A DNA stretch of 64,000 nucleotides from Pseudomonas fluorescens NCIMB 11764. Lineage in GTDB: Bacteria > Pseudomonadota > Gammaproteobacteria > Pseudomonadales > Pseudomonadaceae. The stretch covers positions 6,282,001 through 6,346,000 of the forward strand of contig NZ_CP010945.1 of assembly GCF_000293885.2 (NCBI RefSeq). The letters run 5' to 3'. Shown here in pieces: positions 1 through 64,000 of this stretch. Within the stretch, counting starts at the first letter, position 1. The number at the start of each line of letters is the position of its first letter. The position numbers and the translations under genes were made by a program. Under the pieces are notes generated by a model. The model searched no databases, was not told the DNA's origin, and saw only the letters and a list, made by a program, of their open reading frames with translations.

Positions 1-1115
1 AAACCTGGTGGACCCTGCCCTACGGCCCACGCGCCGATGAAATGAACCTGACCCTCGAAGACTGGCGCGACCGTGTCCTCGACAGCACCCGCGACGCCGT
101 GGCGATCCGTCAACGGGCGGCGGTGGATGTCGGCGTGCTGCTGTCGGGCGGTGTCGACTCGAGCATGTTGGTCGGTCTGTTGCGTGAAGTCGGCGTGGAA
201 AACCTCTCGACCTTCTCCATCGGTTTCCAGGATGCCGGCGGCGAACGCGGTGACGAGTTCCAGTATTCGGACCTCATCGCCAAACACTACAACACGCAGC
301 ACCATCAACTGCGCATTGACGAAAAAGAGATCATCGAGCAACTGCCGGCGGCATTCCGCGCCATGAGCGAGCCGATGGTCAGCCATGACTGCATTGCGTT
401 TTACCTGCTGTCCCGCGAAGTGGCCAAGCACTGCAAAGTGGTGCAAAGCGGCCAGGGTGCCGACGAACTGTTTGCCGGTTATCACTGGTATCCGCAGGTC
501 GATGGTGCGGCCGATCCGTATGCGGCATACCGCGAGGCGTTTTTCGACCGCAGCTACGAGGACTATGCCGCCACCGTACAGCCGAAATGGCTGACCGCGA
601 ATGACGCCGCCGGCGACTTTGTGAAGGAGCATTTCGCACAACCTGGCGCCGATGCGGCGGTGGATAAAGCGTTGCGTCTGGACAGCACGGTGATGCTGGT
701 GGACGACCCGGTCAAACGTGTCGACAACATGACCATGGCCTGGGGCCTGGAGGCGCGCACGCCGTTTCTCGACTATCGCCTGGTGGAGTTGTCAGCGCGG
801 GTGCCGGGCAAATTCAAACTGCCGGACGGCGGCAAGCAAGTGCTGAAAGAAGCCGCACGACTGGTGATTCCAAGCGAAGTCATTGACCGCAAGAAAGGTT
901 ACTTCCCGGTGCCGGGCCTCAAGCATCTGCAAGGCGACACGCTGAACTGGGTGCGCGAATTGCTGCTGGATCCAAGCCAGGATCGCGGCCTGTTCAACCC
1001 GGCGATGCTGGACCGCCTGCTAACCGATCCACAAGGCCAGTTGACCCCTTTGCGCGGCTCCAAGCTGTGGCAATTGGCGGCACTGAACCTGTGGCTCAGT
1101 GAACAAGGAATCTGA
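1..1115 (+). CDS. asnO: N-acetylglutaminylglutamine amidotransferase, C-terminal part
   Basis: This is the asparagine-synthase-like enzyme that amidates the C-terminus of N-acetylglutaminylglutamine to give the osmolyte NAGGN. The frame is open from base 3, so the gene starts outside the window and the N-terminal glutaminase (Ntn) domain is missing here. The synthetase domain is clear: PP-loop LLSGGVDSS near base 150, and SGQGADELFAGY near base 450, which is typical of AsnB relatives. The next gene starts 3 bases after the stop, so the two are co-transcribed. The assignment to NAGGN rather than asparagine rests on the two partner genes downstream, which form the known trio with it. Confidence 0.88.
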   Translation, partial: TWWTLPYGPRADEMNLTLEDWRDRVLDSTRDAVAIRQRAAVDVGVLLSGGVDSSMLVGLLREVGVENLSTFSIGFQDAGGERGDEFQYSDLIAKHYNTQHHQLRIDEKEIIEQLPAAFRAMSEPMVSHDCIAFYLLSREVAKHCKVVQSGQGADELFAGYHWYPQVDGAADPYAAYREAFFDRSYEDYAATVQPKWLTANDAAGDFVKEHFAQPGADAAVDKALRLDSTVMLVDDPVKRVDNMTMAWGLEARTPFLDYRLVELSARVPGKFKLPDGGKQVLKEAARLVIPSEVIDRKKGYFPVPGLKHLQGDTLNWVRELLLDPSQDRGLFNPAMLDRLLTDPQGQLTPLRGSKLWQLAALNLWLSEQGI

Positions 1116-1118
1116 TCG

Positions 1119-2867
1119 ATGAAACCTCACGCCACGGCGTACAGCCAACGCCTGTTGCGCGGTCAGGCGCCCTCGTACGAACGCTTGCAGGCGCGCCTGG
1201 CCGAAGACGGCAGTGAACTGGGCGCCGCACCGATTGCCGTGCATTGCGGCTGGGGCCGGTTGCTGATCGGCCATACATTCCCCGATCCGTCGAGCCTCGC
1301 CCAGGAATTGCTCAATGAGCAGCCGGGCGAGCGAGACATCGCCCTGTATGTCGCCGCCCCCCAGCAAGTACTAGGGCTCGAGCCGGCACAGTTGTTTCTT
1401 GATCCGTCGGATACCTTGCGCTTGTGGTTCAGCGATTACCGTCAGGCAACCCGCGTGTTCCGCGGTTTTCGCATTCGTCGCGCACAAAGCGATGCGGACT
1501 GGCAGGCGATCAATCAGTTGTATCAGGCCCGCGGTATGTTGCCGATCGATGCCAGCCTGCTGACTCCGCGTCATTTGGGCGGCCCGGTGTATTGGCTTGC
1601 CGAAGACGAGGACAGCGGCGCGATCATCGGCAGCGTCATGGGCCTCAATCATCACAAGGCATTCAACGATCCGGAAAACGGCAGCAGCCTCTGGTGCCTG
1701 GCGGTCGATCCGCACTGTTCGCGACCCGGCGTCGGTGAAGTGTTGGTGCGGCATTTGATCGAACACTTCATGAGCCGTGGACTGAGTTACCTCGATCTCT
1801 CAGTGCTGCATGACAACCGCCAGGCGAAAAGTCTTTACGCCAAACTCGGCTTTCGCAACCTGTCGACCTTTGCGATCAAGCGCAAGAACGGGATCAATCA
1901 GCCTTTGTTCCTGGGCCCTGGTCCAGAAGCCGCGTTCAATCCTTATGCGCGAATCATCGTTGATGAAGCCCATCGGCGCGGCATCGAAGTCCAGGTCGAT
2001 GATGCCGAATCGGGCCTGTTCACTCTGATCCATGGCAGTCGGCGGGTCCGTTGCCGTGAGTCACTGAGCGACCTGACCAGCGCCATCAGCATGACGTTGT
2101 GCCAGGACAAGAGCCTGACCCACAAGGTCTTGAAAAATGCCGGCCTGAACCTGCCGGCGCAACTGCTTGCAGGCAACGCCGACGACAATCTGGCATTTCT
2201 CGACGAGCACGAACGGGTCGTGGTCAAACCGCTGGATGGCGAGCAGGGTCAAGGGGTGGCGGTGGATTTGCGGACCATTGAAGAGGTTCAGCAAGCCATC
2301 GAATCCGCCCGCCAGTTCGACAGCCGCGTGTTGCTGGAAAGCTTCCACGAAGGCCTCGACCTGCGGATTCTGGTCATCGGTTTTGAAGTGGTCGCCGCGG
2401 CGATTCGCCGGCCGGCGGAAGTGGTGGGCGATGGGCAGCACTCCATCGGCGCGCTGATCGAAGCCCAGAGTCGCAGACGTCAGGCGGCCACCAGCGGTGA
2501 AAGCAAAATCCCGCTGGACCACGAAACCGAACGCACTGTGCAGACAGCGGGTTACGACTACACCAGCATTCTGCCGGCGGGCGAACATTTGTTTGTACGG
2601 CGTACGGCCAATCTTCATACCGGCGGTGTGCTTGAAGATGTCACGGCGATCCTGCATCCGACACTGGTGGATGCAGCCGTGCGCGCGGCGCGAGCGCTGG
2701 ACATTCCGATGGTCGGGCTCGACCTGATGGTGCTCGCGGCGGATCAAGCGCAATACGTGTTTATCGAAGCCAATGAACGCGCCGGGCTGGCCAACCATGA
2801 GCCGCAGCCGACGGCCGAGCGGTTTGTGGATTTGTTGTTTCCGCACAGTCAGCCAGCCATTTCCTAA
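1119..2867 (+). CDS. ngg: N-acetylglutaminylglutamine synthetase (GNAT + ATP-grasp fusion)
   Basis: A 582-residue two-domain enzyme. Residues about 115-265 form a GNAT acetyltransferase fold (FRIRRAQ start, acetyl-CoA loop around RPGVGE, then SLYAKLGF). Residues about 290-580 form an ATP-grasp ligase (VVVKPLDGEQGQGVAV). In the known pathway the ligase half joins two glutamines and the GNAT half acetylates the product, giving the substrate for the amidotransferase encoded 3 bases upstream. Length and domain order match the family found in Pseudomonas and Sinorhizobium NAGGN loci. The start is the ATG that directly follows the upstream stop. Confidence 0.88.
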   Translation: MKPHATAYSQRLLRGQAPSYERLQARLAEDGSELGAAPIAVHCGWGRLLIGHTFPDPSSLAQELLNEQPGERDIALYVAAPQQVLGLEPAQLFLDPSDTLRLWFSDYRQATRVFRGFRIRRAQSDADWQAINQLYQARGMLPIDASLLTPRHLGGPVYWLAEDEDSGAIIGSVMGLNHHKAFNDPENGSSLWCLAVDPHCSRPGVGEVLVRHLIEHFMSRGLSYLDLSVLHDNRQAKSLYAKLGFRNLSTFAIKRKNGINQPLFLGPGPEAAFNPYARIIVDEAHRRGIEVQVDDAESGLFTLIHGSRRVRCRESLSDLTSAISMTLCQDKSLTHKVLKNAGLNLPAQLLAGNADDNLAFLDEHERVVVKPLDGEQGQGVAVDLRTIEEVQQAIESARQFDSRVLLESFHEGLDLRILVIGFEVVAAAIRRPAEVVGDGQHSIGALIEAQSRRRQAATSGESKIPLDHETERTVQTAGYDYTSILPAGEHLFVRRTANLHTGGVLEDVTAILHPTLVDAAVRAARALDIPMVGLDLMVLAADQAQYVFIEANERAGLANHEPQPTAERFVDLLFPHSQPAIS

Positions 2868-2883
2868 TCATGTGTTATCTGGG

Positions 2884-2963
2884 CTGACGCTATCGCGGGC
2901 AAGCCCGCTCCCACAGGGGTACGCGGTCAAATGTGGGAGCGAGCCTGCTCGCCAAGGCGTCAG
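2884..2963. repeat. REPIN (two REP sequences in inverted orientation)
   Basis: Two imperfect palindromes face each other: CGGGCAAGCCCGCTCCCACA and TGTGGGAGCGAGCCTGCTCG. The outer arms CTGACGC (2884) and GCGTCAG (2957) are also complementary, so the transcript could fold into one long hairpin. It separates ngg from the hydrolase gene and lies within the presumed operon. Confidence 0.85.
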
Positions 2964-3025
2964 TTCAGTCGACACAAATCTTCCTCATCGAAACCATCGA
3001 TGCGCTCAACTCATCAGGAGTTTCC

Positions 3026-4216
3026 ATGACTAGCAAAATCCCCGAACCAGATCTCAATTACCTGCAAAAAGTCCTGTTGGAAATGCTCGCCATTCCCAGC
3101 CCCACCGGATTCACCGATACCATCGTGCGCTATGTCGCCGAGCGGCTTGAAGAGCTGGGTATTCCGTTCGAGATGACCCGCCGCGGCACGATCCGCGCCA
3201 CGCTCAAGGGCAAGAAAAACAGCCCGGACCGCGCCGTTTCCGCCCACCTCGACACCATCGGCGCCGCCGTTCGCGCCATCAAAGACAATGGCCGCCTGAC
3301 GCTGGCGCCGGTCGGCTGCTGGTCCAGCCGTTTCGCCGAGGGCAGCCGCGTCAGCCTGTTTACCGACAACGGCGTCATTCGGGGCAGTGTGTTGCCGCTG
3401 ATGGCCTCCGGACACGCGTTCAACACTGCGGTGGATGAAATGCCAATCAGTTGGGATCACATCGAACTGCGCCTGGACGCCTATTGCGCCACCCGTGCCG
3501 ATTGCGATTCCCTGGGGATCAGCGTCGGCGATTTCGTGGCTTTCGACCCCTTGCCGGAATTCACCGAAAGCGGCCACATCAGCGCCCGTCATCTTGACGA
3601 CAAGGCCGGCGTTGCCGCCTTGCTGGCGGCCTTGAAGGCTATCATCGACAGCGGCGAAGAACTGATGATCGACTGCCATCCGCTGTTCACCATCACCGAG
3701 GAAACCGGCAGCGGCGCGGCGGCGGCGTTACCCTGGGACGTCAGCGAATTCGTCGGCATCGACATCGCGCCGGTCGCGCCCGGCCAGCATTCCAGCGAAC
3801 ACGCGGTCAGCGTGGCGATGCAGGATTCCGGCGGGCCTTATGACTATCACTTGTCCCGGCACTTGCTGCGACTGGCCAGCGATAACGAGTTGCCGGTGCG
3901 CCGCGATCTGTTCCGCTATTACTTCAGCGACGCGCATTCGGCGGTCACCGCCGGCCATGACATCCGCACCGCCCTGCTCGCCTTCGGCTGCGACGCGACT
4001 CACGGCTATGAACGCACGCACATCGACAGCCTCGCGGCACTCAGTCGCCTGCTCGGCGCCTACATTCTCAGCCCGCCAGTGTTCGCCAGCGATGCGCAGC
4101 CGGCCAAGGGCTCGTTGGACCGGTTCAGCCATCAAATCGAACATGACACGCAGATGGAAAGCGATACGAGGGTGCCTTCGGTGGACAGTCTGGTGGGGCA
4201 GCGGTCCGAGAGCTGA
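3026..4216 (+). CDS. NAGGN-system M42-family hydrolase
   Basis: A 396-residue metallopeptidase-like hydrolase, third member of the NAGGN trio. Visible metal-site motifs are SAHLDTIG, the DDKAG segment and ITEETGSG, in the order seen in M42/M20 aminopeptidases. I chose the ATG at 3026 because TCAGGAG lies 5 bases upstream. The longer reading from 2933 would translate the REPIN. The family is regularly beside asnO and ngg, but its substrate is not established; breakdown of NAGGN or processing of an intermediate are the natural guesses. Confidence 0.85.
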   Translation: MTSKIPEPDLNYLQKVLLEMLAIPSPTGFTDTIVRYVAERLEELGIPFEMTRRGTIRATLKGKKNSPDRAVSAHLDTIGAAVRAIKDNGRLTLAPVGCWSSRFAEGSRVSLFTDNGVIRGSVLPLMASGHAFNTAVDEMPISWDHIELRLDAYCATRADCDSLGISVGDFVAFDPLPEFTESGHISARHLDDKAGVAALLAALKAIIDSGEELMIDCHPLFTITEETGSGAAAALPWDVSEFVGIDIAPVAPGQHSSEHAVSVAMQDSGGPYDYHLSRHLLRLASDNELPVRRDLFRYYFSDAHSAVTAGHDIRTALLAFGCDATHGYERTHIDSLAALSRLLGAYILSPPVFASDAQPAKGSLDRFSHQIEHDTQMESDTRVPSVDSLVGQRSES

Positions 4217-4228
4217 TACGGATGGCAG

Positions 4229-4253
4229 GTCGCCTGGTGGATCGCCAGGCGAC
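4229..4253. terminator. Possible terminator hairpin after the NAGGN operon
   Basis: GTCGCCTGG and CCAGGCGAC form a perfect 9-bp stem around a 7-base loop, 12 bases after the hydrolase stop. There is no strong T-run, so this may be a weak or Rho-assisted end, or a REP fragment. Confidence 0.5.
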
Positions 4254-4324
4254 GCTATAACCACAGACTAGCCGCAACCGCCCATTCGCCGTAGCATCGC
4301 GCCCATTGTTTAGCCGAGGTGCCT

Positions 4325-4552
4325 ATGCTGATTCCCCACGACCAACTTGAAGTCGACACCCTGACCCGCCTGATCGAGGATTTCGTGACCCGTGACGGCA
4401 CCGACAACGGCGATGACACGCCGCTGGAGACCCGCGTATTGCGGGTTCGTCAGGCGTTGACCAAGGGCCAGGCGCTGATTGTCTTCGACCCGGAAAGCGA
4501 GCAGTGCCAGTTGATGCTCAAGCACGACGTGCCCAAACATCTGTTCGATTGA
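4325..4552 (+). CDS. YheU-family protein (UPF0270)
   Basis: A 75-residue acidic protein (MLIPHDQLEVDTLTRLIEDF, then DGTDNG) with the conserved order of the YheU family, whose function is not known. The first ATG at 4325 follows CCGAGG at a normal distance; a GTG two codons earlier is also open. It is convergent with the csrA-like gene, with 4 bases between stops, so both transcripts share the intergenic space. Confidence 0.85.
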   Translation: MLIPHDQLEVDTLTRLIEDFVTRDGTDNGDDTPLETRVLRVRQALTKGQALIVFDPESEQCQLMLKHDVPKHLFD

Positions 4553-4556
4553 TGTT

Positions 4557-4742
4557 TCATCGTCCTTTGCTTTTTTCCAGTTGGGCCTGGATGCGCTTGT
4601 AGACTTCGGCACGGTGCACATTGACGCTCTGCGGCGCTTCGACGCCAAAGCGCACCGTGTTGCCGTTGACGCCGACAATACGCACTGAAATGTCGTCACC
4701 GATGGAAATCATTTCGCCTACAACGCGGCTGAGTACAAGCAT
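4557..4742 (-). CDS. rsmI: CsrA/Rsm-family RNA-binding regulator, RsmI-like
   Basis: A 61-residue CsrA homologue. It starts [18 protein letters not shown], has the core [19 protein letters not shown] with the RNA-contacting Arg of the VHR motif, and ends in a short basic tail. CsrA proteins bind GGA in leader hairpins and block translation; in pseudomonads they answer to the Gac/Rsm sRNAs. MLVLSR-VVG differs from the MLILTR start of RsmA and RsmE, which is why I favour the third paralogue RsmI. That is recall of the family, not a computed alignment. It stands alone with its own promoter region (4743-4883). Confidence 0.8.
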
Positions 4743-4883
4743 GGCATTCGTCCTTCAAGGTTATCGAACCCTGAAGATGCCCGGCGCGCCACAGGCCTTC
4801 AATGCGACGAGCGCAAAACAGTCCTGCCCTACAGCACAAGACGAACCCCCTTAAGGAAACGTCTTACACACTGTGGGTTTGCG

Positions 4884-5216
4884 TCAGGTTGCGGAGAAAC
4901 GCGGACCGAACAGGATGACGCTCGCACCGATCACACACAGCGCCACGCCAATCCAGTCCGAACCCAGCGGACGAATCCGTTCGACCACCGCCAGCCAGCC
5001 AATCGACGCAATGATGTAGATGCCACCGTAGGCGGCATAGGCGCGTCCGGCGTAAGTCGCCTCGACACGGGTCAGCAGCAGCGCGAACAATGTCAGGCTC
5101 AGCAACGCCGGCACGACCCACCAGACGCTTTTACCCTGGCGCAACCACATCCAGAAGGCAAAGCAGCCGGCGATTTCAAACAGGGCGGCGAGAAAAAACC
5201 ACAGGTAATTGAGCAT
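4884..5216 (-). CDS. YnfA-family small membrane protein (UPF0060)
   Basis: A 110-residue inner-membrane protein with four hydrophobic segments ([65 protein letters not shown]). This layout and the [12 protein letters not shown] signature match YnfA, which resembles small multidrug-resistance transporters. Its substrate is unknown. I use the ATG at 5216 (MLNYLWF); the longer reading from 5279 adds 21 residues with no support. Confidence 0.85.
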
Positions 5217-5281
5217 GCAAAGCGTCCCGCGAGGATGACCGATGGCGGCCACCCTAGCGATCACGGTGCCAACGGGCAAGT

Positions 5282-6097
5282 TCAGCCTGCGGTCTGTTTG
5301 GCCTTGGCGCGCATTTTATCGGCCATGATGGTCATCTCATCGTAGAGCAGCTGCGGATTCTTCTGCTTGAGCGCCCACGCCATGCGCCCCTGTTCGTGGG
5401 GCAGGATCATGAATTCGCCGGCGGCCACATGCTGATAGATGTAGTCGGCAATGTCGGTCGCGGTGATCGGCGAGCTTTCCAGCAATTTGCCGACCTGGGC
5501 TTTCATGGCCGGCGTCGGGCCGCGGAAGGAGTCCAGCAGGTTGGTCTGGAAGAAGGACGGACACACCACGTGCACACCGATTTCCTGCTGCGCCAGTTCG
5601 ATCAGCAGGCTTTCCGACAATGCCACCACGCCGGCCTTGGCCACGTTGTAGTTGCTCATGGCCGGGCCTTGCATCAACGCAGCCATCGACGCGATGTTGA
5701 TGATCTTGCCTTTGCTTTTTTCCAGCAGCGGCAGGAACGCCTTGCAGCCCTTGACCACGCCCATCAGGTTGATTGCGATCTGCCAGTCCCAGTCCTCCAG
5801 GGACAGTTCGCTGAAGAACCCGCCCGAGGCAACGCCAGCGTTGTTGACGATGACATCGATGCCACCGAGTTTGACTTCACAGGCCTGGGCGAAAGCGGTG
5901 AGCTGACTGTAATCGCGCACATCGCAGCGCTGGATGAAACCGTCGCCACCGGCTTCGCGAACCAGCTTCAGGGTTTCCTGCAGACCAGGCTCGCTGACAT
6001 CCGACAAGGCCAGTTGCCAGCCTTCACGCGCCCAGCGCAGCGCGATTTCGCGACCCAGGCCCGAGCCCGCGCCAGTGATCATCATGCGATTTTGCAT
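5282..6097 (-). CDS. SDR-family oxidoreductase
   Basis: A 271-residue classical short-chain dehydrogenase. The N-terminus has the cofactor motif TGAGSGLG, followed by NNAG, the catalytic Ser in INIASMAAL and the YxxxK motif as YNVAK. The start [13 protein letters not shown] at 6097 places the Rossmann strand at residue 5, as usual; the upstream extension to 6202 is unlikely. The substrate cannot be read from sequence. The gene is single, with 65 bases to ynfA. Confidence 0.82.
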
Positions 6098-6383
6098 AGC
6101 AAACAGCCTTGTTGTTCCGGGGAAGATGCGTCGAGTGTAGCGAAGGACATCGCCCAACCCACGCTCCATCAGATTGCTGAATGGCCTGAGCAAACCGTGC
6201 AAGCGGGCGGATCAACTTAATCTCTCTCAAACGAAATAAGCCTATCTTCGAAAAACATTAAAAAAACTTGGAATTTTCTTTCATCTACGGCAGTCGGACT
6301 TTGTAAGCAGCCTGGGTTTATTGCAGTCCAGCTGAACGTTTATAGCCAGGTAATTCCAGAACACTTCCAACAAGGAAATCGAC

Positions 6384-6536
6384 ATGGGCACAATTTTAAT
6401 CATTATTCTGATCCTCCTGCTGGTAGGTGGCCTGCCGGTATTCCCACACTCCAGAAGTTGGGGTTATGGCCCGTCGGGTATCATCGGCGTGGTATTGGTG
6501 GTGCTGTTGATCCTGCTGTTACTCGGCAAGATATAA
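6384..6536 (+). CDS. DUF3309-family small membrane peptide
   Basis: A 50-residue hydrophobic peptide read directly from the bases. It starts MGTILIIILILLLVGGLP, has a polar centre (HSRSWGYGPSG) and ends in a second hydrophobic stretch before GKI. It is preceded by CAAGGAAATCGAC. This is the DUF3309 layout, a family of tiny membrane proteins of unknown role in proteobacteria. It sits between a 286-base upstream region and a strong terminator. Confidence 0.8.
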   Translation: MGTILIIILILLLVGGLPVFPHSRSWGYGPSGIIGVVLVVLLILLLLGKI

Positions 6537-6550
6537 AAAGTTAACAGGCA

Positions 6551-6583
6551 AAAAAAAGAGGCCCTTCAAGGGCCTCTTTTTTA
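6551..6583. terminator. Bidirectional intrinsic terminator
   Basis: GAGGCCCTT and AAGGGCCTC form the stem, with an A-run before and a T-run after, so it works in both directions. It lies between the ends of the convergent DUF3309 and LTA-synthase-like genes. Confidence 0.9.
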
Positions 6584-6596
6584 TTGCGCCGAAAAC

Positions 6597-8690
6597 TTAG
6601 TCCGGCTTGCCGTCAACCACACCGGCGGTGTTGTCGATCAGGCTTTTGGTCGCCGTCTGGATGAACGACTCGAGTTTCTGTTTAAGGGCCGCTTCGTCAG
6701 CGGACGCCGGGATCAATTCGCCTTTCGGATTGGCGCCGAGTTCGTATTGATACAGCTTCGGCGGCATCTCTTTGGGCAGTACCAACACGCGGTCTGCGGT
6801 CAACAACGCTACGGTCTGATCGCTACCCGACGGTTTGATCACGCCGAAACCCTTGTCGCCTTCCGGCAGGTTCAGCAAGTCACGGCCCCAGCACTGGTGG
6901 ATCACGTCGCCACCGATACGGCCCATGATGGTCGGCACGATGTCGATCTGGGTGCCGACGGTGTGGTCGACCTGGCCGAACTTGTCCTGCACGCCCGGCC
7001 CGATCAGCAACATCGGCACGTTGAAACGGCCGAGGTCCATTTCCGTGATCTGCTGCTCATTGCCGAAGCCGTGGTCGCCGACGATCACGAACAGGGTTTC
7101 CTTGAAATAAGGCTCCTTGCGCGCCTTCTCGAAGAACTGACCGAGCGCCCAGTCGGAGTAACGCATGGCGGTCAAATGTTCATTGAGGCTGCCACGGTCG
7201 GTCACGCGCTCGACCGGCAACGGAGTCGGCAAAGCGTATGGCGTGTGGTTGGACAAGGTTTGCAGCAAGGCATAGAACGGCTTTTTGTCCTTGCCGTCGC
7301 GGGCCTTCAACTCTTCCAGGCCACGGTTGAACATGTCCTGGTCGGACACGCCCCAGGTCGGGTCGGAGAACACCGGGTTAACGAAGTCGTTACGTCCGAT
7401 GAAGTTGGTCATGCCCTGGTTGCTGAAAAAGCCCGACTGGTTGTCCCAGGCGAAGTCGCCGTTGTAGACATACACGTCGTCGTAGTCACGGGCACTGAGC
7501 AATTGCGGCAGGCCAGACAGCTTGTGGCTGCCTTCCGGCGTTTGCATCAGGTATTCGAAACCCGGCAGGTTCGGGAAGCAGGCCATGGTGGCGAACATAC
7601 CCTGGTGGGTGTGCGTGCCGTTGGAGAAGAAGCGGTCGAACAACAGGCCTTCTTTCGACAGGTTGTCGAAGTATGGCGTGACGTTGCCCGGACGCCCCAG
7701 CGCGCCCACCGAGTGACCGGCGAAGCTTTCCATCAGGATCACGACGACGTTTTTGATCGGCAGGGTCTTGTCGGCATTCGGGGTGTAGTTGCGGCGGACA
7801 GCGGCCGTTTCCGGATCGACCAGTTTATCGCTGGGCGTCAGCAACATGTCACGCACAGTCTGCTGGGCCAGTGGCTGCTCCAGTGTGGCTTTCCAGATGT
7901 TGTCGCGTTCTTCGGACATCCGGCTCTTGGCTGCCGCAATCAGCGAGAGGGTGCCGTTCAGGCCCAACTGGTTGGCGAAGTTCGAGTCGGTGGTGTAGAC
8001 GTCACCCCAGCGCAGTGGCGGACCCTGGCGCAGGGTGCCGCGAGCCGCGACCACGCAGACCAGCAAACACACAACAAACACTGTAATGCGCGCGTACCAC
8101 GGGGCGATCTGGCGAGTGCCGATGCTGCCGCCGCTGAACGGACCGCGAGGACGGGTTGCACGGTCGGCGCCCTTGAACGCCAGGGTCAGGATCAAGGTGC
8201 CCACGGCCCAGGCCAGCAGGTAGCGAACTACCGGAAAACCGTACCAGAGCATGCTCATCACGGTTTTCGGGTCTTCCTTCACATACTGGAAGACCAGGCC
8301 GTTGAGGCGCTGGTGGAACTCGCGGTAGAAGTCCATCTCCATCAGGCCGAGGAACAATGCGATGCTCGAAGCGATGGTCAGCCAGAAACGGAAGAACCCT
8401 CGGGCCGCCATGGCACGGGCGCTGAACAGAGCCAACAACAGCGGGATGCTGAGGTAGACCACCAGGCGCAGGTCGAAGCGCAGACCGTTGGCGAACGCTT
8501 CCAAAAAGGTCGAGGCCGGGGTGTCGAGGATCATCTCGCGGTTGTAGAGCAGCAGCGCCACGCGCAGCAGGCTGAACATGACCATCATGACCAGGGCACA
8601 CAGCAACGTGTAGGCCAGATGCGATTTGACGGTCGGTTGCAGCAGGCGACTAGAAGCTCGCTGCTGACTCAGGGCGTCCGGGATTGCCAT
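6597..8690 (-). CDS. LTA-synthase-family sulfatase / phosphoglycerol transferase
   Basis: A 697-residue inner-membrane enzyme. About five transmembrane segments fill the first 220 residues. The rest is a periplasmic sulfatase-fold domain with VVVILMESFAGHSVG near residue 316, the nucleophile segment NGTHTHQG near 358 (the first Thr is the expected catalytic residue) and IVGDHGFGNE near 540. Relatives transfer or hydrolyse phosphoglycerol or phosphoethanolamine groups. Pseudomonads make no lipoteichoic acid, so the acceptor here is probably a periplasmic glucan or envelope lipid; that is inference. It is monocistronic and ends at a bidirectional terminator. Confidence 0.85.
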   Translation of the reverse strand: MAIPDALSQQRASSRLLQPTVKSHLAYTLLCALVMMVMFSLLRVALLLYNREMILDTPASTFLEAFANGLRFDLRLVVYLSIPLLLALFSARAMAARGFFRFWLTIASSIALFLGLMEMDFYREFHQRLNGLVFQYVKEDPKTVMSMLWYGFPVVRYLLAWAVGTLILTLAFKGADRATRPRGPFSGGSIGTRQIAPWYARITVFVVCLLVCVVAARGTLRQGPPLRWGDVYTTDSNFANQLGLNGTLSLIAAAKSRMSEERDNIWKATLEQPLAQQTVRDMLLTPSDKLVDPETAAVRRNYTPNADKTLPIKNVVVILMESFAGHSVGALGRPGNVTPYFDNLSKEGLLFDRFFSNGTHTHQGMFATMACFPNLPGFEYLMQTPEGSHKLSGLPQLLSARDYDDVYVYNGDFAWDNQSGFFSNQGMTNFIGRNDFVNPVFSDPTWGVSDQDMFNRGLEELKARDGKDKKPFYALLQTLSNHTPYALPTPLPVERVTDRGSLNEHLTAMRYSDWALGQFFEKARKEPYFKETLFVIVGDHGFGNEQQITEMDLGRFNVPMLLIGPGVQDKFGQVDHTVGTQIDIVPTIMGRIGGDVIHQCWGRDLLNLPEGDKGFGVIKPSGSDQTVALLTADRVLVLPKEMPPKLYQYELGANPKGELIPASADEAALKQKLESFIQTATKSLIDNTAGVVDGKPD

Positions 8691-8772
8691 TTCGTTTTAG
8701 GACCCATTGGAAGTTGAAGTTTCAAAATAAAGCTGCGCCCTGCCCTCTGTCGGCCAGTTATCGGCCCCGGGG

Positions 8773-8789
8773 TTTGCGCGGTGCGCAAA
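8773..8789. promoter_or_regulatory. Inverted repeat in the 8691-9031 intergenic region
   Basis: TTTGCGC-GGT-GCGCAAA is a perfect 7-bp inverted repeat about 85 bases upstream of the LTA-synthase-like start. It could be an operator. Apart from this, the 341-base stretch 8691-9031 shows no convincing gene; short ORFs in it lack conserved sequence. Confidence 0.35.
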
Positions 8790-9031
8790 TGTTGCACGAT
8801 CAATCGCGGCATTGCCATTGATTACTGACCAGCACGACTGGCGCGGGCGAATTGTCTTGGAGGCTTTGTGAAAATTTCGTGCAACGCATATTCGGAAACA
8901 TAAAAAAGATCAGCGAGTAGCTGTCTTGGGAGGTGTTTTCTACCTTGGGCATATCCGTTTTTTTGGTGACGGCGGAACCAATAGCCGCCGCCGCCGCAGC
9001 AATGGATATGTACACCCACCCCCCAAGGCAA

Positions 9032-9637
9032 TTACTTCTCAGCCCGCTCCTTCAGCGCCTTCAAAGTATTGAACGGCGCATCAACCACAAACTTGTTGGC
9101 CACCATCGACGGAATGCTCCCACCCGGTTCAGTGTGAACCTGATAAGTCACTTCGACCTGATCCCCCTTGGGCACCAACTTCCAGAACCCCTCAACCTTG
9201 GTAACCCGCACAAAACCTTTCTCTTCGGGAATGTACTTCGGCACCCCTTCGAGCTTGCGCGTCAGGCTGCCATCGGGGCCTTCGGTGGTCGTGATATGCA
9301 GCACCGAATCACGCGCAGTCACCGGCCATGGGGTATTGAACTGGGTGTAGGTCCAGCTCTGGTCACCTTCGTGCTTGAGCAGCTTCTGCATTTTGCACTC
9401 GTGAATCCAGGTACAGGCGCCTGCCACGTCTTCCTGGAGTGCGCGCAGTTTGGCCATGGTGGTTTTCATCAGGGTAACGCCCTGATAAGCCTTGTAGTCG
9501 GAGCCGGCCACTTCGCTCAAGGACACCTTGATGCCGTCTTCATTCTTGGCCACCTTCCAGTCTTCGGCCTGTGCGGCGGAAGTCGCCAACACCACCGTCA
9601 AACCACACAACACAGCCATACGATGCAGCGAACCCAT
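9032..9637 (-). CDS. START-domain lipid-binding-like periplasmic protein
   Basis: A 201-residue protein with a signal peptide (LHRMAVLCGLTVVLATSAAQA, cut after AQA). A START-like fold follows: EDWKVAKNEDGIKVSLSEV, the central SWTYTQFNTPWPVTARDSVLH and the C-terminal GGSIPSMVANKFVVDAPFNTLKALK helix. START domains bind lipids in a hydrophobic cavity; bacterial secreted versions are poorly understood. The start MGSLHRM at 9637 follows an AAGGAAT-type site and gives a proper signal peptide. Confidence 0.82.
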   Translation of the reverse strand: MGSLHRMAVLCGLTVVLATSAAQAEDWKVAKNEDGIKVSLSEVAGSDYKAYQGVTLMKTTMAKLRALQEDVAGACTWIHECKMQKLLKHEGDQSWTYTQFNTPWPVTARDSVLHITTTEGPDGSLTRKLEGVPKYIPEEKGFVRVTKVEGFWKLVPKGDQVEVTYQVHTEPGGSIPSMVANKFVVDAPFNTLKALKERAEK

Positions 9638-9678
9638 AGTCTTATTCCTTGTTGTTGAAGTTCCGTTCGTAGAACACA

Positions 9679-9933
9679 TCACGCAGCCGTCATCTGCTCC
9701 CACCAGCCCAGCAATCTGATCGCTTCGTCACTGCTGCTTCCGCAGACTTCGACGTCGGCTTCGAACGCCGAACACACGGCAGGACGTTCCGGTTGGCCGA
9801 AAATACTGCACAGGTTTTCGACAGAGAGTTGTACGCAACGTTCTCCGGCGGCTTTGCCGTTGGGCATGCCGGGAATCGGCGAACTGATGGAAGGGGCAAT
9901 GCAACAGGCGCCACAGCCTTCACGGCATTTCAT
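9679..9933 (-). CDS. YkgJ-family cysteine-cluster protein
   Basis: An 84-residue protein with the N-terminal cluster CREGCGACC and further cysteines at NLCSIF, AVCSAF and EVCGSS. This is the pattern of the YkgJ zinc- or Fe-S-binding family, whose function is unknown. It lies 41 bases upstream of the START gene on the same strand and may share its transcript. Confidence 0.8.
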   Translation of the reverse strand: MKCREGCGACCIAPSISSPIPGMPNGKAAGERCVQLSVENLCSIFGQPERPAVCSAFEADVEVCGSSSDEAIRLLGWWEQMTAA

Positions 9934-10097
9934 GACGACGAGCTCCTCGCGAAGGGCGATGTGTTAAAGGACGGGGCACAGAGTAACCGCTAAAACAGTT
10001 GTTTTAAATTGCCGGAGGCAGGGTTTTTACGCTTGATCGAACGTGACTGACCAGTCTCCGACAAAGCGTCTGGCGAATGGGTCACAGAGCAAAGAAA

Positions 10098-10571
10098 TTA
10101 TCGTTTGAACTCGAACTCCAGCGCGGCACCATCAACGTCACGACGTTCTTCGTTACGCAGTTGCAACTTCATTTCGTTGCTGATCAGTCGCCCGTTGAGC
10201 TGAAAGGGGGAGCTGCCGGCCTTGTCACCGAACATTTGCGGCAACACGGCGTCGTGCCGGGGCAATGGAACTGTACCGATCGGCTTTAACTCTTCGGCCA
10301 TCTCTTCGGGCAGACTCAAATCCAGGTCAGCCGAAGGCAGTCGGGTTTTCACGACCTCGCTGGCAGCCTTGGACTTGGACGCAATGGGCGGACGCTTCTT
10401 CACCTTGGCCACGTTCTTTTTGGCCGGAGCAGCTTTCTTGACGGGTGCGGCTTTTTTCGAAGCCGTGCTTGTGGCGTTTTTTTCCGGAACGGAAGCCGCC
10501 ATGATGCTTTCCGCTTGGAAGGTCATCAACAGGCAGATCGAAAGCCAGACGGCGGAAAAAATCGGTTTCAT
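10098..10571 (-). CDS. Exported Lys/Ala-rich hypothetical protein
   Basis: A 157-residue protein of no recognised family. It has a signal peptide (FSAVWLSICLLMTFQAESIMA), then a low-complexity basic stretch of Lys-Ala-Pro (about residues 30-70) and a more ordered acidic C-terminal half (LSLPEEMAEELKPIG, then EMKLQLRNEERRDVDG). The basic linker resembles those that bind peptidoglycan or nucleic acid, but nothing proves this. Codon use matches the neighbours, so it is likely a real gene. Confidence 0.65.
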   Translation of the reverse strand: MKPIFSAVWLSICLLMTFQAESIMAASVPEKNATSTASKKAAPVKKAAPAKKNVAKVKKRPPIASKSKAASEVVKTRLPSADLDLSLPEEMAEELKPIGTVPLPRHDAVLPQMFGDKAGSSPFQLNGRLISNEMKLQLRNEERRDVDGAALEFEFKR

Positions 10572-10659
10572 GGACCCAACGGAGCGAGCGGCACTATCGG
10601 CAGTGCCATATGCTCGCTTGTTGGACGCAACATGACAAGCTCGGGTGGGAAACGCACCC

Positions 10660-12099
10660 TCAAATGCCGCCCGCCATCTCCTGGCAAAGTTGCGTGGCGA
10701 GCATCCCCAGGGTCATCAAGGCACGCTCGGCTTCGCGGTTCCACGGCGTACCGCAATTGAGCCGGATGCAGTGATTGAACTGCTCGGTGTTACTGAAAAT
10801 CAGCCCCGGCGCAATGCTGATGCCTTGCTGCAAAGCCCGTACATGCAGTTCTTGCGTGTTGACCCGGCCTGGCAGGCTCACCCACAGAATGAAACCGCCG
10901 GTCGGCCGGGTCATCTGCGTGCCTTCCGGAAAATACTGCTGCACCGCGAGCTGGAAAGCGCTGAGGTTCTTGCGATATTCCTGCCGGATGTAGCGCAGAT
11001 GTCGGTCGTAACCACCATTTTCCAGATACGCCGCAATGCCCATCTGCGTGACGCTGCAAGCGGAATGCGTACTGAAGGTCTGCAGGCGCTGGATTTCCTG
11101 CTGGTACTTGCCGGCGATCATCCAGCCGATCCGCACGCCTGGCGACAGGGTCTTGGAGAAGCTTGAGCAATAGATCACCCGATCCAGCCGGTCGTAAGCC
11201 TTGAGTGACTTGGTGCGGCCCTGTTCGAACATCAGTTCGCCGTAGATATCGTCCTCGACCACCTGGATGTCGAAATCCGAGGCCAGGCGCAGCAGTTGTT
11301 TCTGCCGCTCTTCAGGCATGGTGCCGCCGAGCGGGTTGCTCAGGCGTGTGGTCAGCACCAGCGCCTTGATCGACCATTGATTGGCTGCCAGTTGCAGCGC
11401 TTCAAGGCTCATGCCAGTGGCCGGATCGCTGGGGATCTCGATGACTTTGAGGCCCAGCAGGTCAGCCAGTTGCAACAAACCGTAATAGGTCGGCGACTCG
11501 GCGGCGATCAAGTCGCCCGGCCGGGTCAGCACGCGCAGGGACATCTGCAAGGCATCGACACAGCCGTGGGTGATCACCACTTCGGACGGATCGACCACCA
11601 CACCGGCGTCGCGCATGCGAATGGCCACCTGGCGGCGCAGCGGCTCGAAACCGGGGCTGAACATGTAGCTGAAAGCGCGCGGGCTATGGAAACGGGTGAC
11701 CTTGGCCAGTTGCTGATGCAACGCCCGCACCGGCAGGTAATCGACGCTCGGCACGGCCGCGCCCAAGGGGAACACGCCCTCGCGGCGGGACTCGACCAGT
11801 ACTTGTTGAATGATGCTGCTGCGGGTGACCAGACCGGGGCGCTCTACCCGAGCGATGTCCGGGGTCGGCGCAGTCAGGGCCGGTGTCTGGTGCACGTAGT
11901 AACCCGACTGCGGCCGGGCGCGGATCAGCCCCTGATCTTCGAGATTAGCGTAGGCCTGCAACACCGTGGCATGGCTGACGTTGAGCTGCGAGCTCATCTT
12001 GCGCACCGATGGCACGCGCTCCCCCGGTTGATAGACACCACGACGGATGTCTTCGGCCAGTTGCTGAGCAATACGTTGGTAGAGCAAGAGATTGGTCAT
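10660..12099 (-). CDS. MocR-type (GntR/aminotransferase) transcriptional regulator
   Basis: A 479-residue fusion. Residues 1-75 are a GntR winged helix (GERVPSVRKMSSQLNVSHAT). Residues about 100-470 are a fold-type I aminotransferase domain with the PLP lysine in SSFSKTLSPGVRIGW. MocR proteins use PLP or an amino-acid adduct as effector and usually control a neighbouring metabolic or transport gene. Here no divergent target is adjacent: the upstream gene (OmpA) reads the same way. Autoregulation is suggested by the repeat cluster at 12153-12227. Confidence 0.88.
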   Translation of the reverse strand: MTNLLLYQRIAQQLAEDIRRGVYQPGERVPSVRKMSSQLNVSHATVLQAYANLEDQGLIRARPQSGYYVHQTPALTAPTPDIARVERPGLVTRSSIIQQVLVESRREGVFPLGAAVPSVDYLPVRALHQQLAKVTRFHSPRAFSYMFSPGFEPLRRQVAIRMRDAGVVVDPSEVVITHGCVDALQMSLRVLTRPGDLIAAESPTYYGLLQLADLLGLKVIEIPSDPATGMSLEALQLAANQWSIKALVLTTRLSNPLGGTMPEERQKQLLRLASDFDIQVVEDDIYGELMFEQGRTKSLKAYDRLDRVIYCSSFSKTLSPGVRIGWMIAGKYQQEIQRLQTFSTHSACSVTQMGIAAYLENGGYDRHLRYIRQEYRKNLSAFQLAVQQYFPEGTQMTRPTGGFILWVSLPGRVNTQELHVRALQQGISIAPGLIFSNTEQFNHCIRLNCGTPWNREAERALMTLGMLATQLCQEMAGGI

Positions 12100-12152
12100 G
12101 ACGCAGCACTCGATTTCACGGGCATTTTATTCTTGTGTGAAACAATACCGGA

Positions 12153-12227
12153 ACAGTTTAGAAGTGTACGGGGACAGTTGCCACAATAGTCGACGGTACA
12201 GTGCAGTGTCAGCAAAAACTGTACTGT
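12153..12227. promoter_or_regulatory. Cluster of ACAGT repeats upstream of the mocR gene
   Basis: ACAGT occurs in direct orientation at 12153, 12174 and 12198, and as inverted ACTGT at 12218 and 12223. Spacings of 21 and 24 bases keep the sites near one face of the helix. The group starts 54 bases upstream of the MocR start and fits the multiple-repeat operators of this family. Confidence 0.5.
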
Positions 12228-12259
12228 TTTTTACTGAAAGCGTGCGGCAATCGGCGCGC

Positions 12260-12292
12260 AAAAAAACCCGGCGCTGACGGGCAGGCCGGGTT
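12260..12292 (-). terminator. Intrinsic terminator of the DUF4398-ompA pair
   Basis: Read on the minus strand, AACCCGGC and GCCGGGTT form an 8-bp stem followed by a run of T. It lies about 95 bases after the OmpA-family stop. Confidence 0.75.
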
Positions 12293-12317
12293 GTAGGTGC
12301 TGTCGAGTGAAACGAGG

Positions 12318-12371
12318 CTGCGATCTTTCCAGGCCCACTTGAGTATCAAGAGCAAGATCAAAAGATCGCAG
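12318..12371. repeat. GATCGCAG-type inverted repeat
   Basis: CTGCGATCTTT and AAAGATCGCAG pair across a 32-base loop. The same core appears at 26064, 28867, 43845 and 54826, so it is a dispersed repeat class distinct from the GTGGGAGC REPs. Confidence 0.7.
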
Positions 12372-12384
12372 GGTCTGCCAGCGC

Positions 12385-13197
12385 CTACCGGGTGGCGCCG
12401 AGCTGGCCTTTTTCGTCGGAGAACACAATTTCCACCCGCCGGTTCTGCGCACGGCCCCGTTCGGAGGCGTTCACGTCCACCGGGTATTCGTCACCATACC
12501 CTTCGACCTGGATGCGTTTATCGTCGATGCCCAGGTCCATCAGCACATCGGCCACCGATTGCGCGCGGTCACGGGACAACTTGAGGTTTTCCTGCTTGCC
12601 ACCGGTACTGTCGGCGTAGCCTTCGATGCGTACGACGCGCTTGGGGTTGAGCTGCAGGAACTGCACGATTTTCAACACCACGCGGTTCGCCGAGTTTTTC
12701 AACTCCGCTTCGCCGGTATCGAACAGCACGTCGCCCAGGGTCATCACCAGGCCACGGTCGGTCTGGGTCGTGGCGAGCGCGACAATCTGTTCTTCGAGCC
12801 ACTTGCCCTGTTGCTGCACACTGAGCAACTTGGACTCGCGCAAGGCCAGTTGCAGGCGTTGACGCTCCAGTTCGAGCTTCGCCGCGCGCTCCTCATTGAG
12901 CACCTGATTGGTGTGCTCTCGGGCGATTTCGCTGTAGCGCCGGCTCAGGTAAGCGTAATGGACCACGTCCGAACCGCTGCCCCAGTAGCTGGACAGGCGG
13001 TCGGCGCGGGCCAGGGACTCTCCGGCGCGAATCACGTCTTTCGGCGCGATTCGCAGCACGTTGGAATCTTCCTTGACCTTCTGGAAGTCGGCACCGGCGT
13101 TTTGCAATGCGGTTTCGCTGTGCTGGCCGGCGCAGCCATACAGGCTGGCGCAACCCGCCAGGATCAATCCGCCGATGGCGCGGGACTTGAGGCTCAT
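12385..13197 (-). CDS. OmpA-family lipoprotein
   Basis: A 270-residue protein with a lipobox (LILAGCASLYGCAG). A helical central part with many charged residues (about 85-140, likely coiled coil) is followed by an OmpA-C peptidoglycan-binding domain. That domain has DVLFDTGEAELK, RVVRIEGYADSTG, LSRDRAQSV and the Arg in GRAQNRRVEIVF. It probably anchors the outer membrane to the wall. Its start overlaps the end of the DUF4398 gene by 4 bases, so the two are translated together. Confidence 0.85.
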   Translation of the reverse strand: MSLKSRAIGGLILAGCASLYGCAGQHSETALQNAGADFQKVKEDSNVLRIAPKDVIRAGESLARADRLSSYWGSGSDVVHYAYLSRRYSEIAREHTNQVLNEERAAKLELERQRLQLALRESKLLSVQQQGKWLEEQIVALATTQTDRGLVMTLGDVLFDTGEAELKNSANRVVLKIVQFLQLNPKRVVRIEGYADSTGGKQENLKLSRDRAQSVADVLMDLGIDDKRIQVEGYGDEYPVDVNASERGRAQNRRVEIVFSDEKGQLGATR

Positions 13198-13550
13198 TGG
13201 GCATCTCCCACTTGCTTGCGCAGACGGGTGATACGGGTATTGAGCACGTTCAACTGCTCCTCGCTTTTAAGGGTCAGGACCTTGGCTTCGGCCAAACGCG
13301 CATCCAGCTCGGCCTGTTCAGCGCGCATCCGCGCATGCTTGTAGGACTCGTCCGCCATGTCGCCCTGGGCACGGCTGAACTTGTCTTCGGCCAGTTTCAG
13401 TTCCGGCACCTCGTCGGCAGTGGCACCCACGGCTTTGGCTTGTATCAAGGCCTGTTCGGTCAGGCGAATTTGTTCATTCGGCGCCGGATCGGCTGCACAA
13501 CCCGCCAGAGCCAGAACGGCCAGGGCTGCGAAAAGAGGTCGAATACTCAC
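13194..13550 (-). CDS. DUF4398-domain lipoprotein
   Basis: A 118-residue protein with the lipobox LAVLALAGCAADP and a long charged helix (LKLAEDKFSRAQGDMADESYKHA) typical of DUF4398. These proteins commonly sit directly before an OmpA-family lipoprotein, as here with a 4-base ATGA overlap, and are thought to form envelope complexes with it. Confidence 0.83.
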   Translation of the reverse strand: MSIRPLFAALAVLALAGCAADPAPNEQIRLTEQALIQAKAVGATADEVPELKLAEDKFSRAQGDMADESYKHARMRAEQAELDARLAEAKVLTLKSEEQLNVLNTRITRLRKQVGDAQ

Positions 13551-13559
13551 TAAAAATCC

Positions 13560-14384
13560 CTACTGTTTTGGGGTACTGGCGGGTTGTTGTTGCTGCGCTT
13601 TCCAACGCTCGATGTTGCGTTGCAGCGCGGCTTCCGTCAGTCCGGACGCGGGCAATTCTGTCATCTTTTTGGCCAGCTGTCCGCGCAACCACGGATCGTT
13701 GCAGGCGGAGTTATGGGAAACCGCGAGGTACAGGCCGGGTTTGTCGACCGGTTGTGGACGCGCCACCAGATCGTTGGCCATGCTCAGTGCCTGCGCGGCC
13801 GCCATGCCGGAGTAGCGTCCGGCGAGAACAAATTCCACCTCGCCCAACAGCAGTTTCTGAAGGGCTTGGGTGAGGTTTGGTGTACGGATGAGGGTCAATT
13901 GCTGCTCGGCGAACGTCCCAAATGCCGTGGTCATCCGAAACTTTTCCGACACTGCGCCGGGATGACCGTGGAGGTCCTGGGCTTCGTTGTAGACCAGTGG
14001 CGAATCCTTTCGGGTCCAGACCAGGTAATCGTTTTCCAGCAACGGCGGATGAATGTAATCCAGGGTTTCCAGTTCGCTGACCGTCAACGGCGCATCCGCC
14101 AGCATGTCCATGCGCCCGCTGCGCACTTCATCGAGGGCCTGGGAGCGTTTGCCGGCGTACAGCAACTCGACCTTGATGCCCAACTCCCCTGCCACGTGCT
14201 GCAACAAATCGGCACTGGCGCCGATCAGGTGCTTGGGATTTTGCGGGTCTTGCCACAGGTACGGCGGCGCATCCGGGCTGCCGGTGACCACCAGGCGTTC
14301 GCACTTGCCCGCGGCGACAGACAGTGTTGGCAACACCGTCAGGCCCAACAGCAATGACCAACCGAACACTCGGCGCAAATCCAT
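13560..14384 (-). CDS. Periplasmic substrate-binding protein, SBP family 3
   Basis: A 274-residue exported protein. The signal peptide is at residues 1-25 (WSLLLGLTVLPTLSVAAG). An amino-acid-binding type fold follows (VVTGSPDAPPYLW, GASADLLQHVAGELGIKVELL, SGRMDMLADAPLTVSELETLDYIHPPL). No permease or ATPase genes are next to it, so it may be an orphan binding protein or a sensory partner. It is 9 bases upstream of the DUF4398 gene and likely heads that operon. The C-terminus is Gln-rich and disordered. Confidence 0.8.
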   Translation of the reverse strand: MDLRRVFGWSLLLGLTVLPTLSVAAGKCERLVVTGSPDAPPYLWQDPQNPKHLIGASADLLQHVAGELGIKVELLYAGKRSQALDEVRSGRMDMLADAPLTVSELETLDYIHPPLLENDYLVWTRKDSPLVYNEAQDLHGHPGAVSEKFRMTTAFGTFAEQQLTLIRTPNLTQALQKLLLGEVEFVLAGRYSGMAAAQALSMANDLVARPQPVDKPGLYLAVSHNSACNDPWLRGQLAKKMTELPASGLTEAALQRNIERWKAQQQQPASTPKQ

Positions 14385-14412
14385 GGCGACACTCTCCCAC
14401 TCAAATCCGGAA

Positions 14413-14442
14413 CAAAAAAAAGCCCGACCAAAAGGTCGGGCT
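14413..14442 (-). terminator. Intrinsic terminator of etfBA
   Basis: AGCCCGACC-AAAA-GGTCGGGCT forms a 9-bp stem; on the minus strand it is followed by eight T. It lies 23 bases after the etfA stop. Confidence 0.92.
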
Positions 14443-14464
14443 CTTTATAGGTCAAGCCGCAGGA

Positions 14465-15394
14465 TTAGACCAGCTTCTCGAACTCAGGGATGGCTTCGAA
14501 CAGGTCCGCCACCAGGCCGTAATCGGCCACCTGGAAGATCGGCGCTTCTTCATCCTTGTTGATCGCAACGATCACTTTGGAGTCTTTCATGCCGGCCAGG
14601 TGCTGGATCGCGCCGGAGATACCGACGGCGATGTACAGCTGTGGAGCAACGATCTTGCCGGTCTGACCGACCTGCATGTCGTTGGGTACGAAACCTGCGT
14701 CGACCGCGGCGCGGGAAGCACCAACGGCAGCGCCCAGCTTGTCGGCCAGAGCGTACAGGTGTTTGAAGTTGTCGCCGTTCTGCATGCCGCGACCGCCGGA
14801 AACGACGATTTTGGCAGCGGTCAGCTCCGGACGATCGGACTTGGCCAGTTCTTCACCAACGAAGCTGGAAGTGCCGGCGTTGTGCGCAGCAGCAACCGCT
14901 TCAACGGCAGCCGAACCACCTTCAGCCGCGACCGGGTCGAAACCGGTGGCGCGAACGGTGATGACTTTGACCGCAGCGTTCGACTGAACGGTCGCGATGG
15001 CGTTACCGGCGTAGATCGGGCGCTTGAAGGTGTCAGCGCTTTCGACCGAGATGATCTCGGAGATCTGGTCAACGTCCAGCTGGGCGGCAACGCGCGGCAG
15101 GATGTTTTTGCCGTTGGAAGTCGCGGCAGCCAGGATGTGGCTGTAGCCAGCGCCCAATTCAGCTACCAGCGGCGCAACGTTTTCCGGCAGTTGGTGAGCG
15201 TAGGCGGCGTTGTCGGCCACCAGCACTTTTGCCACGCCAGCGATTTTCGCAGCGGCTTCAGCCACGGCGCCAGCGCCTTGACCGGCAACCAGCACGTGGA
15301 TGTCGCCGCCGATTTTGGCAGCAGCGGCCACGGTGTTCAGCGTGGCCGGGGCCAGCACTTTGTTGTCGTGTTCAGCGATTACCAAGATAGTCAT
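14465..15394 (-). CDS. etfA: Electron transfer flavoprotein alpha subunit
   Basis: A 309-residue ETF-alpha. It binds the redox FAD and carries electrons from acyl-CoA and other dehydrogenases to ETF-ubiquinone oxidoreductase. The C-terminal FAD domain has [27 protein letters not shown] and [18 protein letters not shown]. Length is normal. The etfB stop is 2 bases before its start, so the subunits are co-translated. It ends at a strong terminator. Confidence 0.95.
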
Positions 15395-15396
15395 GA

Positions 15397-16146
15397 TTAG
15401 ATTACCTTCGCTTCGTTTTTCAGTTTCTCGACCAGTTCAGCCACCGACTTGACCTTGATGCCCGCGCTGCGTGCAGCCGGCGCTTCGACTTTCACGGTCT
15501 TGTTGGTGGAGGCGGTGGAAACGCCCAAAGCGTCCGGAGTCAGCACTTCCAGAGGCTTCTTCTTGGCTTTCATGATGTTTGGCAGGGACGCGTAGCGCGG
15601 CTCGTTCAAACGCAGGTCGGTGGTGACGATGGCCGGCAGTTTCAGGGAAACGGTCTGCGCGCCGCCGTCGATTTCCCGGGTCACGGCAACGCTGTCGCCG
15701 GACACTTCGACTTTCGAAGCGAAGGTGCCCTGACCGTAACCGCTCAGTGCAGCGAGCATCTGGCCAGTCTGGTTGTTGTCGCTGTCGATGGCCTGTTTGC
15801 CAAGGATCACCAGCTGAGGCTGTTCCTTGTCGACAACCGCTTTCAACAATTTGGCAACGGCCAGGGAAGTCAGATCTTCAGCGGATTCGACGAGGATGGC
15901 GCGGTCGGCACCCAGAGCCAGCGCGGTGCGCAGCTGCTCTTGAGCGGTGGACGGGCCGACGGAAACGACGACGATTTCAGTCGCAACACCTTTCTCTTTC
16001 AGGCGTACGGCTTCTTCCACGGCGATTTCGCAGAATGGGTTCATCGACATCTTCACGTTAGCGAGGTCGACGCCGGAATTGTCCGCCTTGACGCGAACCT
16101 TGACGTTGTAATCCACAACGCGTTTGACAGCTACAAGAACCTTCAT
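15397..16146 (-). CDS. etfB: Electron transfer flavoprotein beta subunit
   Basis: A 249-residue ETF-beta ([20 protein letters not shown]) with the AMP-site segment [17 protein letters not shown] and the recognition-loop region [17 protein letters not shown], where a Leu-Pro-Asn motif contacts partner dehydrogenases. It pairs with etfA. Its start faces etfdh across a 547-base control region, so both halves of the electron path can be switched together. Confidence 0.95.
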
Positions 16147-16221
16147 GGATTCCTCGTTACTCTCCGGTGAAAAGAAAGTCGCCTAGGCGAACCTGGCGGT
16201 TGATGCTCATCGGGCGCAAGG

Positions 16222-16389
16222 GCACCTCTAAAAACGCCGGCATACGTGTCAAGTGACCATCGCTCATGAAGTTGATGACCGTTCGTCAGTGGTGACCAAC
16301 AAGTCATTCAATATCGCGGCGTGTAAACTGCGCGCCAACATTGCACCGCGCATCACCTTGTACTGCCATCGCCCTGTCTTTAGAGGTGC
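16222..16389. promoter_or_regulatory. 11-bp inverted repeat in the etfB-etfdh control region
   Basis: GCACCTCTAAA at 16222-16232 and its exact complement TTTAGAGGTGC at 16379-16389 lie 146 bases apart in the 547-base intergenic region 16147-16693. One copy is near etfB, the other toward etfdh. They may be paired operators or arms of a transcript. No gene is visible between them. Confidence 0.4.
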
Positions 16390-16523
16390 TCTTGAAACCA
16401 ACAGTCAGCCTACGGCGAGCGCAAAACCGACCGTATCTTGACCGGAACGCCTATTCCGGTCAATACGGCAAAATGGCCAGTCATAAGCCGCGTGACTTTG
16501 ATTTCTCTGGCTTTGAGCCGATT

Positions 16524-16537
16524 CAAACAAACGTTTG
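16524..16537. promoter_or_regulatory. PsrA-type operator upstream of etfdh
   Basis: CAAAC-AAAC-GTTTG matches the PsrA consensus (G/C)AAAC-N2-4-GTTT(G/C), inside the longer palindrome ACAAACGTTTGT at 16527-16538. PsrA is a TetR-family repressor released by long-chain fatty acids, and etf genes are among its reported targets in P. aeruginosa. The site lies about 160 bases before the etfdh start. Confidence 0.65.
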
Positions 16538-16693
16538 TATTGGACGCTAGGAGTGGTGTAGATATAATGCGCCACCCAAAGAGAAAGGTGGTTCATCGAT
16601 TGTCCTCTTCCTGCATTACGCAGGAATTCATGGATGCGACACCAAACCTCCAATTAGAAAAAAAACTGTTGAGCCTTGAGTAGGAGATAACCT

Positions 16694-18358
16694 GTGGAAC
16701 GCGAATACATGGAATTCGACGTGGTCATCGTCGGTGCCGGCCCCGCTGGTCTTTCCGCCGCCTGCCGCTTGAAGCAGAAGGCTGCTGAAGCCGGTAAGGA
16801 AATCAGCGTCTGCGTGGTCGAAAAAGGCTCCGAAGTCGGTGCTCACATCCTGTCCGGTGCCGTGTTCGAACCACGCGCCCTGAACGAATTGTTCCCGGAC
16901 TGGAAAGAACTCGGCGCCCCGCTGAACACGCCGGTGACACGCGACGACATCTTCGTTCTCAAGAACGCCGACAGTGCGCAGAAAATTCCTGACCTCTTTG
17001 TGCCCAAGACCATGCACAACGAAGGCAACTACATCATCTCCCTGGGCAACCTGTGCCGCTGGCTGGCTCAGCAGGCCGAAAACCTGGGCGTGGAAATCTA
17101 CCCGGGCTTCGCCGCACAAGAAGCGCTGTTCGACGAGCACGGCGTAGTTCGCGGGATCATCACCGGCGACCTGGGCGTTGACCGCGAAGGTCATCCGAAA
17201 GAAGGCCTGTACACCCCGGGCATGGAACTGCGTGGCAAGTACACGCTGTTCGCCGAAGGTTGCCGCGGCCACATCGGCAAGCAGTTGATCAAGCGCTTCA
17301 ACCTCGACAGCGAAGCCGACGCCCAGCACTACGGCATCGGCCTGAAGGAAATCTGGGAAATCGACCCGGCCAAGCATCAGCCAGGCCTGGTGGTGCACAC
17401 CGCCGGCTGGCCGCTGGACATCATGGGAACCGAGAACACCGGCGGCTCCTTCCTATATCACCTGGAAAACAACCAGGTGGTGGTCGGTCTGATCGTCGAT
17501 CTTTCCTACAGCAACACCTACCTGTCGCCGTTCGACGAGTTCCAGCGCCTCAAGCATCACCCGGTGCTCAAGCAGTACCTGGAAGGCGGCAAGCGCATCA
17601 GCTACGGTGCCCGCGCCATCTGCAAAGGCGGCCTGAATTCGCTGCCGAAAATGGTCTTCAAGGGCGGCGCACTGATCGGTTGCGACCTCGGCACCCTGAA
17701 CTTCGCCAAGATCAAAGGCAGCCACACCGCGATGAAGTCCGGCATGCTCGCCGCTGAATCCGTCGCCGAGGCACTGTTCGCCGAAAAAGACGGCACCGAA
17801 GAGCTGACCACTTACGTCGACGCATTCAAGAAGAGCTGGCTCTACGACGAACTGTTCGCCAGCCGCAACTTCGGCCCGGCGATCCACAAATTCGGCGCCA
17901 TCGTCGGCGGTGGTTTCAACTGGCTGGACCAGAACATCTTCGGCGGCAAACTGCCGTTCACCTTGCACGACACCAAGCCTGATTACGCTTGCCTGAAGCT
18001 GGCGGCCGACTGCAAGAAGATCGACTACCCGAAACCGGACGGCAAGATCAGCTTCGACAAACTCAGCTCGGTGTTCATCTCGGGGACCAACCACGAAGAA
18101 GAACAGCCTTGCCACTTGAAGCTGACCGATCCAAGCATCCCGATCAGCAAGAACCTGCCGATGTACGATGAACCTGCCCAGCGCTACTGCCCGGCCGGCG
18201 TGTACGAAGTGGTGACCAAGGAAGACGGCGAGAAGCGCTTCCAGATCAACGCCCAGAACTGCGTTCACTGCAAGACCTGCGACATCAAGGACCCTGCACA
18301 GAACATCACGTGGGTGGCACCGGAAGGTGCTGGCGGACCGACTTACCCGAACATGTAA
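16694..18358 (+). CDS. etfdh: Electron transfer flavoprotein-ubiquinone oxidoreductase
   Basis: A 554-residue membrane-associated flavoprotein that passes electrons from ETF to ubiquinone. The N-terminus has the FAD motif VVIVGAGPAGLSAACRLK. The C-terminus has a 4Fe-4S cluster site (YCPAGVYEV, then CVHCKTCDIKDP). I accept the GTG at 16694 because AGGAGA lies 6 bases before it; an ATG five codons later is the alternative. It works with the divergent etfBA and serves fatty-acid and amino-acid oxidation. Confidence 0.94.
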   Translation: MEREYMEFDVVIVGAGPAGLSAACRLKQKAAEAGKEISVCVVEKGSEVGAHILSGAVFEPRALNELFPDWKELGAPLNTPVTRDDIFVLKNADSAQKIPDLFVPKTMHNEGNYIISLGNLCRWLAQQAENLGVEIYPGFAAQEALFDEHGVVRGIITGDLGVDREGHPKEGLYTPGMELRGKYTLFAEGCRGHIGKQLIKRFNLDSEADAQHYGIGLKEIWEIDPAKHQPGLVVHTAGWPLDIMGTENTGGSFLYHLENNQVVVGLIVDLSYSNTYLSPFDEFQRLKHHPVLKQYLEGGKRISYGARAICKGGLNSLPKMVFKGGALIGCDLGTLNFAKIKGSHTAMKSGMLAAESVAEALFAEKDGTEELTTYVDAFKKSWLYDELFASRNFGPAIHKFGAIVGGGFNWLDQNIFGGKLPFTLHDTKPDYACLKLAADCKKIDYPKPDGKISFDKLSSVFISGTNHEEEQPCHLKLTDPSIPISKNLPMYDEPAQRYCPAGVYEVVTKEDGEKRFQINAQNCVHCKTCDIKDPAQNITWVAPEGAGGPTYPNM

Positions 18359-18368
18359 GTCGAATCGC

Positions 18369-18618
18369 TGAACAACAAGGCTCCCTAAATGGGCAATGCT
18401 GTTCACTTAAGCGCGCTCTTGGATCGTGCATACCTTTGTGGCGAGCGAGCTTGCTCGCGCTGGGCTGCGTAGCGGCCCCAAAAATCTGACAACTATTGCC
18501 GAGTTTTGTGAGTGCTACGCACTCAAGCGGGAGCAAGCTCCCTCGCCACAAGTTTCCTTTGATTCAAGACACTCTTAAGTGAACAACAAGGCTCCCTAAA
18601 TGGGGGCCTTTTTTGTTG
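18369..18618. repeat. REPIN splitting and duplicating half of the etfdh terminator
   Basis: A 25-base sequence at 18369-18393 is repeated exactly at 18580-18604. Only the second copy continues into the full hairpin and T-run (18588-18616). Between them lies a REPIN (REP arms at 18437 and before 18550), bounded by GTTCACTTAAG at 18401 and its complement at 18574. The first copy has the rising arm of the terminator only. Confidence 0.8.
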
Positions 18619-18629
18619 CCCACGATTTA

Positions 18630-19520
18630 TCAGGCGGCGCGCTCATCCCCGGGATTGCGCTCAAAGTAGCGCTTGTACTCACGACTGAACTGCGACGTGC
18701 TCTGATACCCGACTCGATGCGCCACCTGCGCCACACCCAACCCTTCGGTGAGCAACAACTGTTGCGCCTTCAGCAAACGCAATCGCTTCAAGTACTGCAC
18801 CGGCGACAACAAGGTGCTGCGCTTGAAATGCTCATGAAAGGTCGACGCACTCATGTTCGCGCAACTGGCCAGGGTCTCGACGTTCAATGGCTCGGTGTAA
18901 TGCGCGTGCAGATGACTGAGCGAAGCGGCAACCCGAGCGAATTGGCCCTGTTGTTCCACCAGCGCGCGCAACACATCCGCTTGCGGACCACGCAACGCGA
19001 CGAACAACAATTCCCGCAACCGCGCCGGCCCCATGATCTGGCATTCCAGCGGATCGTGCAGGCAACGCAACAGCCGTTCCACACAACCACGCATCGCATC
19101 GTCGAGCACCGCCGAGGTCATCGACTCGGGTGTCTGCGCAGGAATATTGCGCCCCGGTGCCAGCCCCATGGCCAACACCAACTCACCGAGCAGCACCCGA
19201 TCGATGGCAATCGAAACCCCAAGCATCGGCCCATCAGGCGCCGAGAAAGTCTCGCATTCAAAAGGCACCGGCAATGCCTGAATCAGGTAATGCCCGGCAC
19301 CGTATTCCAGCGTACGAGCCCCCAGATACGCCAGTTTGCTGCCCTGGGCGATGATGACCAGACTCGGTTCATAGATCTGCGGACCGCGTGCCACATCACA
19401 GCTGGCGCGCAAAACCTGCACGCCCGGTAATGCCGTCGGCGCAAAACCATCGCGAGTGGTCAAAGGCTGGATCAGCGAAACCAGCGTGGCATTGGCATCG
19501 AGATGACGGGTCAACAACAT
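18630..19520 (-). CDS. AraC-family transcriptional regulator
   Basis: A 296-residue regulator. The N-terminal AraC_N-type sensor domain (about 1-180) holds YEPSLVIIAQGSKLAYLG and DGPMLGVSIAIDR. The C-terminal double helix-turn-helix (about 195-290) holds LASCANMSASTFHEHFKRS and VAHRVGYQSTSQFSREYKRYF. This type (YqhC-like) often sits divergent from an alcohol dehydrogenase it activates in response to aldehydes, exactly the arrangement here. The direct repeats at 19605-19645 are the likely binding site. Confidence 0.85.
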   Translation of the reverse strand: MLLTRHLDANATLVSLIQPLTTRDGFAPTALPGVQVLRASCDVARGPQIYEPSLVIIAQGSKLAYLGARTLEYGAGHYLIQALPVPFECETFSAPDGPMLGVSIAIDRVLLGELVLAMGLAPGRNIPAQTPESMTSAVLDDAMRGCVERLLRCLHDPLECQIMGPARLRELLFVALRGPQADVLRALVEQQGQFARVAASLSHLHAHYTEPLNVETLASCANMSASTFHEHFKRSTLLSPVQYLKRLRLLKAQQLLLTEGLGVAQVAHRVGYQSTSQFSREYKRYFERNPGDERAA

Positions 19521-19604
19521 GGGAGCTCTTCACAAAAAAGTCGCGGAAATCGGGATGAAAACATCATCGCAGGTCTGATCGCGCATTTGATCCATCGAAC
19601 GCTG

Positions 19605-19645
19605 ATGCCGGAGGAATAGGCATGACACCCGGAGGAATCGCCATG
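19605..19645. promoter_or_regulatory. 21-bp direct repeats between araC-type gene and adh
   Basis: CCGGAGGAAT occurs at 19608 and 19629, each followed by NGNCATG, giving two direct copies exactly 21 bases apart. Two helical turns of spacing is the usual layout for AraC-family dimers. The pair ends about 65 bases before the adh start. Confidence 0.55.
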
Positions 19646-19710
19646 GCCGGTGACCGGCACCGCGCCCAGAATGCGCCGCCTCACCTGTCACCGCTTTTGC
19701 GAGGTCCATC

Positions 19711-20763
19711 ATGTACACCGCCATCGGATACGCCGCTCAATCAGCCACCACTCCCCTCGCCCCCATGAAATTCGAGCGCCGCAGCCCCCGCGCCGACGAC
19801 GTTGCGATCGACATTCTCTATTGCGGCGTCTGCCATTCCGACATCCACCAGGCACGCAACGAGTGGGGCATTGCCGTTTACCCGCTGATGCCCGGTCACG
19901 AGATCGTAGGCAAAGTGACCGCCATCGGTGCGAACGTAACCCGACATCAAGTCGGCGACTTGGTCGGCGTCGGCTGCATGGTCGATTCCTGCCGCAGCTG
20001 CGAAGCTTGCCAGGCCAACCTCGAGCAATATTGCCTCGAAGGTCCGACCATGACCTACGCCACACCCGACCGAGTGGATGGCAGCAACACCATGGGCGGC
20101 TATTCCGACAGCATCGTCGTCAGTGAACACTTCGTCGTGCGCATTCCGGAAAAGCTCGATCTGGCCAGCGCCGCGCCGATTCTCTGCGCCGGCATCACCA
20201 CCTACTCGCCGCTCAAACACTACGGCGTCAAGGCCGGCGACAAGGTCGGGATTCTAGGCATGGGCGGCCTCGGCCACATGGGTATCAAGTTTGCCAAGGC
20301 GATGGGCGCGGAAGTGACGCTGTTCACCCGTTCGGCAAGCAAGGCTGAAGAAGGTCGTCGCCAGGGTGCGGACCATGTGATCGTGTCCACCGACATCGGG
20401 CAGATGAAGGCAGCAGCAGGCCATTTCGACTTTCTGCTGGACACCATTCCGGTGCAGCACGACCTCAATCCCTACCTCGACACGCTACGTTTCGACGGCG
20501 TGCACATTCTGGTCGGGCTGATCGAACCGGTCGATCCAGCGGTCCACGCCGGCAAACTGGTGATGAGCCGTCGCGTACTGGCCGGCTCGCTGATCGGCGG
20601 CATCGCCGAAACCCAGGAAGTGCTGGATTTCTGCGCCGAGCACAACATCACCTGCGACATCGAAATGCTCGACATCCGCCAGATCAACGAGGCTTACGCC
20701 CGCATGATTGCCGGTGACGTGAAGTACCGTTTCGTCATCGACATGGCGACGCTGAAGGTCTAA
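19711..20763 (+). CDS. Zinc-dependent NAD(P) alcohol dehydrogenase, YahK/AdhC type
   Basis: A 350-residue medium-chain dehydrogenase. The catalytic zinc ligands are in CGVCHSDIH and PGHE. The structural zinc site is CRSCEACQANLEQYC. The cofactor loop is GILGMGGLGHMG. Relatives reduce a broad range of aldehydes with NADPH. It diverges from the AraC-type gene, which probably controls it. Its stop overlaps the stop of the convergent iclR gene by 4 bases. Confidence 0.88.
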   Translation: MYTAIGYAAQSATTPLAPMKFERRSPRADDVAIDILYCGVCHSDIHQARNEWGIAVYPLMPGHEIVGKVTAIGANVTRHQVGDLVGVGCMVDSCRSCEACQANLEQYCLEGPTMTYATPDRVDGSNTMGGYSDSIVVSEHFVVRIPEKLDLASAAPILCAGITTYSPLKHYGVKAGDKVGILGMGGLGHMGIKFAKAMGAEVTLFTRSASKAEEGRRQGADHVIVSTDIGQMKAAAGHFDFLLDTIPVQHDLNPYLDTLRFDGVHILVGLIEPVDPAVHAGKLVMSRRVLAGSLIGGIAETQEVLDFCAEHNITCDIEMLDIRQINEAYARMIAGDVKYRFVIDMATLKV

Positions 20764-21563
20764 ACCTTCGCACCCAGTTCTGCCGAAAGCCGGGCCGTGA
20801 CCCCTTTGATCAGGGGAATCAGCTCGGCCATTTTTTCCAGCGGCATGTACGGCACGGTGCTGGCGATGCTGATGCCGGCAACGATGCGCTTGCTGGCATC
20901 ACGAATCGGTGCCGCCACGCAGCGGATCGACGGTTCGTTATCTTCCAGATCGAAGGCGTAGCCGCCCGCCACGTACTCGACCATGCGCTGCTGAAACTGC
21001 TCCCAGGATTGCTCCGGGTGCTGCGGCCAGAACTGATTTTTCCCACCCGCAGGCAAACTGACTTCGTACAGCCGTTGCCATTCTTCCTGCGTGTCATCGA
21101 GCATCAGGGCCTTGCCGATCCCGGTGCGCGCCAACGGCATGCGATGGCCGACCCGCGAGCGCATTTCCGGGCCATTGCGCCCCGGATTCTTGTGCAGGTA
21201 CAGGACCTCGTCGCCCTCGCGAATCGCCAGGTGGATGGTGTCGCCGGTCAACGCCGACAACTCATCCAGATATGGCCCGGCCAACGTCACCAGCGGCAAT
21301 TCCTCGCGAGCCTGAAAACCCAACTCAATCAACTTCGGCCCCAACAGATACCCGACTTGCGGCACCACGCGCAGATAACGCTCGTCCACCAGGCAACTGG
21401 CCAGACGATGGGTGGTGCTGCGCGTCGTGCCGATCAGCCGGGCGATTTCCTTGAGATCGCGGGCGCCACTGGCCACGGCCTGAACCACACCCAGACCGCG
21501 AAGCAATGTCTGGGTGCCGGTCGGCGCGGCGTCCTTGGCGATTTTTGGGGCGTCTTCCTGCAT
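20760..21563 (-). CDS. IclR-family regulator linked to the dgo operon
   Basis: A 267-residue regulator. Residues about 18-80 form the IclR winged helix (LKEIARLIGTTRSTTHRLASCL). The rest is the effector-binding domain (GDTIHLAIREGDEVLYLHKNPG, YAFDLEDNEPSIRCVAAPI). It lies 60 bases after dgoT on the same strand and is probably the last gene of, or follows, the dgo operon. It is a candidate for binding the palindrome at the dgoK and SDR promoters. The DgoR-like FCD regulator at 39573 is the competing candidate. Confidence 0.85.
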   Translation of the reverse strand: MQEDAPKIAKDAAPTGTQTLLRGLGVVQAVASGARDLKEIARLIGTTRSTTHRLASCLVDERYLRVVPQVGYLLGPKLIELGFQAREELPLVTLAGPYLDELSALTGDTIHLAIREGDEVLYLHKNPGRNGPEMRSRVGHRMPLARTGIGKALMLDDTQEEWQRLYEVSLPAGGKNQFWPQHPEQSWEQFQQRMVEYVAGGYAFDLEDNEPSIRCVAAPIRDASKRIVAGISIASTVPYMPLEKMAELIPLIKGVTARLSAELGAKV

Positions 21564-21623
21564 ATCCAGCCTTTACCGTTGAGCGAGGGAACGGGCGGCA
21601 TTATGGTCGCCCGACGGCTGCAA

Positions 21624-22934
21624 CTACAACTTGATACGCTCAACCTTCCCGACCAGCAGAATGTAGGAAAGCGCACCGATCAACGCTAGAACCGAGATGT
21701 AGGTAATCGCCGGGGCGAACGAATCACCGGTGGCGAGGAAACCGATGACAATCGGTGTGGTGATCGCCGACAGGTTGCCGATGAAATTAAACACGCCGCC
21801 GGTCAGCCCCAACAACCGTGCCGGTGCCAGCGTTGAGACCAGCGACCAAGTGATCGAAGCCAGACCATTGCCGAAGAAGGCCAGTGCGAGGAAGGCAATT
21901 ACCAGCGGCGTCGACTCGACGAAGTTGGCGCCAATGATCGAGGTGGAAATCAGCAAGCCGCCAATGATCGGCAACTTGCGAGCGAAACCCACCGTGTACC
22001 CGCGGCGGATCAGGAAGTCGGAGAAAAACCCGGAACAGAGCACGCCGACGAAAGCCGCGAGAAACGGCAGCGACGCCAACAGGCCGGACTTGATGAAGTC
22101 CATGCCGCGGTATTTCACCAGGTAGGTCGGGAACCACGTCAGGAAAAACCACAACGTCGAGTTGAGGCAGAACTGACCGAGGTAGATGCCCCACAACTTG
22201 CGTTTGGTCAGCACGATGCCAAGGTCGGTCCAGCTGAATTTAGCCTTGACCTTCGCTTGCTCAGCCTGGATATCCACCAGCCCGCCGCCTTCGCGAATCA
22301 GCTCGATTTCAGCGTCATTGGCACCTTTGAAATCCCGTGGTTCGCGATACACCAAGTACCAGATCACCGCCCAGAGAATGCCCACCGCGCCGGTGCTGAC
22401 AAACACCATGTGCCAGCCAAACTCATGCTGCAACCACGCGAGTACCGGGGTAAGGAACGCCAGGCCAACGAACTGGCCGGAGGTGTAGAAACCAATGGCT
22501 GTGGCGCGTTCGCGTTCGGGAAACCAGGTAGTGACCACGCGGCTATTGATCGGATACGCCGGGGCTTCCAGGGCACCGACTGCCATGCGCAACACGAACA
22601 GCGCGATGAAGCTGGCGGCGAAACCGAGCATCACCGTGGCGATCGACCACAGCAGCAACGCGACGCTGTAGAGAATGCGCGGCGGGACGCGATCCACCAG
22701 CCAACCGCCGGGGATCTGCATGGCGGCGTAGGTCCAGCCGAACGCCGAGAAAATCAGCCCGACGTGGATCGGGTCGATGCCCAGTTCGCTGGTCAGCGCC
22801 GGGGCGGCGATGGACAGGTTGCTGCGGTCCAGGTAGTTGATCACCACGGTGATGAACAGCAGGACCATGATGAAAAAACGCTTGCGGCTGGGCGCCACCA
22901 ACGACGCCTGCCCGGTGAGGGTTTGCGGTTGCAT
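21624..22934 (-). CDS. dgoT: MFS transporter, D-galactonate type
   Basis: A 436-residue major-facilitator protein of the anion:cation symporter group with twelve predicted membrane segments. Typical signatures are INYLDRSNLSIAAP in helix 1, WLVDRVPPR in the first cytoplasmic loop and RMAVGALEAPAYP. The position directly after dgoD in a dgoK-A-D operon makes D-galactonate the likely substrate. Hexuronate or glucarate permeases look alike, so the substrate call depends on context. Confidence 0.85.
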   Translation of the reverse strand: MQPQTLTGQASLVAPSRKRFFIMVLLFITVVINYLDRSNLSIAAPALTSELGIDPIHVGLIFSAFGWTYAAMQIPGGWLVDRVPPRILYSVALLLWSIATVMLGFAASFIALFVLRMAVGALEAPAYPINSRVVTTWFPERERATAIGFYTSGQFVGLAFLTPVLAWLQHEFGWHMVFVSTGAVGILWAVIWYLVYREPRDFKGANDAEIELIREGGGLVDIQAEQAKVKAKFSWTDLGIVLTKRKLWGIYLGQFCLNSTLWFFLTWFPTYLVKYRGMDFIKSGLLASLPFLAAFVGVLCSGFFSDFLIRRGYTVGFARKLPIIGGLLISTSIIGANFVESTPLVIAFLALAFFGNGLASITWSLVSTLAPARLLGLTGGVFNFIGNLSAITTPIVIGFLATGDSFAPAITYISVLALIGALSYILLVGKVERIKL

Positions 22935-23006
22935 GGGGATTGCCTCTTCTTATGTTTATTGAGGTCGATGTGAAACTGCAGATCTCCGTGTCCATGGAGA
23001 TCAAAC

Positions 23007-23105
23007 TGTGGGAGCCAGCCAGCCTGCTGGCGATCGCGGTGTATCAGTCACCATCCATGCCGGATGTGCTGACCGAATCGCCAGCAGGCTGGCTCCCACA
23101 GGGGT
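23007..23105. repeat. REPIN between dgoD and dgoT
   Basis: TGTGGGAGCCAGCCAGCCTG and, about 70 bases later, its inverted partner CAGGCTGGCTCCCACA form a REPIN of the GCCAGC subclass. It lies inside the dgo operon and may set mRNA stability between dgoD and dgoT. Confidence 0.85.
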
Positions 23106-23125
23106 TGCGATGGGTCAGACAGAAC

Positions 23126-24274
23126 TCACCACTCGGCAAAACTGCCATCGGCATGCCGCCAGATCGGGTTGCGCCAGCGGTGCCCGACCGCCGCGCGTTC
23201 GATCACGTACTCCTCGTTGATCTCGATGCCCAGGCCCGGACCATTCGGAATCTTCACGAAGCCTTTGTCGTAATCGAACACCCGCGGATCCTTGACGTAA
23301 TCCAGCAGGTCGTTGCTCTCGTTGTAGTGAATGCCCAGGCTCTGCTCCTGGATGAACGCGTTGTAGCAAACCGCATCCAGTTGCAGACACGCCGCGAGGG
23401 CAATCGGGCCCAGCGGGCAATGCAGCGCCAGCGCGACGTCGTAGGCTTCGGCCATGTTGGCGATCTTGCGGGTTTCGGTGATGCCGCCAGCGTGAGAAGC
23501 ATCGGGCTGGATGATGTCGACGTAACCTTCGCTGAGCACGCGCTTGAAATCCCAGCGCGAGAACAGGCGCTCACCCAGGGCGATCGGCGTGCTGGTCAGC
23601 GGCGCCAGTTCTTTCAGCGCTTCGTAGTTTTCGCTGAGCACCGGTTCTTCGATGAACATCAGCTTGTACGGATCGAGCTCCTTCATCAGCACCTTGGCCA
23701 TAGGCTTGTGCACCCGGCCATGGAAGTCCACGCCGATGCCGACGTTCGGCCCGACCGCGTCACGCACGGCTGCGACGTTGGCCAGGGCGAGGTCGACTTT
23801 CTCGAAGGAATCGAGGAATTGCAGCTCTTCGGTGCCGTTCATTTTCACCGCAGTGAAACCACGCTCCACCGCCTCTTTCGCTGCACGCGCGGTGTCTGCC
23901 GGACGGTCACCGCCGATCCACGAATAGACACGAATCTTGTCCCGCACCTGACCACCGAGCAGATCGCTGACCGACACACCCAACGCCTTGCCCTTGATGT
24001 CCCACAACGCCTGATCGATACCGGCCAGGGCACTCATGTGGATCGCGCCGCCCCGGTAGAAGCCGCCGCGGTACAGCACGGTCCAGATGTCTTCGATGTT
24101 GCGTGGGTCTTTGCCGATCAGGTAGTCGGATAATTCTTCAACGGCCGCTGCCACGGTGTGGGCACGGCCTTCGACCACGGGCTCGCCCCAACCGGTCACG
24201 CCCTCGTCGGTTTCGACCTTGAGGAAGCACCAGCGCGGCGGAACGATGAAAGTGGTGAGTTTGGTGATTTTCAT
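23126..24274 (-). CDS. dgoD: D-galactonate dehydratase
   Basis: A 382-residue enolase-superfamily enzyme that converts D-galactonate to 2-keto-3-deoxy-D-galactonate. Recognisable segments are [15 protein letters not shown], the lid loop [14 protein letters not shown], the metal-site stretch GVDFHGR, IEEPV, and SHAGGITE followed by [14 protein letters not shown]. The length equals that of known DgoD. The start at 24274 follows an AGAGAG-rich site; the reading from 24316 is not needed. Confidence 0.93.
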
Positions 24275-24323
24275 CTCTTCTCTCTCTCTTGTTAGATGCA
24301 GCGCGCTCGGCGCCAAAAAAGTC

Positions 24324-24944
24324 TTAACGCAGAGCGTTCCATGCAGCGACGTAGGCTTTGGCGTTGGACGCCACCTGCTCCGGCGTCATGCCCGGTTTGA
24401 ACAGCCCGGACCCGAGACCGAAGCCTTTGACGCCGGCGTCGATAAACACCTGCATATTCTCCGGGGTGATCCCGCCCACCGGCGCCAGAATGGTTCCGGC
24501 GGGCAACACCGCCAGCCAGGCTTTTACAACCGCCGGCCCCATTTGCTCGGCCGGAAACATCTTCAGCACATCCGCCCCTTCGGCCAGTGCGGCGAAAGCT
24601 TCGGTCGGTGTCGCAACGCCCGGCGACAGGAACAGCCCCGCCGCTTTCGCTGCACGAAGCACCTTGGGATCGCTGTGGGGCATGACGATCACCTGCCCGC
24701 CGGCGGCTTTCACTTGCTCGACCTGCTCCGGCGTCAGCACCGTGCCGGCACCGATCAGGCAATCGGCGGGCAAAGTACTGCGCAGGATGCGGATGCTTTC
24801 GTACGGTTCGGGGGAATTGAGCGGCACTTCGATGACGCGAAATCCGGCTGCGTAAAGGACTTCTCCGATAGCCGCCGCTTCCTGCGGGCGCAGGCCGCGC
24901 AGGATTGCGATCAGGCCGTTTTGCGCCAGGGCTTGCTTGAGCAT
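24324..24944 (-). CDS. dgoA: 2-dehydro-3-deoxy-6-phosphogalactonate aldolase
   Basis: A 206-residue class I aldolase of the KDPG/KDPGal family that splits KDPGal into pyruvate and glyceraldehyde 3-phosphate. Motifs are [36 protein letters not shown] and [10 protein letters not shown] family member without its own dehydratase fusion, it sits between dgoK and dgoD with 19 and 49 bases to them, supporting one operon. Confidence 0.93.
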
Positions 24945-24963
24945 GTCAGACCTCCAGTCAGGT

Positions 24964-25956
24964 TTAACGGGATGGATGTGGGGTGACGAGTCCGGCAGCG
25001 AGCGCCAACTGCCACAGCCCGCGTTCGGTGGCGTGTTCGGCCAGCGTCACGCGAGCAAAACCGCAGGCGTCGAGGGCCCGGCTGTAGCGGGCACACAGTT
25101 GTGAGTTACCGATGAGGATGATTGCCGGCAGATGGACGCTGTTGCGCCGACGCCGCTGAACAGTGGCCAGCGCCGACAGCTCATGACCGATCAATAGGCC
25201 GGACAGATAGTCCGGTTGCGCGCTGCCGCTCAACTCGCCGGTCAGCCCGAGGCTGCGGGCGCTGAACAGCGTCGACAACGGGCCGACCTCGCCGTCCACC
25301 GACAGGGCCACTTGCACACCGCGGTCGAACGCGTCGCCATCGAAGGATGCGCCGCGCTGCTGAGTGCGTCCCAGAATGCTGTGTTCACTGAGCACGGCGA
25401 AGACTTCACCGGTCATGAAGGTATCGAAATGCACGATGCAGCCGTCGGCCACTTCCACCCATTTCGAATGACTGCCCGGCAGGCCGATCAACAGATCGCT
25501 GCCCGCCCCGCTCGGCAGGTTTTGCAGCACGCCGAGTACCTGGGTTTCTTCACCACGCATCACGTTCGGCAGCCGCGAACGTTGAATCACGCCCGGCACG
25601 ATGTGCACATCGACACCGCGAAGACTGCGAATGGTTTGTAGGGAAGTTCCGAGATTGGCGACGTTCGCCGGTGTATCGCGGTAGGCCGCTTCGCGCCAGC
25701 CCTGCGCGCTGCCAACCATACCGCAGGCAATCACCGGCAAAGCGGGTTGTTCATCGAGCCAGTCACCGCAAGCCTCGTCAAAGGCCAGTTCAAAACCGTC
25801 TGTGCATACCTGACCGTTAATGATTCGCGGCGTCCGGGGCAGTTGCATGATCCCCGATGACAGCGAACGCTGTTCGAGCACCTGGCCACCCGCGGCGAGT
25901 TTGTAAGCACGTAATGAGGTTGTCCCCCAATCGAGCGCGATCAATTGCGCCAGCAT
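24964..25956 (-). CDS. dgoK: 2-dehydro-3-deoxygalactonokinase
   Basis: A 330-residue sugar-acid kinase that phosphorylates KDGal to KDPGal. Signs are the N-terminal ALDWGTTSLRAY phosphate motif, IACGMVGSAQGW, LIGLPGSHSKWV and the C-terminal GNSQLCARYSRAL. The start at 25956 (MLAQLIALDWG) is preceded by CAGGTGAAGCG. The first gene of the dgo operon, it is driven by the promoter at 25988-26058. Confidence 0.92.
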   Translation of the reverse strand: MLAQLIALDWGTTSLRAYKLAAGGQVLEQRSLSSGIMQLPRTPRIINGQVCTDGFELAFDEACGDWLDEQPALPVIACGMVGSAQGWREAAYRDTPANVANLGTSLQTIRSLRGVDVHIVPGVIQRSRLPNVMRGEETQVLGVLQNLPSGAGSDLLIGLPGSHSKWVEVADGCIVHFDTFMTGEVFAVLSEHSILGRTQQRGASFDGDAFDRGVQVALSVDGEVGPLSTLFSARSLGLTGELSGSAQPDYLSGLLIGHELSALATVQRRRRNSVHLPAIILIGNSQLCARYSRALDACGFARVTLAEHATERGLWQLALAAGLVTPHPSR

Positions 25957-25987
25957 CGCTTCACCTGTTTTGTTTATTGGCAGTGAG

Positions 25988-26058
25988 TGAGCTGGACTAT
26001 AAACCCGAAAGCGGGAAAATCTCAATATATAAATATACATCCCATATTTTGGGATTCT
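25988..26058 (-). promoter_or_regulatory. dgo operon promoter with upstream palindrome
   Basis: On the minus strand there is a -35 TTGAGA (26020-26025), an 18-bp spacer and a -10 TATAGT (25996-26001). Just upstream lie TATATATT-rich DNA and ATCCCA-N5-TGGGAT (26039-26055). The same arrangement, with the same spacer length, is found before the SDR gene at 38504-38571. A site just upstream of -35 fits an activator. Confidence 0.75.
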
Positions 26059-26063
26059 GGCAA

Positions 26064-26125
26064 AAAAAGATCGCAGCCTCGATAGCGCCTACACCGGTAG
26101 GCGCTGCCGAAGGCTGCGATCTTTT
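26064..26125. repeat. GATCGCAG-type inverted repeat, likely GNAT terminator
   Basis: AAAAAGATCGCAGCC and GGCTGCGATCTTTT pair around a second hairpin (AGCGCCTACACCGGTAGGCGCT). On the minus strand it ends in a T-run 6 bases after the GNAT stop, so it can end that transcript before the dgo promoter. Confidence 0.75.
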
Positions 26126-26131
26126 AAGGAT

Positions 26132-26614
26132 TCAATTGCCCGCGGCAAAATCCCTTAATACCGCGCCATCCATCCGGTACCGAACCCACTCTTCCTGCGG
26201 CTGCGCCCCCAGGGATTTATAGAATTCGATGGCCGGCTTGTTCCAGTCCAGCACGCTCCACTCGAACCGACCGCAATCATTGGCGCAGGCGATTTTCGCC
26301 AAGTGGCGCAGCAAGGTTTTTCCCGCGCCGCCGCCACGCTGTTCGGGGGTGATGTAGAGGTCTTCGAGGTACAGGCAGTTACTGCCGAGCCAGGTGGAGT
26401 AGCTGAAGAAGAACACCGCAAAACCAATCGGCAAACCGTCCCGCAGGCAGATCAGTCCGTGGGCCGTGGCGCCTTCGCTGAACAGACTGCGCTCGATGTC
26501 GGCGACGCTGGCGATGACTTCGTGGCGGGCACGTTCATAATCGGCCAGTTCAGTGATGAACCCGAGGATTTGCGGTGCATCGCTGGGGGTCGCCGGGCGG
26601 ATTTCGATCGTCAT
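26132..26614 (-). CDS. GNAT-family N-acetyltransferase
   Basis: A 160-residue acetyltransferase with the acetyl-CoA loop QRGGGAGKTLLRHL and the C-terminal WNKPAIEFYKSLGA. It resembles the diamine/thialysine acetyltransferase (SSAT2-like) branch through LEDLYITPEQRG, but the acceptor is uncertain. I start at MTIEIRPATPSDA (26614); upstream reading runs into a REPIN. Confidence 0.8.
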   Translation of the reverse strand: MTIEIRPATPSDAPQILGFITELADYERARHEVIASVADIERSLFSEGATAHGLICLRDGLPIGFAVFFFSYSTWLGSNCLYLEDLYITPEQRGGGAGKTLLRHLAKIACANDCGRFEWSVLDWNKPAIEFYKSLGAQPQEEWVRYRMDGAVLRDFAAGN

Positions 26615-26666
26615 GGACGTGCCTTCGTCAAAAGTGGAAAACGCCATACTAAGTCGGCTCGCAGTC

Positions 26667-26799
26667 TGTGGCGAGAGAGCTTGCTCCCGCTGGACTGCGC
26701 AGCAGTCCCTTCCCAGGTCGACCCCTGCCTGCCTGAAAGACCGCGTCGCTTGTTTTAGGGCTGCTTCACAGCCCAGCGGGAGCAAGCTCCCTCGCCACA
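26667..26799. repeat. REPIN, GTGGCGAG subclass
   Basis: TGTGGCGAGAGAGCTTGCTC and its inverted partner GAGCAAGCTCCCTCGCCACA bound a 133-base element. It fills much of the 320-base gap 26615-26934; the remainder should hold the MFS gene promoter, but I see no clear hexamers. Confidence 0.83.
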
Positions 26800-26934
26800 A
26801 AAGCTACAAGGCGATCATGTACAGGCATTACTCCGGCCAGCACTAACCCTGAAATCGACAACCTCGGACCTAACATCCGCGCCTCGCATGATAGACAGAT
26901 GACACTCACCGTTATCGGGTCAAGGAACCGCGTC

Positions 26935-28137
26935 ATGTCCATCGCACCACCTCAAGTCTCCAGCAAGCTGTTCGGCCTGTTTTGCCTCGCCAGCTATTTG
27001 CTGTCGCTGTCTTACGGCGCGACGTTTTTGCTGTCGTTGCTGATCGGCTCCCGTGGCGGCAACGAACACGATGCCGGCAGCGTGATTTCGGCGGCGATGC
27101 TCAGCACGTTTGCAGCGGTGATTGTCTCTGGGCATTTGTCTGATCTACTCGGGGCGGCCCGTTCGATTGCGCTGTTCGGCGTGCTGCTGGTAGCGGCCAG
27201 CCTGGGCTTTGCGCTGACGCCGGGCTTCGGCCCTCTGCTGCTCCTGTTCGGGTTGCTGCTGGGGTTGGGCTGGGGCGTTTTCTACACGCTCGGGCCGATC
27301 ATCGTCGCGAGCCTGGTGACGCCCGCGCAGCGTGCCAAATATTTTGCGCTGCTGTCGGGCAGCATGATGACCGGGATCGGCAGTGGCCCTCTGCTGGGGC
27401 GCGCAGCCAGTGCGCTCGGCTATCCGGTGACGGCGGCGTTTTACCTCGCAGCACTCGCCAGCCTGATCGGCGTTGTACTGTTCTGGCGCCTGGATGCGCA
27501 ACTGAAAAAGGCACCTTCGCCCACCGCCTCGGTCGCGCGTATTTCCTGGCGTGCAACGGTTCAAGTGCTGTCGTCCAGAGCGGTGTTCCCGATCATCATG
27601 GTCGGCCTTGGCGGTTGCGTGTTCGGTGGCCTGTCGAGTTTTCAAACCAGTTACGCGGCGTCTCGCTCTCTGGATTACTCGCTGTTCTTTTTCGGTTTCA
27701 TGGGCGCGGCGATCAGCAGTCGGATGTTGATTGCCGGGTTGGTGGTCAAGCGCGATCCGTTCCGCACATCCTGCCTGTTGTCGGGGCTGATGACAGGCTC
27801 GATCGTGATGTTCGGTTTCGTGGTCGACAGCGGCTTCAGCTACGTGCTGGCCGCGGTGATGCTGGGCGTCGGTTACGGGCTGACGTATTCGGTGATCAAC
27901 GGCCTGGCCGCGAACGAAGCGCCGAGCGGCACCACTGCGCAATCGTTGCTGTTGTTCAGCCTGTCGTACTTCATCGGCGTGTTCGGTTTTCCGTTGCTGG
28001 CCGGACAGATCATCGTTGAATACGGGATGACCACACTGTTGCTCACCGTTCTCTGCGTCGCGCTGCTGAACTGGCTGATCACCGTGGGCCGCTTGCTCTG
28101 GCGCCGCTTCAGGGTCAAGACGCCGCAGCAGGCCTGA
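26935..28137 (+). CDS. MFS transporter
   Basis: A 400-residue major-facilitator protein with about twelve membrane segments (FCLASYLLSLSYGATFLLSLL, LLLVAASLGFALTPGFG, LLGLGWGVFYTLGPIIV and others). The size and GHLSDLLGAARSI loop suggest an exporter-like MFS (YfcJ/arabinose-efflux type). The substrate is unknown. I prefer ATG 26935 after CAAGGA over the ATG at 26899. Confidence 0.78.
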   Translation: MSIAPPQVSSKLFGLFCLASYLLSLSYGATFLLSLLIGSRGGNEHDAGSVISAAMLSTFAAVIVSGHLSDLLGAARSIALFGVLLVAASLGFALTPGFGPLLLLFGLLLGLGWGVFYTLGPIIVASLVTPAQRAKYFALLSGSMMTGIGSGPLLGRAASALGYPVTAAFYLAALASLIGVVLFWRLDAQLKKAPSPTASVARISWRATVQVLSSRAVFPIIMVGLGGCVFGGLSSFQTSYAASRSLDYSLFFFGFMGAAISSRMLIAGLVVKRDPFRTSCLLSGLMTGSIVMFGFVVDSGFSYVLAAVMLGVGYGLTYSVINGLAANEAPSGTTAQSLLLFSLSYFIGVFGFPLLAGQIIVEYGMTTLLLTVLCVALLNWLITVGRLLWRRFRVKTPQQA

Positions 28138-28221
28138 ACCGTTCGTCGTTCATCAGGCACCAACCCGATGGGGGGGCGGACCAATATCAGGTAAGGACTC
28201 TAATTAAATGGAGACGACACC

Positions 28222-28560
28222 ATGATCATGTCCCGACTGACCGCCCTCGCTCTCGCTACCCTGCTGTCCTCTGCTGCCCTTGCCGCGAACACCGCCTCCG
28301 GTACCGGCCCGACCGACCCGGTGGAAAAACCCAAATCCCCCGCCATTCAAAGCGCACCCGGCATCAACACCAATGGTTCCGGTGTCGATAGCAGCCTGCC
28401 GCCGTCCACGGGCACCGACCCGCGGATCCAGGGAAACGACGCGGGCCGTCAAGGTGGCATGAACATGCCCGACACCCAGACACCCGATAACGCCGGCACC
28501 GGCATCGGCTCGAAAACCACCACCGGTGGCTCGGGTTCCGAAGGCGGCGCCAGCCAATAA
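28222..28560 (+). CDS. Small exported Gly/Thr/Pro-rich protein
   Basis: A 112-residue protein with a signal peptide (SRLTALALATLLSSAALAA). The mature part is low-complexity, rich in Gly, Thr, Ser and Pro (GTGPTDP, SGVDSSLPPSTGTDPR, ending GGSGSEGGASQ), and likely disordered. The Shine-Dalgarno GGAGACGACACC precedes ATG 28222. I do not recognise a named family. Confidence 0.7.
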   Translation: MIMSRLTALALATLLSSAALAANTASGTGPTDPVEKPKSPAIQSAPGINTNGSGVDSSLPPSTGTDPRIQGNDAGRQGGMNMPDTQTPDNAGTGIGSKTTTGGSGSEGGASQ

Positions 28561-28606
28561 ATCGCCCACGCGAGCTGTACCTGTCCACATCCATGAAGAG
28601 GTAACC

Positions 28607-28861
28607 ATGAACGTCGATAAAAACCTTGAGAAAGAAGTCCTGACCCGTCTGCTGCACGCCCACCCGAACGGGTTGGGCAAGGAGGTTCTGGACAATTACC
28701 GGGGGGAGAAAGTCGTGGCCAGTGCCCTTGCCACGCTGCAGGATCGCGGGTTGATTCAACATGGGCATGTGATCTGCGACGAGACCGGCGAGCACTCGTT
28801 GAATTTGCCGATCAAACTCAGCGCGGCCGGGGTTGAGGCGGCGCGCAAGCTGGACGTCTAA
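28607..28861 (+). CDS. Small hypothetical protein, winged-helix-like
   Basis: An 84-residue protein starting MNVDKNLEKEVLTRLLHAH after AGAGGTAACC. The pattern of helices with EVLDNYRGEKVVASALATLQDRGLI, then a beta-like VICDETGEHSL and LSAAGVEAARKL, looks like a small winged helix. Function is unknown. It lies 46 bases after the exported protein and may share its transcript. Confidence 0.7.
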   Translation: MNVDKNLEKEVLTRLLHAHPNGLGKEVLDNYRGEKVVASALATLQDRGLIQHGHVICDETGEHSLNLPIKLSAAGVEAARKLDV

Positions 28862-28866
28862 CCGTG

Positions 28867-28942
28867 TAGGAGCTGCCGCAGCCTGCGATCTTTTGACGTT
28901 GATTCAAGAAGACCAAAAGCTCGCAGGCTTCGCCAGCGCCTA
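28867..28942. repeat. GATCGCAG-type repeat with TAGGAGCTGCC arms
   Basis: Two inverted arms, TAGGAGCTGCCGCAGCCTGC and AAAAGCTCGCAGGCTTCGCC, form an imperfect hairpin. It fills the gap between the two small genes. Confidence 0.7.
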
Positions 28943-28962
28943 AGAGCAGCAGGAGAAATCCC

Positions 28963-29343
28963 ATGCCTCGTGGAAGCAAAGACAAATACACCGCCGAACA
29001 AAAGCGCAAGGCCGAGCACATCGAAGAGAGCTACGAGCACAAAGGTGTCTCGAAAGAGGAAGCGGAGGCCCGCGCCTGGGCGACGGTGAACAAGCAGTCG
29101 GGTGGTGGTGAGCGCAGCGGTGGTTCCGGGCGCAAGAAACCGGCGAGTGCGAAGGCCGAAGACCGCAAGGGATCTTCGCGGCGTGCGGTAGCCAGTCGTG
29201 AAGGTCACCCGCGTAACAGCAAGGCGTCGCGGCAGACGCAGACGGTGGACAGTTTGAGGAAGGAAGCCACGGCGAAGAAGATTCCGGGGCGTTCGAGTAT
29301 GCGCAAGCAGGAATTGATCGAGGCGTTGCGCAAGGCTGGGTAA
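28963..29343 (+). CDS. Small basic protein with SAP/Rho-N-like C-terminus
   Basis: A 126-residue, very basic protein. The N-terminal third (KDKYTAEQKRKAEHIEESYE, then KEEAEARAWATVNKQSGGG) is the segment found in proteins often labelled plasmid stabilisation. The middle is disordered and Lys/Arg/Ser-rich. The C-terminus (VDSLRKEATAKKIPGRSSM, then KQELIEALRKAG) resembles a SAP/Rho-N helix pair that binds nucleic acid. A chromosomal DNA- or RNA-binding role is plausible but unproven. Confidence 0.75.
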   Translation: MPRGSKDKYTAEQKRKAEHIEESYEHKGVSKEEAEARAWATVNKQSGGGERSGGSGRKKPASAKAEDRKGSSRRAVASREGHPRNSKASRQTQTVDSLRKEATAKKIPGRSSMRKQELIEALRKAG

Positions 29344-29370
29344 GGGTCAAAATTTATTCAATGTGCGGGA

Positions 29371-29465
29371 CCTATCGCTGGCAGGCCAGCTCCCACAGTG
29401 ATTAAGGTGTTCACAGTTTTTGTTTACACCCCGAATCCTGTGGGAGCTGGCCTGCCAGCGATAGA
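29371..29465. repeat. REPIN, GGCAGGCCAGC subclass
   Basis: CTATCGCTGGCAGGCCAGCT and its inverted partner AGCTGGCCTGCCAGCGATAG flank about 55 bases. It lies between two convergent genes and may act as a shared transcription boundary. Confidence 0.87.
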
Positions 29466-29471
29466 GCCAGA

Positions 29472-30401
29472 TCAGCCGCAGAATGTTTTGCTGATCAGTG
29501 CATCCACCTCATCCGCCCCCGGCGAAGTCGCCGGCCCCCAGCGAGTCACTGCGAGTGCCGCCGCCGCATTCGCCCGCCGCGCCGCCTCGCCCGCCGACAG
29601 CCCTTGCGCCAACCCAGCCACAAATACCCCGGCGTGCGCATCGCCCGCGCCATTGCTGTCCACCGCCTCGACCTCGAAACCCGGCACAGGCTGACGCTCG
29701 CCATGCTGACTGATCCAGCAACCTTGGGGCCCATCGCGAACCACCATCAGCACCTCGGCGGGCAGATAATCGGTCAACCGATCCAGCGCCTCCCCGATGT
29801 CCGACGCCCCGGTAAACCGCAGCGCTTCGACACTGTTGCTGGTCCAAATATCGATGCGCGGCAACAAGGCCTGCATCAACGGCGCATCCGGTGACTCCAC
29901 CAACGGGCCCGGATCGAACACCACGTTAATCCCGGCCGGCAACGCCAGCACCCAATCCACCAGCGCCTGAGCCTTGCCGACATGCAGCAGGCTGTAGCCG
30001 CTGACGTAGACATAATCGCCCGCCTCGGCGGGCACACTCGCCAGGTCCTCGGCAGTCACTTCGCCTTCGGCGCCAATGTAGGAAACGAAACTGCGCTCGG
30101 CCGAGGCGTCGGTGATCGCCACGCACAATCCGGTATCGCGCTCCGCGCTGTGAGCAATGCCTATGTGGATGCCTTCAGCCTTCATCGCCTCCCGCGCCAG
30201 ATCACCGAAACGGCCGGTGCCATGCCGGCCGAGGTAAACCACCGGCAAACCATTACGCTGCGCCGCAGCCATCACATTGAAGCCGCCGCCCGCTTCGAAA
30301 CTGGCGGACTGCGCCAGTACATCGCCGCCGGGCTGCGGCAGTTTATCCACGGCCATGACCAGGTCGATGATGACCTGGCCGGTGTGCAACAGCTTAGGCA
30401 T
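29472..30401 (-). CDS. PfkB-family carbohydrate kinase (YegV-like)
   Basis: A 309-residue ribokinase-like enzyme. It has the N-terminal GGGFNVMAAAQRNG motif and the C-terminal DSNGAGDAHAGVFVAGL, where the Asp in GAGD is the catalytic base. It starts at 30401, overlapping the end of the permease gene by 8 bases. In the E. coli yegTUVW set the kinase YegV is the counterpart. It likely phosphorylates a sugar or nucleoside released inside the cell. Confidence 0.85.
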   Translation of the reverse strand: MPKLLHTGQVIIDLVMAVDKLPQPGGDVLAQSASFEAGGGFNVMAAAQRNGLPVVYLGRHGTGRFGDLAREAMKAEGIHIGIAHSAERDTGLCVAITDASAERSFVSYIGAEGEVTAEDLASVPAEAGDYVYVSGYSLLHVGKAQALVDWVLALPAGINVVFDPGPLVESPDAPLMQALLPRIDIWTSNSVEALRFTGASDIGEALDRLTDYLPAEVLMVVRDGPQGCWISQHGERQPVPGFEVEAVDSNGAGDAHAGVFVAGLAQGLSAGEAARRANAAAALAVTRWGPATSPGADEVDALISKTFCG

Positions 30402-31860
30402 GAGCATTCTCGAGCAATGCGGCGCGGCGATCCCTGGCGCCACCGAGTACGAAGTAAATCCCGCCAGCGACCAGGAACGTCACGATCCAGCCGAGGCCGT
30501 TGTGGCCCAGCCACGAATCGGAGAGGAACCCGCGGAACCAGACGGTTTGTTCGGTGGTGCCGATGGTGGTGAAGCTGAAACCCAGCACGATCGCCACCGC
30601 CCACGCACCGAAGGCGCGCCACTCGACGCCGCCGCGGTACCAGTAGGCGCTGCTCGGGCTGACGTCCAGCAGATCCTTGGGGCTGTAGTAATGACGGTGG
30701 ATCAGGTCGACGACGAAGATCCCGACCCACGCCGTGATCGGCACGGCCAGCAAGGAAATGAAGGTAATGAACGGGCCGTAGAAACTGTCGGCGATCAGCA
30801 TGAAGTAAATCGAACCGGCGAAGATCGCAACGATGTCGACCACCACGGCGTAGACGCGCTTGACCTTGAGGCCCAGGGTCAACGTGGTCAAACCGGCGGA
30901 GTACACCGACAGGTTGTTCGACAGCAGCAAGCCGCCGAAGGCGGTGATCAGGTAAGGCACGGCCATCCAGGTCGGCAGCATGTCGCGGATCGCAATGATC
31001 GGGTCAGTGGCCGACGCCAGGTCATTGTTACCCACCGACAGCAAGCCGCCGAGGGTGATCAGCAACACCAGCGGAATCCCCGCACCGAATGCGGCCGAGG
31101 CCACCAGGCGCACGGCTTTGACGCTGCGATGCTGATAGCGCGACATGTCGGCACCGGCGTTGGCCCAACCGATCCCGGTGCCGGCGGCCATGGTGCCGAC
31201 GCCGATGATCATTGCGCTAAGCGGTGCAGGCGTGGCGTTGAACACGGCACTCCAGTCGATGGTGGCGCAAAGGAAACCGCCGACCAGAATGTTCAGCGCG
31301 CCGAACACGTAGGTCGCCCACTTCTGAATCACCAGCAACGTCGCGTGCCCAAGGCCAGACACCGACAAAGTCAGCAGCACGAAAATCGCGATGAACACCA
31401 GGGTCAACATCGGCGCACTTTTGGCCTCCACCGGAGAGCCGAACAGGATCGAGCACAACGACAACAACACGAAAGCGGCGGTGGTGGTATTGACGGTTTC
31501 CCAACCCAGCCGCGACATCAACGAAACCAGGGTCGGGCCGATATTGCCGCGCACACCAAAGATCGCCCGCGACAGCGTCAGGCTCGGTGCGCGACCACGG
31601 CGACCGGCGATGGAAATGATCCCGACCACCGCGAAGGATCCGGCCGCGCCGAGGATCGCGACGATGATCGCCTGCCAGATCGCCAACCCGCGAAACGCTA
31701 CCAGCGTGGCGCCCAGCGGCAGGCCGAGGATGGAAATGTTGGCAGCGAACCAGACCCAGAACAGTTGCAGCGGATGACCGTTGCACTCTGCTTCCGGCAC
31801 CGGTTCGATGCCACGGGTTTCCAGTTGCCCGGCACTTTGCCCGGCGTTCGATGAACTCAT
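30394..31860 (-). CDS. NCS1-family purine/cytosine-type permease
   Basis: A 488-residue permease with about twelve membrane segments and NCS1 features (LFWVWFAANISILGLPLGA, then AIFGVRGNIGPTLVSLMSRLGW). NCS1 proteins import nucleobases, hydantoins, allantoin and sometimes nucleosides. The start MSSSNAGQSAGQ at 31860 follows an AGGAGCATTTCAC site. The kinase gene overlaps its end, so import and phosphorylation are coupled. Confidence 0.85.
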   Translation of the reverse strand: MSSSNAGQSAGQLETRGIEPVPEAECNGHPLQLFWVWFAANISILGLPLGATLVAFRGLAIWQAIIVAILGAAGSFAVVGIISIAGRRGRAPSLTLSRAIFGVRGNIGPTLVSLMSRLGWETVNTTTAAFVLLSLCSILFGSPVEAKSAPMLTLVFIAIFVLLTLSVSGLGHATLLVIQKWATYVFGALNILVGGFLCATIDWSAVFNATPAPLSAMIIGVGTMAAGTGIGWANAGADMSRYQHRSVKAVRLVASAAFGAGIPLVLLITLGGLLSVGNNDLASATDPIIAIRDMLPTWMAVPYLITAFGGLLLSNNLSVYSAGLTTLTLGLKVKRVYAVVVDIVAIFAGSIYFMLIADSFYGPFITFISLLAVPITAWVGIFVVDLIHRHYYSPKDLLDVSPSSAYWYRGGVEWRAFGAWAVAIVLGFSFTTIGTTEQTVWFRGFLSDSWLGHNGLGWIVTFLVAGGIYFVLGGARDRRAALLENAHA

Positions 31861-31984
31861 GTGAAATGCTCCTGTTGCCTTTGTTGTGGTTATGGGCAAT
31901 GACGGAAGACGAAAACAACAGCCCGGCTGTCCTGGCCAAGTCAGTGCGATCCATTGCGGGTGAAAAATTCAAACAAGCGGCGCA

Positions 31985-32010
31985 GCCATCGCCGGCAAGC
32001 CAGCGATGGC
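31985..32010. repeat. Single REP-like hairpin in an operon gap
   Basis: GCCATCGC and GCGATGGC pair around CGGCAAGCCA in the 160-base gap between the ADP-ribosylglycohydrolase and permease genes. It could attenuate or stabilise the message. Confidence 0.5.
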
Positions 32011-32020
32011 GCCAGTCCGG

Positions 32021-33019
32021 TCAGCGAAGAGCCAACAGGCCTTTTACCAACGGTTCCAGCTCCAACGAGTTAACGGCTTTGACCTTGTCGATCATCCCGA
32101 CAGGCCAGCTCTCAAGCCCCAGACAGGCCCCCAGCATGGCCCCCAGAATCGCCGCGATGGTGTCTGTGTCGCCGCCAAGACTGGCCGCCATGCACACAGC
32201 TTCGAAGGCATTCATCTCACCGATGGCCACTTGTTGGGCCAGGGCAAACGAAACCACCACCGACTCCTGTGACGCCACCGAAGTGCCGATCACGTCGTAC
32301 ATCAAGTCCGCCAGCAGCGCCTTGTCACTGTCGACGCTGATCGTCCGCGCCCAACTGATGCGCGAGGCGATGCGTCCGCCCGCGACCCAGTGGCCGTGAC
32401 TTTCCGCTTGCAGAGCGATCTGCTGGCCGAGGTTCAGCGCTTCGCCCAGGTCCATGCCGTTGATGCCGGCGGACACCACCGCCGCCACCGCCGCCGCGCT
32501 GGAAATGCCCAGCGTGGTGTTGTGAGTGACCTGGCAGGCCTGCACCACGGCGCTGATGAAACGCTCGGGATCGCTGACATCCGCCGAAATCCCGACCGGC
32601 GTAATGCGCATCGCCGCGCCGTTGGTGGTGCCATAGCGTCCCGCTTCTTCCGGCGACTGGCCGGCGAGAATCATCTCGATCGCCCGTTTGGTCGATGGGC
32701 CGAGCAAATCCTGTGAGTCCTTGGCCTGCATCGCGGCTTCCCATTCGATCAACCGCTGGGCCAGCACCGACGGTTCGATCTTGCCTTTGCCGTCGATCAA
32801 CAACTGACCGACCAGAATGGCCTGTTCGGTGTCGTCGGTGATCGAGCCTTTGGGCATGTTGGCCGCGATGGGTTGATCGGGACCAGCGTCTTGCAGATCG
32901 GTGATGTCGCCAAAGCGCGCCTTGATTTCAGCGCGGCTCAGGGATTGGGTCGGCATGCCCAGCGCATCGCCCAGGGCCAGTCCGTAAAACGCGCCCAGGG
33001 CACGATTGAACGCGGTCAT
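32021..33019 (-). CDS. ADP-ribosylglycohydrolase-family protein (YegU-like)
   Basis: A 332-residue DraG-fold hydrolase with both metal-binding signatures: SITDDTEQA near residue 59 and GGDTDTIAAI near residue 280. The fold cleaves N-glycosidic bonds to ribose. In this setting (permease, kinase, GntR regulator) the substrate is more likely a small N-glycoside or nucleoside than an ADP-ribosylated protein. Its start overlaps the stop of the GntR gene by 4 bases. Confidence 0.87.
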   Translation of the reverse strand: MTAFNRALGAFYGLALGDALGMPTQSLSRAEIKARFGDITDLQDAGPDQPIAANMPKGSITDDTEQAILVGQLLIDGKGKIEPSVLAQRLIEWEAAMQAKDSQDLLGPSTKRAIEMILAGQSPEEAGRYGTTNGAAMRITPVGISADVSDPERFISAVVQACQVTHNTTLGISSAAAVAAVVSAGINGMDLGEALNLGQQIALQAESHGHWVAGGRIASRISWARTISVDSDKALLADLMYDVIGTSVASQESVVVSFALAQQVAIGEMNAFEAVCMAASLGGDTDTIAAILGAMLGACLGLESWPVGMIDKVKAVNSLELEPLVKGLLALR

Positions 33020-33729
33020 TGCGGGTTTCCAAATTGCAGGTGCAGGCGAAAGTGCACCGGATCAAGCAGGCTTTCGACTTGCTCCATGAAGCGGTTTTGC
33101 CGGTCGTATGTGGTGCGCAAGGCTTTGAGGAAAACCGTACCGACCGGGCGGCCGAGCAGTTCGGCGTCTTCGGCGTTCAAGGGTTCGGCGCCGATCCATT
33201 GATCGCCGCGCTCGCCGATGTAGCCGTACGCCGCCAGGGTGATGGTCAGGGAATTGTCGATCAGGCCGACACGCGGCAGGCTTTCCAGGCCTCCGGTGGC
33301 GGGCATCAATGAGCGTTCGAGGGAAACCAGCTTGCCGTCGGTGGAACGACGTCGGCGGTCGAGGGTGATGAACTGGTCGGTGCCGAAACGCGGAAGCAGG
33401 TCAGGACGGGTTACCGCCTCGAGCCGCAGCACTTCGGTATTGATCAGCGCCCCGTTGTCGGCCAAGGCCTGCGCCCAGCCGCTGCGCTGATCAAGCACCA
33501 CGCCGTCGAAGGTGACGATGGAACCGACACCGCTTTGCGTCGCGATGTAGTGGCGCCGTTTCAACTCGGCCAGGGCTTCACGCAGCGTGCCGCGGCTGAC
33601 TTTGAATTCTTGAGCCAACTGATGCTCGCCCGGCAGTAAAAAACCGTCCTCCAAGAGGCCGCTTTCAATGCGCCGGATGAGTTCGTCGACCACCCGTTGT
33701 TTCTTGTCAAATCGTACCTGTCTAATCAT
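33016..33729 (-). CDS. GntR-family regulator with UTRA domain (YegW-like)
   Basis: A 237-residue HutC-type regulator. A winged helix (LLPGEHQLAQEFKVSRGTLREALAEL within residues 25-70) is followed by a UTRA ligand domain. I start at MIRQVRFDKKQR (33729). It is the first gene of the yegTUVW-like operon and probably its own repressor. GTAC occurs on both sides of the start (33713 and 33729 regions), a possible half-site pair. Confidence 0.85.
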   Translation of the reverse strand: MIRQVRFDKKQRVVDELIRRIESGLLEDGFLLPGEHQLAQEFKVSRGTLREALAELKRRHYIATQSGVGSIVTFDGVVLDQRSGWAQALADNGALINTEVLRLEAVTRPDLLPRFGTDQFITLDRRRRSTDGKLVSLERSLMPATGGLESLPRVGLIDNSLTITLAAYGYIGERGDQWIGAEPLNAEDAELLGRPVGTVFLKALRTTYDRQNRFMEQVESLLDPVHFRLHLQFGNPQ

Positions 33730-33803
33730 GTACAAACTGATAACCGAAACGGGTTGTAGCAGGCAAGAAATATTTAGGGGAAGTGACGGAAGGAATGCAT
33801 AAC

Positions 33804-33833
33804 CGTGGCGAGGGAGCAAGCTCCCTCGCCACG
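33804..33833. repeat. Single perfect REP hairpin after araH
   Basis: CGTGGCGAGGGAGC-AA-GCTCCCTCGCCACG is a perfect 14-bp stem with a two-base loop, 11 bases after the araH stop on the minus strand. It is well placed to protect or end the araFGH message. Confidence 0.85.
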
Positions 33834-33844
33834 AGAGACGGGTG

Positions 33845-34816
33845 TCAGCGTTGTTTGAGGCGGTCGATGACCACGGCCAACAACAGGATCGAACCGCGAA
33901 TTACATACTGATAAAACGTATCGATGTTCTTCAGGTTCATCGCGTTCTCGATGATTGCCAGAATCAACACCCCCGCGATCACATGCCGGATCATGCCGAT
34001 CCCGCCACTCAGCGACACCCCGCCGAGTACGCAAGCCGAGATCACCGTCAGCTCGAAACCCTGGCCGATCATCGGCTGTCCCGAGGTCATACGCGAAGCC
34101 AGGATCACCCCGGCCAATGCCCCGATCACGCCATGCACGGCGAAGATGATGATCTTGGTCCGGTCAACGTTGACCCCGGCGAGCAGCGCCGCTTCCTGGT
34201 TGCCGCCGATGGCCATGGTGTTGCGCCCGTAGGTGGTGTAGTTCAGCAGCCAGCCGAAAAACAGGAAGCAGACGATGGTGATCAGAATCGGCACCGGCAC
34301 CCCAAACAACTGGCCGTTACCGAAGACGAAGAACGACTCTTGCGACACGCCCACTGCTTTGCCATTGGCAAAAATGTAGGCCAGACCGCGAACGATCTGC
34401 ATGGTCGCCAGCGTGGTGATCAACGCATTGACCCGCAACTTGGCGATCACGATCCCGTTGATCAGCCCGACGATCAGCCCCATGAACAGCGCCGCCACCA
34501 CGCCGAGAAAAACGCTGTCGGTGTCGCGCATCACCACTGCCGCCACCACGCCGGCGCAGGCAATCACCGAGCCCACCGACAAGTCGAAATGCCCGGACGC
34601 CAGGCAATACAACATGGTGCACGCTGCGATCCCGGTGGTCGAAATCGCCAGGCCCAGCCCGCGCATGTTCAGTGGTGAAAGGAAGTTGTCGATCAGCAAA
34701 GTGCAGAGCACAAAGATCCCGACAGCCGCCAGCAGCATGACCCAGTCATCGAGAAAGCGCCGCAGGTCCAGAGGTTTGCGCTGGGTGGGCAGAGCGTTGT
34801 TTTGGGTTGTCATCAT
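33845..34816 (-). CDS. araH: Sugar ABC transporter permease, AraH type
   Basis: A 323-residue inner-membrane permease of the ribose/arabinose/galactose class with eight to ten membrane segments (WVMLLAAVGIFVLCTLLI, VGSVIACAGVVAAVVM, GVSLSGGIGMIRHVIAGVLI). The start ATG 34816 lies behind GAGAGG; a GTG at 34822 and ATG at 34813 are alternatives. It forms the channel for AraG and AraF. Nine bases separate it from araG. Confidence 0.9.
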   Translation of the reverse strand: MMTTQNNALPTQRKPLDLRRFLDDWVMLLAAVGIFVLCTLLIDNFLSPLNMRGLGLAISTTGIAACTMLYCLASGHFDLSVGSVIACAGVVAAVVMRDTDSVFLGVVAALFMGLIVGLINGIVIAKLRVNALITTLATMQIVRGLAYIFANGKAVGVSQESFFVFGNGQLFGVPVPILITIVCFLFFGWLLNYTTYGRNTMAIGGNQEAALLAGVNVDRTKIIIFAVHGVIGALAGVILASRMTSGQPMIGQGFELTVISACVLGGVSLSGGIGMIRHVIAGVLILAIIENAMNLKNIDTFYQYVIRGSILLLAVVIDRLKQR

Positions 34817-34825
34817 AGTCACCTC

Positions 34826-36370
34826 TCAGTTCGCCACGCCGTCAGCGCGTTGGCGCGGCAAAGCCAGTTGCAGCAGGTTGGATTCGTTGGCCTCGTCACG
34901 GGACAGTTCGCCGCGCATCGCCCCTTCGCAGAGCACCAGGATGCGGTCGGAAATACCCATCACTTCCATCAGGTCGCTGGACACCACGATCACCGCGATA
35001 CCGCTTTCAGCGAGGTTATGGATGATCTGGTAGATCTCGGCTTTCGCACCGATGTCGATGCCCCGAGTCGGTTCGTCGAGCAGCAGGATTTTCATCGGCA
35101 TCGACAGCCAGCGGCCGAGAATCGCCTTCTGCTGATTGCCGCCGGACAGGTACATGATTTTCTGTTCAGCGCTCGGTGTTTTTACTTTCAGCGCCTTGAT
35201 CTGCTTGTCGGCGTTGCCTTTCTCCCACAGTCCGCGCAACAGGCAACCGAAGGTGGAGTGGGCGCCGCGTGCGCTGATGTTGATGTTCTCGGCGACGCTG
35301 GAGAGCGGCATGATGCCCTCCTTCTTGCGGTCTTCGGGGCACAGCAGAATCCCCGCCGCAATCGCATCCCGGGGGGAGCGCAGTTTCAGTTCATGCCCGC
35401 GCAATTCCAGGCGCCCGGCGGTGTTGCGCTCAAGGCCGCTGAGTATGCGGAACAGTTCGGTACGACCGGCACCGACCAGGCCGAACAACCCCAGAATCTC
35501 GCCTTTGTGCGCGTCGAAACTCACCGGCTCACGCAAGCCCGGCCCGAGCAGACCGTCGACCCTCAGCGCCACGGCGCCTCGCTTGCGCGGGCGATAATCG
35601 TAGATGTCCTGAATGTCGCGACCGACCATGCACGTGACCAACTGATCATGGGTCAGCTCGCTCATGTCCTCGAAGGTGCGTACGTAGCGGCCGTCCTTGA
35701 ACACCGTCACCGCGTTACAGATGCGGAACACTTCTTCCATGCGATGGGAGACGTAGAGCACCACTTTGCCTTCGTCGCGCAGGCGCCCGATGATCGCCAT
35801 CAAGCGATCGATCTCCCGCGCCGAAAGGCTGCTGGTCGGCTCGTCGAATGCGATCACATGCGCGCCACGGGACAACGCCTTGGCGATTTCCACCAGTTGC
35901 CGTTGCCCCAGGGACAGACGCCCGACTTTCTCTTGCGGGTCGATTTCATCGGCCAGCCCTTTGAGGCAGGCCAACGCTTGCTGACGCAGTGCGCCGCGAT
36001 TGATCAGGCCGAAACTGGCGGGCAGATGACCGAGGAACAGGTTTTCCGCCACGGTCATTTCCGGGACCAGGTGCAACTCTTGATGGATCACCGCCACCTT
36101 GTTGCCGATGCTGTCGGCGGTGGACTTGAAGACCATCGTTCGCTCGCCGATCTGCAGGTCACCGCTGCTCGGCGTATAGGCGCCGCCGAGGATCTTCAGC
36201 AACGTCGACTTGCCGGCACCGTTCTCGCCCATCAAGGCATGAACCTGTCCCGGATGGGCAACGAAGCTGATGCCGTCCAGCGCCTTCACCCCGGGAAAGG
36301 TCTTGCCGATCCCGTTGAAGCGCAGGCTGCCGCCGACGCTGTCGTGTTGTGTCTGTACTTGCGCGTGCAT
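34826..36370 (-). CDS. araG: Sugar ABC transporter ATP-binding protein, AraG type
   Basis: A 514-residue protein with two ABC domains. The first has Walker A GENGAGKST and signature LSLGQRQLVEIAKAL. The second has a degenerate Walker A, GLVGAGRTE, and signature LSGGNQQKAILGRWL. The double-domain layout is that of the arabinose/ribose/galactose importers. The start MHAQVQTQHDSVG at 36370 is chosen over 36427, which would leave only 7 bases to araF. Confidence 0.92.
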   Translation of the reverse strand: MHAQVQTQHDSVGGSLRFNGIGKTFPGVKALDGISFVAHPGQVHALMGENGAGKSTLLKILGGAYTPSSGDLQIGERTMVFKSTADSIGNKVAVIHQELHLVPEMTVAENLFLGHLPASFGLINRGALRQQALACLKGLADEIDPQEKVGRLSLGQRQLVEIAKALSRGAHVIAFDEPTSSLSAREIDRLMAIIGRLRDEGKVVLYVSHRMEEVFRICNAVTVFKDGRYVRTFEDMSELTHDQLVTCMVGRDIQDIYDYRPRKRGAVALRVDGLLGPGLREPVSFDAHKGEILGLFGLVGAGRTELFRILSGLERNTAGRLELRGHELKLRSPRDAIAAGILLCPEDRKKEGIMPLSSVAENINISARGAHSTFGCLLRGLWEKGNADKQIKALKVKTPSAEQKIMYLSGGNQQKAILGRWLSMPMKILLLDEPTRGIDIGAKAEIYQIIHNLAESGIAVIVVSSDLMEVMGISDRILVLCEGAMRGELSRDEANESNLLQLALPRQRADGVAN

Positions 36371-36434
36371 AACCCACCTCATCAACAGATCAGGCAACCC
36401 CGTCGCCAGGGCTGCCGATGAAATCAACCGCGCC

Positions 36435-37439
36435 TCAGTTCCAGAGGCCGATCTTTTCCAGTTCCTGCTTGAAGTTGTCGCGCGTGATCAGGGTCACGTC
36501 GTCCATGGCGGTGTATTTCGGCGGTTCTTTGCCGGTGGTGACCCACTCGTACATCATGCTCGCGGTGTTGTAGCCCTCGATGTGTGGGCTCGGCAGCATC
36601 GAACCGAAGAAGCCGCTGTTGGGCTTTTTCAGTTCGCCGATGGCGTCGGTGCCGTTGATGCCGATGCCAATCACGTTGGCGGCGGCAAAACCGGCACTCT
36701 CGGTAGCGCGCACGCCGCCCAGTACGGTGTTGTCGTTCATGCCACCGATGATCAGGTTTTTCGCCGCGCTCGGCAGTTTCACCAGCGCCGAGTTGGTGGC
36801 GTCCATGCTGCCCGGCACGTCTAGGGTTTTCAGCGCCGAAAACAGGATGTGGTCTTTCGGCATGCCGGCGTCTTCCAGCGCCTTGACCGAACCGTCGGTG
36901 CGCTTCTTGCCGGTGTCGAGTTCGTTGTAGGTGTTGATGACCGCGTAGGTGTCTTTCCAGTCCCAGCCGCGTTTTTTCGCTTCAGTGGCCATCGCCGCGC
37001 CCTGCTTCTGGCCGACTTCGAACGCTGCCATGCCCAGGTACGGGACGTCTTCCATGAACTTGCCGCTGGCATCGACAAAACGGTCATCCACGGCAATCAC
37101 TTTCAAACCGTTGAGCTTGGCTTTGGCCATGATCGCCGGACCGAGGGACACGTCCGGCGGGCAGATCACGAAACCCTTGGCGCCGTTGGCGGCCAGGCTG
37201 TCGATGGCGGAAAGGGTCTTCTCGCCGTCCGGTACGGCGATCTTGATGACTGTGAAGCCTTTCTCTTTGCCGGCCTTTTCGGCGAAGGCCCATTCGGTCT
37301 GGAACCAGGGCTCTTCCGCCTGCTTGACCAGAAAACCGATCTTCACTTCCTCGGCCGCCAGCAACGTACTGCTCAGGCTGACCGCGGTGACCGCCAAAGC
37401 GGCACAGCACAGGGAACGGATCCCACGACGACGATTCAT
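36435..37439 (-). CDS. araF: Sugar ABC transporter periplasmic binding protein, AraF type
   Basis: A 334-residue periplasmic protein. A signal peptide ends near SLSSTLLAAEE. The mature protein has a class-B sugar-binding fold (EVKIGFLVKQAEEPWFQTEW, GFVICPPDVSLGPA, NTYNELDTGKKR, GIGINGTDAIGELKK). E. coli AraF binds L-arabinose and also D-galactose, which matters here because of the linked galactonate genes. The operator-like palindrome at 37502 precedes it. Confidence 0.9.
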   Translation of the reverse strand: MNRRRGIRSLCCAALAVTAVSLSSTLLAAEEVKIGFLVKQAEEPWFQTEWAFAEKAGKEKGFTVIKIAVPDGEKTLSAIDSLAANGAKGFVICPPDVSLGPAIMAKAKLNGLKVIAVDDRFVDASGKFMEDVPYLGMAAFEVGQKQGAAMATEAKKRGWDWKDTYAVINTYNELDTGKKRTDGSVKALEDAGMPKDHILFSALKTLDVPGSMDATNSALVKLPSAAKNLIIGGMNDNTVLGGVRATESAGFAAANVIGIGINGTDAIGELKKPNSGFFGSMLPSPHIEGYNTASMMYEWVTTGKEPPKYTAMDDVTLITRDNFKQELEKIGLWN

Positions 37440-37501
37440 AAGCTGACTCCTTGTTATTTTTTTTGAGCGTTAATTTGAAAGCCGGTGCAGCAAATAGTCA
37501 T

Positions 37502-37515
37502 ATCATATGATGATT
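37502..37515 (-). promoter_or_regulatory. Candidate FCD-regulator operator upstream of araF
   Basis: On the minus strand this reads AATCATCATATGAT, containing the perfect palindrome ATCATATGAT, 63 bases before the araF start. Thirteen of 14 bases match the site at 40327-40340 upstream of the DgoR-like gene. Confidence 0.6.
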
Positions 37516-37554
37516 GGATTTCAAGCGGAATTCCGCGCCTGAAATGCGTTTTGC

Positions 37555-38373
37555 CTAGTCGTGATACATCACCGAGCGACCTCCATCGATAGTGATGCAC
37601 GATGCGTTGATAAAGGGCGCTTCGTCGCTGGCCAGGAAAACCGCAGTCATCGCCACTTCAATCGGCTGGCCGATGCGCCGCGGTGGATGCAGATCGAGAG
37701 CGCGTTGGCGCTCGGCGTGCGGGTCGGCAAAACCGTTCCAGTAATCGACGTTCAGTTGGGTTTCGATGTAGCCCGGTGCGATGGCGTTGACGCGAATGCC
37801 CTTCGGCGCATATTCGATGCCCAGCGCGCGGGTCAGGCCCAGCAGGCCGTGCTTGGCCACCGGGTATGGGAAGCAGCCCGGAATGATGTGCGTGGAATGG
37901 GTAGAGGCAATGTTGATGATGCTGCCGATGCCCTGCTCGATCATTTGCGGCAGCACCGCTTTACAGCCGAACCAGGCGCCGTCCAGGTCAATGGCGAAAC
38001 AACGACGCCAGTCTTCTTCGGTCATTTCCAGCGGATCGCGGAACACGTTGACCCCGGCGCAGTTGACCAGCACGTCGATGCGGCCGTGCAGGTCGACTGC
38101 CAGTCTGGCCATGGCGTGCAAGTCTTGCTGATTGGACACGTCAGCCTTTATCGCCTGAACATCAAACCCCTTGTCTCGCCAATGCGCCGCGACGTGTTCG
38201 ACTTTCTCACCCTGGATATCACTGATGATCAGCCTGGCCTGCTGGGAGGCGAAGGTCGCGACAATCGCCTCGCCAATGCCCTGAGCCGCGCCGGTCAGCA
38301 ACACGACCTTGTTTTTCAGGCGCTCACCCTTCGGTGGCTCGGGCACCGCTGGCAGGGAAAGAGGTTCACCCAT
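37555..38373 (-). CDS. SDR-family sugar dehydrogenase (galactose/arabinose 1-dehydrogenase candidate)
   Basis: A 272-residue short-chain dehydrogenase with TGAAQGIGEAI near residue 29, NCAG, the catalytic Ser in INIASTHSTH and the YxxxK as YPVAK. Between SMP-30 lactonase and araFGH it should oxidise the imported aldose to its lactone. SDR-type D-galactose dehydrogenases are known in rhizobia. Its promoter is a twin of the dgo promoter, which favours D-galactose, with L-arabinose as a structural analogue. AAGGAG lies 9 bases before ATG 38373. Confidence 0.8.
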   Translation of the reverse strand: MGEPLSLPAVPEPPKGERLKNKVVLLTGAAQGIGEAIVATFASQQARLIISDIQGEKVEHVAAHWRDKGFDVQAIKADVSNQQDLHAMARLAVDLHGRIDVLVNCAGVNVFRDPLEMTEEDWRRCFAIDLDGAWFGCKAVLPQMIEQGIGSIINIASTHSTHIIPGCFPYPVAKHGLLGLTRALGIEYAPKGIRVNAIAPGYIETQLNVDYWNGFADPHAERQRALDLHPPRRIGQPIEVAMTAVFLASDEAPFINASCITIDGGRSVMYHD

Positions 38374-38458
38374 GAATCAGAACTCCTTTTCGCGGGCACG
38401 ACAAAAACCGGGCATCTGTCGATGTCCGGCCAAAAAGCTTTGTGGAAAATAGCTGCAT
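38366..38458 (-). CDS. 30-codon upstream ORF overlapping the SDR start
   Basis: ATG 38458 is preceded by CAGGTGAAGTG, the same start context as dgoK. The frame runs 30 codons (MQLFSTKLFGRTSTDARFL and on) and stops at TGA 38366-38368, inside the SDR start ATGGGTGA. It could be a leader peptide that couples translation. Or it could be a chance frame left when the dgo-type promoter and start were copied here. Confidence 0.45.
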   Translation of the reverse strand: MQLFSTKLFGRTSTDARFLSCPRKGVLIHG

Positions 38459-38503
38459 CACTTCACCTGTTTTGTTTTTTTAAGTGTGAGTGCGTGTAAC
38501 TGA

Positions 38504-38571
38504 TGGAGCCGACTATAAACCCGACCGCCAAATAATCTCAATATATAATTTTACATCCCATATTTTGGGAT
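38504..38571 (-). promoter_or_regulatory. SDR promoter, twin of the dgo promoter
   Basis: Minus strand: -35 TTGAGA (38536-38541), 18-bp spacer, -10 TATAGT (38512-38517), and ATCCCA-N5-TGGGAT (38555-38571) upstream. Hexamers, spacer length, the GGGTTTATAGT context and the palindrome equal those before dgoK. The leader to the SDR start is about 130 bases and contains the small ORF. Confidence 0.75.
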
Positions 38572-39447
38572 CTAACCAGCAAATTTCGTACAGGTTTTTC
38601 CGGACACATCGACCTGAAGGGACAACACCGCCCCGTCCAGCGGATGGTTGAGCGGGCTCGCAGCGCTGGTGATGTAGAGGGTTTTCAAGTCCGGACCGCC
38701 AAACACACAACTGGTGGGGCGGCTGACCGGCAGCTCGATCACGCGATCGACCTGACCATCTGGCGTCAACCTGAGCAGGCAACTGCCGTCCCAGCGAGCA
38801 TTCCAAAGGTAACCCTCGGCATCCATCGCCGAGCCGTCGGGTCCGCCGCGTTCATGGGGGCCGAACCAGACTTGCGCGGGCTCGAGGCCGCCGTCGGTGC
38901 GAATGAAATGCTGATAGAGCGTGCCATCCAGGCTGTCGGCGAAATAAAGCGTGGTGGCGTCGTCACTCCATAACAACGTGTTGGGAATGCCCAATCCGCG
39001 AAGCAGCGGCGTGACCCGGGCATCGCGGTCAATTCGAAACAAGCCGCCGGACCGTCGCACGATGGGCAGGTCTTCGCCGTTTTCGCCGATGTTGTTCTGC
39101 ATGGTGCCGAGCCATAGCCGGCCCTGCGCATCGCAACGGGCTTCGTTGGCGCGATTGCCGGGTTGCGGGTCGGCGACGCAGCACAAGCTCAATCGTGGCT
39201 CAAGTCCCGGTGAATCGAGATCGAGCCGGTACACACCACTACTCAACGTCACCAGCGCATCGCCGCTTTCGCAGGGAATGAAGGCTGACACGTGCTCGGG
39301 CATCTGCCAGATTTGCACGTTGGCGCCGACCAGGCGCAACGCTTGTTTACCGGCAATATCCACCCAGTACAGCGCCTGCGTCGGCGCATCCCAGAAGGGG
39401 CCCTCGCCCAGGTGTGCACGGTGCTGGGTAACTGCGGTCCACTCCAT
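38572..39447 (-). CDS. SMP-30/gluconolactonase-family sugar lactonase
   Basis: A 291-residue six-bladed beta-propeller lactonase. The metal ligands are expected in LGEGPFWD (Glu), NRANEARCDAQGRLW (Asn), NTLLWSDDATTLYFADS (Asn/Asp) and DGSAMDAEGYLWNARW. It should open the galactono- or arabinono-lactone made by the SDR. Its stop touches the palindrome of the SDR promoter, so it is transcribed separately from, or reads through into, the SDR gene. Confidence 0.87.
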   Translation of the reverse strand: MEWTAVTQHRAHLGEGPFWDAPTQALYWVDIAGKQALRLVGANVQIWQMPEHVSAFIPCESGDALVTLSSGVYRLDLDSPGLEPRLSLCCVADPQPGNRANEARCDAQGRLWLGTMQNNIGENGEDLPIVRRSGGLFRIDRDARVTPLLRGLGIPNTLLWSDDATTLYFADSLDGTLYQHFIRTDGGLEPAQVWFGPHERGGPDGSAMDAEGYLWNARWDGSCLLRLTPDGQVDRVIELPVSRPTSCVFGGPDLKTLYITSAASPLNHPLDGAVLSLQVDVSGKTCTKFAG

Positions 39448-39471
39448 GAAACCTCCTTCTTATTGCTTTTA

Positions 39472-39560
39472 TGTGGGAGCGAGCCTGCTCGCGATTGCGG
39501 TGGGTCAGGCGAGATCAATATTGAATGTGCCAGCCTAATCGCGAGCTGGCTCCCACAAGG
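39472..39560. repeat. REPIN between the FCD regulator and lactonase genes
   Basis: TGTGGGAGCGAGCCTGCTCG and its inverted partner CGCGAGCTGGCTCCCACA bound an 89-base element. The two arms are of slightly different subclasses (GAGCCTGCTC and GAGCTGGCTC). Confidence 0.82.
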
Positions 39561-39572
39561 GGTCTGTGTTTT

Positions 39573-40289
39573 TTATCCGGCCTTTTTATCGGCCATGACT
39601 TTTGGGTAGAAACGTTTGATGGCCAGGTCGGCGTTGTCGATGAGCGTCATGCAGGCCCACACACCGCGCGCGGCATCGCGAGCGGCGATGGCATCGGCCA
39701 TGTCTTTGTGAATCGGTAATGTGCGGCGCAACTCGTCCGGGTCAGCCGCGGAGACTTCGAAAGACACCGCCAGCAACGCGCCGAGGGCCGGGACCATTTG
39801 TTCGATGAATTGATTGTGGCTGGCCGCGAGAATGCACTCGTGGAAGAACTGGTCGGCGCGGTTGTAATCGATGCCGCTGTCTACCGCTCGCTCCAGCGCG
39901 TTGTAGGCCTGAAGCACTGCTTGCACCTGTTCGACGGTCGCTCGCTCGCAGGCCCAGCGCACGGCCATCGGCTCGATGGTGCGGCGCAGGTCGAGCAGGT
40001 CGTCGACGAAATTTTCCGGCAAGCCGCTGCGGGAAAGCCAGCCGACGACTTGCGGATCGAAGAGGTTCCAACGCCGCACCGGCAATACTCGCGTGCCAAC
40101 CTTGGGCCCGACTTCGAGCATGCCTTTGGCGACCAGGGTTTTGATGGCTTCGCGGATGACCGTGCGACTGACGCCGAGTTGCTCGCCCAGATCGGCTTCG
40201 ACCTTGAGGGTTTCGCCGGGTTTTACCTGGCCCGTCGCAATCCAGCAACCCAGCCAATCGACCGTCGATGCGTGAAAACTGCTGGACAT
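39573..40289 (-). CDS. GntR/FCD-family regulator, DgoR-like
   Basis: A 238-residue regulator. A GntR winged helix (GETLKVEADLGEQLGVSRTV within 20-70) is followed by an FCD ligand domain with metal-binding His positions (FFHECILAASHNQF, IHKDMADAI). The segment WNLFDPQVVGWL and then EPMAVRWACERAT matches the same region of E. coli DgoR, the galactonate repressor, as I remember it. It probably controls araFGH and itself through the AATCATCATAyGAT sites. I prefer ATG 40289 over GTG 40295. Confidence 0.83.
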   Translation of the reverse strand: MSSSFHASTVDWLGCWIATGQVKPGETLKVEADLGEQLGVSRTVIREAIKTLVAKGMLEVGPKVGTRVLPVRRWNLFDPQVVGWLSRSGLPENFVDDLLDLRRTIEPMAVRWACERATVEQVQAVLQAYNALERAVDSGIDYNRADQFFHECILAASHNQFIEQMVPALGALLAVSFEVSAADPDELRRTLPIHKDMADAIAARDAARGVWACMTLIDNADLAIKRFYPKVMADKKAG

Positions 40290-40326
40290 GGGCACCTCAA
40301 AGCCGTTCGCAATGGGTGCCCACGCT

Positions 40327-40343
40327 AATCATCATACGATTGG
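40327..40343. promoter_or_regulatory. Candidate autoregulatory operator of the FCD regulator
   Basis: AATCATCATACGATTGG lies 38 bases before the regulator start and shares AATCATCATAyGAT with the araF upstream site at 37502. Confidence 0.55.
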
Positions 40344-40385
40344 GTGTCAATTTGATTTTCAGGGAAAAGCAAAATCTTGTGTGTG

Positions 40386-40946
40386 TTACGGCTCCAGGCC
40401 GATGGGGAAGAAGATGCCGCCGCTCCACACGCCAAGCCAGCGCTGCCCATCGATCTCGCGGGTCACCGCCAGTTCCACCAATTGGTAAAACACATTGCGA
40501 TGGATCAGCGCTTCAAGGTTGGTGCGCACATGCACATACGGCGCAGGCTCTTGTGTCACCGGATCAATCACTACACGGATCGCATGTTCCGCACCGGCCT
40601 CGGCGGTTTCATCGACGTTGGTGGTAAAGCGCAGGACTTGTGCTTCGCCCTCGCCTTCCACCTCCACGGCGATCGCCACGAACGGTGCATCGTCGACCTT
40701 GATGCCGACCTTCTCGACAGGGGTGATGAGGAAATAATCATCGCCGTCGCGGCGAATGATGGTGGAGAACAGTTTGACCATTGGCTTGCGTCCGATCGGC
40801 GTGCCCAGGTAATACCAGGTGCCGTCGCGGGCGATGCGCATGTCGATGTCGCCGCAGAAGTCGGGGTTCCACAAGTGGACCGGTGGCAAGCCTTTGGTCT
40901 TGGGGATCTGCCCCAGAAGGTCGTTGGCTTTTTGCGGGCCACTCAT
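40386..40946 (-). CDS. DUF1285-domain protein
   Basis: A 186-residue cytosolic protein of the DUF1285 family ([53 protein letters not shown]). The family has a known fold but no assigned function. It lies 15 bases after the DUF4823 lipoprotein gene and is probably in its operon. Confidence 0.85.
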
Positions 40947-40961
40947 GGCGTTCTCCTTGGA

Positions 40962-41570
40962 TTACTGGTCGCTGAGCCCCAGCAGGCTGCGCGCATATTG
41001 TTCCAGCGGCGGGCCCATCAGGTCTTCTGGCTTTTTGTCGTGGAACGTCAGTAAACCGCCACGACTCTTGATACGTGCAGTATCAATCAAATACTGGGTA
41101 CTGGTCTCGATCAACATGATCTGAATCACGCCGGTGTCGATGCCGAGGCGATCCACGGCTTCCTGATCGAGCCATTCGTCCGAGTTGCCGATGCGGTCAT
41201 CCGACTTGGCGAAACGGGTATAGAGCAGGTAATGCGCGCCGACTGCACGGGCTTCGCCCATCGCCTGATCGAGGCCTTCCGGCGCACGCGCACGGCGGAC
41301 CATCGGGAAATATTCGATAAAGCCGTCGAAGGCGACTTCGGCAATCACGTTAGGACGCGGGTAAACCGCGCTGCCCGGCGGAGCAAAGGCGCCCTGGGCG
41401 ATATAGACGAACGAGTCCGGTTGAATGCGCAGATTGTTCACGCGGCGACTATCGCTGTGGTCGAGCAGACCCGCGTCACTCATGTGGTAGCGAGTCCCTT
41501 CAGCCAGATCGCTGACATTCATGCAGCCACCAAGCGCCAAAACGGCCAGCAGCAAAACCAGGCTACGCAT
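40962..41570 (-). CDS. DUF4823-domain lipoprotein
   Basis: A 202-residue lipoprotein with the lipobox VLALGGCMN. It is followed by the DUF4823 pattern (GTRYHMSDAGLLDHSDS, FVYIAQGAFAPPGSAVYPRP, GAHYLLYTRFAKSDDR). Function is unknown. The start MRSLVLLLAVLA (41570) gives a proper signal peptide; the reading from 41654 does not. Confidence 0.82.
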   Translation of the reverse strand: MRSLVLLLAVLALGGCMNVSDLAEGTRYHMSDAGLLDHSDSRRVNNLRIQPDSFVYIAQGAFAPPGSAVYPRPNVIAEVAFDGFIEYFPMVRRARAPEGLDQAMGEARAVGAHYLLYTRFAKSDDRIGNSDEWLDQEAVDRLGIDTGVIQIMLIETSTQYLIDTARIKSRGGLLTFHDKKPEDLMGPPLEQYARSLLGLSDQ

Positions 41571-41655
41571 CCTACCCTCCAGAGGCCGGTGACGGAAAAC
41601 CGGCGAATGGCCATGGGATGCAGCTTCCGCGCCAGTCTTCAGGAGTGCGAACATT

Positions 41656-41747
41656 TGTGGCGAGGGGATTTATCCCCGTTGGGCAACGAAGCGGCCCAAA
41701 AAAATGGGACTGCTGCACAGTCCAACGGGATAAATCCCCTCGCCACA
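41656..41747. repeat. REPIN, GGGGATTTATCCCC subclass
   Basis: TGTGGCGAGGGGATTTATCC and its inverted partner GGATAAATCCCCTCGCCACA flank the element, with GGACTGCTGCACAGTCC in the middle. It lies 6 bases after the moaA stop. Confidence 0.88.
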
Positions 41748-41753
41748 GCCCGA

Positions 41754-42722
41754 TCAGCCGCCGATAATTTTCATGATGGTCGCCCCACCCGAGAACGCCA
41801 CTTCCTGCTTGTCACCCAAGGCTTTCACCAGAAGACGCTGCAACGCCGGCAACGCCTGATGGCGCGGCTTGTCCAGCAGATCACCGACATAGTGACGATT
41901 GCTCGACGACAGACAGCCATGCAACCAGCCCGTCGACGACAAACGCAGTCGCGAGCAGGTACGACAGAACGGCACGCTTTCGTTGGCGATTACGCCGAAA
42001 TAGCCCTGACCTGGAATTTCATAGCGCACCGCCGTCGCGTCGACGGGTGCATCGGCCTGCAGGTACTCATAACGATCACCGATCAGGCTCAGCAACTGCT
42101 GAAGGCTGACGAACTGTTGCAGAAAAGCGTTGTTGTCACTGGCCAGGTGCCCCATGCGCATCAGCTCGATGAAGCGCAGCTCGTAACCTCGCTCCAGGCA
42201 GTAATCGAGCAGCGGCATCACCTGATCGAGGTTTTGTCCGCGCAACGGCACCATGTTGACCTTGATCTTCATGCCGGCGGCACTGGCCTGATCCATGCCG
42301 TCGAGCACAGTCGCCAGATCACCGCCGCGGGCAATGCTGCGGAATGCACCGGCATCCAGGGTATCGAGGGAAACGTTGATGCGCCGGATACCGGCGTCGA
42401 CCAGCAGGGGCAGTTTTTTCGCCAGCAGTTGACCATTGGTGGTCAGGCTGATGTCTTGCAGGCCCATCTGCCCGACGGCGGTCATGAAGGCTTCGAGTTT
42501 GGGGCTGACCAGCGGCTCACCGCCGGTGATGCGCAGTCGCTCGATCCCCGCCGCTTCGATGAGGTAGGCAACGCCGCGTGCCATGGCTTCGGCCGACAGT
42601 TCGTCCTGCGCAGCGACCAGCCGCTTGCCGTTGGGCACGCAGTAGGTACACGCGTAATTGCAGGCTGAGGTCAGGCTGATTCGCAGATTGCGGAAACGCC
42701 TGCCTTGACGGTCAACGATCAT
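41754..42722 (-). CDS. moaA: GTP 3',8-cyclase (molybdenum cofactor biosynthesis)
   Basis: A 322-residue radical-SAM enzyme, first step of molybdopterin synthesis. The N-terminal cluster site is CNYACTYC (Cx3Cx2C). The C-terminal cluster is CRTCSRLRLSSTGWLHGC (Cx2Cx13C). The C-terminus ends in Gly-Gly, as needed for activity. Other moa genes are not adjacent, so this is a stand-alone copy; pseudomonads often have two. The start 42722 lies behind GGAGTG. Confidence 0.92.
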   Translation of the reverse strand: MIVDRQGRRFRNLRISLTSACNYACTYCVPNGKRLVAAQDELSAEAMARGVAYLIEAAGIERLRITGGEPLVSPKLEAFMTAVGQMGLQDISLTTNGQLLAKKLPLLVDAGIRRINVSLDTLDAGAFRSIARGGDLATVLDGMDQASAAGMKIKVNMVPLRGQNLDQVMPLLDYCLERGYELRFIELMRMGHLASDNNAFLQQFVSLQQLLSLIGDRYEYLQADAPVDATAVRYEIPGQGYFGVIANESVPFCRTCSRLRLSSTGWLHGCLSSSNRHYVGDLLDKPRHQALPALQRLLVKALGDKQEVAFSGGATIMKIIGG

Positions 42723-42754
42723 GGTCACTCCGGCACAAGGAAATCGGACGGCGT

Positions 42755-42780
42755 AAAACTTGACTTACAAATCAAGTTTT
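42755..42780. promoter_or_regulatory. AT-rich inverted repeat between tetR and moaA
   Basis: AAAACTTGA and TCAAGTTTT form a perfect 9-bp inverted repeat around 8 bases, 33 bases upstream of moaA and 80 after the TetR stop. It could be an operator at the moaA promoter or the end of the tetR transcript. Confidence 0.45.
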
Positions 42781-42860
42781 AGCAAGTCCCATGCCTGAGT
42801 ATATTCCTGAGGTACTGCGCCATGTTGCGAAATAATGGCGCAATAAAGCAACTGAATGGC

Positions 42861-43499
42861 TTAGCTGCTTGGCGTGTCGGTGTCGCGCTTGCGCTTGTTG
42901 CCCATGCGCACGCCGATGTCCATCAGGAACTGGAAGAAACCTTCCTGATCTTCCAGCACGTTGCTCCAGAACGGCGAGTGGTACAGCGCCACGGCGCCGT
43001 GCACCAGCGCCCAGGACGCGCAGTAATGGAAGTAAGGCGGCACGTCTTCGAGCTTGCCTTCGCTGATCCGACCCTTGATCAGCAGGGTCAGGCGTTCAAA
43101 ATTCGAGGCGCGGATCTTGTGCAGCTCCTCGATCATCTCCGGCACCTGGTTGCCCTTGACCACCTTTTCTTCGAGGCGATCGAACAAGCGGTAGCGTTGC
43201 GGATCGCGCATGCGGAATTCGAAGTAGGCCCGGGACAGGGCTTCCTTGTCCTTGTCGACGTCTGCCGAATGCAACAGCTCGTTCAAATCACGCTCGTAAT
43301 CGAGCATCAGGCGCAGATAGATCTCCGCTTTCGATTTGAAGTGCTTGTAGATTGTGCCTTTGCCGATACCGACGGCATCAGCAATCATCTCGACGGTGAC
43401 ACTGTCTTCACCTTGGTCGAGGAACAGCTTGAGCGCGGTATCGAGAATTTCTTGCTCACGGCGACGAAATTCACGGACCTTACGAGGTTCTTTATGCAT
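42861..43499 (-). CDS. TetR-family transcriptional regulator
   Basis: A 212-residue regulator. The N-terminal TetR helix-turn-helix is at residues about 15-60 (ILDTALKLFLDQGEDSVTVE, then GIGKGTIYKHFKSKAEI). The C-terminal ligand domain has no recognised specificity. Its place next to rgsA and tatD matches the P. aeruginosa locus. Targets are unknown. Confidence 0.87.
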   Translation of the reverse strand: MHKEPRKVREFRRREQEILDTALKLFLDQGEDSVTVEMIADAVGIGKGTIYKHFKSKAEIYLRLMLDYERDLNELLHSADVDKDKEALSRAYFEFRMRDPQRYRLFDRLEEKVVKGNQVPEMIEELHKIRASNFERLTLLIKGRISEGKLEDVPPYFHYCASWALVHGAVALYHSPFWSNVLEDQEGFFQFLMDIGVRMGNKRKRDTDTPSS

Positions 43500-43709
43500 A
43501 AGAAAAGGTCTGTCGGGGTCAAAATTCGAAGCCGCGTATTATGCCTAACTTGCGGCAAAATGCACGGATCATCCATCCATATCTGTGTTTCTTGATGAAT
43601 TCTGGAAGCGCCGCCATTTAATGAGAACGCTTCCGAAGCGCACGTATTCCAAAATTGTTTAAAAACCTCGACCGGTAAACTGGACTCGGCGCAATACTGA
43701 TCAATACTT

Positions 43710-43832
43710 CAACTGTCGGCGGGGCATCTCCCCCAAGTGCCGCGTCGATATTGGTACCAACGGACCGCGTACCATTGTTTTACTCCTAATGGTCTTAACC
43801 CGGATTCACCCCCCAGAACCCGGGTTTTTTTT
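43710..43832 (+). ncRNA. rgsA: Small regulatory RNA RgsA (P16)
   Basis: Between tetR and tatD, where P. aeruginosa carries the RpoS-dependent sRNA RgsA, there is a non-coding unit of about 120 bases on the plus strand. It has a GC-rich GGCGGGGCATCTCCCCC hairpin and ends in an intrinsic terminator (AACCCGG at 43797, CCGGGTT at 43820, then eight T). Two CAATACT hexamers at 43692 and 43702 are candidate -10 elements. RgsA works with Hfq and affects stress survival. Ends are approximate. The rest of the 395-base gap 43500-43894 shows no gene. Confidence 0.78.
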
Positions 43833-43844
43833 GCCTGCAATTCA

Positions 43845-43887
43845 GGGGGCACCGCCCCCGCAGGAGCTGCCGAAGGCTGCGATTTTT
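43845..43887. repeat. Hairpin plus partial GATCGCAG-type repeat after tatD
   Basis: GGGGGC-ACC-GCCCCC is a perfect small hairpin. It is joined to GCAGGAGCTGCCGAAGGCTG, one arm of the repeat seen at 54826. It follows the tatD stop. Confidence 0.6.
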
Positions 43888-43894
43888 TCCGGCG

Positions 43895-44686
43895 TTATGC
43901 CGATGCCCTGACGTGCGCCAACGGAAACAGCCGTTTAAAGTTCTCGGTGGTCTGCTCGGCAAATCGTTCGTAGGACTCCCCCCGCAACATCGCCAGAAAC
44001 TCTGCCACTTCCCGCACATACTGCGGCAGGTTCGGCTTGCCGCGATAGGGGATCGGCGCCAGGTACGGCGAATCGGTTTCCACCAGCAAGCGGTCCGCGG
44101 GCACCTTGCTGGCCACGTCACGCAGCGCATCGGCATTGCGGAAGGTGACAATGCCGGACAAGGAGATGTAATAACCCATGTCCAGCGCCGCTTTGGCCAT
44201 GTCCCAATCTTCGGTGAAGCAATGCAGGACGCCGGCCTGGGGCAGCGCGGCTTCACGCAACAGGTTCAAGGTATCGGCCCGGGCGCCACGGGTGTGAATG
44301 ATCACTGGCTTGCCGGTTTGCTGCGCAGCTTGCAGGTGCAGGCGGAACGATTCCTGCTGCAGCTCTGCCGCCTCAGGCTCGTAGTGATAGTCCAGGCCGG
44401 TTTCACCGATCGCCACCACACGCGGGTGGTTGAGCTCCCGCAATAGCCAGTCCAGCGCCGGGGCAGCGCCCGGCTGCACGTCCAGCGGATGCACGCCGAC
44501 GGAACAGTCGACATCGTCGTAACGTTCGGCCAGGGCCTTTACGTCGGCTGCGTTGTCGACGCTGACGCCGATACACAGAAAGTGCCCTACCCCGCGCTGC
44601 CGGGCCGCATCGAGTGCGGCATCCAGAGAGCCGTCGTGGGCGGCGAGGTCGAGGCGATCAAGGTGGCAATGGGAATCTACGAGCAT
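43895..44686 (-). CDS. TatD-family metal-dependent hydrolase
   Basis: A 263-residue TIM-barrel hydrolase (TatD/YcfH type). The metal motif DSHCHLD is at residue 4; further ligands are GETGLDYHYEP, HTRGA, LHCFTED and VETDSPYL. Relatives are deoxyribonucleases or D-aminoacyl-tRNA deacylases. It is 15 bases after pilZ in the holB-pilZ-tatD order known from other pseudomonads. Confidence 0.9.
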   Translation of the reverse strand: MLVDSHCHLDRLDLAAHDGSLDAALDAARQRGVGHFLCIGVSVDNAADVKALAERYDDVDCSVGVHPLDVQPGAAPALDWLLRELNHPRVVAIGETGLDYHYEPEAAELQQESFRLHLQAAQQTGKPVIIHTRGARADTLNLLREAALPQAGVLHCFTEDWDMAKAALDMGYYISLSGIVTFRNADALRDVASKVPADRLLVETDSPYLAPIPYRGKPNLPQYVREVAEFLAMLRGESYERFAEQTTENFKRLFPLAHVRASA

Positions 44687-44701
44687 AAAAAGGGCTGCAA
44701 C

Positions 44702-45058
44702 TTACATCGTATGGGTGGGACGGTCGGACTTCAGGGCTCCGGCCAGATGGGTTTCGATTCGACTGCGGGCGGTATCGTCGCCGTCGTTGAACTGCACGCC
44801 GACGCCGGCGGCGCGGTTGCCTTGAGCGCCTTTGGGCGTGATCCAGGCGACCTTGCCGGCCACCGGAATCTTCTCCGGCTCATCCATCAGGCTCAGCAGC
44901 ATGAATACCTCATCGCCCAACTTGTAGCTTTTGTTGGTCGGGATAAACAGACCACCGTTCTTGATGAATGACATATAGGCCGCGTATAGCACGGACTTGT
45001 CCTTGATGGTCAGGGACAAAATACCGTTGCGCGGCCCCTGGTTGACGGCTTCATTCAT
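44702..45058 (-). CDS. pilZ: Type IV pilus assembly protein PilZ
   Basis: A 118-residue PilZ-domain protein (LSLTIKDKSVLYAAYMSFIK, YKLGDEVFMLLSL, GKVAWITPKGAQGNRAAGVG). The arginine-rich RxxxR and D/NxSxxG motifs that bind cyclic di-GMP are absent, as in the P. aeruginosa founder of the family, so it likely acts through protein contacts in pilus formation. The start is ATG 45058. Confidence 0.9.
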   Translation of the reverse strand: MNEAVNQGPRNGILSLTIKDKSVLYAAYMSFIKNGGLFIPTNKSYKLGDEVFMLLSLMDEPEKIPVAGKVAWITPKGAQGNRAAGVGVQFNDGDDTARSRIETHLAGALKSDRPTHTM

Positions 45059-45100
45059 GCTGACCTCCACTGCAGATGTTCAGAGGATAGGCCCAGTCGG

Positions 45101-46721
<1,621 letters not shown>

Positions 46722-46731
46722 TTAGTCAGAA

Positions 46732-47964
46732 TCATTGCGGGCTTTGCGGCGCGGTTGCGTCTGGTTCGGGCGCAGGCGCAGCAGCGGGCTGTTTGACAGG
46801 TTCTTCAGCCGGTTCGTGGGAGGGCTCTTGAACCGGTTCTTGCGGCGTCACTGGCGGCAAAGCCTCGGGGGCTGTGTCGGGCGAAGCCGCCGGGATCGGC
46901 GCCTGCTCATCCGTCGCTTCGGGTGCGGTGGCCGGTGCCGGGCTGGAGCGATAATCGGCGCGGCGCTTGAGCTGGAACTCGCGCACCGCGTTGTTATGGG
47001 CGTCCAGATCATCCGAGAACACATGGCTGCCATCGCCGCGTGCGACAAAATACAGGCTGTTGCCAGCCACCGGATTCAACGCTGCGTGGATCGCCTCGCG
47101 GCCGACCATCGCAATCGGCGTCGGCGGCAGGCCGGCGATCACGTAGGTATTGTAAGGGGTCGGTTCCTTGAGGTGCGCGCGGGTCAACTTGCCGTTGTAA
47201 CGATCGCCCAGGCCGTAGATCACGGTCGGATCAGTCTGCAACAGCATGCCCATTTCCATGCGCCGCACAAACACGCCGGCGATCTGCCCGCGCTCTTGCG
47301 GTACGCCGGTTTCCTTTTCCACCAGCGAAGCCATGATCAGCGCTTGATAAGGTTCGGTATACGGCACGTCGGCTGCGCGCTGCCCCCACTCCTTGGCGAG
47401 GACCTCATCAAGGCGATCGTAAGCTTTTTTCAGCAGCTCGGCGTCCGTCATGCCCCGCACGAACCGGTAGGTGTCCGGAAAGAATCGCCCTTCCGGAAAG
47501 ATCCCGGGGTGACCGAGCTTGTCCATCACTTCGCTATCGCTCAAGCCGTTCAACGTCTGCTCGAGCTTTTCATCCTTGGCCAGGGCCAAACGGACCTGAT
47601 GGAAATTCCAGCCTTCCACCAGCGTCAGGCTGTACTGAACCATCTCGCCACGCTTCCACAGGTCGATCAGGCCTTCAACGGTCATGCCGGGCTGCATGCG
47701 GTACTCACCTTTGTGCAACGGCTGCCCGGCCAGATTGAAGCGCCAATACACGCGCAACCAGAAAGCGTCCTTGATGACGCCATCGGCTTCGAGTCGATAG
47801 AAAGTGCGAGTGGGTGTCGTACCTTTGGGCACGTCCAGCAGTTCTTCCTGGGTAATGTTCAGCGGCTGTTCCAGCGCCGAATGGATTTTCCAGGCCGCAG
47901 CGCCCAGACACAGCCCTGCCAGAACCAGGCCGGTTTCCAGCAACAGCAAGAATTTACGTCTCAC
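46732..47964 (-). CDS. mltG: Endolytic transglycosylase MltG
   Basis: A 410-residue inner-membrane murein transglycosylase that cuts nascent glycan strands. One N-terminal anchor (FLLLLETGLVLAGLCLG) is followed by a LysM-like part and the YceG domain, with the catalytic Glu in ASLVEKETGVPQERGQIAGV and LLQTDPTVIYGLG. Residues about 335-410 are an added Pro/Ala/Glu-rich tail (EPVQEPSHEPAEEPVKQP) not needed for catalysis. It starts 3 bases after pabC. Confidence 0.92.
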   Translation of the reverse strand: MRRKFLLLLETGLVLAGLCLGAAAWKIHSALEQPLNITQEELLDVPKGTTPTRTFYRLEADGVIKDAFWLRVYWRFNLAGQPLHKGEYRMQPGMTVEGLIDLWKRGEMVQYSLTLVEGWNFHQVRLALAKDEKLEQTLNGLSDSEVMDKLGHPGIFPEGRFFPDTYRFVRGMTDAELLKKAYDRLDEVLAKEWGQRAADVPYTEPYQALIMASLVEKETGVPQERGQIAGVFVRRMEMGMLLQTDPTVIYGLGDRYNGKLTRAHLKEPTPYNTYVIAGLPPTPIAMVGREAIHAALNPVAGNSLYFVARGDGSHVFSDDLDAHNNAVREFQLKRRADYRSSPAPATAPEATDEQAPIPAASPDTAPEALPPVTPQEPVQEPSHEPAEEPVKQPAAAPAPEPDATAPQSPQ

Positions 47965-47967
47965 GTA

Positions 47968-48783
47968 TCAAGCATCCAGTAGCACACGGGCAATGGTTTG
48001 GAGTTTACGGGTGAGCGGCCCAATCGACCAGCTCAGTGCTGCGTAGGCGCGCACCGGCCAAACGCCATACACGCTATTGCAGACAAAGACTTCGTCAGCC
48101 CATTGCAGCTGATCGAGGCTGATGTCGGTGATTTGCGTGGGGATCCCCAGCGACTCGGCTTGAAACAATAATTCGGCACGCATCACGCCGGCAACGCCGC
48201 AGCGTTTGAGATCAGCGGTGATCAACACGCCATCACGGATCAGGAACAGATTACTGAACACGCCTTCGATCACGCGCCCGGCCTGATCAAGCATCAAGCC
48301 TTCGGCATGCTCGGTGTCTTGCCATTCGGAACGGGCGATGACTTGCTCAAGACGGTTCAGGTGTTTGAGCCCGGCGAGCAAGGGTTGTCTGGACAGTCGC
48401 GTGGTACAGGGGAAGAGGCGAACGCCGTGCTCTCCATGAACCGCAGGATAAGCAGCAGGACGATTGCCTTGCAGAATGCGTCGGGCCCGGGCGGCAGGAT
48501 CAGGGGCGTAACCGCGCAAGCTGTCGCCGCGAGTAAGGATGAGTTTAAGCACGCCCTCACCCAGAGCTGCGGCGTAGGCCAGCAGTTCACTGCGGATCAG
48601 CGCATGGTCGGCCGTGATCGCCAGGCGCAAACAGCCATCGGCCAGACGCGCCAGATGCCGGTCCAGCAACAGCGGCTGCCCGCCGCGCACGGCGATGGTC
48701 TCGAACAGACCATCACCGTAGGCCAGGCCGCGATCCTTCAGCGACAGAGTGTCAGCCGGCTGACCGTCGACCCAGCTGTCCAT
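47968..48783 (-). CDS. pabC: Aminodeoxychorismate lyase
   Basis: A 271-residue fold-type IV PLP enzyme that releases pyruvate from aminodeoxychorismate to give p-aminobenzoate for folate. Marks are DRGLAYGDGLFETI, TRLSRQPLLAGLKHLNRLEQ with the PLP lysine, and EVFVCNSVYGVWPV. Its ATG overlaps the fabF stop by one base (TGATG), a sign of translational coupling. Confidence 0.92.
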   Translation of the reverse strand: MDSWVDGQPADTLSLKDRGLAYGDGLFETIAVRGGQPLLLDRHLARLADGCLRLAITADHALIRSELLAYAAALGEGVLKLILTRGDSLRGYAPDPAARARRILQGNRPAAYPAVHGEHGVRLFPCTTRLSRQPLLAGLKHLNRLEQVIARSEWQDTEHAEGLMLDQAGRVIEGVFSNLFLIRDGVLITADLKRCGVAGVMRAELLFQAESLGIPTQITDISLDQLQWADEVFVCNSVYGVWPVRAYAALSWSIGPLTRKLQTIARVLLDA

Positions 48784-50027
48784 CAGTCAGCGAACCGGCG
48801 GAACACCAGCGAGCCGTTGGTACCGCCAAAACCGAAGGAGTTGGACAACACCACGTCGATATCCATGTTGCGCGCAGTGTGCGGCACGAAATCGAGGTCG
48901 CAGCCTTCGTCCGGCTCATCGAGGTTGATGGTCGGCGGCGCCACCTGGCTGTTGATCGCCAGCACACTGAAGATGGCTTCGACCGCGCCTGCCGCACCCA
49001 GCAGGTGACCGGTCATGGACTTGGTCGAACTGACGGCCAGCTTGTAGGCGTGATCGCCGAACACCGACCTGATCGCACAGGCTTCGGCGAGGTCGCCGGC
49101 AGAAGTCGATGTGCCGTGGGCGTTGATGTACTGAACCTGATCGACATTGACCTTCGCGTCGCGCAGGGCATTGGTGATGCAACGTGCAGCACCCGCACCG
49201 TCCGCCGGCGGCGAAGTCATGTGGTAAGCATCGCCACTGGTGCCGAAGCCGATCAGTTCGGCATAGATGGTCGCGCCGCGAGCCTTGGCGTGTTCCAGCT
49301 CTTCCAGCACCAGCGCACCGGCACCGTCGGACAGGACGAAGCCATCACGACCCTTGTCCCACGGACGGCTGGCGCGGGTCGGCTCGTCGTTGCGGGTCGA
49401 CAGTGCACGGGAGGCGCCAAAGCCACCCATGCCCAGGCCGCAAGCGGCCATCTCGGCGCCGCCGGCGATCATCACGTCGGCTTCGTCGTACATGATGTTG
49501 CGTGCCGCCATGCCAATGCAGTGCGTACCGGTGGTACACGCGGTGGCGATAGCGTAGTTAGGTCCCTGTGCACCCAGGTGGATCGACAGGAAACCGGAAA
49601 TCATATTGATGATCGAGCCAGGCACGAAAAACGGAGAGATCCGCCGTGGACCGGAATCATGCAGGGTGCGGCTGGTTTCTTCGATATTGGTCAGACCGCC
49701 AATACCCGAACCCATGGCCACGCCGATGCGTTCACGGTTGGCGTCGGTGACTTCAAGCCCTGCATTACGCACAGCCTGGAAACCGGCGGCCAGACCGTAC
49801 TGAATGAACAGGTCGAGCTTGCGAGCTTCCTTGACCGACAGGTATTCCTCGACATTGAAGCCCTTTACCGAGCCGCCAAAACGGGTGGAATAGGCAGAAA
49901 GGTCGGTGTGTTCGATCAGACCAATGCCACTGCGGCCAGCCAGAATGCCCTGCCAACTGCTCGGCACATCCGTGCCCAGTGGCGACAACATACCCATACC
50001 GGTGACTACGACGCGTCTACGCGACAC
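48783..50027 (-). CDS. fabF: 3-oxoacyl-ACP synthase II
   Basis: A 414-residue condensing enzyme of fatty-acid elongation. The catalytic Cys is in [11 protein letters not shown] and the two His are in [11 protein letters not shown] and [15 protein letters not shown] use the GTG start at 50027 ([12 protein letters not shown]) because AAGGAGA lies just before it and the length then equals the family norm; the ATG at 50060 gives an unlikely extension. Confidence 0.95.
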
Positions 50028-50072
50028 AGCACTCTCCTTTTTCAAATGACGACTTTGCATCAGGCCTAAAGA

Positions 50073-50107
50073 AAAAACCGCACGCCATGATGGCAGTGCG
50101 GTTTTTC
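50073..50107 (-). terminator. Intrinsic terminator after acpP
   Basis: AAAAACCGCAC and GTGCGGTTTTT form an 11-bp outer stem with an inner GCC-ATGAT-GGC. On the minus strand it ends in a T-run, 30 bases after the acpP stop, and partly isolates fabF. Confidence 0.88.
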
Positions 50108-50135
50108 CATGACAGCAAGCAACGATTACAAACTA

Positions 50136-50372
50136 TTACGCCTGGTGGCTAGTAACGTAGTCGATTGCAGCTTGTACAGTAGTGATCTTCTCAGCTTCTT
50201 CGTCAGGGATTTCGGTCTCGAATTCCTCTTCCAGAGCCATCACCAGCTCAACGGTGTCAAGGGAGTCGGCACCCAGGTCTTCAACGAAGGAAGCAGTGTT
50301 GACCACTTCTTCTTCTTTAACGCCCAGTTGCTCGGCAACGATTTTCTTGACGCGCTCTTCGATGGTGCTCAT
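50136..50372 (-). CDS. acpP: Acyl carrier protein
   Basis: A 78-residue acidic ACP. The phosphopantetheine Ser is in [18 protein letters not shown]. It carries acyl chains for the fab enzymes around it. It has its own promoter and terminator, in keeping with its high expression. Confidence 0.97.
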
Positions 50373-50417
50373 ACCTTGTTTTCACTCCTAATGGACAAAT
50401 TCAGGCAGCTGGCCAGT

Positions 50418-50452
50418 GGGTAAGTGTATAGAAAGACTTTTCAGTTTTTCAA
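50418..50452 (-). promoter_or_regulatory. acpP sigma-70 promoter
   Basis: Minus strand -35 TTGAAA (50447-50452), 16-bp spacer and -10 TATACA (50425-50430) give a start near 50418, about 46 bases before acpP. The -35 lies in a palindrome (CTTTCAGTT...AACTGAAAAG). Confidence 0.65.
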
Positions 50453-50563
50453 CTGAAAGCTTCACTCCTCAAACCCTGCGGCCCTCTGCCTATAAATAGA
50501 TTGCAGCTTTATAACGGATTTTAGACAGCTCGTATGACATTTTTTTGAAGCAATCCGTCACAT

Positions 50564-51307
50564 TTAACTCATGTACATCCCGCCGTTCACCGGGATTGTA
50601 GCCCCAGTAACGTAAGCCGCACCGTCGGACGCAAGAAAAGCGACCACAGACGCGATCTCTTGAGCTTGCCCCAGACGGCCCAGCGGAATTTGCGTCTGCA
50701 AGGCTTCACGCTGTGCCTCGGGCAGTTCGCGAGTCATATCGGTGTCGATGAACCCAGGGGCCACCGAGTTTACCGTAATCGAACGCGAACCGACTTCACG
50801 CGCCAGTGCGCGGCTGAAACCTTCCAGACCGGCCTTGGCGGCAGCGTAGTTTACTTGGCCTGCGTTGCCCATGGCACCCACTACGGAGCCAATACTGATA
50901 ATTCGTCCCCAACGGGCTTTCGTCATGCCGCGCAAAACGCCCTTGGACAGGCGGAACAGACTGTTCAAGTTGGTATCGACGACGTCATGCCATTCGTCAT
51001 CTTTCATGCGCATCATCAGGTTATCGCGGGTGATACCGGCATTGTTGACCAGGATCGCCGGCGCACCGAACTGCTCCTGGATGCTCGCCAGCACCGCCGC
51101 AACGGATTCGTCGCTGGTGACATTGAGTTCCAGGCCAGTGCCTTGAATACCGTTTTCCTTCAGGGTAGCGGCGATGCGTTCGGCACCCGAAGCAGATGTC
51201 GCGGTGCCCACAACGATGGCACCCTGACGACCCAGTTCCAGGGCGATGGCCTGGCCGATACCGCGGCTCGCACCGGTGACCAGTGCAACTTTACCTTGCA
51301 GACTCAT
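50564..51307 (-). CDS. fabG: 3-oxoacyl-ACP reductase
   Basis: A 247-residue SDR that reduces 3-oxoacyl-ACP with NADPH. Motifs are TGASRGIGQAIAL, NNAGITRDNL, the catalytic Ser in IISIGSVVG and YxxxK as YAAAK. The start MSLQGKVALVTG (51307) is chosen over 51352. It lies 16 bases after fabD in the usual fabD-fabG-acpP order. Confidence 0.95.
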   Translation of the reverse strand: MSLQGKVALVTGASRGIGQAIALELGRQGAIVVGTATSASGAERIAATLKENGIQGTGLELNVTSDESVAAVLASIQEQFGAPAILVNNAGITRDNLMMRMKDDEWHDVVDTNLNSLFRLSKGVLRGMTKARWGRIISIGSVVGAMGNAGQVNYAAAKAGLEGFSRALAREVGSRSITVNSVAPGFIDTDMTRELPEAQREALQTQIPLGRLGQAQEIASVVAFLASDGAAYVTGATIPVNGGMYMS

Positions 51308-51323
51308 GCAAGCTTCTCCTGAT

Positions 51324-52262
51324 TCAGGCCAGCGCTGCGCGGGCGGCAGCAAAGGCGTCTGGGGTATTGAGGTTGGATGTCGACACGCCTTCGGCGCAGC
51401 GTTTGTTCAAGCCTGCCAGCACTTTGCCAGGACCGCATTCGACCAACTGGGTCGCGCCCTTGGCAGCCAGCGCCTGGACCGATTCGACCCAGCGCACAGG
51501 CTTGTAGAGCTGTTCAAGCAGATCGCGCTTGAGGGTTTCCAGATCCGCCGGTACGCCGGCGCTGACGTTTTGCACCACTGGAATCTGCGGTGCCTGCCAA
51601 TTGATCGCAGCGATCGACTCGGCGAAGCGCTCGGCAGCCGGACGCATCAGCTCGCAGTGGGACGGCACGCTGACCGGCAATGGCATGGCGCGCTTGGCAC
51701 CACGTGCCTTGCAGCCTTCGATGGCGCGCTCGACCGCAGCCTTGGCACCCGCGATAACCACCTGGCCCGGCGAGTTGAAATTGACCGCGCTGACCACTTC
51801 GCCTTGCGCCGCTTCGGCACAGGCCGCCAGTACGTCGGCATCGTCCAGACCGAGGATGGCAGCCATGCCGCCCTGCCCCGCTGGAACGGCTTCCTGCATC
51901 AACTGACCACGACGCTCTACCAGTTTGACGGCGTCGCCCAGGCTCAGACTGCCCGCCGCCACCAGAGCGCTGTATTCGCCCAGGCTGTGACCGGCAACAT
52001 AAGCCGGACGCGCGCCGCCTTCAGCCAGCCACAGACGCCACAGGGCGATCGAGGCGGTCAGAATGGCCGGCTGGGTTTTATCGGTTTGATTGAGTTGCTC
52101 TTCCGGCCCCTGCTGGGTCAGTGCCCACAGGTCGTAACCGAGAGCGTCGGATGCTTCTTTGAATGTTTCAAGGACTACAGGATGTTGCGCGCCCAACTCG
52201 GCCAGCATGCCGAGGGACTGCGAACCCTGTCCTGGAAAGACGAATGCGAGGGAAGCAGACAT
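51324..52262 (-). CDS. fabD: Malonyl-CoA:ACP transacylase
   Basis: A 312-residue enzyme that loads malonate on ACP. It has FVFPGQGSQSLGM, the active-site Ser in GHSLGEYSALV and the His in VPSHCELMRP. Normal length. A 126-base gap separates it from plsX. Confidence 0.95.
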   Translation of the reverse strand: MSASLAFVFPGQGSQSLGMLAELGAQHPVVLETFKEASDALGYDLWALTQQGPEEQLNQTDKTQPAILTASIALWRLWLAEGGARPAYVAGHSLGEYSALVAAGSLSLGDAVKLVERRGQLMQEAVPAGQGGMAAILGLDDADVLAACAEAAQGEVVSAVNFNSPGQVVIAGAKAAVERAIEGCKARGAKRAMPLPVSVPSHCELMRPAAERFAESIAAINWQAPQIPVVQNVSAGVPADLETLKRDLLEQLYKPVRWVESVQALAAKGATQLVECGPGKVLAGLNKRCAEGVSTSNLNTPDAFAAARAALA

Positions 52263-52388
52263 GTAACAAGCCCCTAATGATCTTGTCGTCGGAGAATTGA
52301 CGTCCCGCTTGGAGGACGCAAGAAACTGACAGTTTGGATGGCCAATTGAACTGAGCGGTCACATTTAAGCATTGTCCGACGAAAATGC

Positions 52389-53399
52389 CTAAAGCAACAA
52401 ATCCTCCAGACGACCGTGAATCCGTTCCGGCAGGTTTTCCTGAATCTCGATCAAGGCTCGCGAGATGGCGCTCTGGAAACCCTGAACCCCTGCAGAACCG
52501 TGACTTTTCACCACAATCCCCTGCAAACCCAGAAAGCTTGCACCGTTATGCCGCGCGGGCGCCAGGTCCGCTTGCAGGCGTTTCATCAGTGGCAGCGCCA
52601 TTGCACCGATTACTTTTGAGGCCAGGTTTTTTTTGAACAGGGCTTCGATCCGAGCCGAGATCATGGTCGCCAATCCTTCGCTGGACTTGAGCAGGATATT
52701 GCCGACAAAGCCGTCGCACACCACCACATCCGCTTCGCCCCGGTACAAGCCGTCACCTTCGACAAAACCGATGTAGTTGATGCCGCGAGCACTTTGCAAC
52801 AAAGTTGCCGCCAGCTTGACCTGCTGATTACCCTTGATGTCTTCGGTGCCGATGTTCAGCAACGCAACACGCGGGCGAACGATGCCGAGGGTTTCTGCAG
52901 CGACCGACCCCATGACCGCAAACTGCAACAGATGCTCGGCACTGCAATCGACGTTGGCCCCCAGATCGAGCAACTGGCAATAACCCTTCTGCGTCGGAAT
53001 CGCCGCGACCATGGCCGGCCGATCAATGCCCGGCAAGGTCTTTAGCACAAACCGCGACAAAGCCATCAGCGCGCCGGTATTGCCGGCGCTGACGCAGGCC
53101 TGGACCTTGCCGTCACGCAACAACTCGAGCGCCACGCGCATTGACGAATCGGGCTTGCCGCGCAAGGCCTGGGCAGGCTTTTCATCCATGGTGATGACTT
53201 CGGACGCCGGTGCAATCGACAGGCGCGAGCGATCCACAGCCGATTGGCCAGCGATCAATTCTTCAAGAAGGGAGGGTTGACCGACAAGGGTCAGGTGCAG
53301 CGAGGGCGTAGCATTCAGACAAGCGAGGCTGGCCTGAACAATGCTGCGGGGACCGAAGTCCCCGCCCATTGCGTCAATCGCGATGACTTGAGCGGACAA
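52389..53399 (-). CDS. plsX: Phosphate acyltransferase PlsX
   Basis: A 336-residue enzyme that turns acyl-ACP into acyl-phosphate for phospholipid synthesis. Family marks are [25 protein letters not shown] and [14 protein letters not shown], and [16 protein letters not shown]. It follows rpmF by 4 bases, the standard rpmF-plsX-fab arrangement linking ribosome and membrane synthesis. Confidence 0.95.
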
Positions 53400-53403
53400 G
53401 TGA

Positions 53404-53586
53404 TTACTCGTCAGCGCCCTTGTCGATCACTTTACGGCCACGGTATACGCCTTCTGGCGATACGTGGTGACGCAGGTGAACTTCACCGGTGGTTTTTTCT
53501 ACAGACAGGGTGCTAGCCTCGAGAGCGTCGTGCGAACGACGCATGTCACGGGCAGAGCGGGATTTTTTGTTCTGCTGAACAGCCAT
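53404..53586 (-). CDS. rpmF: 50S ribosomal protein L32
   Basis: A 60-residue basic protein ([20 protein letters not shown]) with the L32 pattern. The C-terminal part ([17 protein letters not shown]) has no Cys pairs, so it is the zinc-free form. It lies 13 bases after yceD. Confidence 0.96.
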
Positions 53587-53599
53587 AATTGATTAACTC

Positions 53600-54127
53600 C
53601 TAAACGTTTGGGTCACGCTTTAACTGCGCCAATACACTGAACGGGTTGGACCGCGTTACCTCGTCCTCGCTCGGTTCGGCCTCTTCGAGACCCCCCGGCT
53701 GCTGGCATTCTTCCGGATGATGAGCAGGCACAATGGGCAAGGCGAGCAGAAGCTCCTCCTCGATCAGTGACTGCAGATCCAATGGATCTTCGCCCAGTTC
53801 CAGCACGTCATAACCTTTCGGCAACGACTGGGTATTCGCACCCTCCTTCACCACAGCATAACTGCATTCGCTGTGGATCGGCAGGGTGACCAGCTCAAGA
53901 CAACGCTGGCAAACCATTTTGACTTCGGTGTCGATAAAACTGTGGATTACCACAGACTTACGTTCATCTCGTTCAAAAACGAATTTAGCCTGCACCGTAC
54001 CGACAGTATCGGAAAGCGGGTCGCAGAGTCTCTCCAAATCGGCCAGCAGCAGTTCACCTTGAAGGGTGGTGCCACGGTCAGCCAATTTGCGCGGGTCAAC
54101 GTGAGGTGGAATCGGGTCATTCAACAT
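53600..54127 (-). CDS. yceD: YceD family (DUF177) protein
   Basis: A 175-residue protein with the CQRCLE pair and acidic C-terminal half typical of YceD, a protein tied to 23S rRNA accumulation and nearly always upstream of rpmF. The start MLNDPIPPHVDPRKLA (54127) is preferred over the ATG at 54151. Confidence 0.9.
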   Translation of the reverse strand: MLNDPIPPHVDPRKLADRGTTLQGELLLADLERLCDPLSDTVGTVQAKFVFERDERKSVVIHSFIDTEVKMVCQRCLELVTLPIHSECSYAVVKEGANTQSLPKGYDVLELGEDPLDLQSLIEEELLLALPIVPAHHPEECQQPGGLEEAEPSEDEVTRSNPFSVLAQLKRDPNV

Positions 54128-54232
54128 AGGCGCAGCATTATAGGGATGCACCCGGCCATGTCAAAGGAAATTCAGCCCTGTCCGTCACCTGGAAGCCTCG
54201 CTAGAATTCGCGCCTGTCTTCTGGAGATGCGC

Positions 54233-54811
54233 ATGCTGCCTTTATTACTCGCTTCAAGCTCGGTGTATCGCCGGGAATTGCTGGCCCGCTTGCAGCTGCC
54301 ATTCACTTGCAGCTCGCCGGATATCGATGAAAGCCATCGTCCGGGAGAGCCCGCCATCGAGCTGGTAAAACGCCTCGCCAAAGAAAAAGCCCAGGCCCTG
54401 GCCGGCGACCATTGCGCTCATCTGATCATCGGTTCCGATCAGGTTGCGGTGCTCGGCGACAGAATCATCGGCAAGCCCCACACCTTCGAAAAGGCCCGTG
54501 AACAGTTGCAGGCTTCGAGCGGCGCCAGCGTGACCTTCCTGACTGGCCTCGCCCTGCTCAATAGCCAGACCGGACACTGCCAGGTCGACTGCGTGCCATT
54601 CACCGTACACATGCGCACACTCGACACCGCGCGCATCGAACGCTACCTGCACGCCGAACAGCCCTACGATTGCGCTGGCAGCTTCAAGGCCGAAGGTTTA
54701 GGGGTGAGCCTGTTTCAAAGCACCGAAGGTCCTGACGCCACCAGCCTGATCGGGCTGCCGCTGATTCGCCTGATCGATATGCTATTGGCCGAAGGCGTGC
54801 AAATCCCCTGA
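54233..54811 (+). CDS. Maf-family nucleotide pyrophosphatase (YceF type)
   Basis: A 192-residue Maf protein that hydrolyses non-canonical nucleotides; the SSVYRRELLARL start points to the m7GTP-specific YceF branch. Other marks are IGSDQVAVLGDRIIGKP and the Glu/Lys motif FKAEGLGVSLF. The ATG at 54233 follows GGAG by 6 bases. It diverges from yceD across about 105 bases. Confidence 0.88.
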   Translation: MLPLLLASSSVYRRELLARLQLPFTCSSPDIDESHRPGEPAIELVKRLAKEKAQALAGDHCAHLIIGSDQVAVLGDRIIGKPHTFEKAREQLQASSGASVTFLTGLALLNSQTGHCQVDCVPFTVHMRTLDTARIERYLHAEQPYDCAGSFKAEGLGVSLFQSTEGPDATSLIGLPLIRLIDMLLAEGVQIP

Positions 54812-54825
54812 AAAGCAAAAGATCG

Positions 54826-54893
54826 CAGCCTTCGGCCGCTCCTGCAGGTGGACGTTAATCCATGCAGGAGCTGCCGAAGGCTGCGATCTTTTA
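54826..54893. repeat. GATCGCAG-type long inverted repeat
   Basis: AAAGATCGCAGCCTTCGGCC and its near-perfect complement ending GAAGGCTGCGATCTTTT enclose TGCAGG-type inner arms. This is the cleanest copy of this repeat class here. It lies between the convergent maf and sppA ends and can stop both. Confidence 0.82.
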
Positions 54894-54906
54894 CGCGAGC
54901 GGGCAG

Positions 54907-55896
54907 TCAGCGCAGCGACGGACCGTGAAAACCCATCCACATCGCCAACTGCTCAGCCACACTGGCGCCAAGTTTCTTCGAGAAGCGATCGAACGGCGAC
55001 TCCTGAACGGTGAAGTCAACGAGCTCCTTCTCGCCAATCACGTCACGCGCCACCGAACTGGCATTGCCCAGACCATCGATCAATCCCAGAGGCAACGCCT
55101 GCTCACCAGACCAGACCAACCCGGAGAACAGCTCCGGATGCTCCTTGTCCTTGAGGCGATCGCCTCGACCCTTCTTGACGCTGCTGATGAACTGCTGGTG
55201 CGTCGTATCCAGCACGCCCTGCCAGAACCGGGTCTCTTCGGGCTTTTGCGGCTGGAACGGATCGAGGAACGACTTGTGCTCGCCCGACGTGTAGGTCCGA
55301 CGCTCGACACCCAGCTTCTCCATGGTGCCGACAAACCCGTAACCCGCCGCCGTCACACCAATGGAGCCCACCAGACTCGCCTTGTCGGCGTAGATCTGAT
55401 CCGCCGCACTGGCGATGTAATAAGCACCGGAAGCGCCCAGATCCGAGATCACCGCGTAAACCTTGGTGTCCGGGTGCAAGCCACGCAACCGGCGGATCTC
55501 GTCATAAACGTAACCCGACTGCACCGGACTGCCGCCCGGACTGTTGATGCGCAGAATGACACCCTTGACCTTTTCATCCTCGAAGGCGGCACGCAGGCTG
55601 CCGACGATGTTGTCAGCGCTGGCGGGCTCCTTGTCGGCGATAATGCCCGTCACGTCGATCAGCGCAGTGTAATTGGCGCTGCGCGTGGCAGCTTTTTCCA
55701 TGTCCATCAGCGGCGTGAACAGAATCAGCGCGCCAAACAGATACACAAAGGTCAGCAGCTTGAAGAAAATCCCCCAACGCCGCGACCGGCGCTGCTCCTG
55801 CACGCTGGCCAGCAGGGTCTTCTCCAGCAGCTTCCAGCTCTTCTCGTCACCGCTCTCTGCGCTCGCCTTGGCGGGCGCTTTCCATTCGTCGGTCAT
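54907..55896 (-). CDS. sppA: Signal peptide peptidase SppA, short form
   Basis: A 329-residue S49-family serine protease. One N-terminal membrane anchor (LLTFVYLFGALILFTPLM) is followed by the protease domain with VILRINSPGGSPVQSGY, the nucleophile Ser in LGASGAYYIAS and the catalytic Lys in YADKASLVGSIGV. This is the single-domain form acting in the periplasm on cleaved signal peptides. It lies 24 bases after the HAD gene. Confidence 0.92.
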   Translation of the reverse strand: MTDEWKAPAKASAESGDEKSWKLLEKTLLASVQEQRRSRRWGIFFKLLTFVYLFGALILFTPLMDMEKAATRSANYTALIDVTGIIADKEPASADNIVGSLRAAFEDEKVKGVILRINSPGGSPVQSGYVYDEIRRLRGLHPDTKVYAVISDLGASGAYYIASAADQIYADKASLVGSIGVTAAGYGFVGTMEKLGVERRTYTSGEHKSFLDPFQPQKPEETRFWQGVLDTTHQQFISSVKKGRGDRLKDKEHPELFSGLVWSGEQALPLGLIDGLGNASSVARDVIGEKELVDFTVQESPFDRFSKKLGASVAEQLAMWMGFHGPSLR

Positions 55897-55920
55897 GACA
55901 TCTACCCCAGCAAAAATCTA

Positions 55921-56583
55921 TTAGGCCCGCTGACTCAGCCAGGCATGCAATTCTGAAAAACGATCGATGGCCAGTGCCGGTTCAAACAGTTTCAGCGCAT
56001 CGATTGATTGCGCGCCGTAGCTGACCGCCACCGAATCCATGCCGGCATTGCGCGCCATCTGCAGGTCGAAGGACGAATCGCCAACCATCAACGCTTGCTC
56101 CGGGCGAACCTCGCAATGGGCGAGGATCTGCTCAAGCATCAGCGGATGGGGCTTGCTGGCGGTTTCGTCGGCCGCACGAGTGATGTCGAAATAATCTTCC
56201 CAACCGTGCGCCTGCAGCACGCGATCCAGCCCGCGACGCGCCTTGCCGGTCGCAACCGCCAAGTGATAACCCTCGGCGCGAAACGCCTCCATCGACTCGA
56301 CGACACCTTCAAACAACGGCGAAGGCACGGCTTCCGAAGCGATGTAGTGATCGGCATAGTGCTGACGGAAAGCCACCAGTTCGTTGTCACCGATTTCCGG
56401 ATACAACGTACGAATAGCCTCCGGAAGGCCCAGGCCGATGATGCCTTTGACAGCAAAATCATCGCGCAACTGGAAGCCGGAACGCTCGGACGCGACGTGC
56501 ATCGCCTCGACAATCCGACCAATGGAGTCGGCGAGCGTGCCGTCCCAATCGAAAATCAGCAGCTTGTAATCAGAGGGGTGCAC
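55921..56583 (-). CDS. HAD-superfamily hydrolase, subfamily IA
   Basis: A 220-residue phosphatase with motif [11 protein letters not shown], motif II AVATGK, KPHP and motif [13 protein letters not shown]. The phosphoglycolate-phosphatase-like type commonly sits between rluC and sppA in pseudomonads. Its substrate is not known. It overlaps the end of rluC by 14 bases. Confidence 0.88.
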
Positions 56584-57532
56584 TCAGGCGCTCCACGGTT
56601 TTGGCCCACATCTCGTCGACAGGCGCCTGCAACTTCAGCTCGCCACCGTCCGGCAGAGGTACGGTCAGCATGTAGGCGTGCAGAAACAGACGCTTACCGC
56701 CCAGGTCGCGGATTTCCTTGCTGAAATCGTCGTCGCCGTACTTGGTGTCGCCGGCGATGCAGTGCCCGGCGTGCAAGGTGTGAACACGGATCTGGTGAGT
56801 CCGGCCGGTGATCGGCTTGGCTTCGATCAGGGTGGCAAAGTCGCCGAATCGACGCAGGACCTTGAACACGGTCACAGACTCCTTGCCCTCCTCCTCGTCG
56901 ACCTCGACCATGCGCTCGCCGGAGCGCAGATTGCTCTTGCCGAGTGATGCACGAACCTGCTTGATCGAGGCCGCCCAGTTACCACGGACCAGCGCCATGT
57001 AGCGCTTATCGACGCCATCGCCGCGCAATGCCGTGTGCAAGTGACGCAGCATGCTGCGCTTCTTGGCGATCATCAGCAGGCCGGAGGTGTCACGGTCGAG
57101 ACGGTGAACCAGCTCGAGCTCCTTGCAATCGGGACGCAACTGACGAAAGGCTTCGATCACACCGTAAGTCAGGCCGCTTCCGCCGTGAACCGCAATGCCG
57201 CAAGGCTTGTTGATCACGATCAGCCCCTTGTCCTCAAAGACAATCGAGGCTTCGAGGCGTTGCAGCAGACCCTGGGCCAGGGGCACCGGTTCGTCGCGCT
57301 CCGGCACGCGAACCGGCGGCACGCGCACGATATCGCCCGCCTGCAGCTTGTATTCGGGCTTGATCCGACCTTTGTTCACTCGCACTTCGCCCTTGCGCAA
57401 AATGCGGTAAATCAAGGTCTTGGGCACGCCTTTGAGCCGAGCGAGAAGGAAGTTATCAATACGTTGGCCGGCATATTCCGGCGAGACCTCCAGCAGTTGT
57501 ACGGCTGGGGTCGAAGGGGCAGTAGTCGTCAT
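56570..57532 (-). CDS. rluC: 23S rRNA pseudouridine synthase RluC
   Basis: A 320-residue enzyme. The N-terminal S4 RNA-binding domain is [20 protein letters not shown] and the following helices. The catalytic domain has the Asp in [13 protein letters not shown]. RluC modifies 23S rRNA at 955, 2504 and 2580 in E. coli. It is divergent from rne, the order seen widely in gamma-proteobacteria. Confidence 0.93.
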
Positions 57533-57561
57533 GCCGCGGATGATATCAATTTTTTATGGAA

Positions 57562-58233
57562 TTGAAGCACTTAATCATTACTGCTATAGTCGCGAACGCC
57601 GCCAAAAGCGGCCTGGACAGCGGACCAACGGTCAAAAACCGGCCCTGACCAATGCAATTCACCAGGACGCGAGGCCGTCCTACGGGGCTTTCGCTACGTA
57701 ACGGTGGAGTTTGCAGGTGTAACGAGCGCAGGTGACATAAGGCCTGAATCACGCCGCAAAGCAGAGTTTTCACTCGCTACGCGAGCCAATATTCACGGCC
57801 AGTTCACAAAGTGCAGTCAGCTGCGAATGACCCCGAGCGAACGCTTCGGAAACACCGCCTAAATTAGCCATGATGCGTGACCTCCCCTTTCGGAGCTCAC
57901 GGTAAATGCCAACCCGCTGCGGATTCTGCGCGCGGCAGCACCCGAATTATCAGGGATACGTGTAGGGTGGAGATGCACAACCGCTGGACTGTGTAGCAAT
58001 AGGCTTTATCAAGACGCTTCATCTCGTCCACAGCCACTGGTTGATTCCTCCTCCTGACTGAGTGCTTAAGTAGCCACAGCAAGCAGGACGCGTACGTCGC
58101 GATGAAGGCCCACATTGGCCGGACTTCGCTGGACACGGGAATGGCCAACCACTCCCGACGCACCTGACACCGACCGTGAGAAGTCGTGTGTGCCGAACGC
58201 CGTTTCCGGCAGCCCGGAAACCGACGGTACTAC
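57562..58233 (+). ncRNA. rne promoter and long 5' leader (rne-II-type RNA)
   Basis: A -35 TTGAAG (57562-57567), 17-bp spacer and extended -10 TGCTATAGT (to 57590) predict a start near 57597. The leader is therefore about 635 bases with no plausible gene. In pseudomonads the rne leader carries the conserved rne-II structure, through which RNase E limits its own mRNA. I infer it from position and length; I have not folded it. Confidence 0.65.
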
Positions 58234-61200
58234 ATGAAAAGAATGCTGATTAACGCAACTCAACCCGAAGAGTTGCGTGTTGCACTGGTAGATGGCCAAC
58301 GCCTCTACGACCTGGACATCGAATCCGGTGCACGCGAGCAGAAGAAGGCCAACATCTATAAAGGCCGGATTACTCGCATCGAACCAAGCCTTGAGGCTGC
58401 CTTTGTCGATTTCGGCTCCGAGCGCCACGGCTTCCTGCCCCTCAAAGAAATCTCCCGCGAATACTTCAAGAAAGCCCCTGAAGGCCGCGTCAACATCAAG
58501 GACGTCCTGAGCGAAGGCCAGGAAGTCATCGTTCAGGTCGAAAAAGAAGAACGTGGCAACAAGGGCGCCGCCCTGACCACCTTCATCAGCCTGGCCGGTC
58601 GTTACCTGGTGCTGATGCCGAACAACCCGCGTGCCGGCGGTATCTCCCGTCGCATCGAAGGCGAAGAGCGCAACGAACTGCGTGAAGCCCTGAACGGTCT
58701 GGTTGCCCCGGCCGACATGGGCCTGATCGTGCGCACTGCCGGCCTGGGCCGCAGTAGCGAAGAAATGCAGTGGGACCTCGATTACCTGCTGCAACTCTGG
58801 ACCGCCATCAAAGAAGCCTCGCTGGATCGTTCCGCGCCATTCCTGATCTACCAGGAAAGCAACGTGATCATCCGCGCCATCCGCGATTACCTGCGCCAGG
58901 ACATCGGCGAAGTACTGATCGACAGCGTTGAAGCCCAGGACGAAGCCCTGACCTTCATCCGCCAGGTGATGCCGCAGTACGCGAGCAAGATCAAGCTGTA
59001 CGAAGACAGCGTTCCGCTGTTCAACCGTTTCCAGATCGAAAGCCAGATCGAGACCGCTTTCCAGCGCGTCGTTGAACTGCCTTCCGGCGGTTCCATCGTT
59101 ATCGATCCGACCGAAGCCCTGGTGTCCATCGACATCAACTCGGCGCGCGCCACCAAAGGCAGCGACATCGAAGAAACCGCCCTGCAGACCAACCTTGAAG
59201 CCGCCGAAGAAATCGCCCGTCAGTTGCGCTTGCGTGACATCGGCGGCCTGATCGTCATCGACTTCATCGACATGACCCCTGCCAAGAACCAGCGCGCCGT
59301 GGAAGAGAAAGTCCGCGAATGCCTGGAAGCCGACCGCGCTCGCGTGCAAGTCGGTCGCATCTCGCGCTTCGGCCTGCTGGAAATGTCCCGTCAGCGCCTG
59401 CGTCCATCGCTCGGCGAAAGCAGCGGCATCGTCTGCCCGCGCTGCAATGGCACCGGCATCATCCGTGATGTTGAATCGCTGTCGCTGGCGATCCTGCGCC
59501 TGATCGAAGAAGAAGCACTGAAAGACCGCACCGCCGAAGTCCGCGCCCAAGTGCCGATTCCGGTTGCAGCCTTCCTGCTCAACGAAAAACGCAACTCGAT
59601 CACCAAGATCGAACTGCGCACCCGCGCCCGCATCGTCATTCTGCCGAACGATCACCTCGAGACGCCGCACTTCGAAGTTCAGCGCCTGCGTGATGACAGC
59701 CCGGAAGCCGCGGTCGGCCAGTCCAGCTACGAAATCGCTGCTGCCGCAGCCGAAGTCGAAGAAGTCCAGCCAGCCGCTGCGACCCGCACCCTGGTTCGCC
59801 AGGAAGCCGCGGTCAAGACTGCTCCGGCCCGCGCCAACGCTCCGGTTCCGACCGAAGTCGTCGCCGCTCCGGTGGCTGCGCCGGCCGTCGCGCCAGAGCC
59901 AAGCCTGTTCAAGGGCCTGGTGAAGTCGCTGGTCAGCCTGTTCGCTACCAAAGAAGAGCCTGCCGCTCCGGTTGTGGTTGAAAAACCGGCGACCACCGAG
60001 CGTCCGGCCCGCAACGAAGAGCGTCGCAACGGTCGCCAGCAGAGCCGCAACCGTAACGGTCGCCGCGATGAAGAGCGCAAGCCTCGCGAGGAACGTGCAC
60101 CGCGTGAAGAACGCGCACCACGTGAGCCGCGTGAAGCCCGCGAAGAAACCCCGGCAGTCGCTCGCGAAGAACGCGCTCCACGTGAAGAACGCGCACCGCG
60201 CGCCCCTCGTGAAGAACGTGCACCGCGCGCACCGCGCGAAGATCGCAAGCCACGTGGCGAGCGTGAAGAGCGGGTTCGTGAACTGCGCGAACCTCTGGAT
60301 GCCACGGCTCCGGCCGCTGCGGCTACCGCTGAAGAGCGTCCAGCCCGTCAGCCACGCGAAGAACGTGCCCCACGTCCACCGCGTGAAGAGCGTCAACCAC
60401 GTGCAGAGCAAGCCGCTGCCGCTGTTGCCGAAGAAGAACTGACCGGCAACGAAGAGCAACTGCAGGAAGACGGTCAGGAAGGCGCCGAAGGCGATCGTCC
60501 ACGCCGCCGCTCCCGTGGCCAGCGTCGTCGCAGCAACCGTCGCGAGCGTCAACGCGATGCCAACGGCAATGTGATCGAAGGTTCGGAAGAATCGGAATCC
60601 GCTGAAGGTAGCGAAGCGGGCGAAAGCCGCGAAGCGCCAAGCGCTGACGATCTGGCCGCCGGCCTGGCTGTAACCGCAGCCGTTGCCAGCAGCGTGATCA
60701 GCGCTCCGGCCGAAGCACAAGCCAACGAGCAAGCCGAACGCGCCACTGCTGCCACACTGGAAACTGCTCCAGAAGCGCCAGTCGTTGAAGCAACGACACC
60801 TGTTGAAGCAACTTCCGCTCCGGAAATCGAAGTGGCACCCGCTCAAGAAGCACAGCCTCAGGTTGAAGCTGCCGCGGAACCGGCCTTCGTTGCTGAAGCG
60901 CCTGCCGTGGTTGCAGAACCGGTTGCTGAAACCGTTGCTGAAACCGTGACCGAAACGGTTCGTGAAGTTCGCGAAGAGCAAACTGCGTTCAACTGGGTTG
61001 CCGAGCCAGCTGTTGCCGAAACGCCAGCTCCAGCGCCAGTCGCTGAGAGCGAAACGACTGAAGCCACGGTTTCCGAGCCAGTAGTGGCTGCTGCCGAACC
61101 CGCTCCAGTGGTTGAAGCGCCAGTTGTCGCTGAAGTGGCTGCTCCCGCCGCTGAAGCTGCTCCTGTCAGCGCCCTGACGCCAAGCGGCCGCGCGCCAAAC

Positions 61201-61464
61201 GACCCGCGTGAAGTGCGTCGTCGCAAGCGTGAAGAAGAGCGCCTGCAGAAGGAAGCCGAACAGGCTGCCGCTGCTGCTCCGGTCGCTGTCGAAGTGGCAC
61301 CTGTTGTGGCTGAAGTCGCCGAGGCTGCTCCTGCCCCGGCTGCTGAAGTCACTGCCGAGCCCGTTGACTCCGTGATCGCTGAAGCACCACGCTCCGTTCA
61401 GGAAGCGGTAGAGCAACACGAGCAAGCCCTGGAAAAAGAACACGAGCCTAAACCCCTCGTCTGA
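58234..61464 (+). CDS. rne: Ribonuclease E
   Basis: A 1076-residue endonuclease and degradosome scaffold. The N-terminal half has the S1 domain (about 35-120), the catalytic Asp in [11 protein letters not shown] near 303 and VIDFIDM near 346, and the zinc link CPRCNGTG near 401. From about residue 520 the protein is disordered: an Arg-rich block with repeats of EERAPRE type (about 610-720), then a long Ala/Pro/Glu/Val region. These are the expected RNA- and partner-binding tails. The start at 58234 ([10 protein letters not shown]) is standard. Confidence 0.96.
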
Positions 61465-61478
61465 TTCCATCGGCCACT

Positions 61479-61517
61479 AAAAAGCCCCGCCTGGTGATCC
61501 AGGCGGGGCTTTTTTTT
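61479..61517 (+). terminator. Intrinsic terminator of rne
   Basis: AAAAAGCCCCGCCTGG-TGAT-CCAGGCGGGGCTTTTT is a 16-bp stem followed by more T, 14 bases after the rne stop. Confidence 0.95.
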
Positions 61518-61538
61518 GTCTTCGAATCCACCGCCCCC

Positions 61539-61630
61539 TGTGGGAGCGAGCCTGCTCGCGATTGCGATTTAACATTCAACATTGATGCAAGCTGACCCAC
61601 CGCCATCGCGAGCAGGCTCGCACCACAGGG
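61539..61630. repeat. REPIN between rne and the mocA-like gene
   Basis: TGTGGGAGCGAGCCTGCTCG and its inverted partner CGAGCAGGCTCGCACCACA flank about 50 bases. It lies between two convergent transcripts. Confidence 0.87.
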
Positions 61631-61633
61631 GAT

Positions 61634-62230
61634 TTATGCAGGTTTGAAAATCAGTGATTCAGGCACATCCACATCCCACAACACACCGGGATCATCGACT
61701 GTCACTTCCCATACTCGCCCCTGCGCAAACAGCGGCCGGGCTCCATGATCACCGGACAACGCCATCAGCCCCGGTCCGAAGTTGCGACCGAAGCCCACCG
61801 GATGCCCATACTCACCTTGATGCACCGGCACACTGACAGAGTCATCCGCAATCCCCGCCACCACCTGCGCGATACTGGAAGGCAAAATAAACGGCATATC
61901 CCCCAATACAATCAACCAGCCATCGAGCTGCGAGCACGCTGACACCCCGGCCGCAATGCTGTCGCCCATGCCGGTCGATTCGATCAGCACAACCTCGACA
62001 CCATAAGCCTTGGCCAAGCGAATCACTTGCGGGCGGTCTGCGGTAGTGACCAGAACGCGCTTCTCAAGGCTGGCTGGCAAACTCACCAGCACCTGCTCGA
62101 TTACCGAACGAACGGCGCCATCGCGTCCCGTACAGTCCGCCAACAGCTTATCCTTGTCGGCGCCCGCCACCTGCCGAAACCGGTCGCCCTGCCCCGCCGC
62201 CAACACGATGGCGCCGATTGCCTCACTCAT
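61634..62230 (-). CDS. MobA/MocA-like molybdenum cofactor nucleotidyltransferase
   Basis: A 198-residue nucleotidyltransferase with IVLAAGQGDRFRQ and GDMPFILP. Together with XdhC and a xanthine-dehydrogenase-family subunit it fits MocA, which makes the cytidine-dinucleotide form of the cofactor. It overlaps the end of xdhC by 4 bases (ATGA). Confidence 0.85.
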   Translation of the reverse strand: MSEAIGAIVLAAGQGDRFRQVAGADKDKLLADCTGRDGAVRSVIEQVLVSLPASLEKRVLVTTADRPQVIRLAKAYGVEVVLIESTGMGDSIAAGVSACSQLDGWLIVLGDMPFILPSSIAQVVAGIADDSVSVPVHQGEYGHPVGFGRNFGPGLMALSGDHGARPLFAQGRVWEVTVDDPGVLWDVDVPESLIFKPA

Positions 62231-63210
62231 ACCTCCTCCCGCAGCGGCTTCTTTTGTTTCAGTTCGACGCCGTTCTTGATCGCCACGATTTCGGCTAGCA
62301 ACGACAAGGCGATTTCCGCCGGGGAATGGCTGCCGATGTGGAGACCGATCGGCCCGTGCAAACGCTCGATGGCCTCTTGTGACAAGCCTAGCTGAGCCAG
62401 GTTATCCCGGCGCTTCAGGCTGTTGACCCGCGAGCCCAGCGCGCCGACATAAAAGGCCCGGGAGTCGAGGGCCGTGAGCAACGCCATGTCATCCAGGCGC
62501 GGATCGTGGGTCAGCGCAACGATGGCGGTGCGTTCATCGGTCTGGATGTTCAACACCGCTTCGTCGGGCATGCCGGGGACAAAGCGACCGTGCTGTTCTT
62601 CCCAGCCGTAGACGAATTCGGTGCGTGGGTCGCAGATCAGCACTTCGAAATCCAGCAGCCGCGCCATCTCGGCGACATAGCGGGACAGTTGCCCCGCACC
62701 GATCAGCAACAAGCGCCAGCGCGGACCATAGATCGCACGCAACGTGTGACTGTCGAAACTCAGCACATCGCTCTTGTTCGCCGGCTGTAACACCACCTCG
62801 CCGGTCGCAATATCCAGCGAGCGCGCAACGATTTCATGGGCCTCGCAACGCGCCAGCAATTGGGCGACCCAGGCGGGGTCACCGACGCGTTCCTCGGTGA
62901 GGCGCAAGGTGCCGCCACACGGCAAACCAAAGCGTGCGGCCTCCTCGCGGGTAACGCCGTACGTGATCAGTTGCACCGGCGGCCCGTCAGCCGGAATCCG
63001 CCCATCGTGCAACCGGGCAATCAGATCATCCTCGACACACCCGCCGGACACCGAACCGATCACCACGCCATCTTCGCGCAAGGCCAGCATGGCGCCAGGT
63101 GCCCGGGGCGCGGTGCCCCAGGTCTGGACCACGCTGTACAACACCACCCGCTGACCGGCGCGGCGCCATTCCAGCACGCTGCGCAGGACGTTCAGATCGA
63201 CGCTGTCCAT
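62227..63210 (-). CDS. XdhC/CoxI-family maturation protein
   Basis: A 327-residue protein. The N-terminal XdhC domain has GTAPRAPGAMLALREDG and GSVSGGCVEDDL. The C-terminal Rossmann part has LLLIGAGQLSRYVAEMARLL and YVGALGSRVNSLKRR. Such proteins sulfurate and insert the cofactor of xanthine-dehydrogenase relatives. Its start overlaps the stop of the large-subunit gene by one base. Confidence 0.88.
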   Translation of the reverse strand: MDSVDLNVLRSVLEWRRAGQRVVLYSVVQTWGTAPRAPGAMLALREDGVVIGSVSGGCVEDDLIARLHDGRIPADGPPVQLITYGVTREEAARFGLPCGGTLRLTEERVGDPAWVAQLLARCEAHEIVARSLDIATGEVVLQPANKSDVLSFDSHTLRAIYGPRWRLLLIGAGQLSRYVAEMARLLDFEVLICDPRTEFVYGWEEQHGRFVPGMPDEAVLNIQTDERTAIVALTHDPRLDDMALLTALDSRAFYVGALGSRVNSLKRRDNLAQLGLSQEAIERLHGPIGLHIGSHSPAEIALSLLAEIVAIKNGVELKQKKPLREEV

Positions 63211-64000
63211 CAGGCCTCAGCCTTCTGCCAACCCTGCAACTGATAGCGAACCGGCAGGTTGCGGATACGTTTACCGGTGGCGGCAAAGATGGCATTGCAC
63301 AGCGCGGGCGCGATCGGCGGCACGCCCGGTTCGCCGACACCGCCCAGCGGCACATTGCCCGGTGGCGTCACCAGATGCACGGCGACTTCCTTCGGCGCCA
63401 GGGACATGCGCGCCACTTCGTACATGTGGAAGTTGTCCTGCTGGACCTTGCCGTCCTTGAAGCTGATTTCGCCCAGTACCGCGTTGCCCAGGCCCATCAC
63501 GCAGGCACCTTCGAACTGCGAGCGAATCCGCTCGGGGTTGATCTGCGGGCCGCAATCCACGGCAATATCGGCCTTGTGCACGATCAATGTGCCGTCGTCT
63601 TTGACTTCGACCTCGATCACCGCCGCCACATAGGTGACGAAGCTGTAATGCACCGCCAGCCCCAGGCCTCGACCCTTCGGCAACTGCCGTCCCCAGCCCG
63701 CGGCTTTGGCAGCGGTTTCCAGCACCGTGCGCATGCGCCCGGTATCGATCGGATAGCGCTCGGGCGACTCGCCGTAGTTCCACTCTTCACTCAAGGTGCG
63801 CGGATCGATCTGACGGTCCGGGCCGAGCAAGCTGATCTGGTACTTCAGCGGATCTTCGCCAGCCTTGTGCGCCAGTTCATCGACAAAGCTCTGAATCGCA
63901 AAGCCATGAGGGATGTTCGACACCGAGCGATACCAGCCAACCCGCGTATGTATCGCCGCTTCCGGATTCTCCAGGCGCACGTTGGGAATCGCGTAAGCCA
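63210..64000 (-). CDS. Molybdopterin-binding oxidoreductase subunit, IorB-like, C-terminal part
   Basis: The frame stays open past the right edge, so only the last 263 residues are seen. They include NIPHGFAIQSFVDELAHKAG, the cofactor-site stretch AVDCGPQINPERIRSQFEGA and the terminal GGVGEPGVPPIAPALCNAI with the catalytic Glu region (GEPGVPP). This matches isoquinoline 1-oxidoreductase beta/aldehyde-oxidase large subunits. A partner 2Fe-2S small subunit should lie outside the window. The substrate is unknown. Confidence 0.85.
   Translation of the reverse strand, partial: AYAIPNVRLENPEAAIHTRVGWYRSVSNIPHGFAIQSFVDELAHKAGEDPLKYQISLLGPDRQIDPRTLSEEWNYGESPERYPIDTGRMRTVLETAAKAAGWGRQLPKGRGLGLAVHYSFVTYVAAVIEVEVKDDGTLIVHKADIAVDCGPQINPERIRSQFEGACVMGLGNAVLGEISFKDGKVQQDNFHMYEVARMSLAPKEVAVHLVTPPGNVPLGGVGEPGVPPIAPALCNAIFAATGKRIRNLPVRYQLQGWQKAEA

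Follow-up and report, generated by a model that had tools for sequence, protein, structure and literature searches.

In the window, that is, the whole stretch of 64,000 nucleotides that was analysed, the genes of a galactonate (dgo) operon and those of a sugar dehydrogenase-ABC transporter operon were read from the same strand, together with two regulator genes:

20760-21563, minus strand: IclR-type regulator, proposed to bind the element described below (HTH_IclR PF09339 and IclR_C PF01614, above cut-offs)
21624-22934, minus strand: dgoT-like galactonate MFS transporter (TIGR00893 above cut-off)
23126-24316, minus strand: dgoD, galactonate dehydratase (NF010624 above cut-off)
24324-24944, minus strand: dgoA, KDPGal aldolase (NF006600 above cut-off)
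24964-25956, minus strand: dgoK, 2-keto-3-deoxygalactonokinase (PF05035, 7e-96 on the longer ORF 24964-26040; start taken from relatives)
33845-34822, minus strand: sugar ABC transporter permease
34826-36427, minus strand: sugar ABC transporter ATPase
36435-37439, minus strand: sugar-binding protein of the ABC transporter
37555-38373, minus strand: SDR dehydrogenase, candidate D-galactose 1-dehydrogenase (adh_short_C2)
38572-39447, minus strand: SMP-30 lactonase, candidate galactonolactonase (SGL, 2.3e-74), its end abutting the SDR operator
39573-40295, minus strand: FCD (GntR) regulator, which the element does not require (found at E<=1e-60 in 50 of the 149 genomes of the genus)

Profile matches indicated that the De Ley-Doudoroff set was complete for galactonate dehydratase, KDGal kinase and KDPGal aldolase. 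Shared control and gene order nominate the SDR and SMP-30 proteins as candidate galactose dehydrogenase and lactonase, the SMP-30 gene being found between dgoD and the SDR gene in two loci (L097 and L098) and the SDR gene being co-directional with the dgo genes behind one element in three genomes (G141, G006 and G044). A D-galactose dehydrogenase gene of fluorescens features in PMC6927180.

Each of the two operons was preceded by a promoter of the same layout, in which the hexamers were assigned from the sequence:

25957-25989, minus strand: inferred dgoK leader, conserved, its start placed 7 nt past the -10, with an A-rich block and AGGTGA ribosome-binding site
25996-26001, minus strand: -10 of dgoK, TATAGT, preceded by GGGTT and separated from the -35 by an 18-bp spacer
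26020-26025, minus strand: -35 of dgoK, TTGAGA
26020-26034 (centre 26027), minus strand: proposed operator site 2 of the dgoK promoter, degenerate, including the -35, 20 bp from site 1
26039-26055 (centre 26047), minus strand: palindrome, predicted IclR operator site 1 of the dgoK promoter (ATCCCATATTTTGGGAT on the plus strand)
38512-38517, minus strand: -10 of the SDR gene, TATAGT
38536-38541, minus strand: -35 of the SDR gene, TTGAGA
38536-38550 (centre 38543), minus strand: proposed operator site 2 of the SDR promoter, including the -35
38555-38571 (centre 38563), minus strand: palindrome, predicted IclR operator site 1 of the SDR promoter, an exact match

The earlier note had described an identical -35, 18-bp spacer, -10, palindrome and downstream segment at both promoters, and all of these were located on the minus strand. 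The downstream segment, TTCACCTGTTTTGTTT, was common to both leaders (25960-25975 and 38462-38477) and corresponded to the ribosome-binding region (AACAAAACAGGTGAAGYGATG); at the SDR locus it stood before a short upstream ORF, not before the SDR start. The promoter hexamers fitted the consensus at 10 of 12 positions, as scored for the SDR promoter, those of dgoK being identical. If transcription starts 7 nt past the -10, as placed above, the centre of site 1 would fall near position -58 and that of site 2 near -38, on top of the -35.

Across the single contig of 6,998,154 bases that makes up the genome, an exact copy of the palindrome occurred at two places only, 26039-26055 and 38555-38571, with four further places at one mismatch, and its reversed control matched one place at up to one mismatch. 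A composite of 27 bases, TATGGGA-N7-TTATATATTGAGA, was matched solely by the two promoters at up to three mismatches, and by no place in the genome when reversed. In the window, the palindrome taken alone at two mismatches was not significant (2 found against 2.0 expected). Since the exact palindrome and the composite were each limited to these two places, the likeness of the two promoters is not a matter of chance, as the earlier note had maintained.

The exact palindrome was found in 57 of 149 genomes of the genus, the window's own included, and its reversed control in 2; some of the 57 genomes had matches with G+C-rich centres that are apparently due to chance. A scan of GTDB contigs with the pattern TRTGGGA-N7-TTAYATATTGAGA returned at least 120 matching stretches, and, among the 80 for which titles were known, 79 were from Pseudomonas and one from 'gamma proteobacterium L18'. 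The next gene, among the 120 matches listed, was dgoK in 74, the SDR gene in 32 and a gene whose best match was the sugar-binding protein in 13, the last locus (L211) being broken off at the edge with the SDR leader visible. In 12 of those 13 loci the sugar-binding protein gene lay 918-953 bp downstream, which leaves space for an SDR gene first, and the SDR gene was indeed seen at the element in 7 of the 12; in the other (L270) the distance was 324 bp and the SDR gene was missing. Judging by these next genes, the element thus does not occur at many unrelated genes, an outcome that the earlier note had set against its own proposal: 119 of the 120 matches listed stood at dgoK or at the SDR operon.

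The conservation of the element was assessed in dgoK upstream regions, 121 of them distinct and drawn from 145 loci, anchored on the -35 block and taken where the dgoK match started no later than residue 6 and at least 180 upstream bases were available. The -35 block was TATTGAGA in 119 of these regions and differed by one or two bases in the remaining 2, each base of the TGGGA half was kept in 120-121 regions and those of the TCCC half in 106-121, and TTAYATATTGAGA showed at most two deviations per position. Unlike the operator half and the -35 block, the flanks and the spacer were variable in the regions inspected.

The element also followed the IclR gene. True dgoA (E below 1e-60) was present in 94 of the 149 genus genomes, and an IclR orthologue in 93 of these 94 and in none of the 55 genomes without dgoA, counts that are inflated and not independent, since linked genes are inherited together. 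In the sole dgoA genome without an intact IclR gene (G080), this gene was found in two pieces behind dgoT. The FCD gene, for which at most 18 candidates per genome were scored, was found in 50 of the 149 genomes, all among the 94 with dgoA, and was not found at E<=1e-60 in 44 of them; 8 of the 50 proteins were only 71-76% identical.

Because co-inheritance inflates such counts, gene order was also examined. The IclR gene lay behind dgoT in 19 of 40 stretches, 8 of the 40 ending before that point. In a second clade it was far from dgo or on another contig, G121, G059, G017 and G099 being examples with single-contig positions. There, in 11 of 20 stretches, and also in L288, it closed an SDR-sbp-abc-perm-IclR operon that likewise carried the composite promoter, and none of these 12 genomes carried the FCD gene at E<=1e-60. 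Among the other nine stretches, one kept the promoter and the ABC genes while the SDR gene was not found (L127, from G139), three were without the SDR operon (L122, L123 and L135), four ended at contig ends (L128, L130, L138 and L139) and in one the IclR gene lay about 10 kb behind dgoT (L141). In G044 (L099), a single element was followed by co-directional dgo, SDR, ABC and IclR genes, with no SMP-30 match, and in G141 and G006 the order dgoK-A-D-SMP30-SDR-sbp-abc-perm was co-directional with the IclR gene downstream; we infer from gene order that these arrays are single operons.

In the family at large, an IclR homologue (E<=1e-60) was present in 32 of 148 genomes, 20 of them outside the genus and with 50-54% identity, and the element, at up to two mismatches, in 33, with 31 genomes in common. 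The one IclR genome missed by the element search (G247) showed the element on inspection, and the genomes with the element and no IclR match were G162, where the match was poor, and G179, where the element preceded a degenerate IclR remnant. In all nine other-genus stretches that were read, the element stood directly before the IclR gene, which was the first of the dgo operon and was followed by dgoK and dgoA in nine and by dgoD and dgoT in seven. An element copy before the IclR gene was also found in three distant members of the genus (G260, G001 and G147), weak in the last two. Of 23 aligned IclR sequences, 22 had the recognition segment TRSTTHRL unchanged and one (L328) had SRSTTHRL; identity between genera was 66% in the recognition region, the whole HTH domain being no better kept (51%) than the C-terminal domain (50%). 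Two additional arrangements were observed: two divergent element copies at 8130-8290 of L320 (G189), the minus-strand one followed by a seemingly copied IclR start, and a further element at flipped coordinate 2992 of L321 (G200), some 8 kb ahead of its IclR-dgo operon.

As the element tracks the IclR gene, other genera included, it is very probable that one IclR-type regulator serves both promoters. In this respect, the proposal of a common regulator made in the earlier note agrees with the conservation of the element, the confinement of its matches to one pathway and its co-occurrence with the IclR gene, and the choice of the IclR protein at 20760 as the first candidate is borne out by its distribution (93/94 against 0/55) and by the adjacency of gene and element. 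The likeness could instead mean that the dgoK promoter was recently duplicated as DNA, with no common regulator behind it, and, as expected of a copied block, it does extend past the ribosome-binding site as far as the first codons; such an origin is nevertheless highly improbable, the operator half and the -35 block being nearly invariant in the 121 dgoK regions, flanks and spacer varying in the regions inspected, and the database matches listed being confined to one pathway. The FCD regulator at 39573, the second candidate of the earlier note, is encoded upstream of the SMP-30 and SDR genes, and E. coli DgoR, of the same family, represses dgo by binding two closely spaced inverted repeats that overlap its promoter (PMC12288454). 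However, the FCD gene was not present wherever the site occurs: it was found in 50 of the 94 dgo genomes and not found at E<=1e-60 in 44, including all 12 with the SDR-sbp-abc-perm-IclR operon, and the element persisted without it. The FCD protein was hence rejected as the regulator of the element, and that it binds the palindrome is highly improbable. The strongest evidence that the IclR protein, not the FCD protein, would read the element comes from the other genera, in which the element precedes IclR-dgo operons.

The palindrome itself resembles an IclR operator in part. Its core fitted the group 1 motif YCRY-W3-RYGR with an average of 10.2 of 11 positions, whereas, relative to the fuller group 1 operator GKTYCRY-W3-4-RYGRAMC, its third and outer positions differed, the third T/A pair being C/G here. 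Suvorova and Gelfand (2021) described tandem sites 18-22 nt apart in 94 IclR orthologous groups (PMC8222616). In the promoters collected here, a second core match was found exactly 20 nt downstream, its score out of 11 being 9.0 for the Pseudomonas promoters and 10.0 for the other set (which includes loci of G260, a genus member) against a mean of 5.4, with the collecting pattern fixing much of site 2 in both sets. When symmetry was tested, the +20 offset came second for the other-genera set but fell outside the top offsets for Pseudomonas. Since the peak at +20 is thus partly built in by the collecting pattern, more weight was placed on the near-invariance of the -35 block and on a base change in the left half of site 2: among 45 element places, 20 were of the window's type, 24 had TC in place of the TT of the pattern, and one, the poor match of G162, was left out of the TC group. 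This left half is degenerate in Pseudomonas, where about 9 of 11 core positions fit, and better in the other genera, where TC represents a shift towards the IclR motif. Because a half-site 20 bp downstream of the palindrome includes the -35, the IclR protein probably covers the -35 at both promoters.

Shared by two promoters, unique to them in this genome, conserved, and tied to the IclR gene and to these pathway genes, the element would place the De Ley-Doudoroff galactose pathway in a regulon of two operons under the IclR-family protein encoded at 20760-21563. In the proposed mechanism, one IclR dimer would bind TCCCATA-N-TATGGGA, the palindrome whose centre lies some 58 bp ahead of the inferred start, and another would probably occupy the weaker site 20 bp downstream, over the -35 hexamer, the protein acting as a presumed tetramer. 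Repression of both operons would last until the regulator binds a pathway intermediate, for example galactonate or KDGal, whereupon dgoK-A-D-T and the SDR-plus-ABC operon would be expressed together, the IclR gene being the last of the dgo operon. The nearest NCBIfam model for the protein was KdgR, far below its cut-off, so that a 2-keto-3-deoxy sugar acid or galactonate as effector is only a guess.

Repression is somewhat favoured over activation because the promoter is near consensus (10/12), the -35 lies inside site 2 and E. coli DgoR offers a precedent. The converse mode, in which an effector-bound dimer at about -58 would recruit RNA polymerase, is a serious though less likely alternative. 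MhpR, an IclR-type activator, has its palindrome centred near -58. A strong palindrome lies upstream of the -35 at both promoters, which had led the earlier note to suggest an activator, and IclR-family activators exist (PMC8222616); the position of the palindrome stands, but the argument drawn from it is weakened by the second IclR-like half-site, which includes the -35. Moreover, the hexamers already fit the consensus at 10 of 12 positions, and conservation extends through the -35 and the bases preceding it. When the SBW25 dgoKAD genes were placed with their native promoter in P. putida KT2440, which may be without the IclR gene, going by its co-occurrence with dgoA, slow growth on galactose was obtained after a 52-h lag (PMC6927180); the growth speaks against a required activator, whereas the lag also fits a missing one. 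Repression by the IclR protein therefore remains the preferred reading, at a modest advantage.

Several features were noted in the SDR leader:

38366-38458, minus strand: upstream ORF of 30 codons plus stop, the stop overlapping the SDR start
38403-38429, minus strand: hairpin-like CCGG.CATC-N4-GATG.CCGG followed by a T run, in exact form in 43 of 49 distinct leaders
38472-38479, minus strand: AAAAACAA, a match to AAnAAnAA, the CA motif of Hfq/Crc, lying 14-21 nt ahead of the upstream ORF

In the second clade, the shared leader runs straight into the SDR gene, which starts with MQAQ or similar (compare the MQAQ of many dgoK), and in most of the window's clade it opens an upstream ORF of 26-56 codons, L073 being an exception with a direct SDR start. 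Among 49 distinct leaders, a set drawn apart from loci with the -35 block TATATATATTGAGA (e.g. L071, L080-L082 and L152) and from L160 and L161, whose start region falls outside the pattern, the upstream ORF stopped at -3 relative to the SDR start in 15, at +8 in 33 and at +16 in 1. In 34 of the 49 its frame stayed open as far as the last codon ahead of the SDR start, the other 15 stopping one codon earlier, and the other two frames were open in 22 and 21, compared with 27% of shuffled leaders. Values of pN and pS were 0.117 and 0.136 for 85-nt leaders, 0.225 and 0.280 for 156-nt, 0.098 and 0.152 for 157-nt and 0.061 and 0.027 for 160-nt leaders; these values gave no clear signal of selection on the peptide. 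The hairpin-like repeat was a single copy in the genome, besides two matches with three mismatches; the fold of the window's SDR leader RNA was not significant (z -0.05), and a terminator scan of 38200-38700 found none.

The CA motif AAnAAnAA was taken as defined for Hfq/Crc in PMC3480352, where AAAAACAA stands just before the start codon of bkdA1 of P. putida, a position like that of the putative motif here. Of the 121 distinct dgoK leaders, which are related to one another, 63 had the exact motif, where shuffling predicts 5, and the window's own dgoK leader had it only with one mismatch, by eye. These features would be accommodated if the dgoK block from promoter to first codons, comprising operator, -35, -10, CA motif, ribosome-binding site and first codons, had been copied before the SDR-ABC operon as the latter left the dgo operon. 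The copied start would have become the SDR start (MQAQ/MQPQ) in one clade and a short upstream ORF in most of the window's clade, with translation of this ORF through the conserved hairpin coupled to that of the SDR gene. Taken as one joint claim, this history is speculative and rather unlikely; were it true, Hfq/Crc at the upstream ORF would gate sugar uptake and oxidation after the IclR protein opens the promoter.

The closest counterpart by function is the E. coli dgo operon, in which the same pathway genes are controlled by a pathway-specific regulator, the GntR/FadR-type DgoR. As for DgoR (PMC12288454), two closely spaced sites, here predicted, overlap the promoter; in contrast, the regulator here belongs to the IclR family, the operator sequence is another, and control would extend to a further operon, which encodes a sugar dehydrogenase and an ABC transporter. 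The IclR protein probably fills the place that DgoR holds in E. coli, and the galactose pathway of many pseudomonads would gain a named candidate switch and operator. With the IclR group 1 regulons (PMC8222616) the system would share the core YCRY-W3-RYGR, the spacing of 18-22 nt and the control of its own and one or two further operons; neither galactonate nor dgo occurs in the main text of that paper.

No IclR regulator of dgo in Pseudomonas was found in the open literature searched. The gene partnership has a precedent in the alphaproteobacterium Roseobacter litoralis. In the putative galactose cluster 1 of this species, dgoA and dgoK are annotated next to genes for a short chain dehydrogenase, a putative gluconolactonase, an ABC transporter and a regulator of the IclR family (PMC3141670). 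Likened here by description, this annotated gene list, in which no operator or regulation was seen, is the nearest published precedent. A two-operon IclR galactose regulon would therefore be new in Pseudomonas within the literature searched and ordinary in kind, a well-supported reading of the sequences compared.

Some minor observations concerned the genes themselves. The genes at 29472-33819, between the two loci and in the same direction, encode a PfkB kinase, an NCS1 permease, an ADP-ribosylglycohydrolase and a UTRA regulator, and look like a separate nucleoside-type cluster. In L143 (G107) the SDR gene was truncated with the promoter and ABC genes kept, as they also were in L270 and L127, and in L072 (G129) the block from permease to FCD was missing, with the dgoK element and the IclR gene retained. 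Finally, dgoA of G034 (C1:5225448-5226064) is probably broken, because it was matched in two overlapping pieces with a stop inside.
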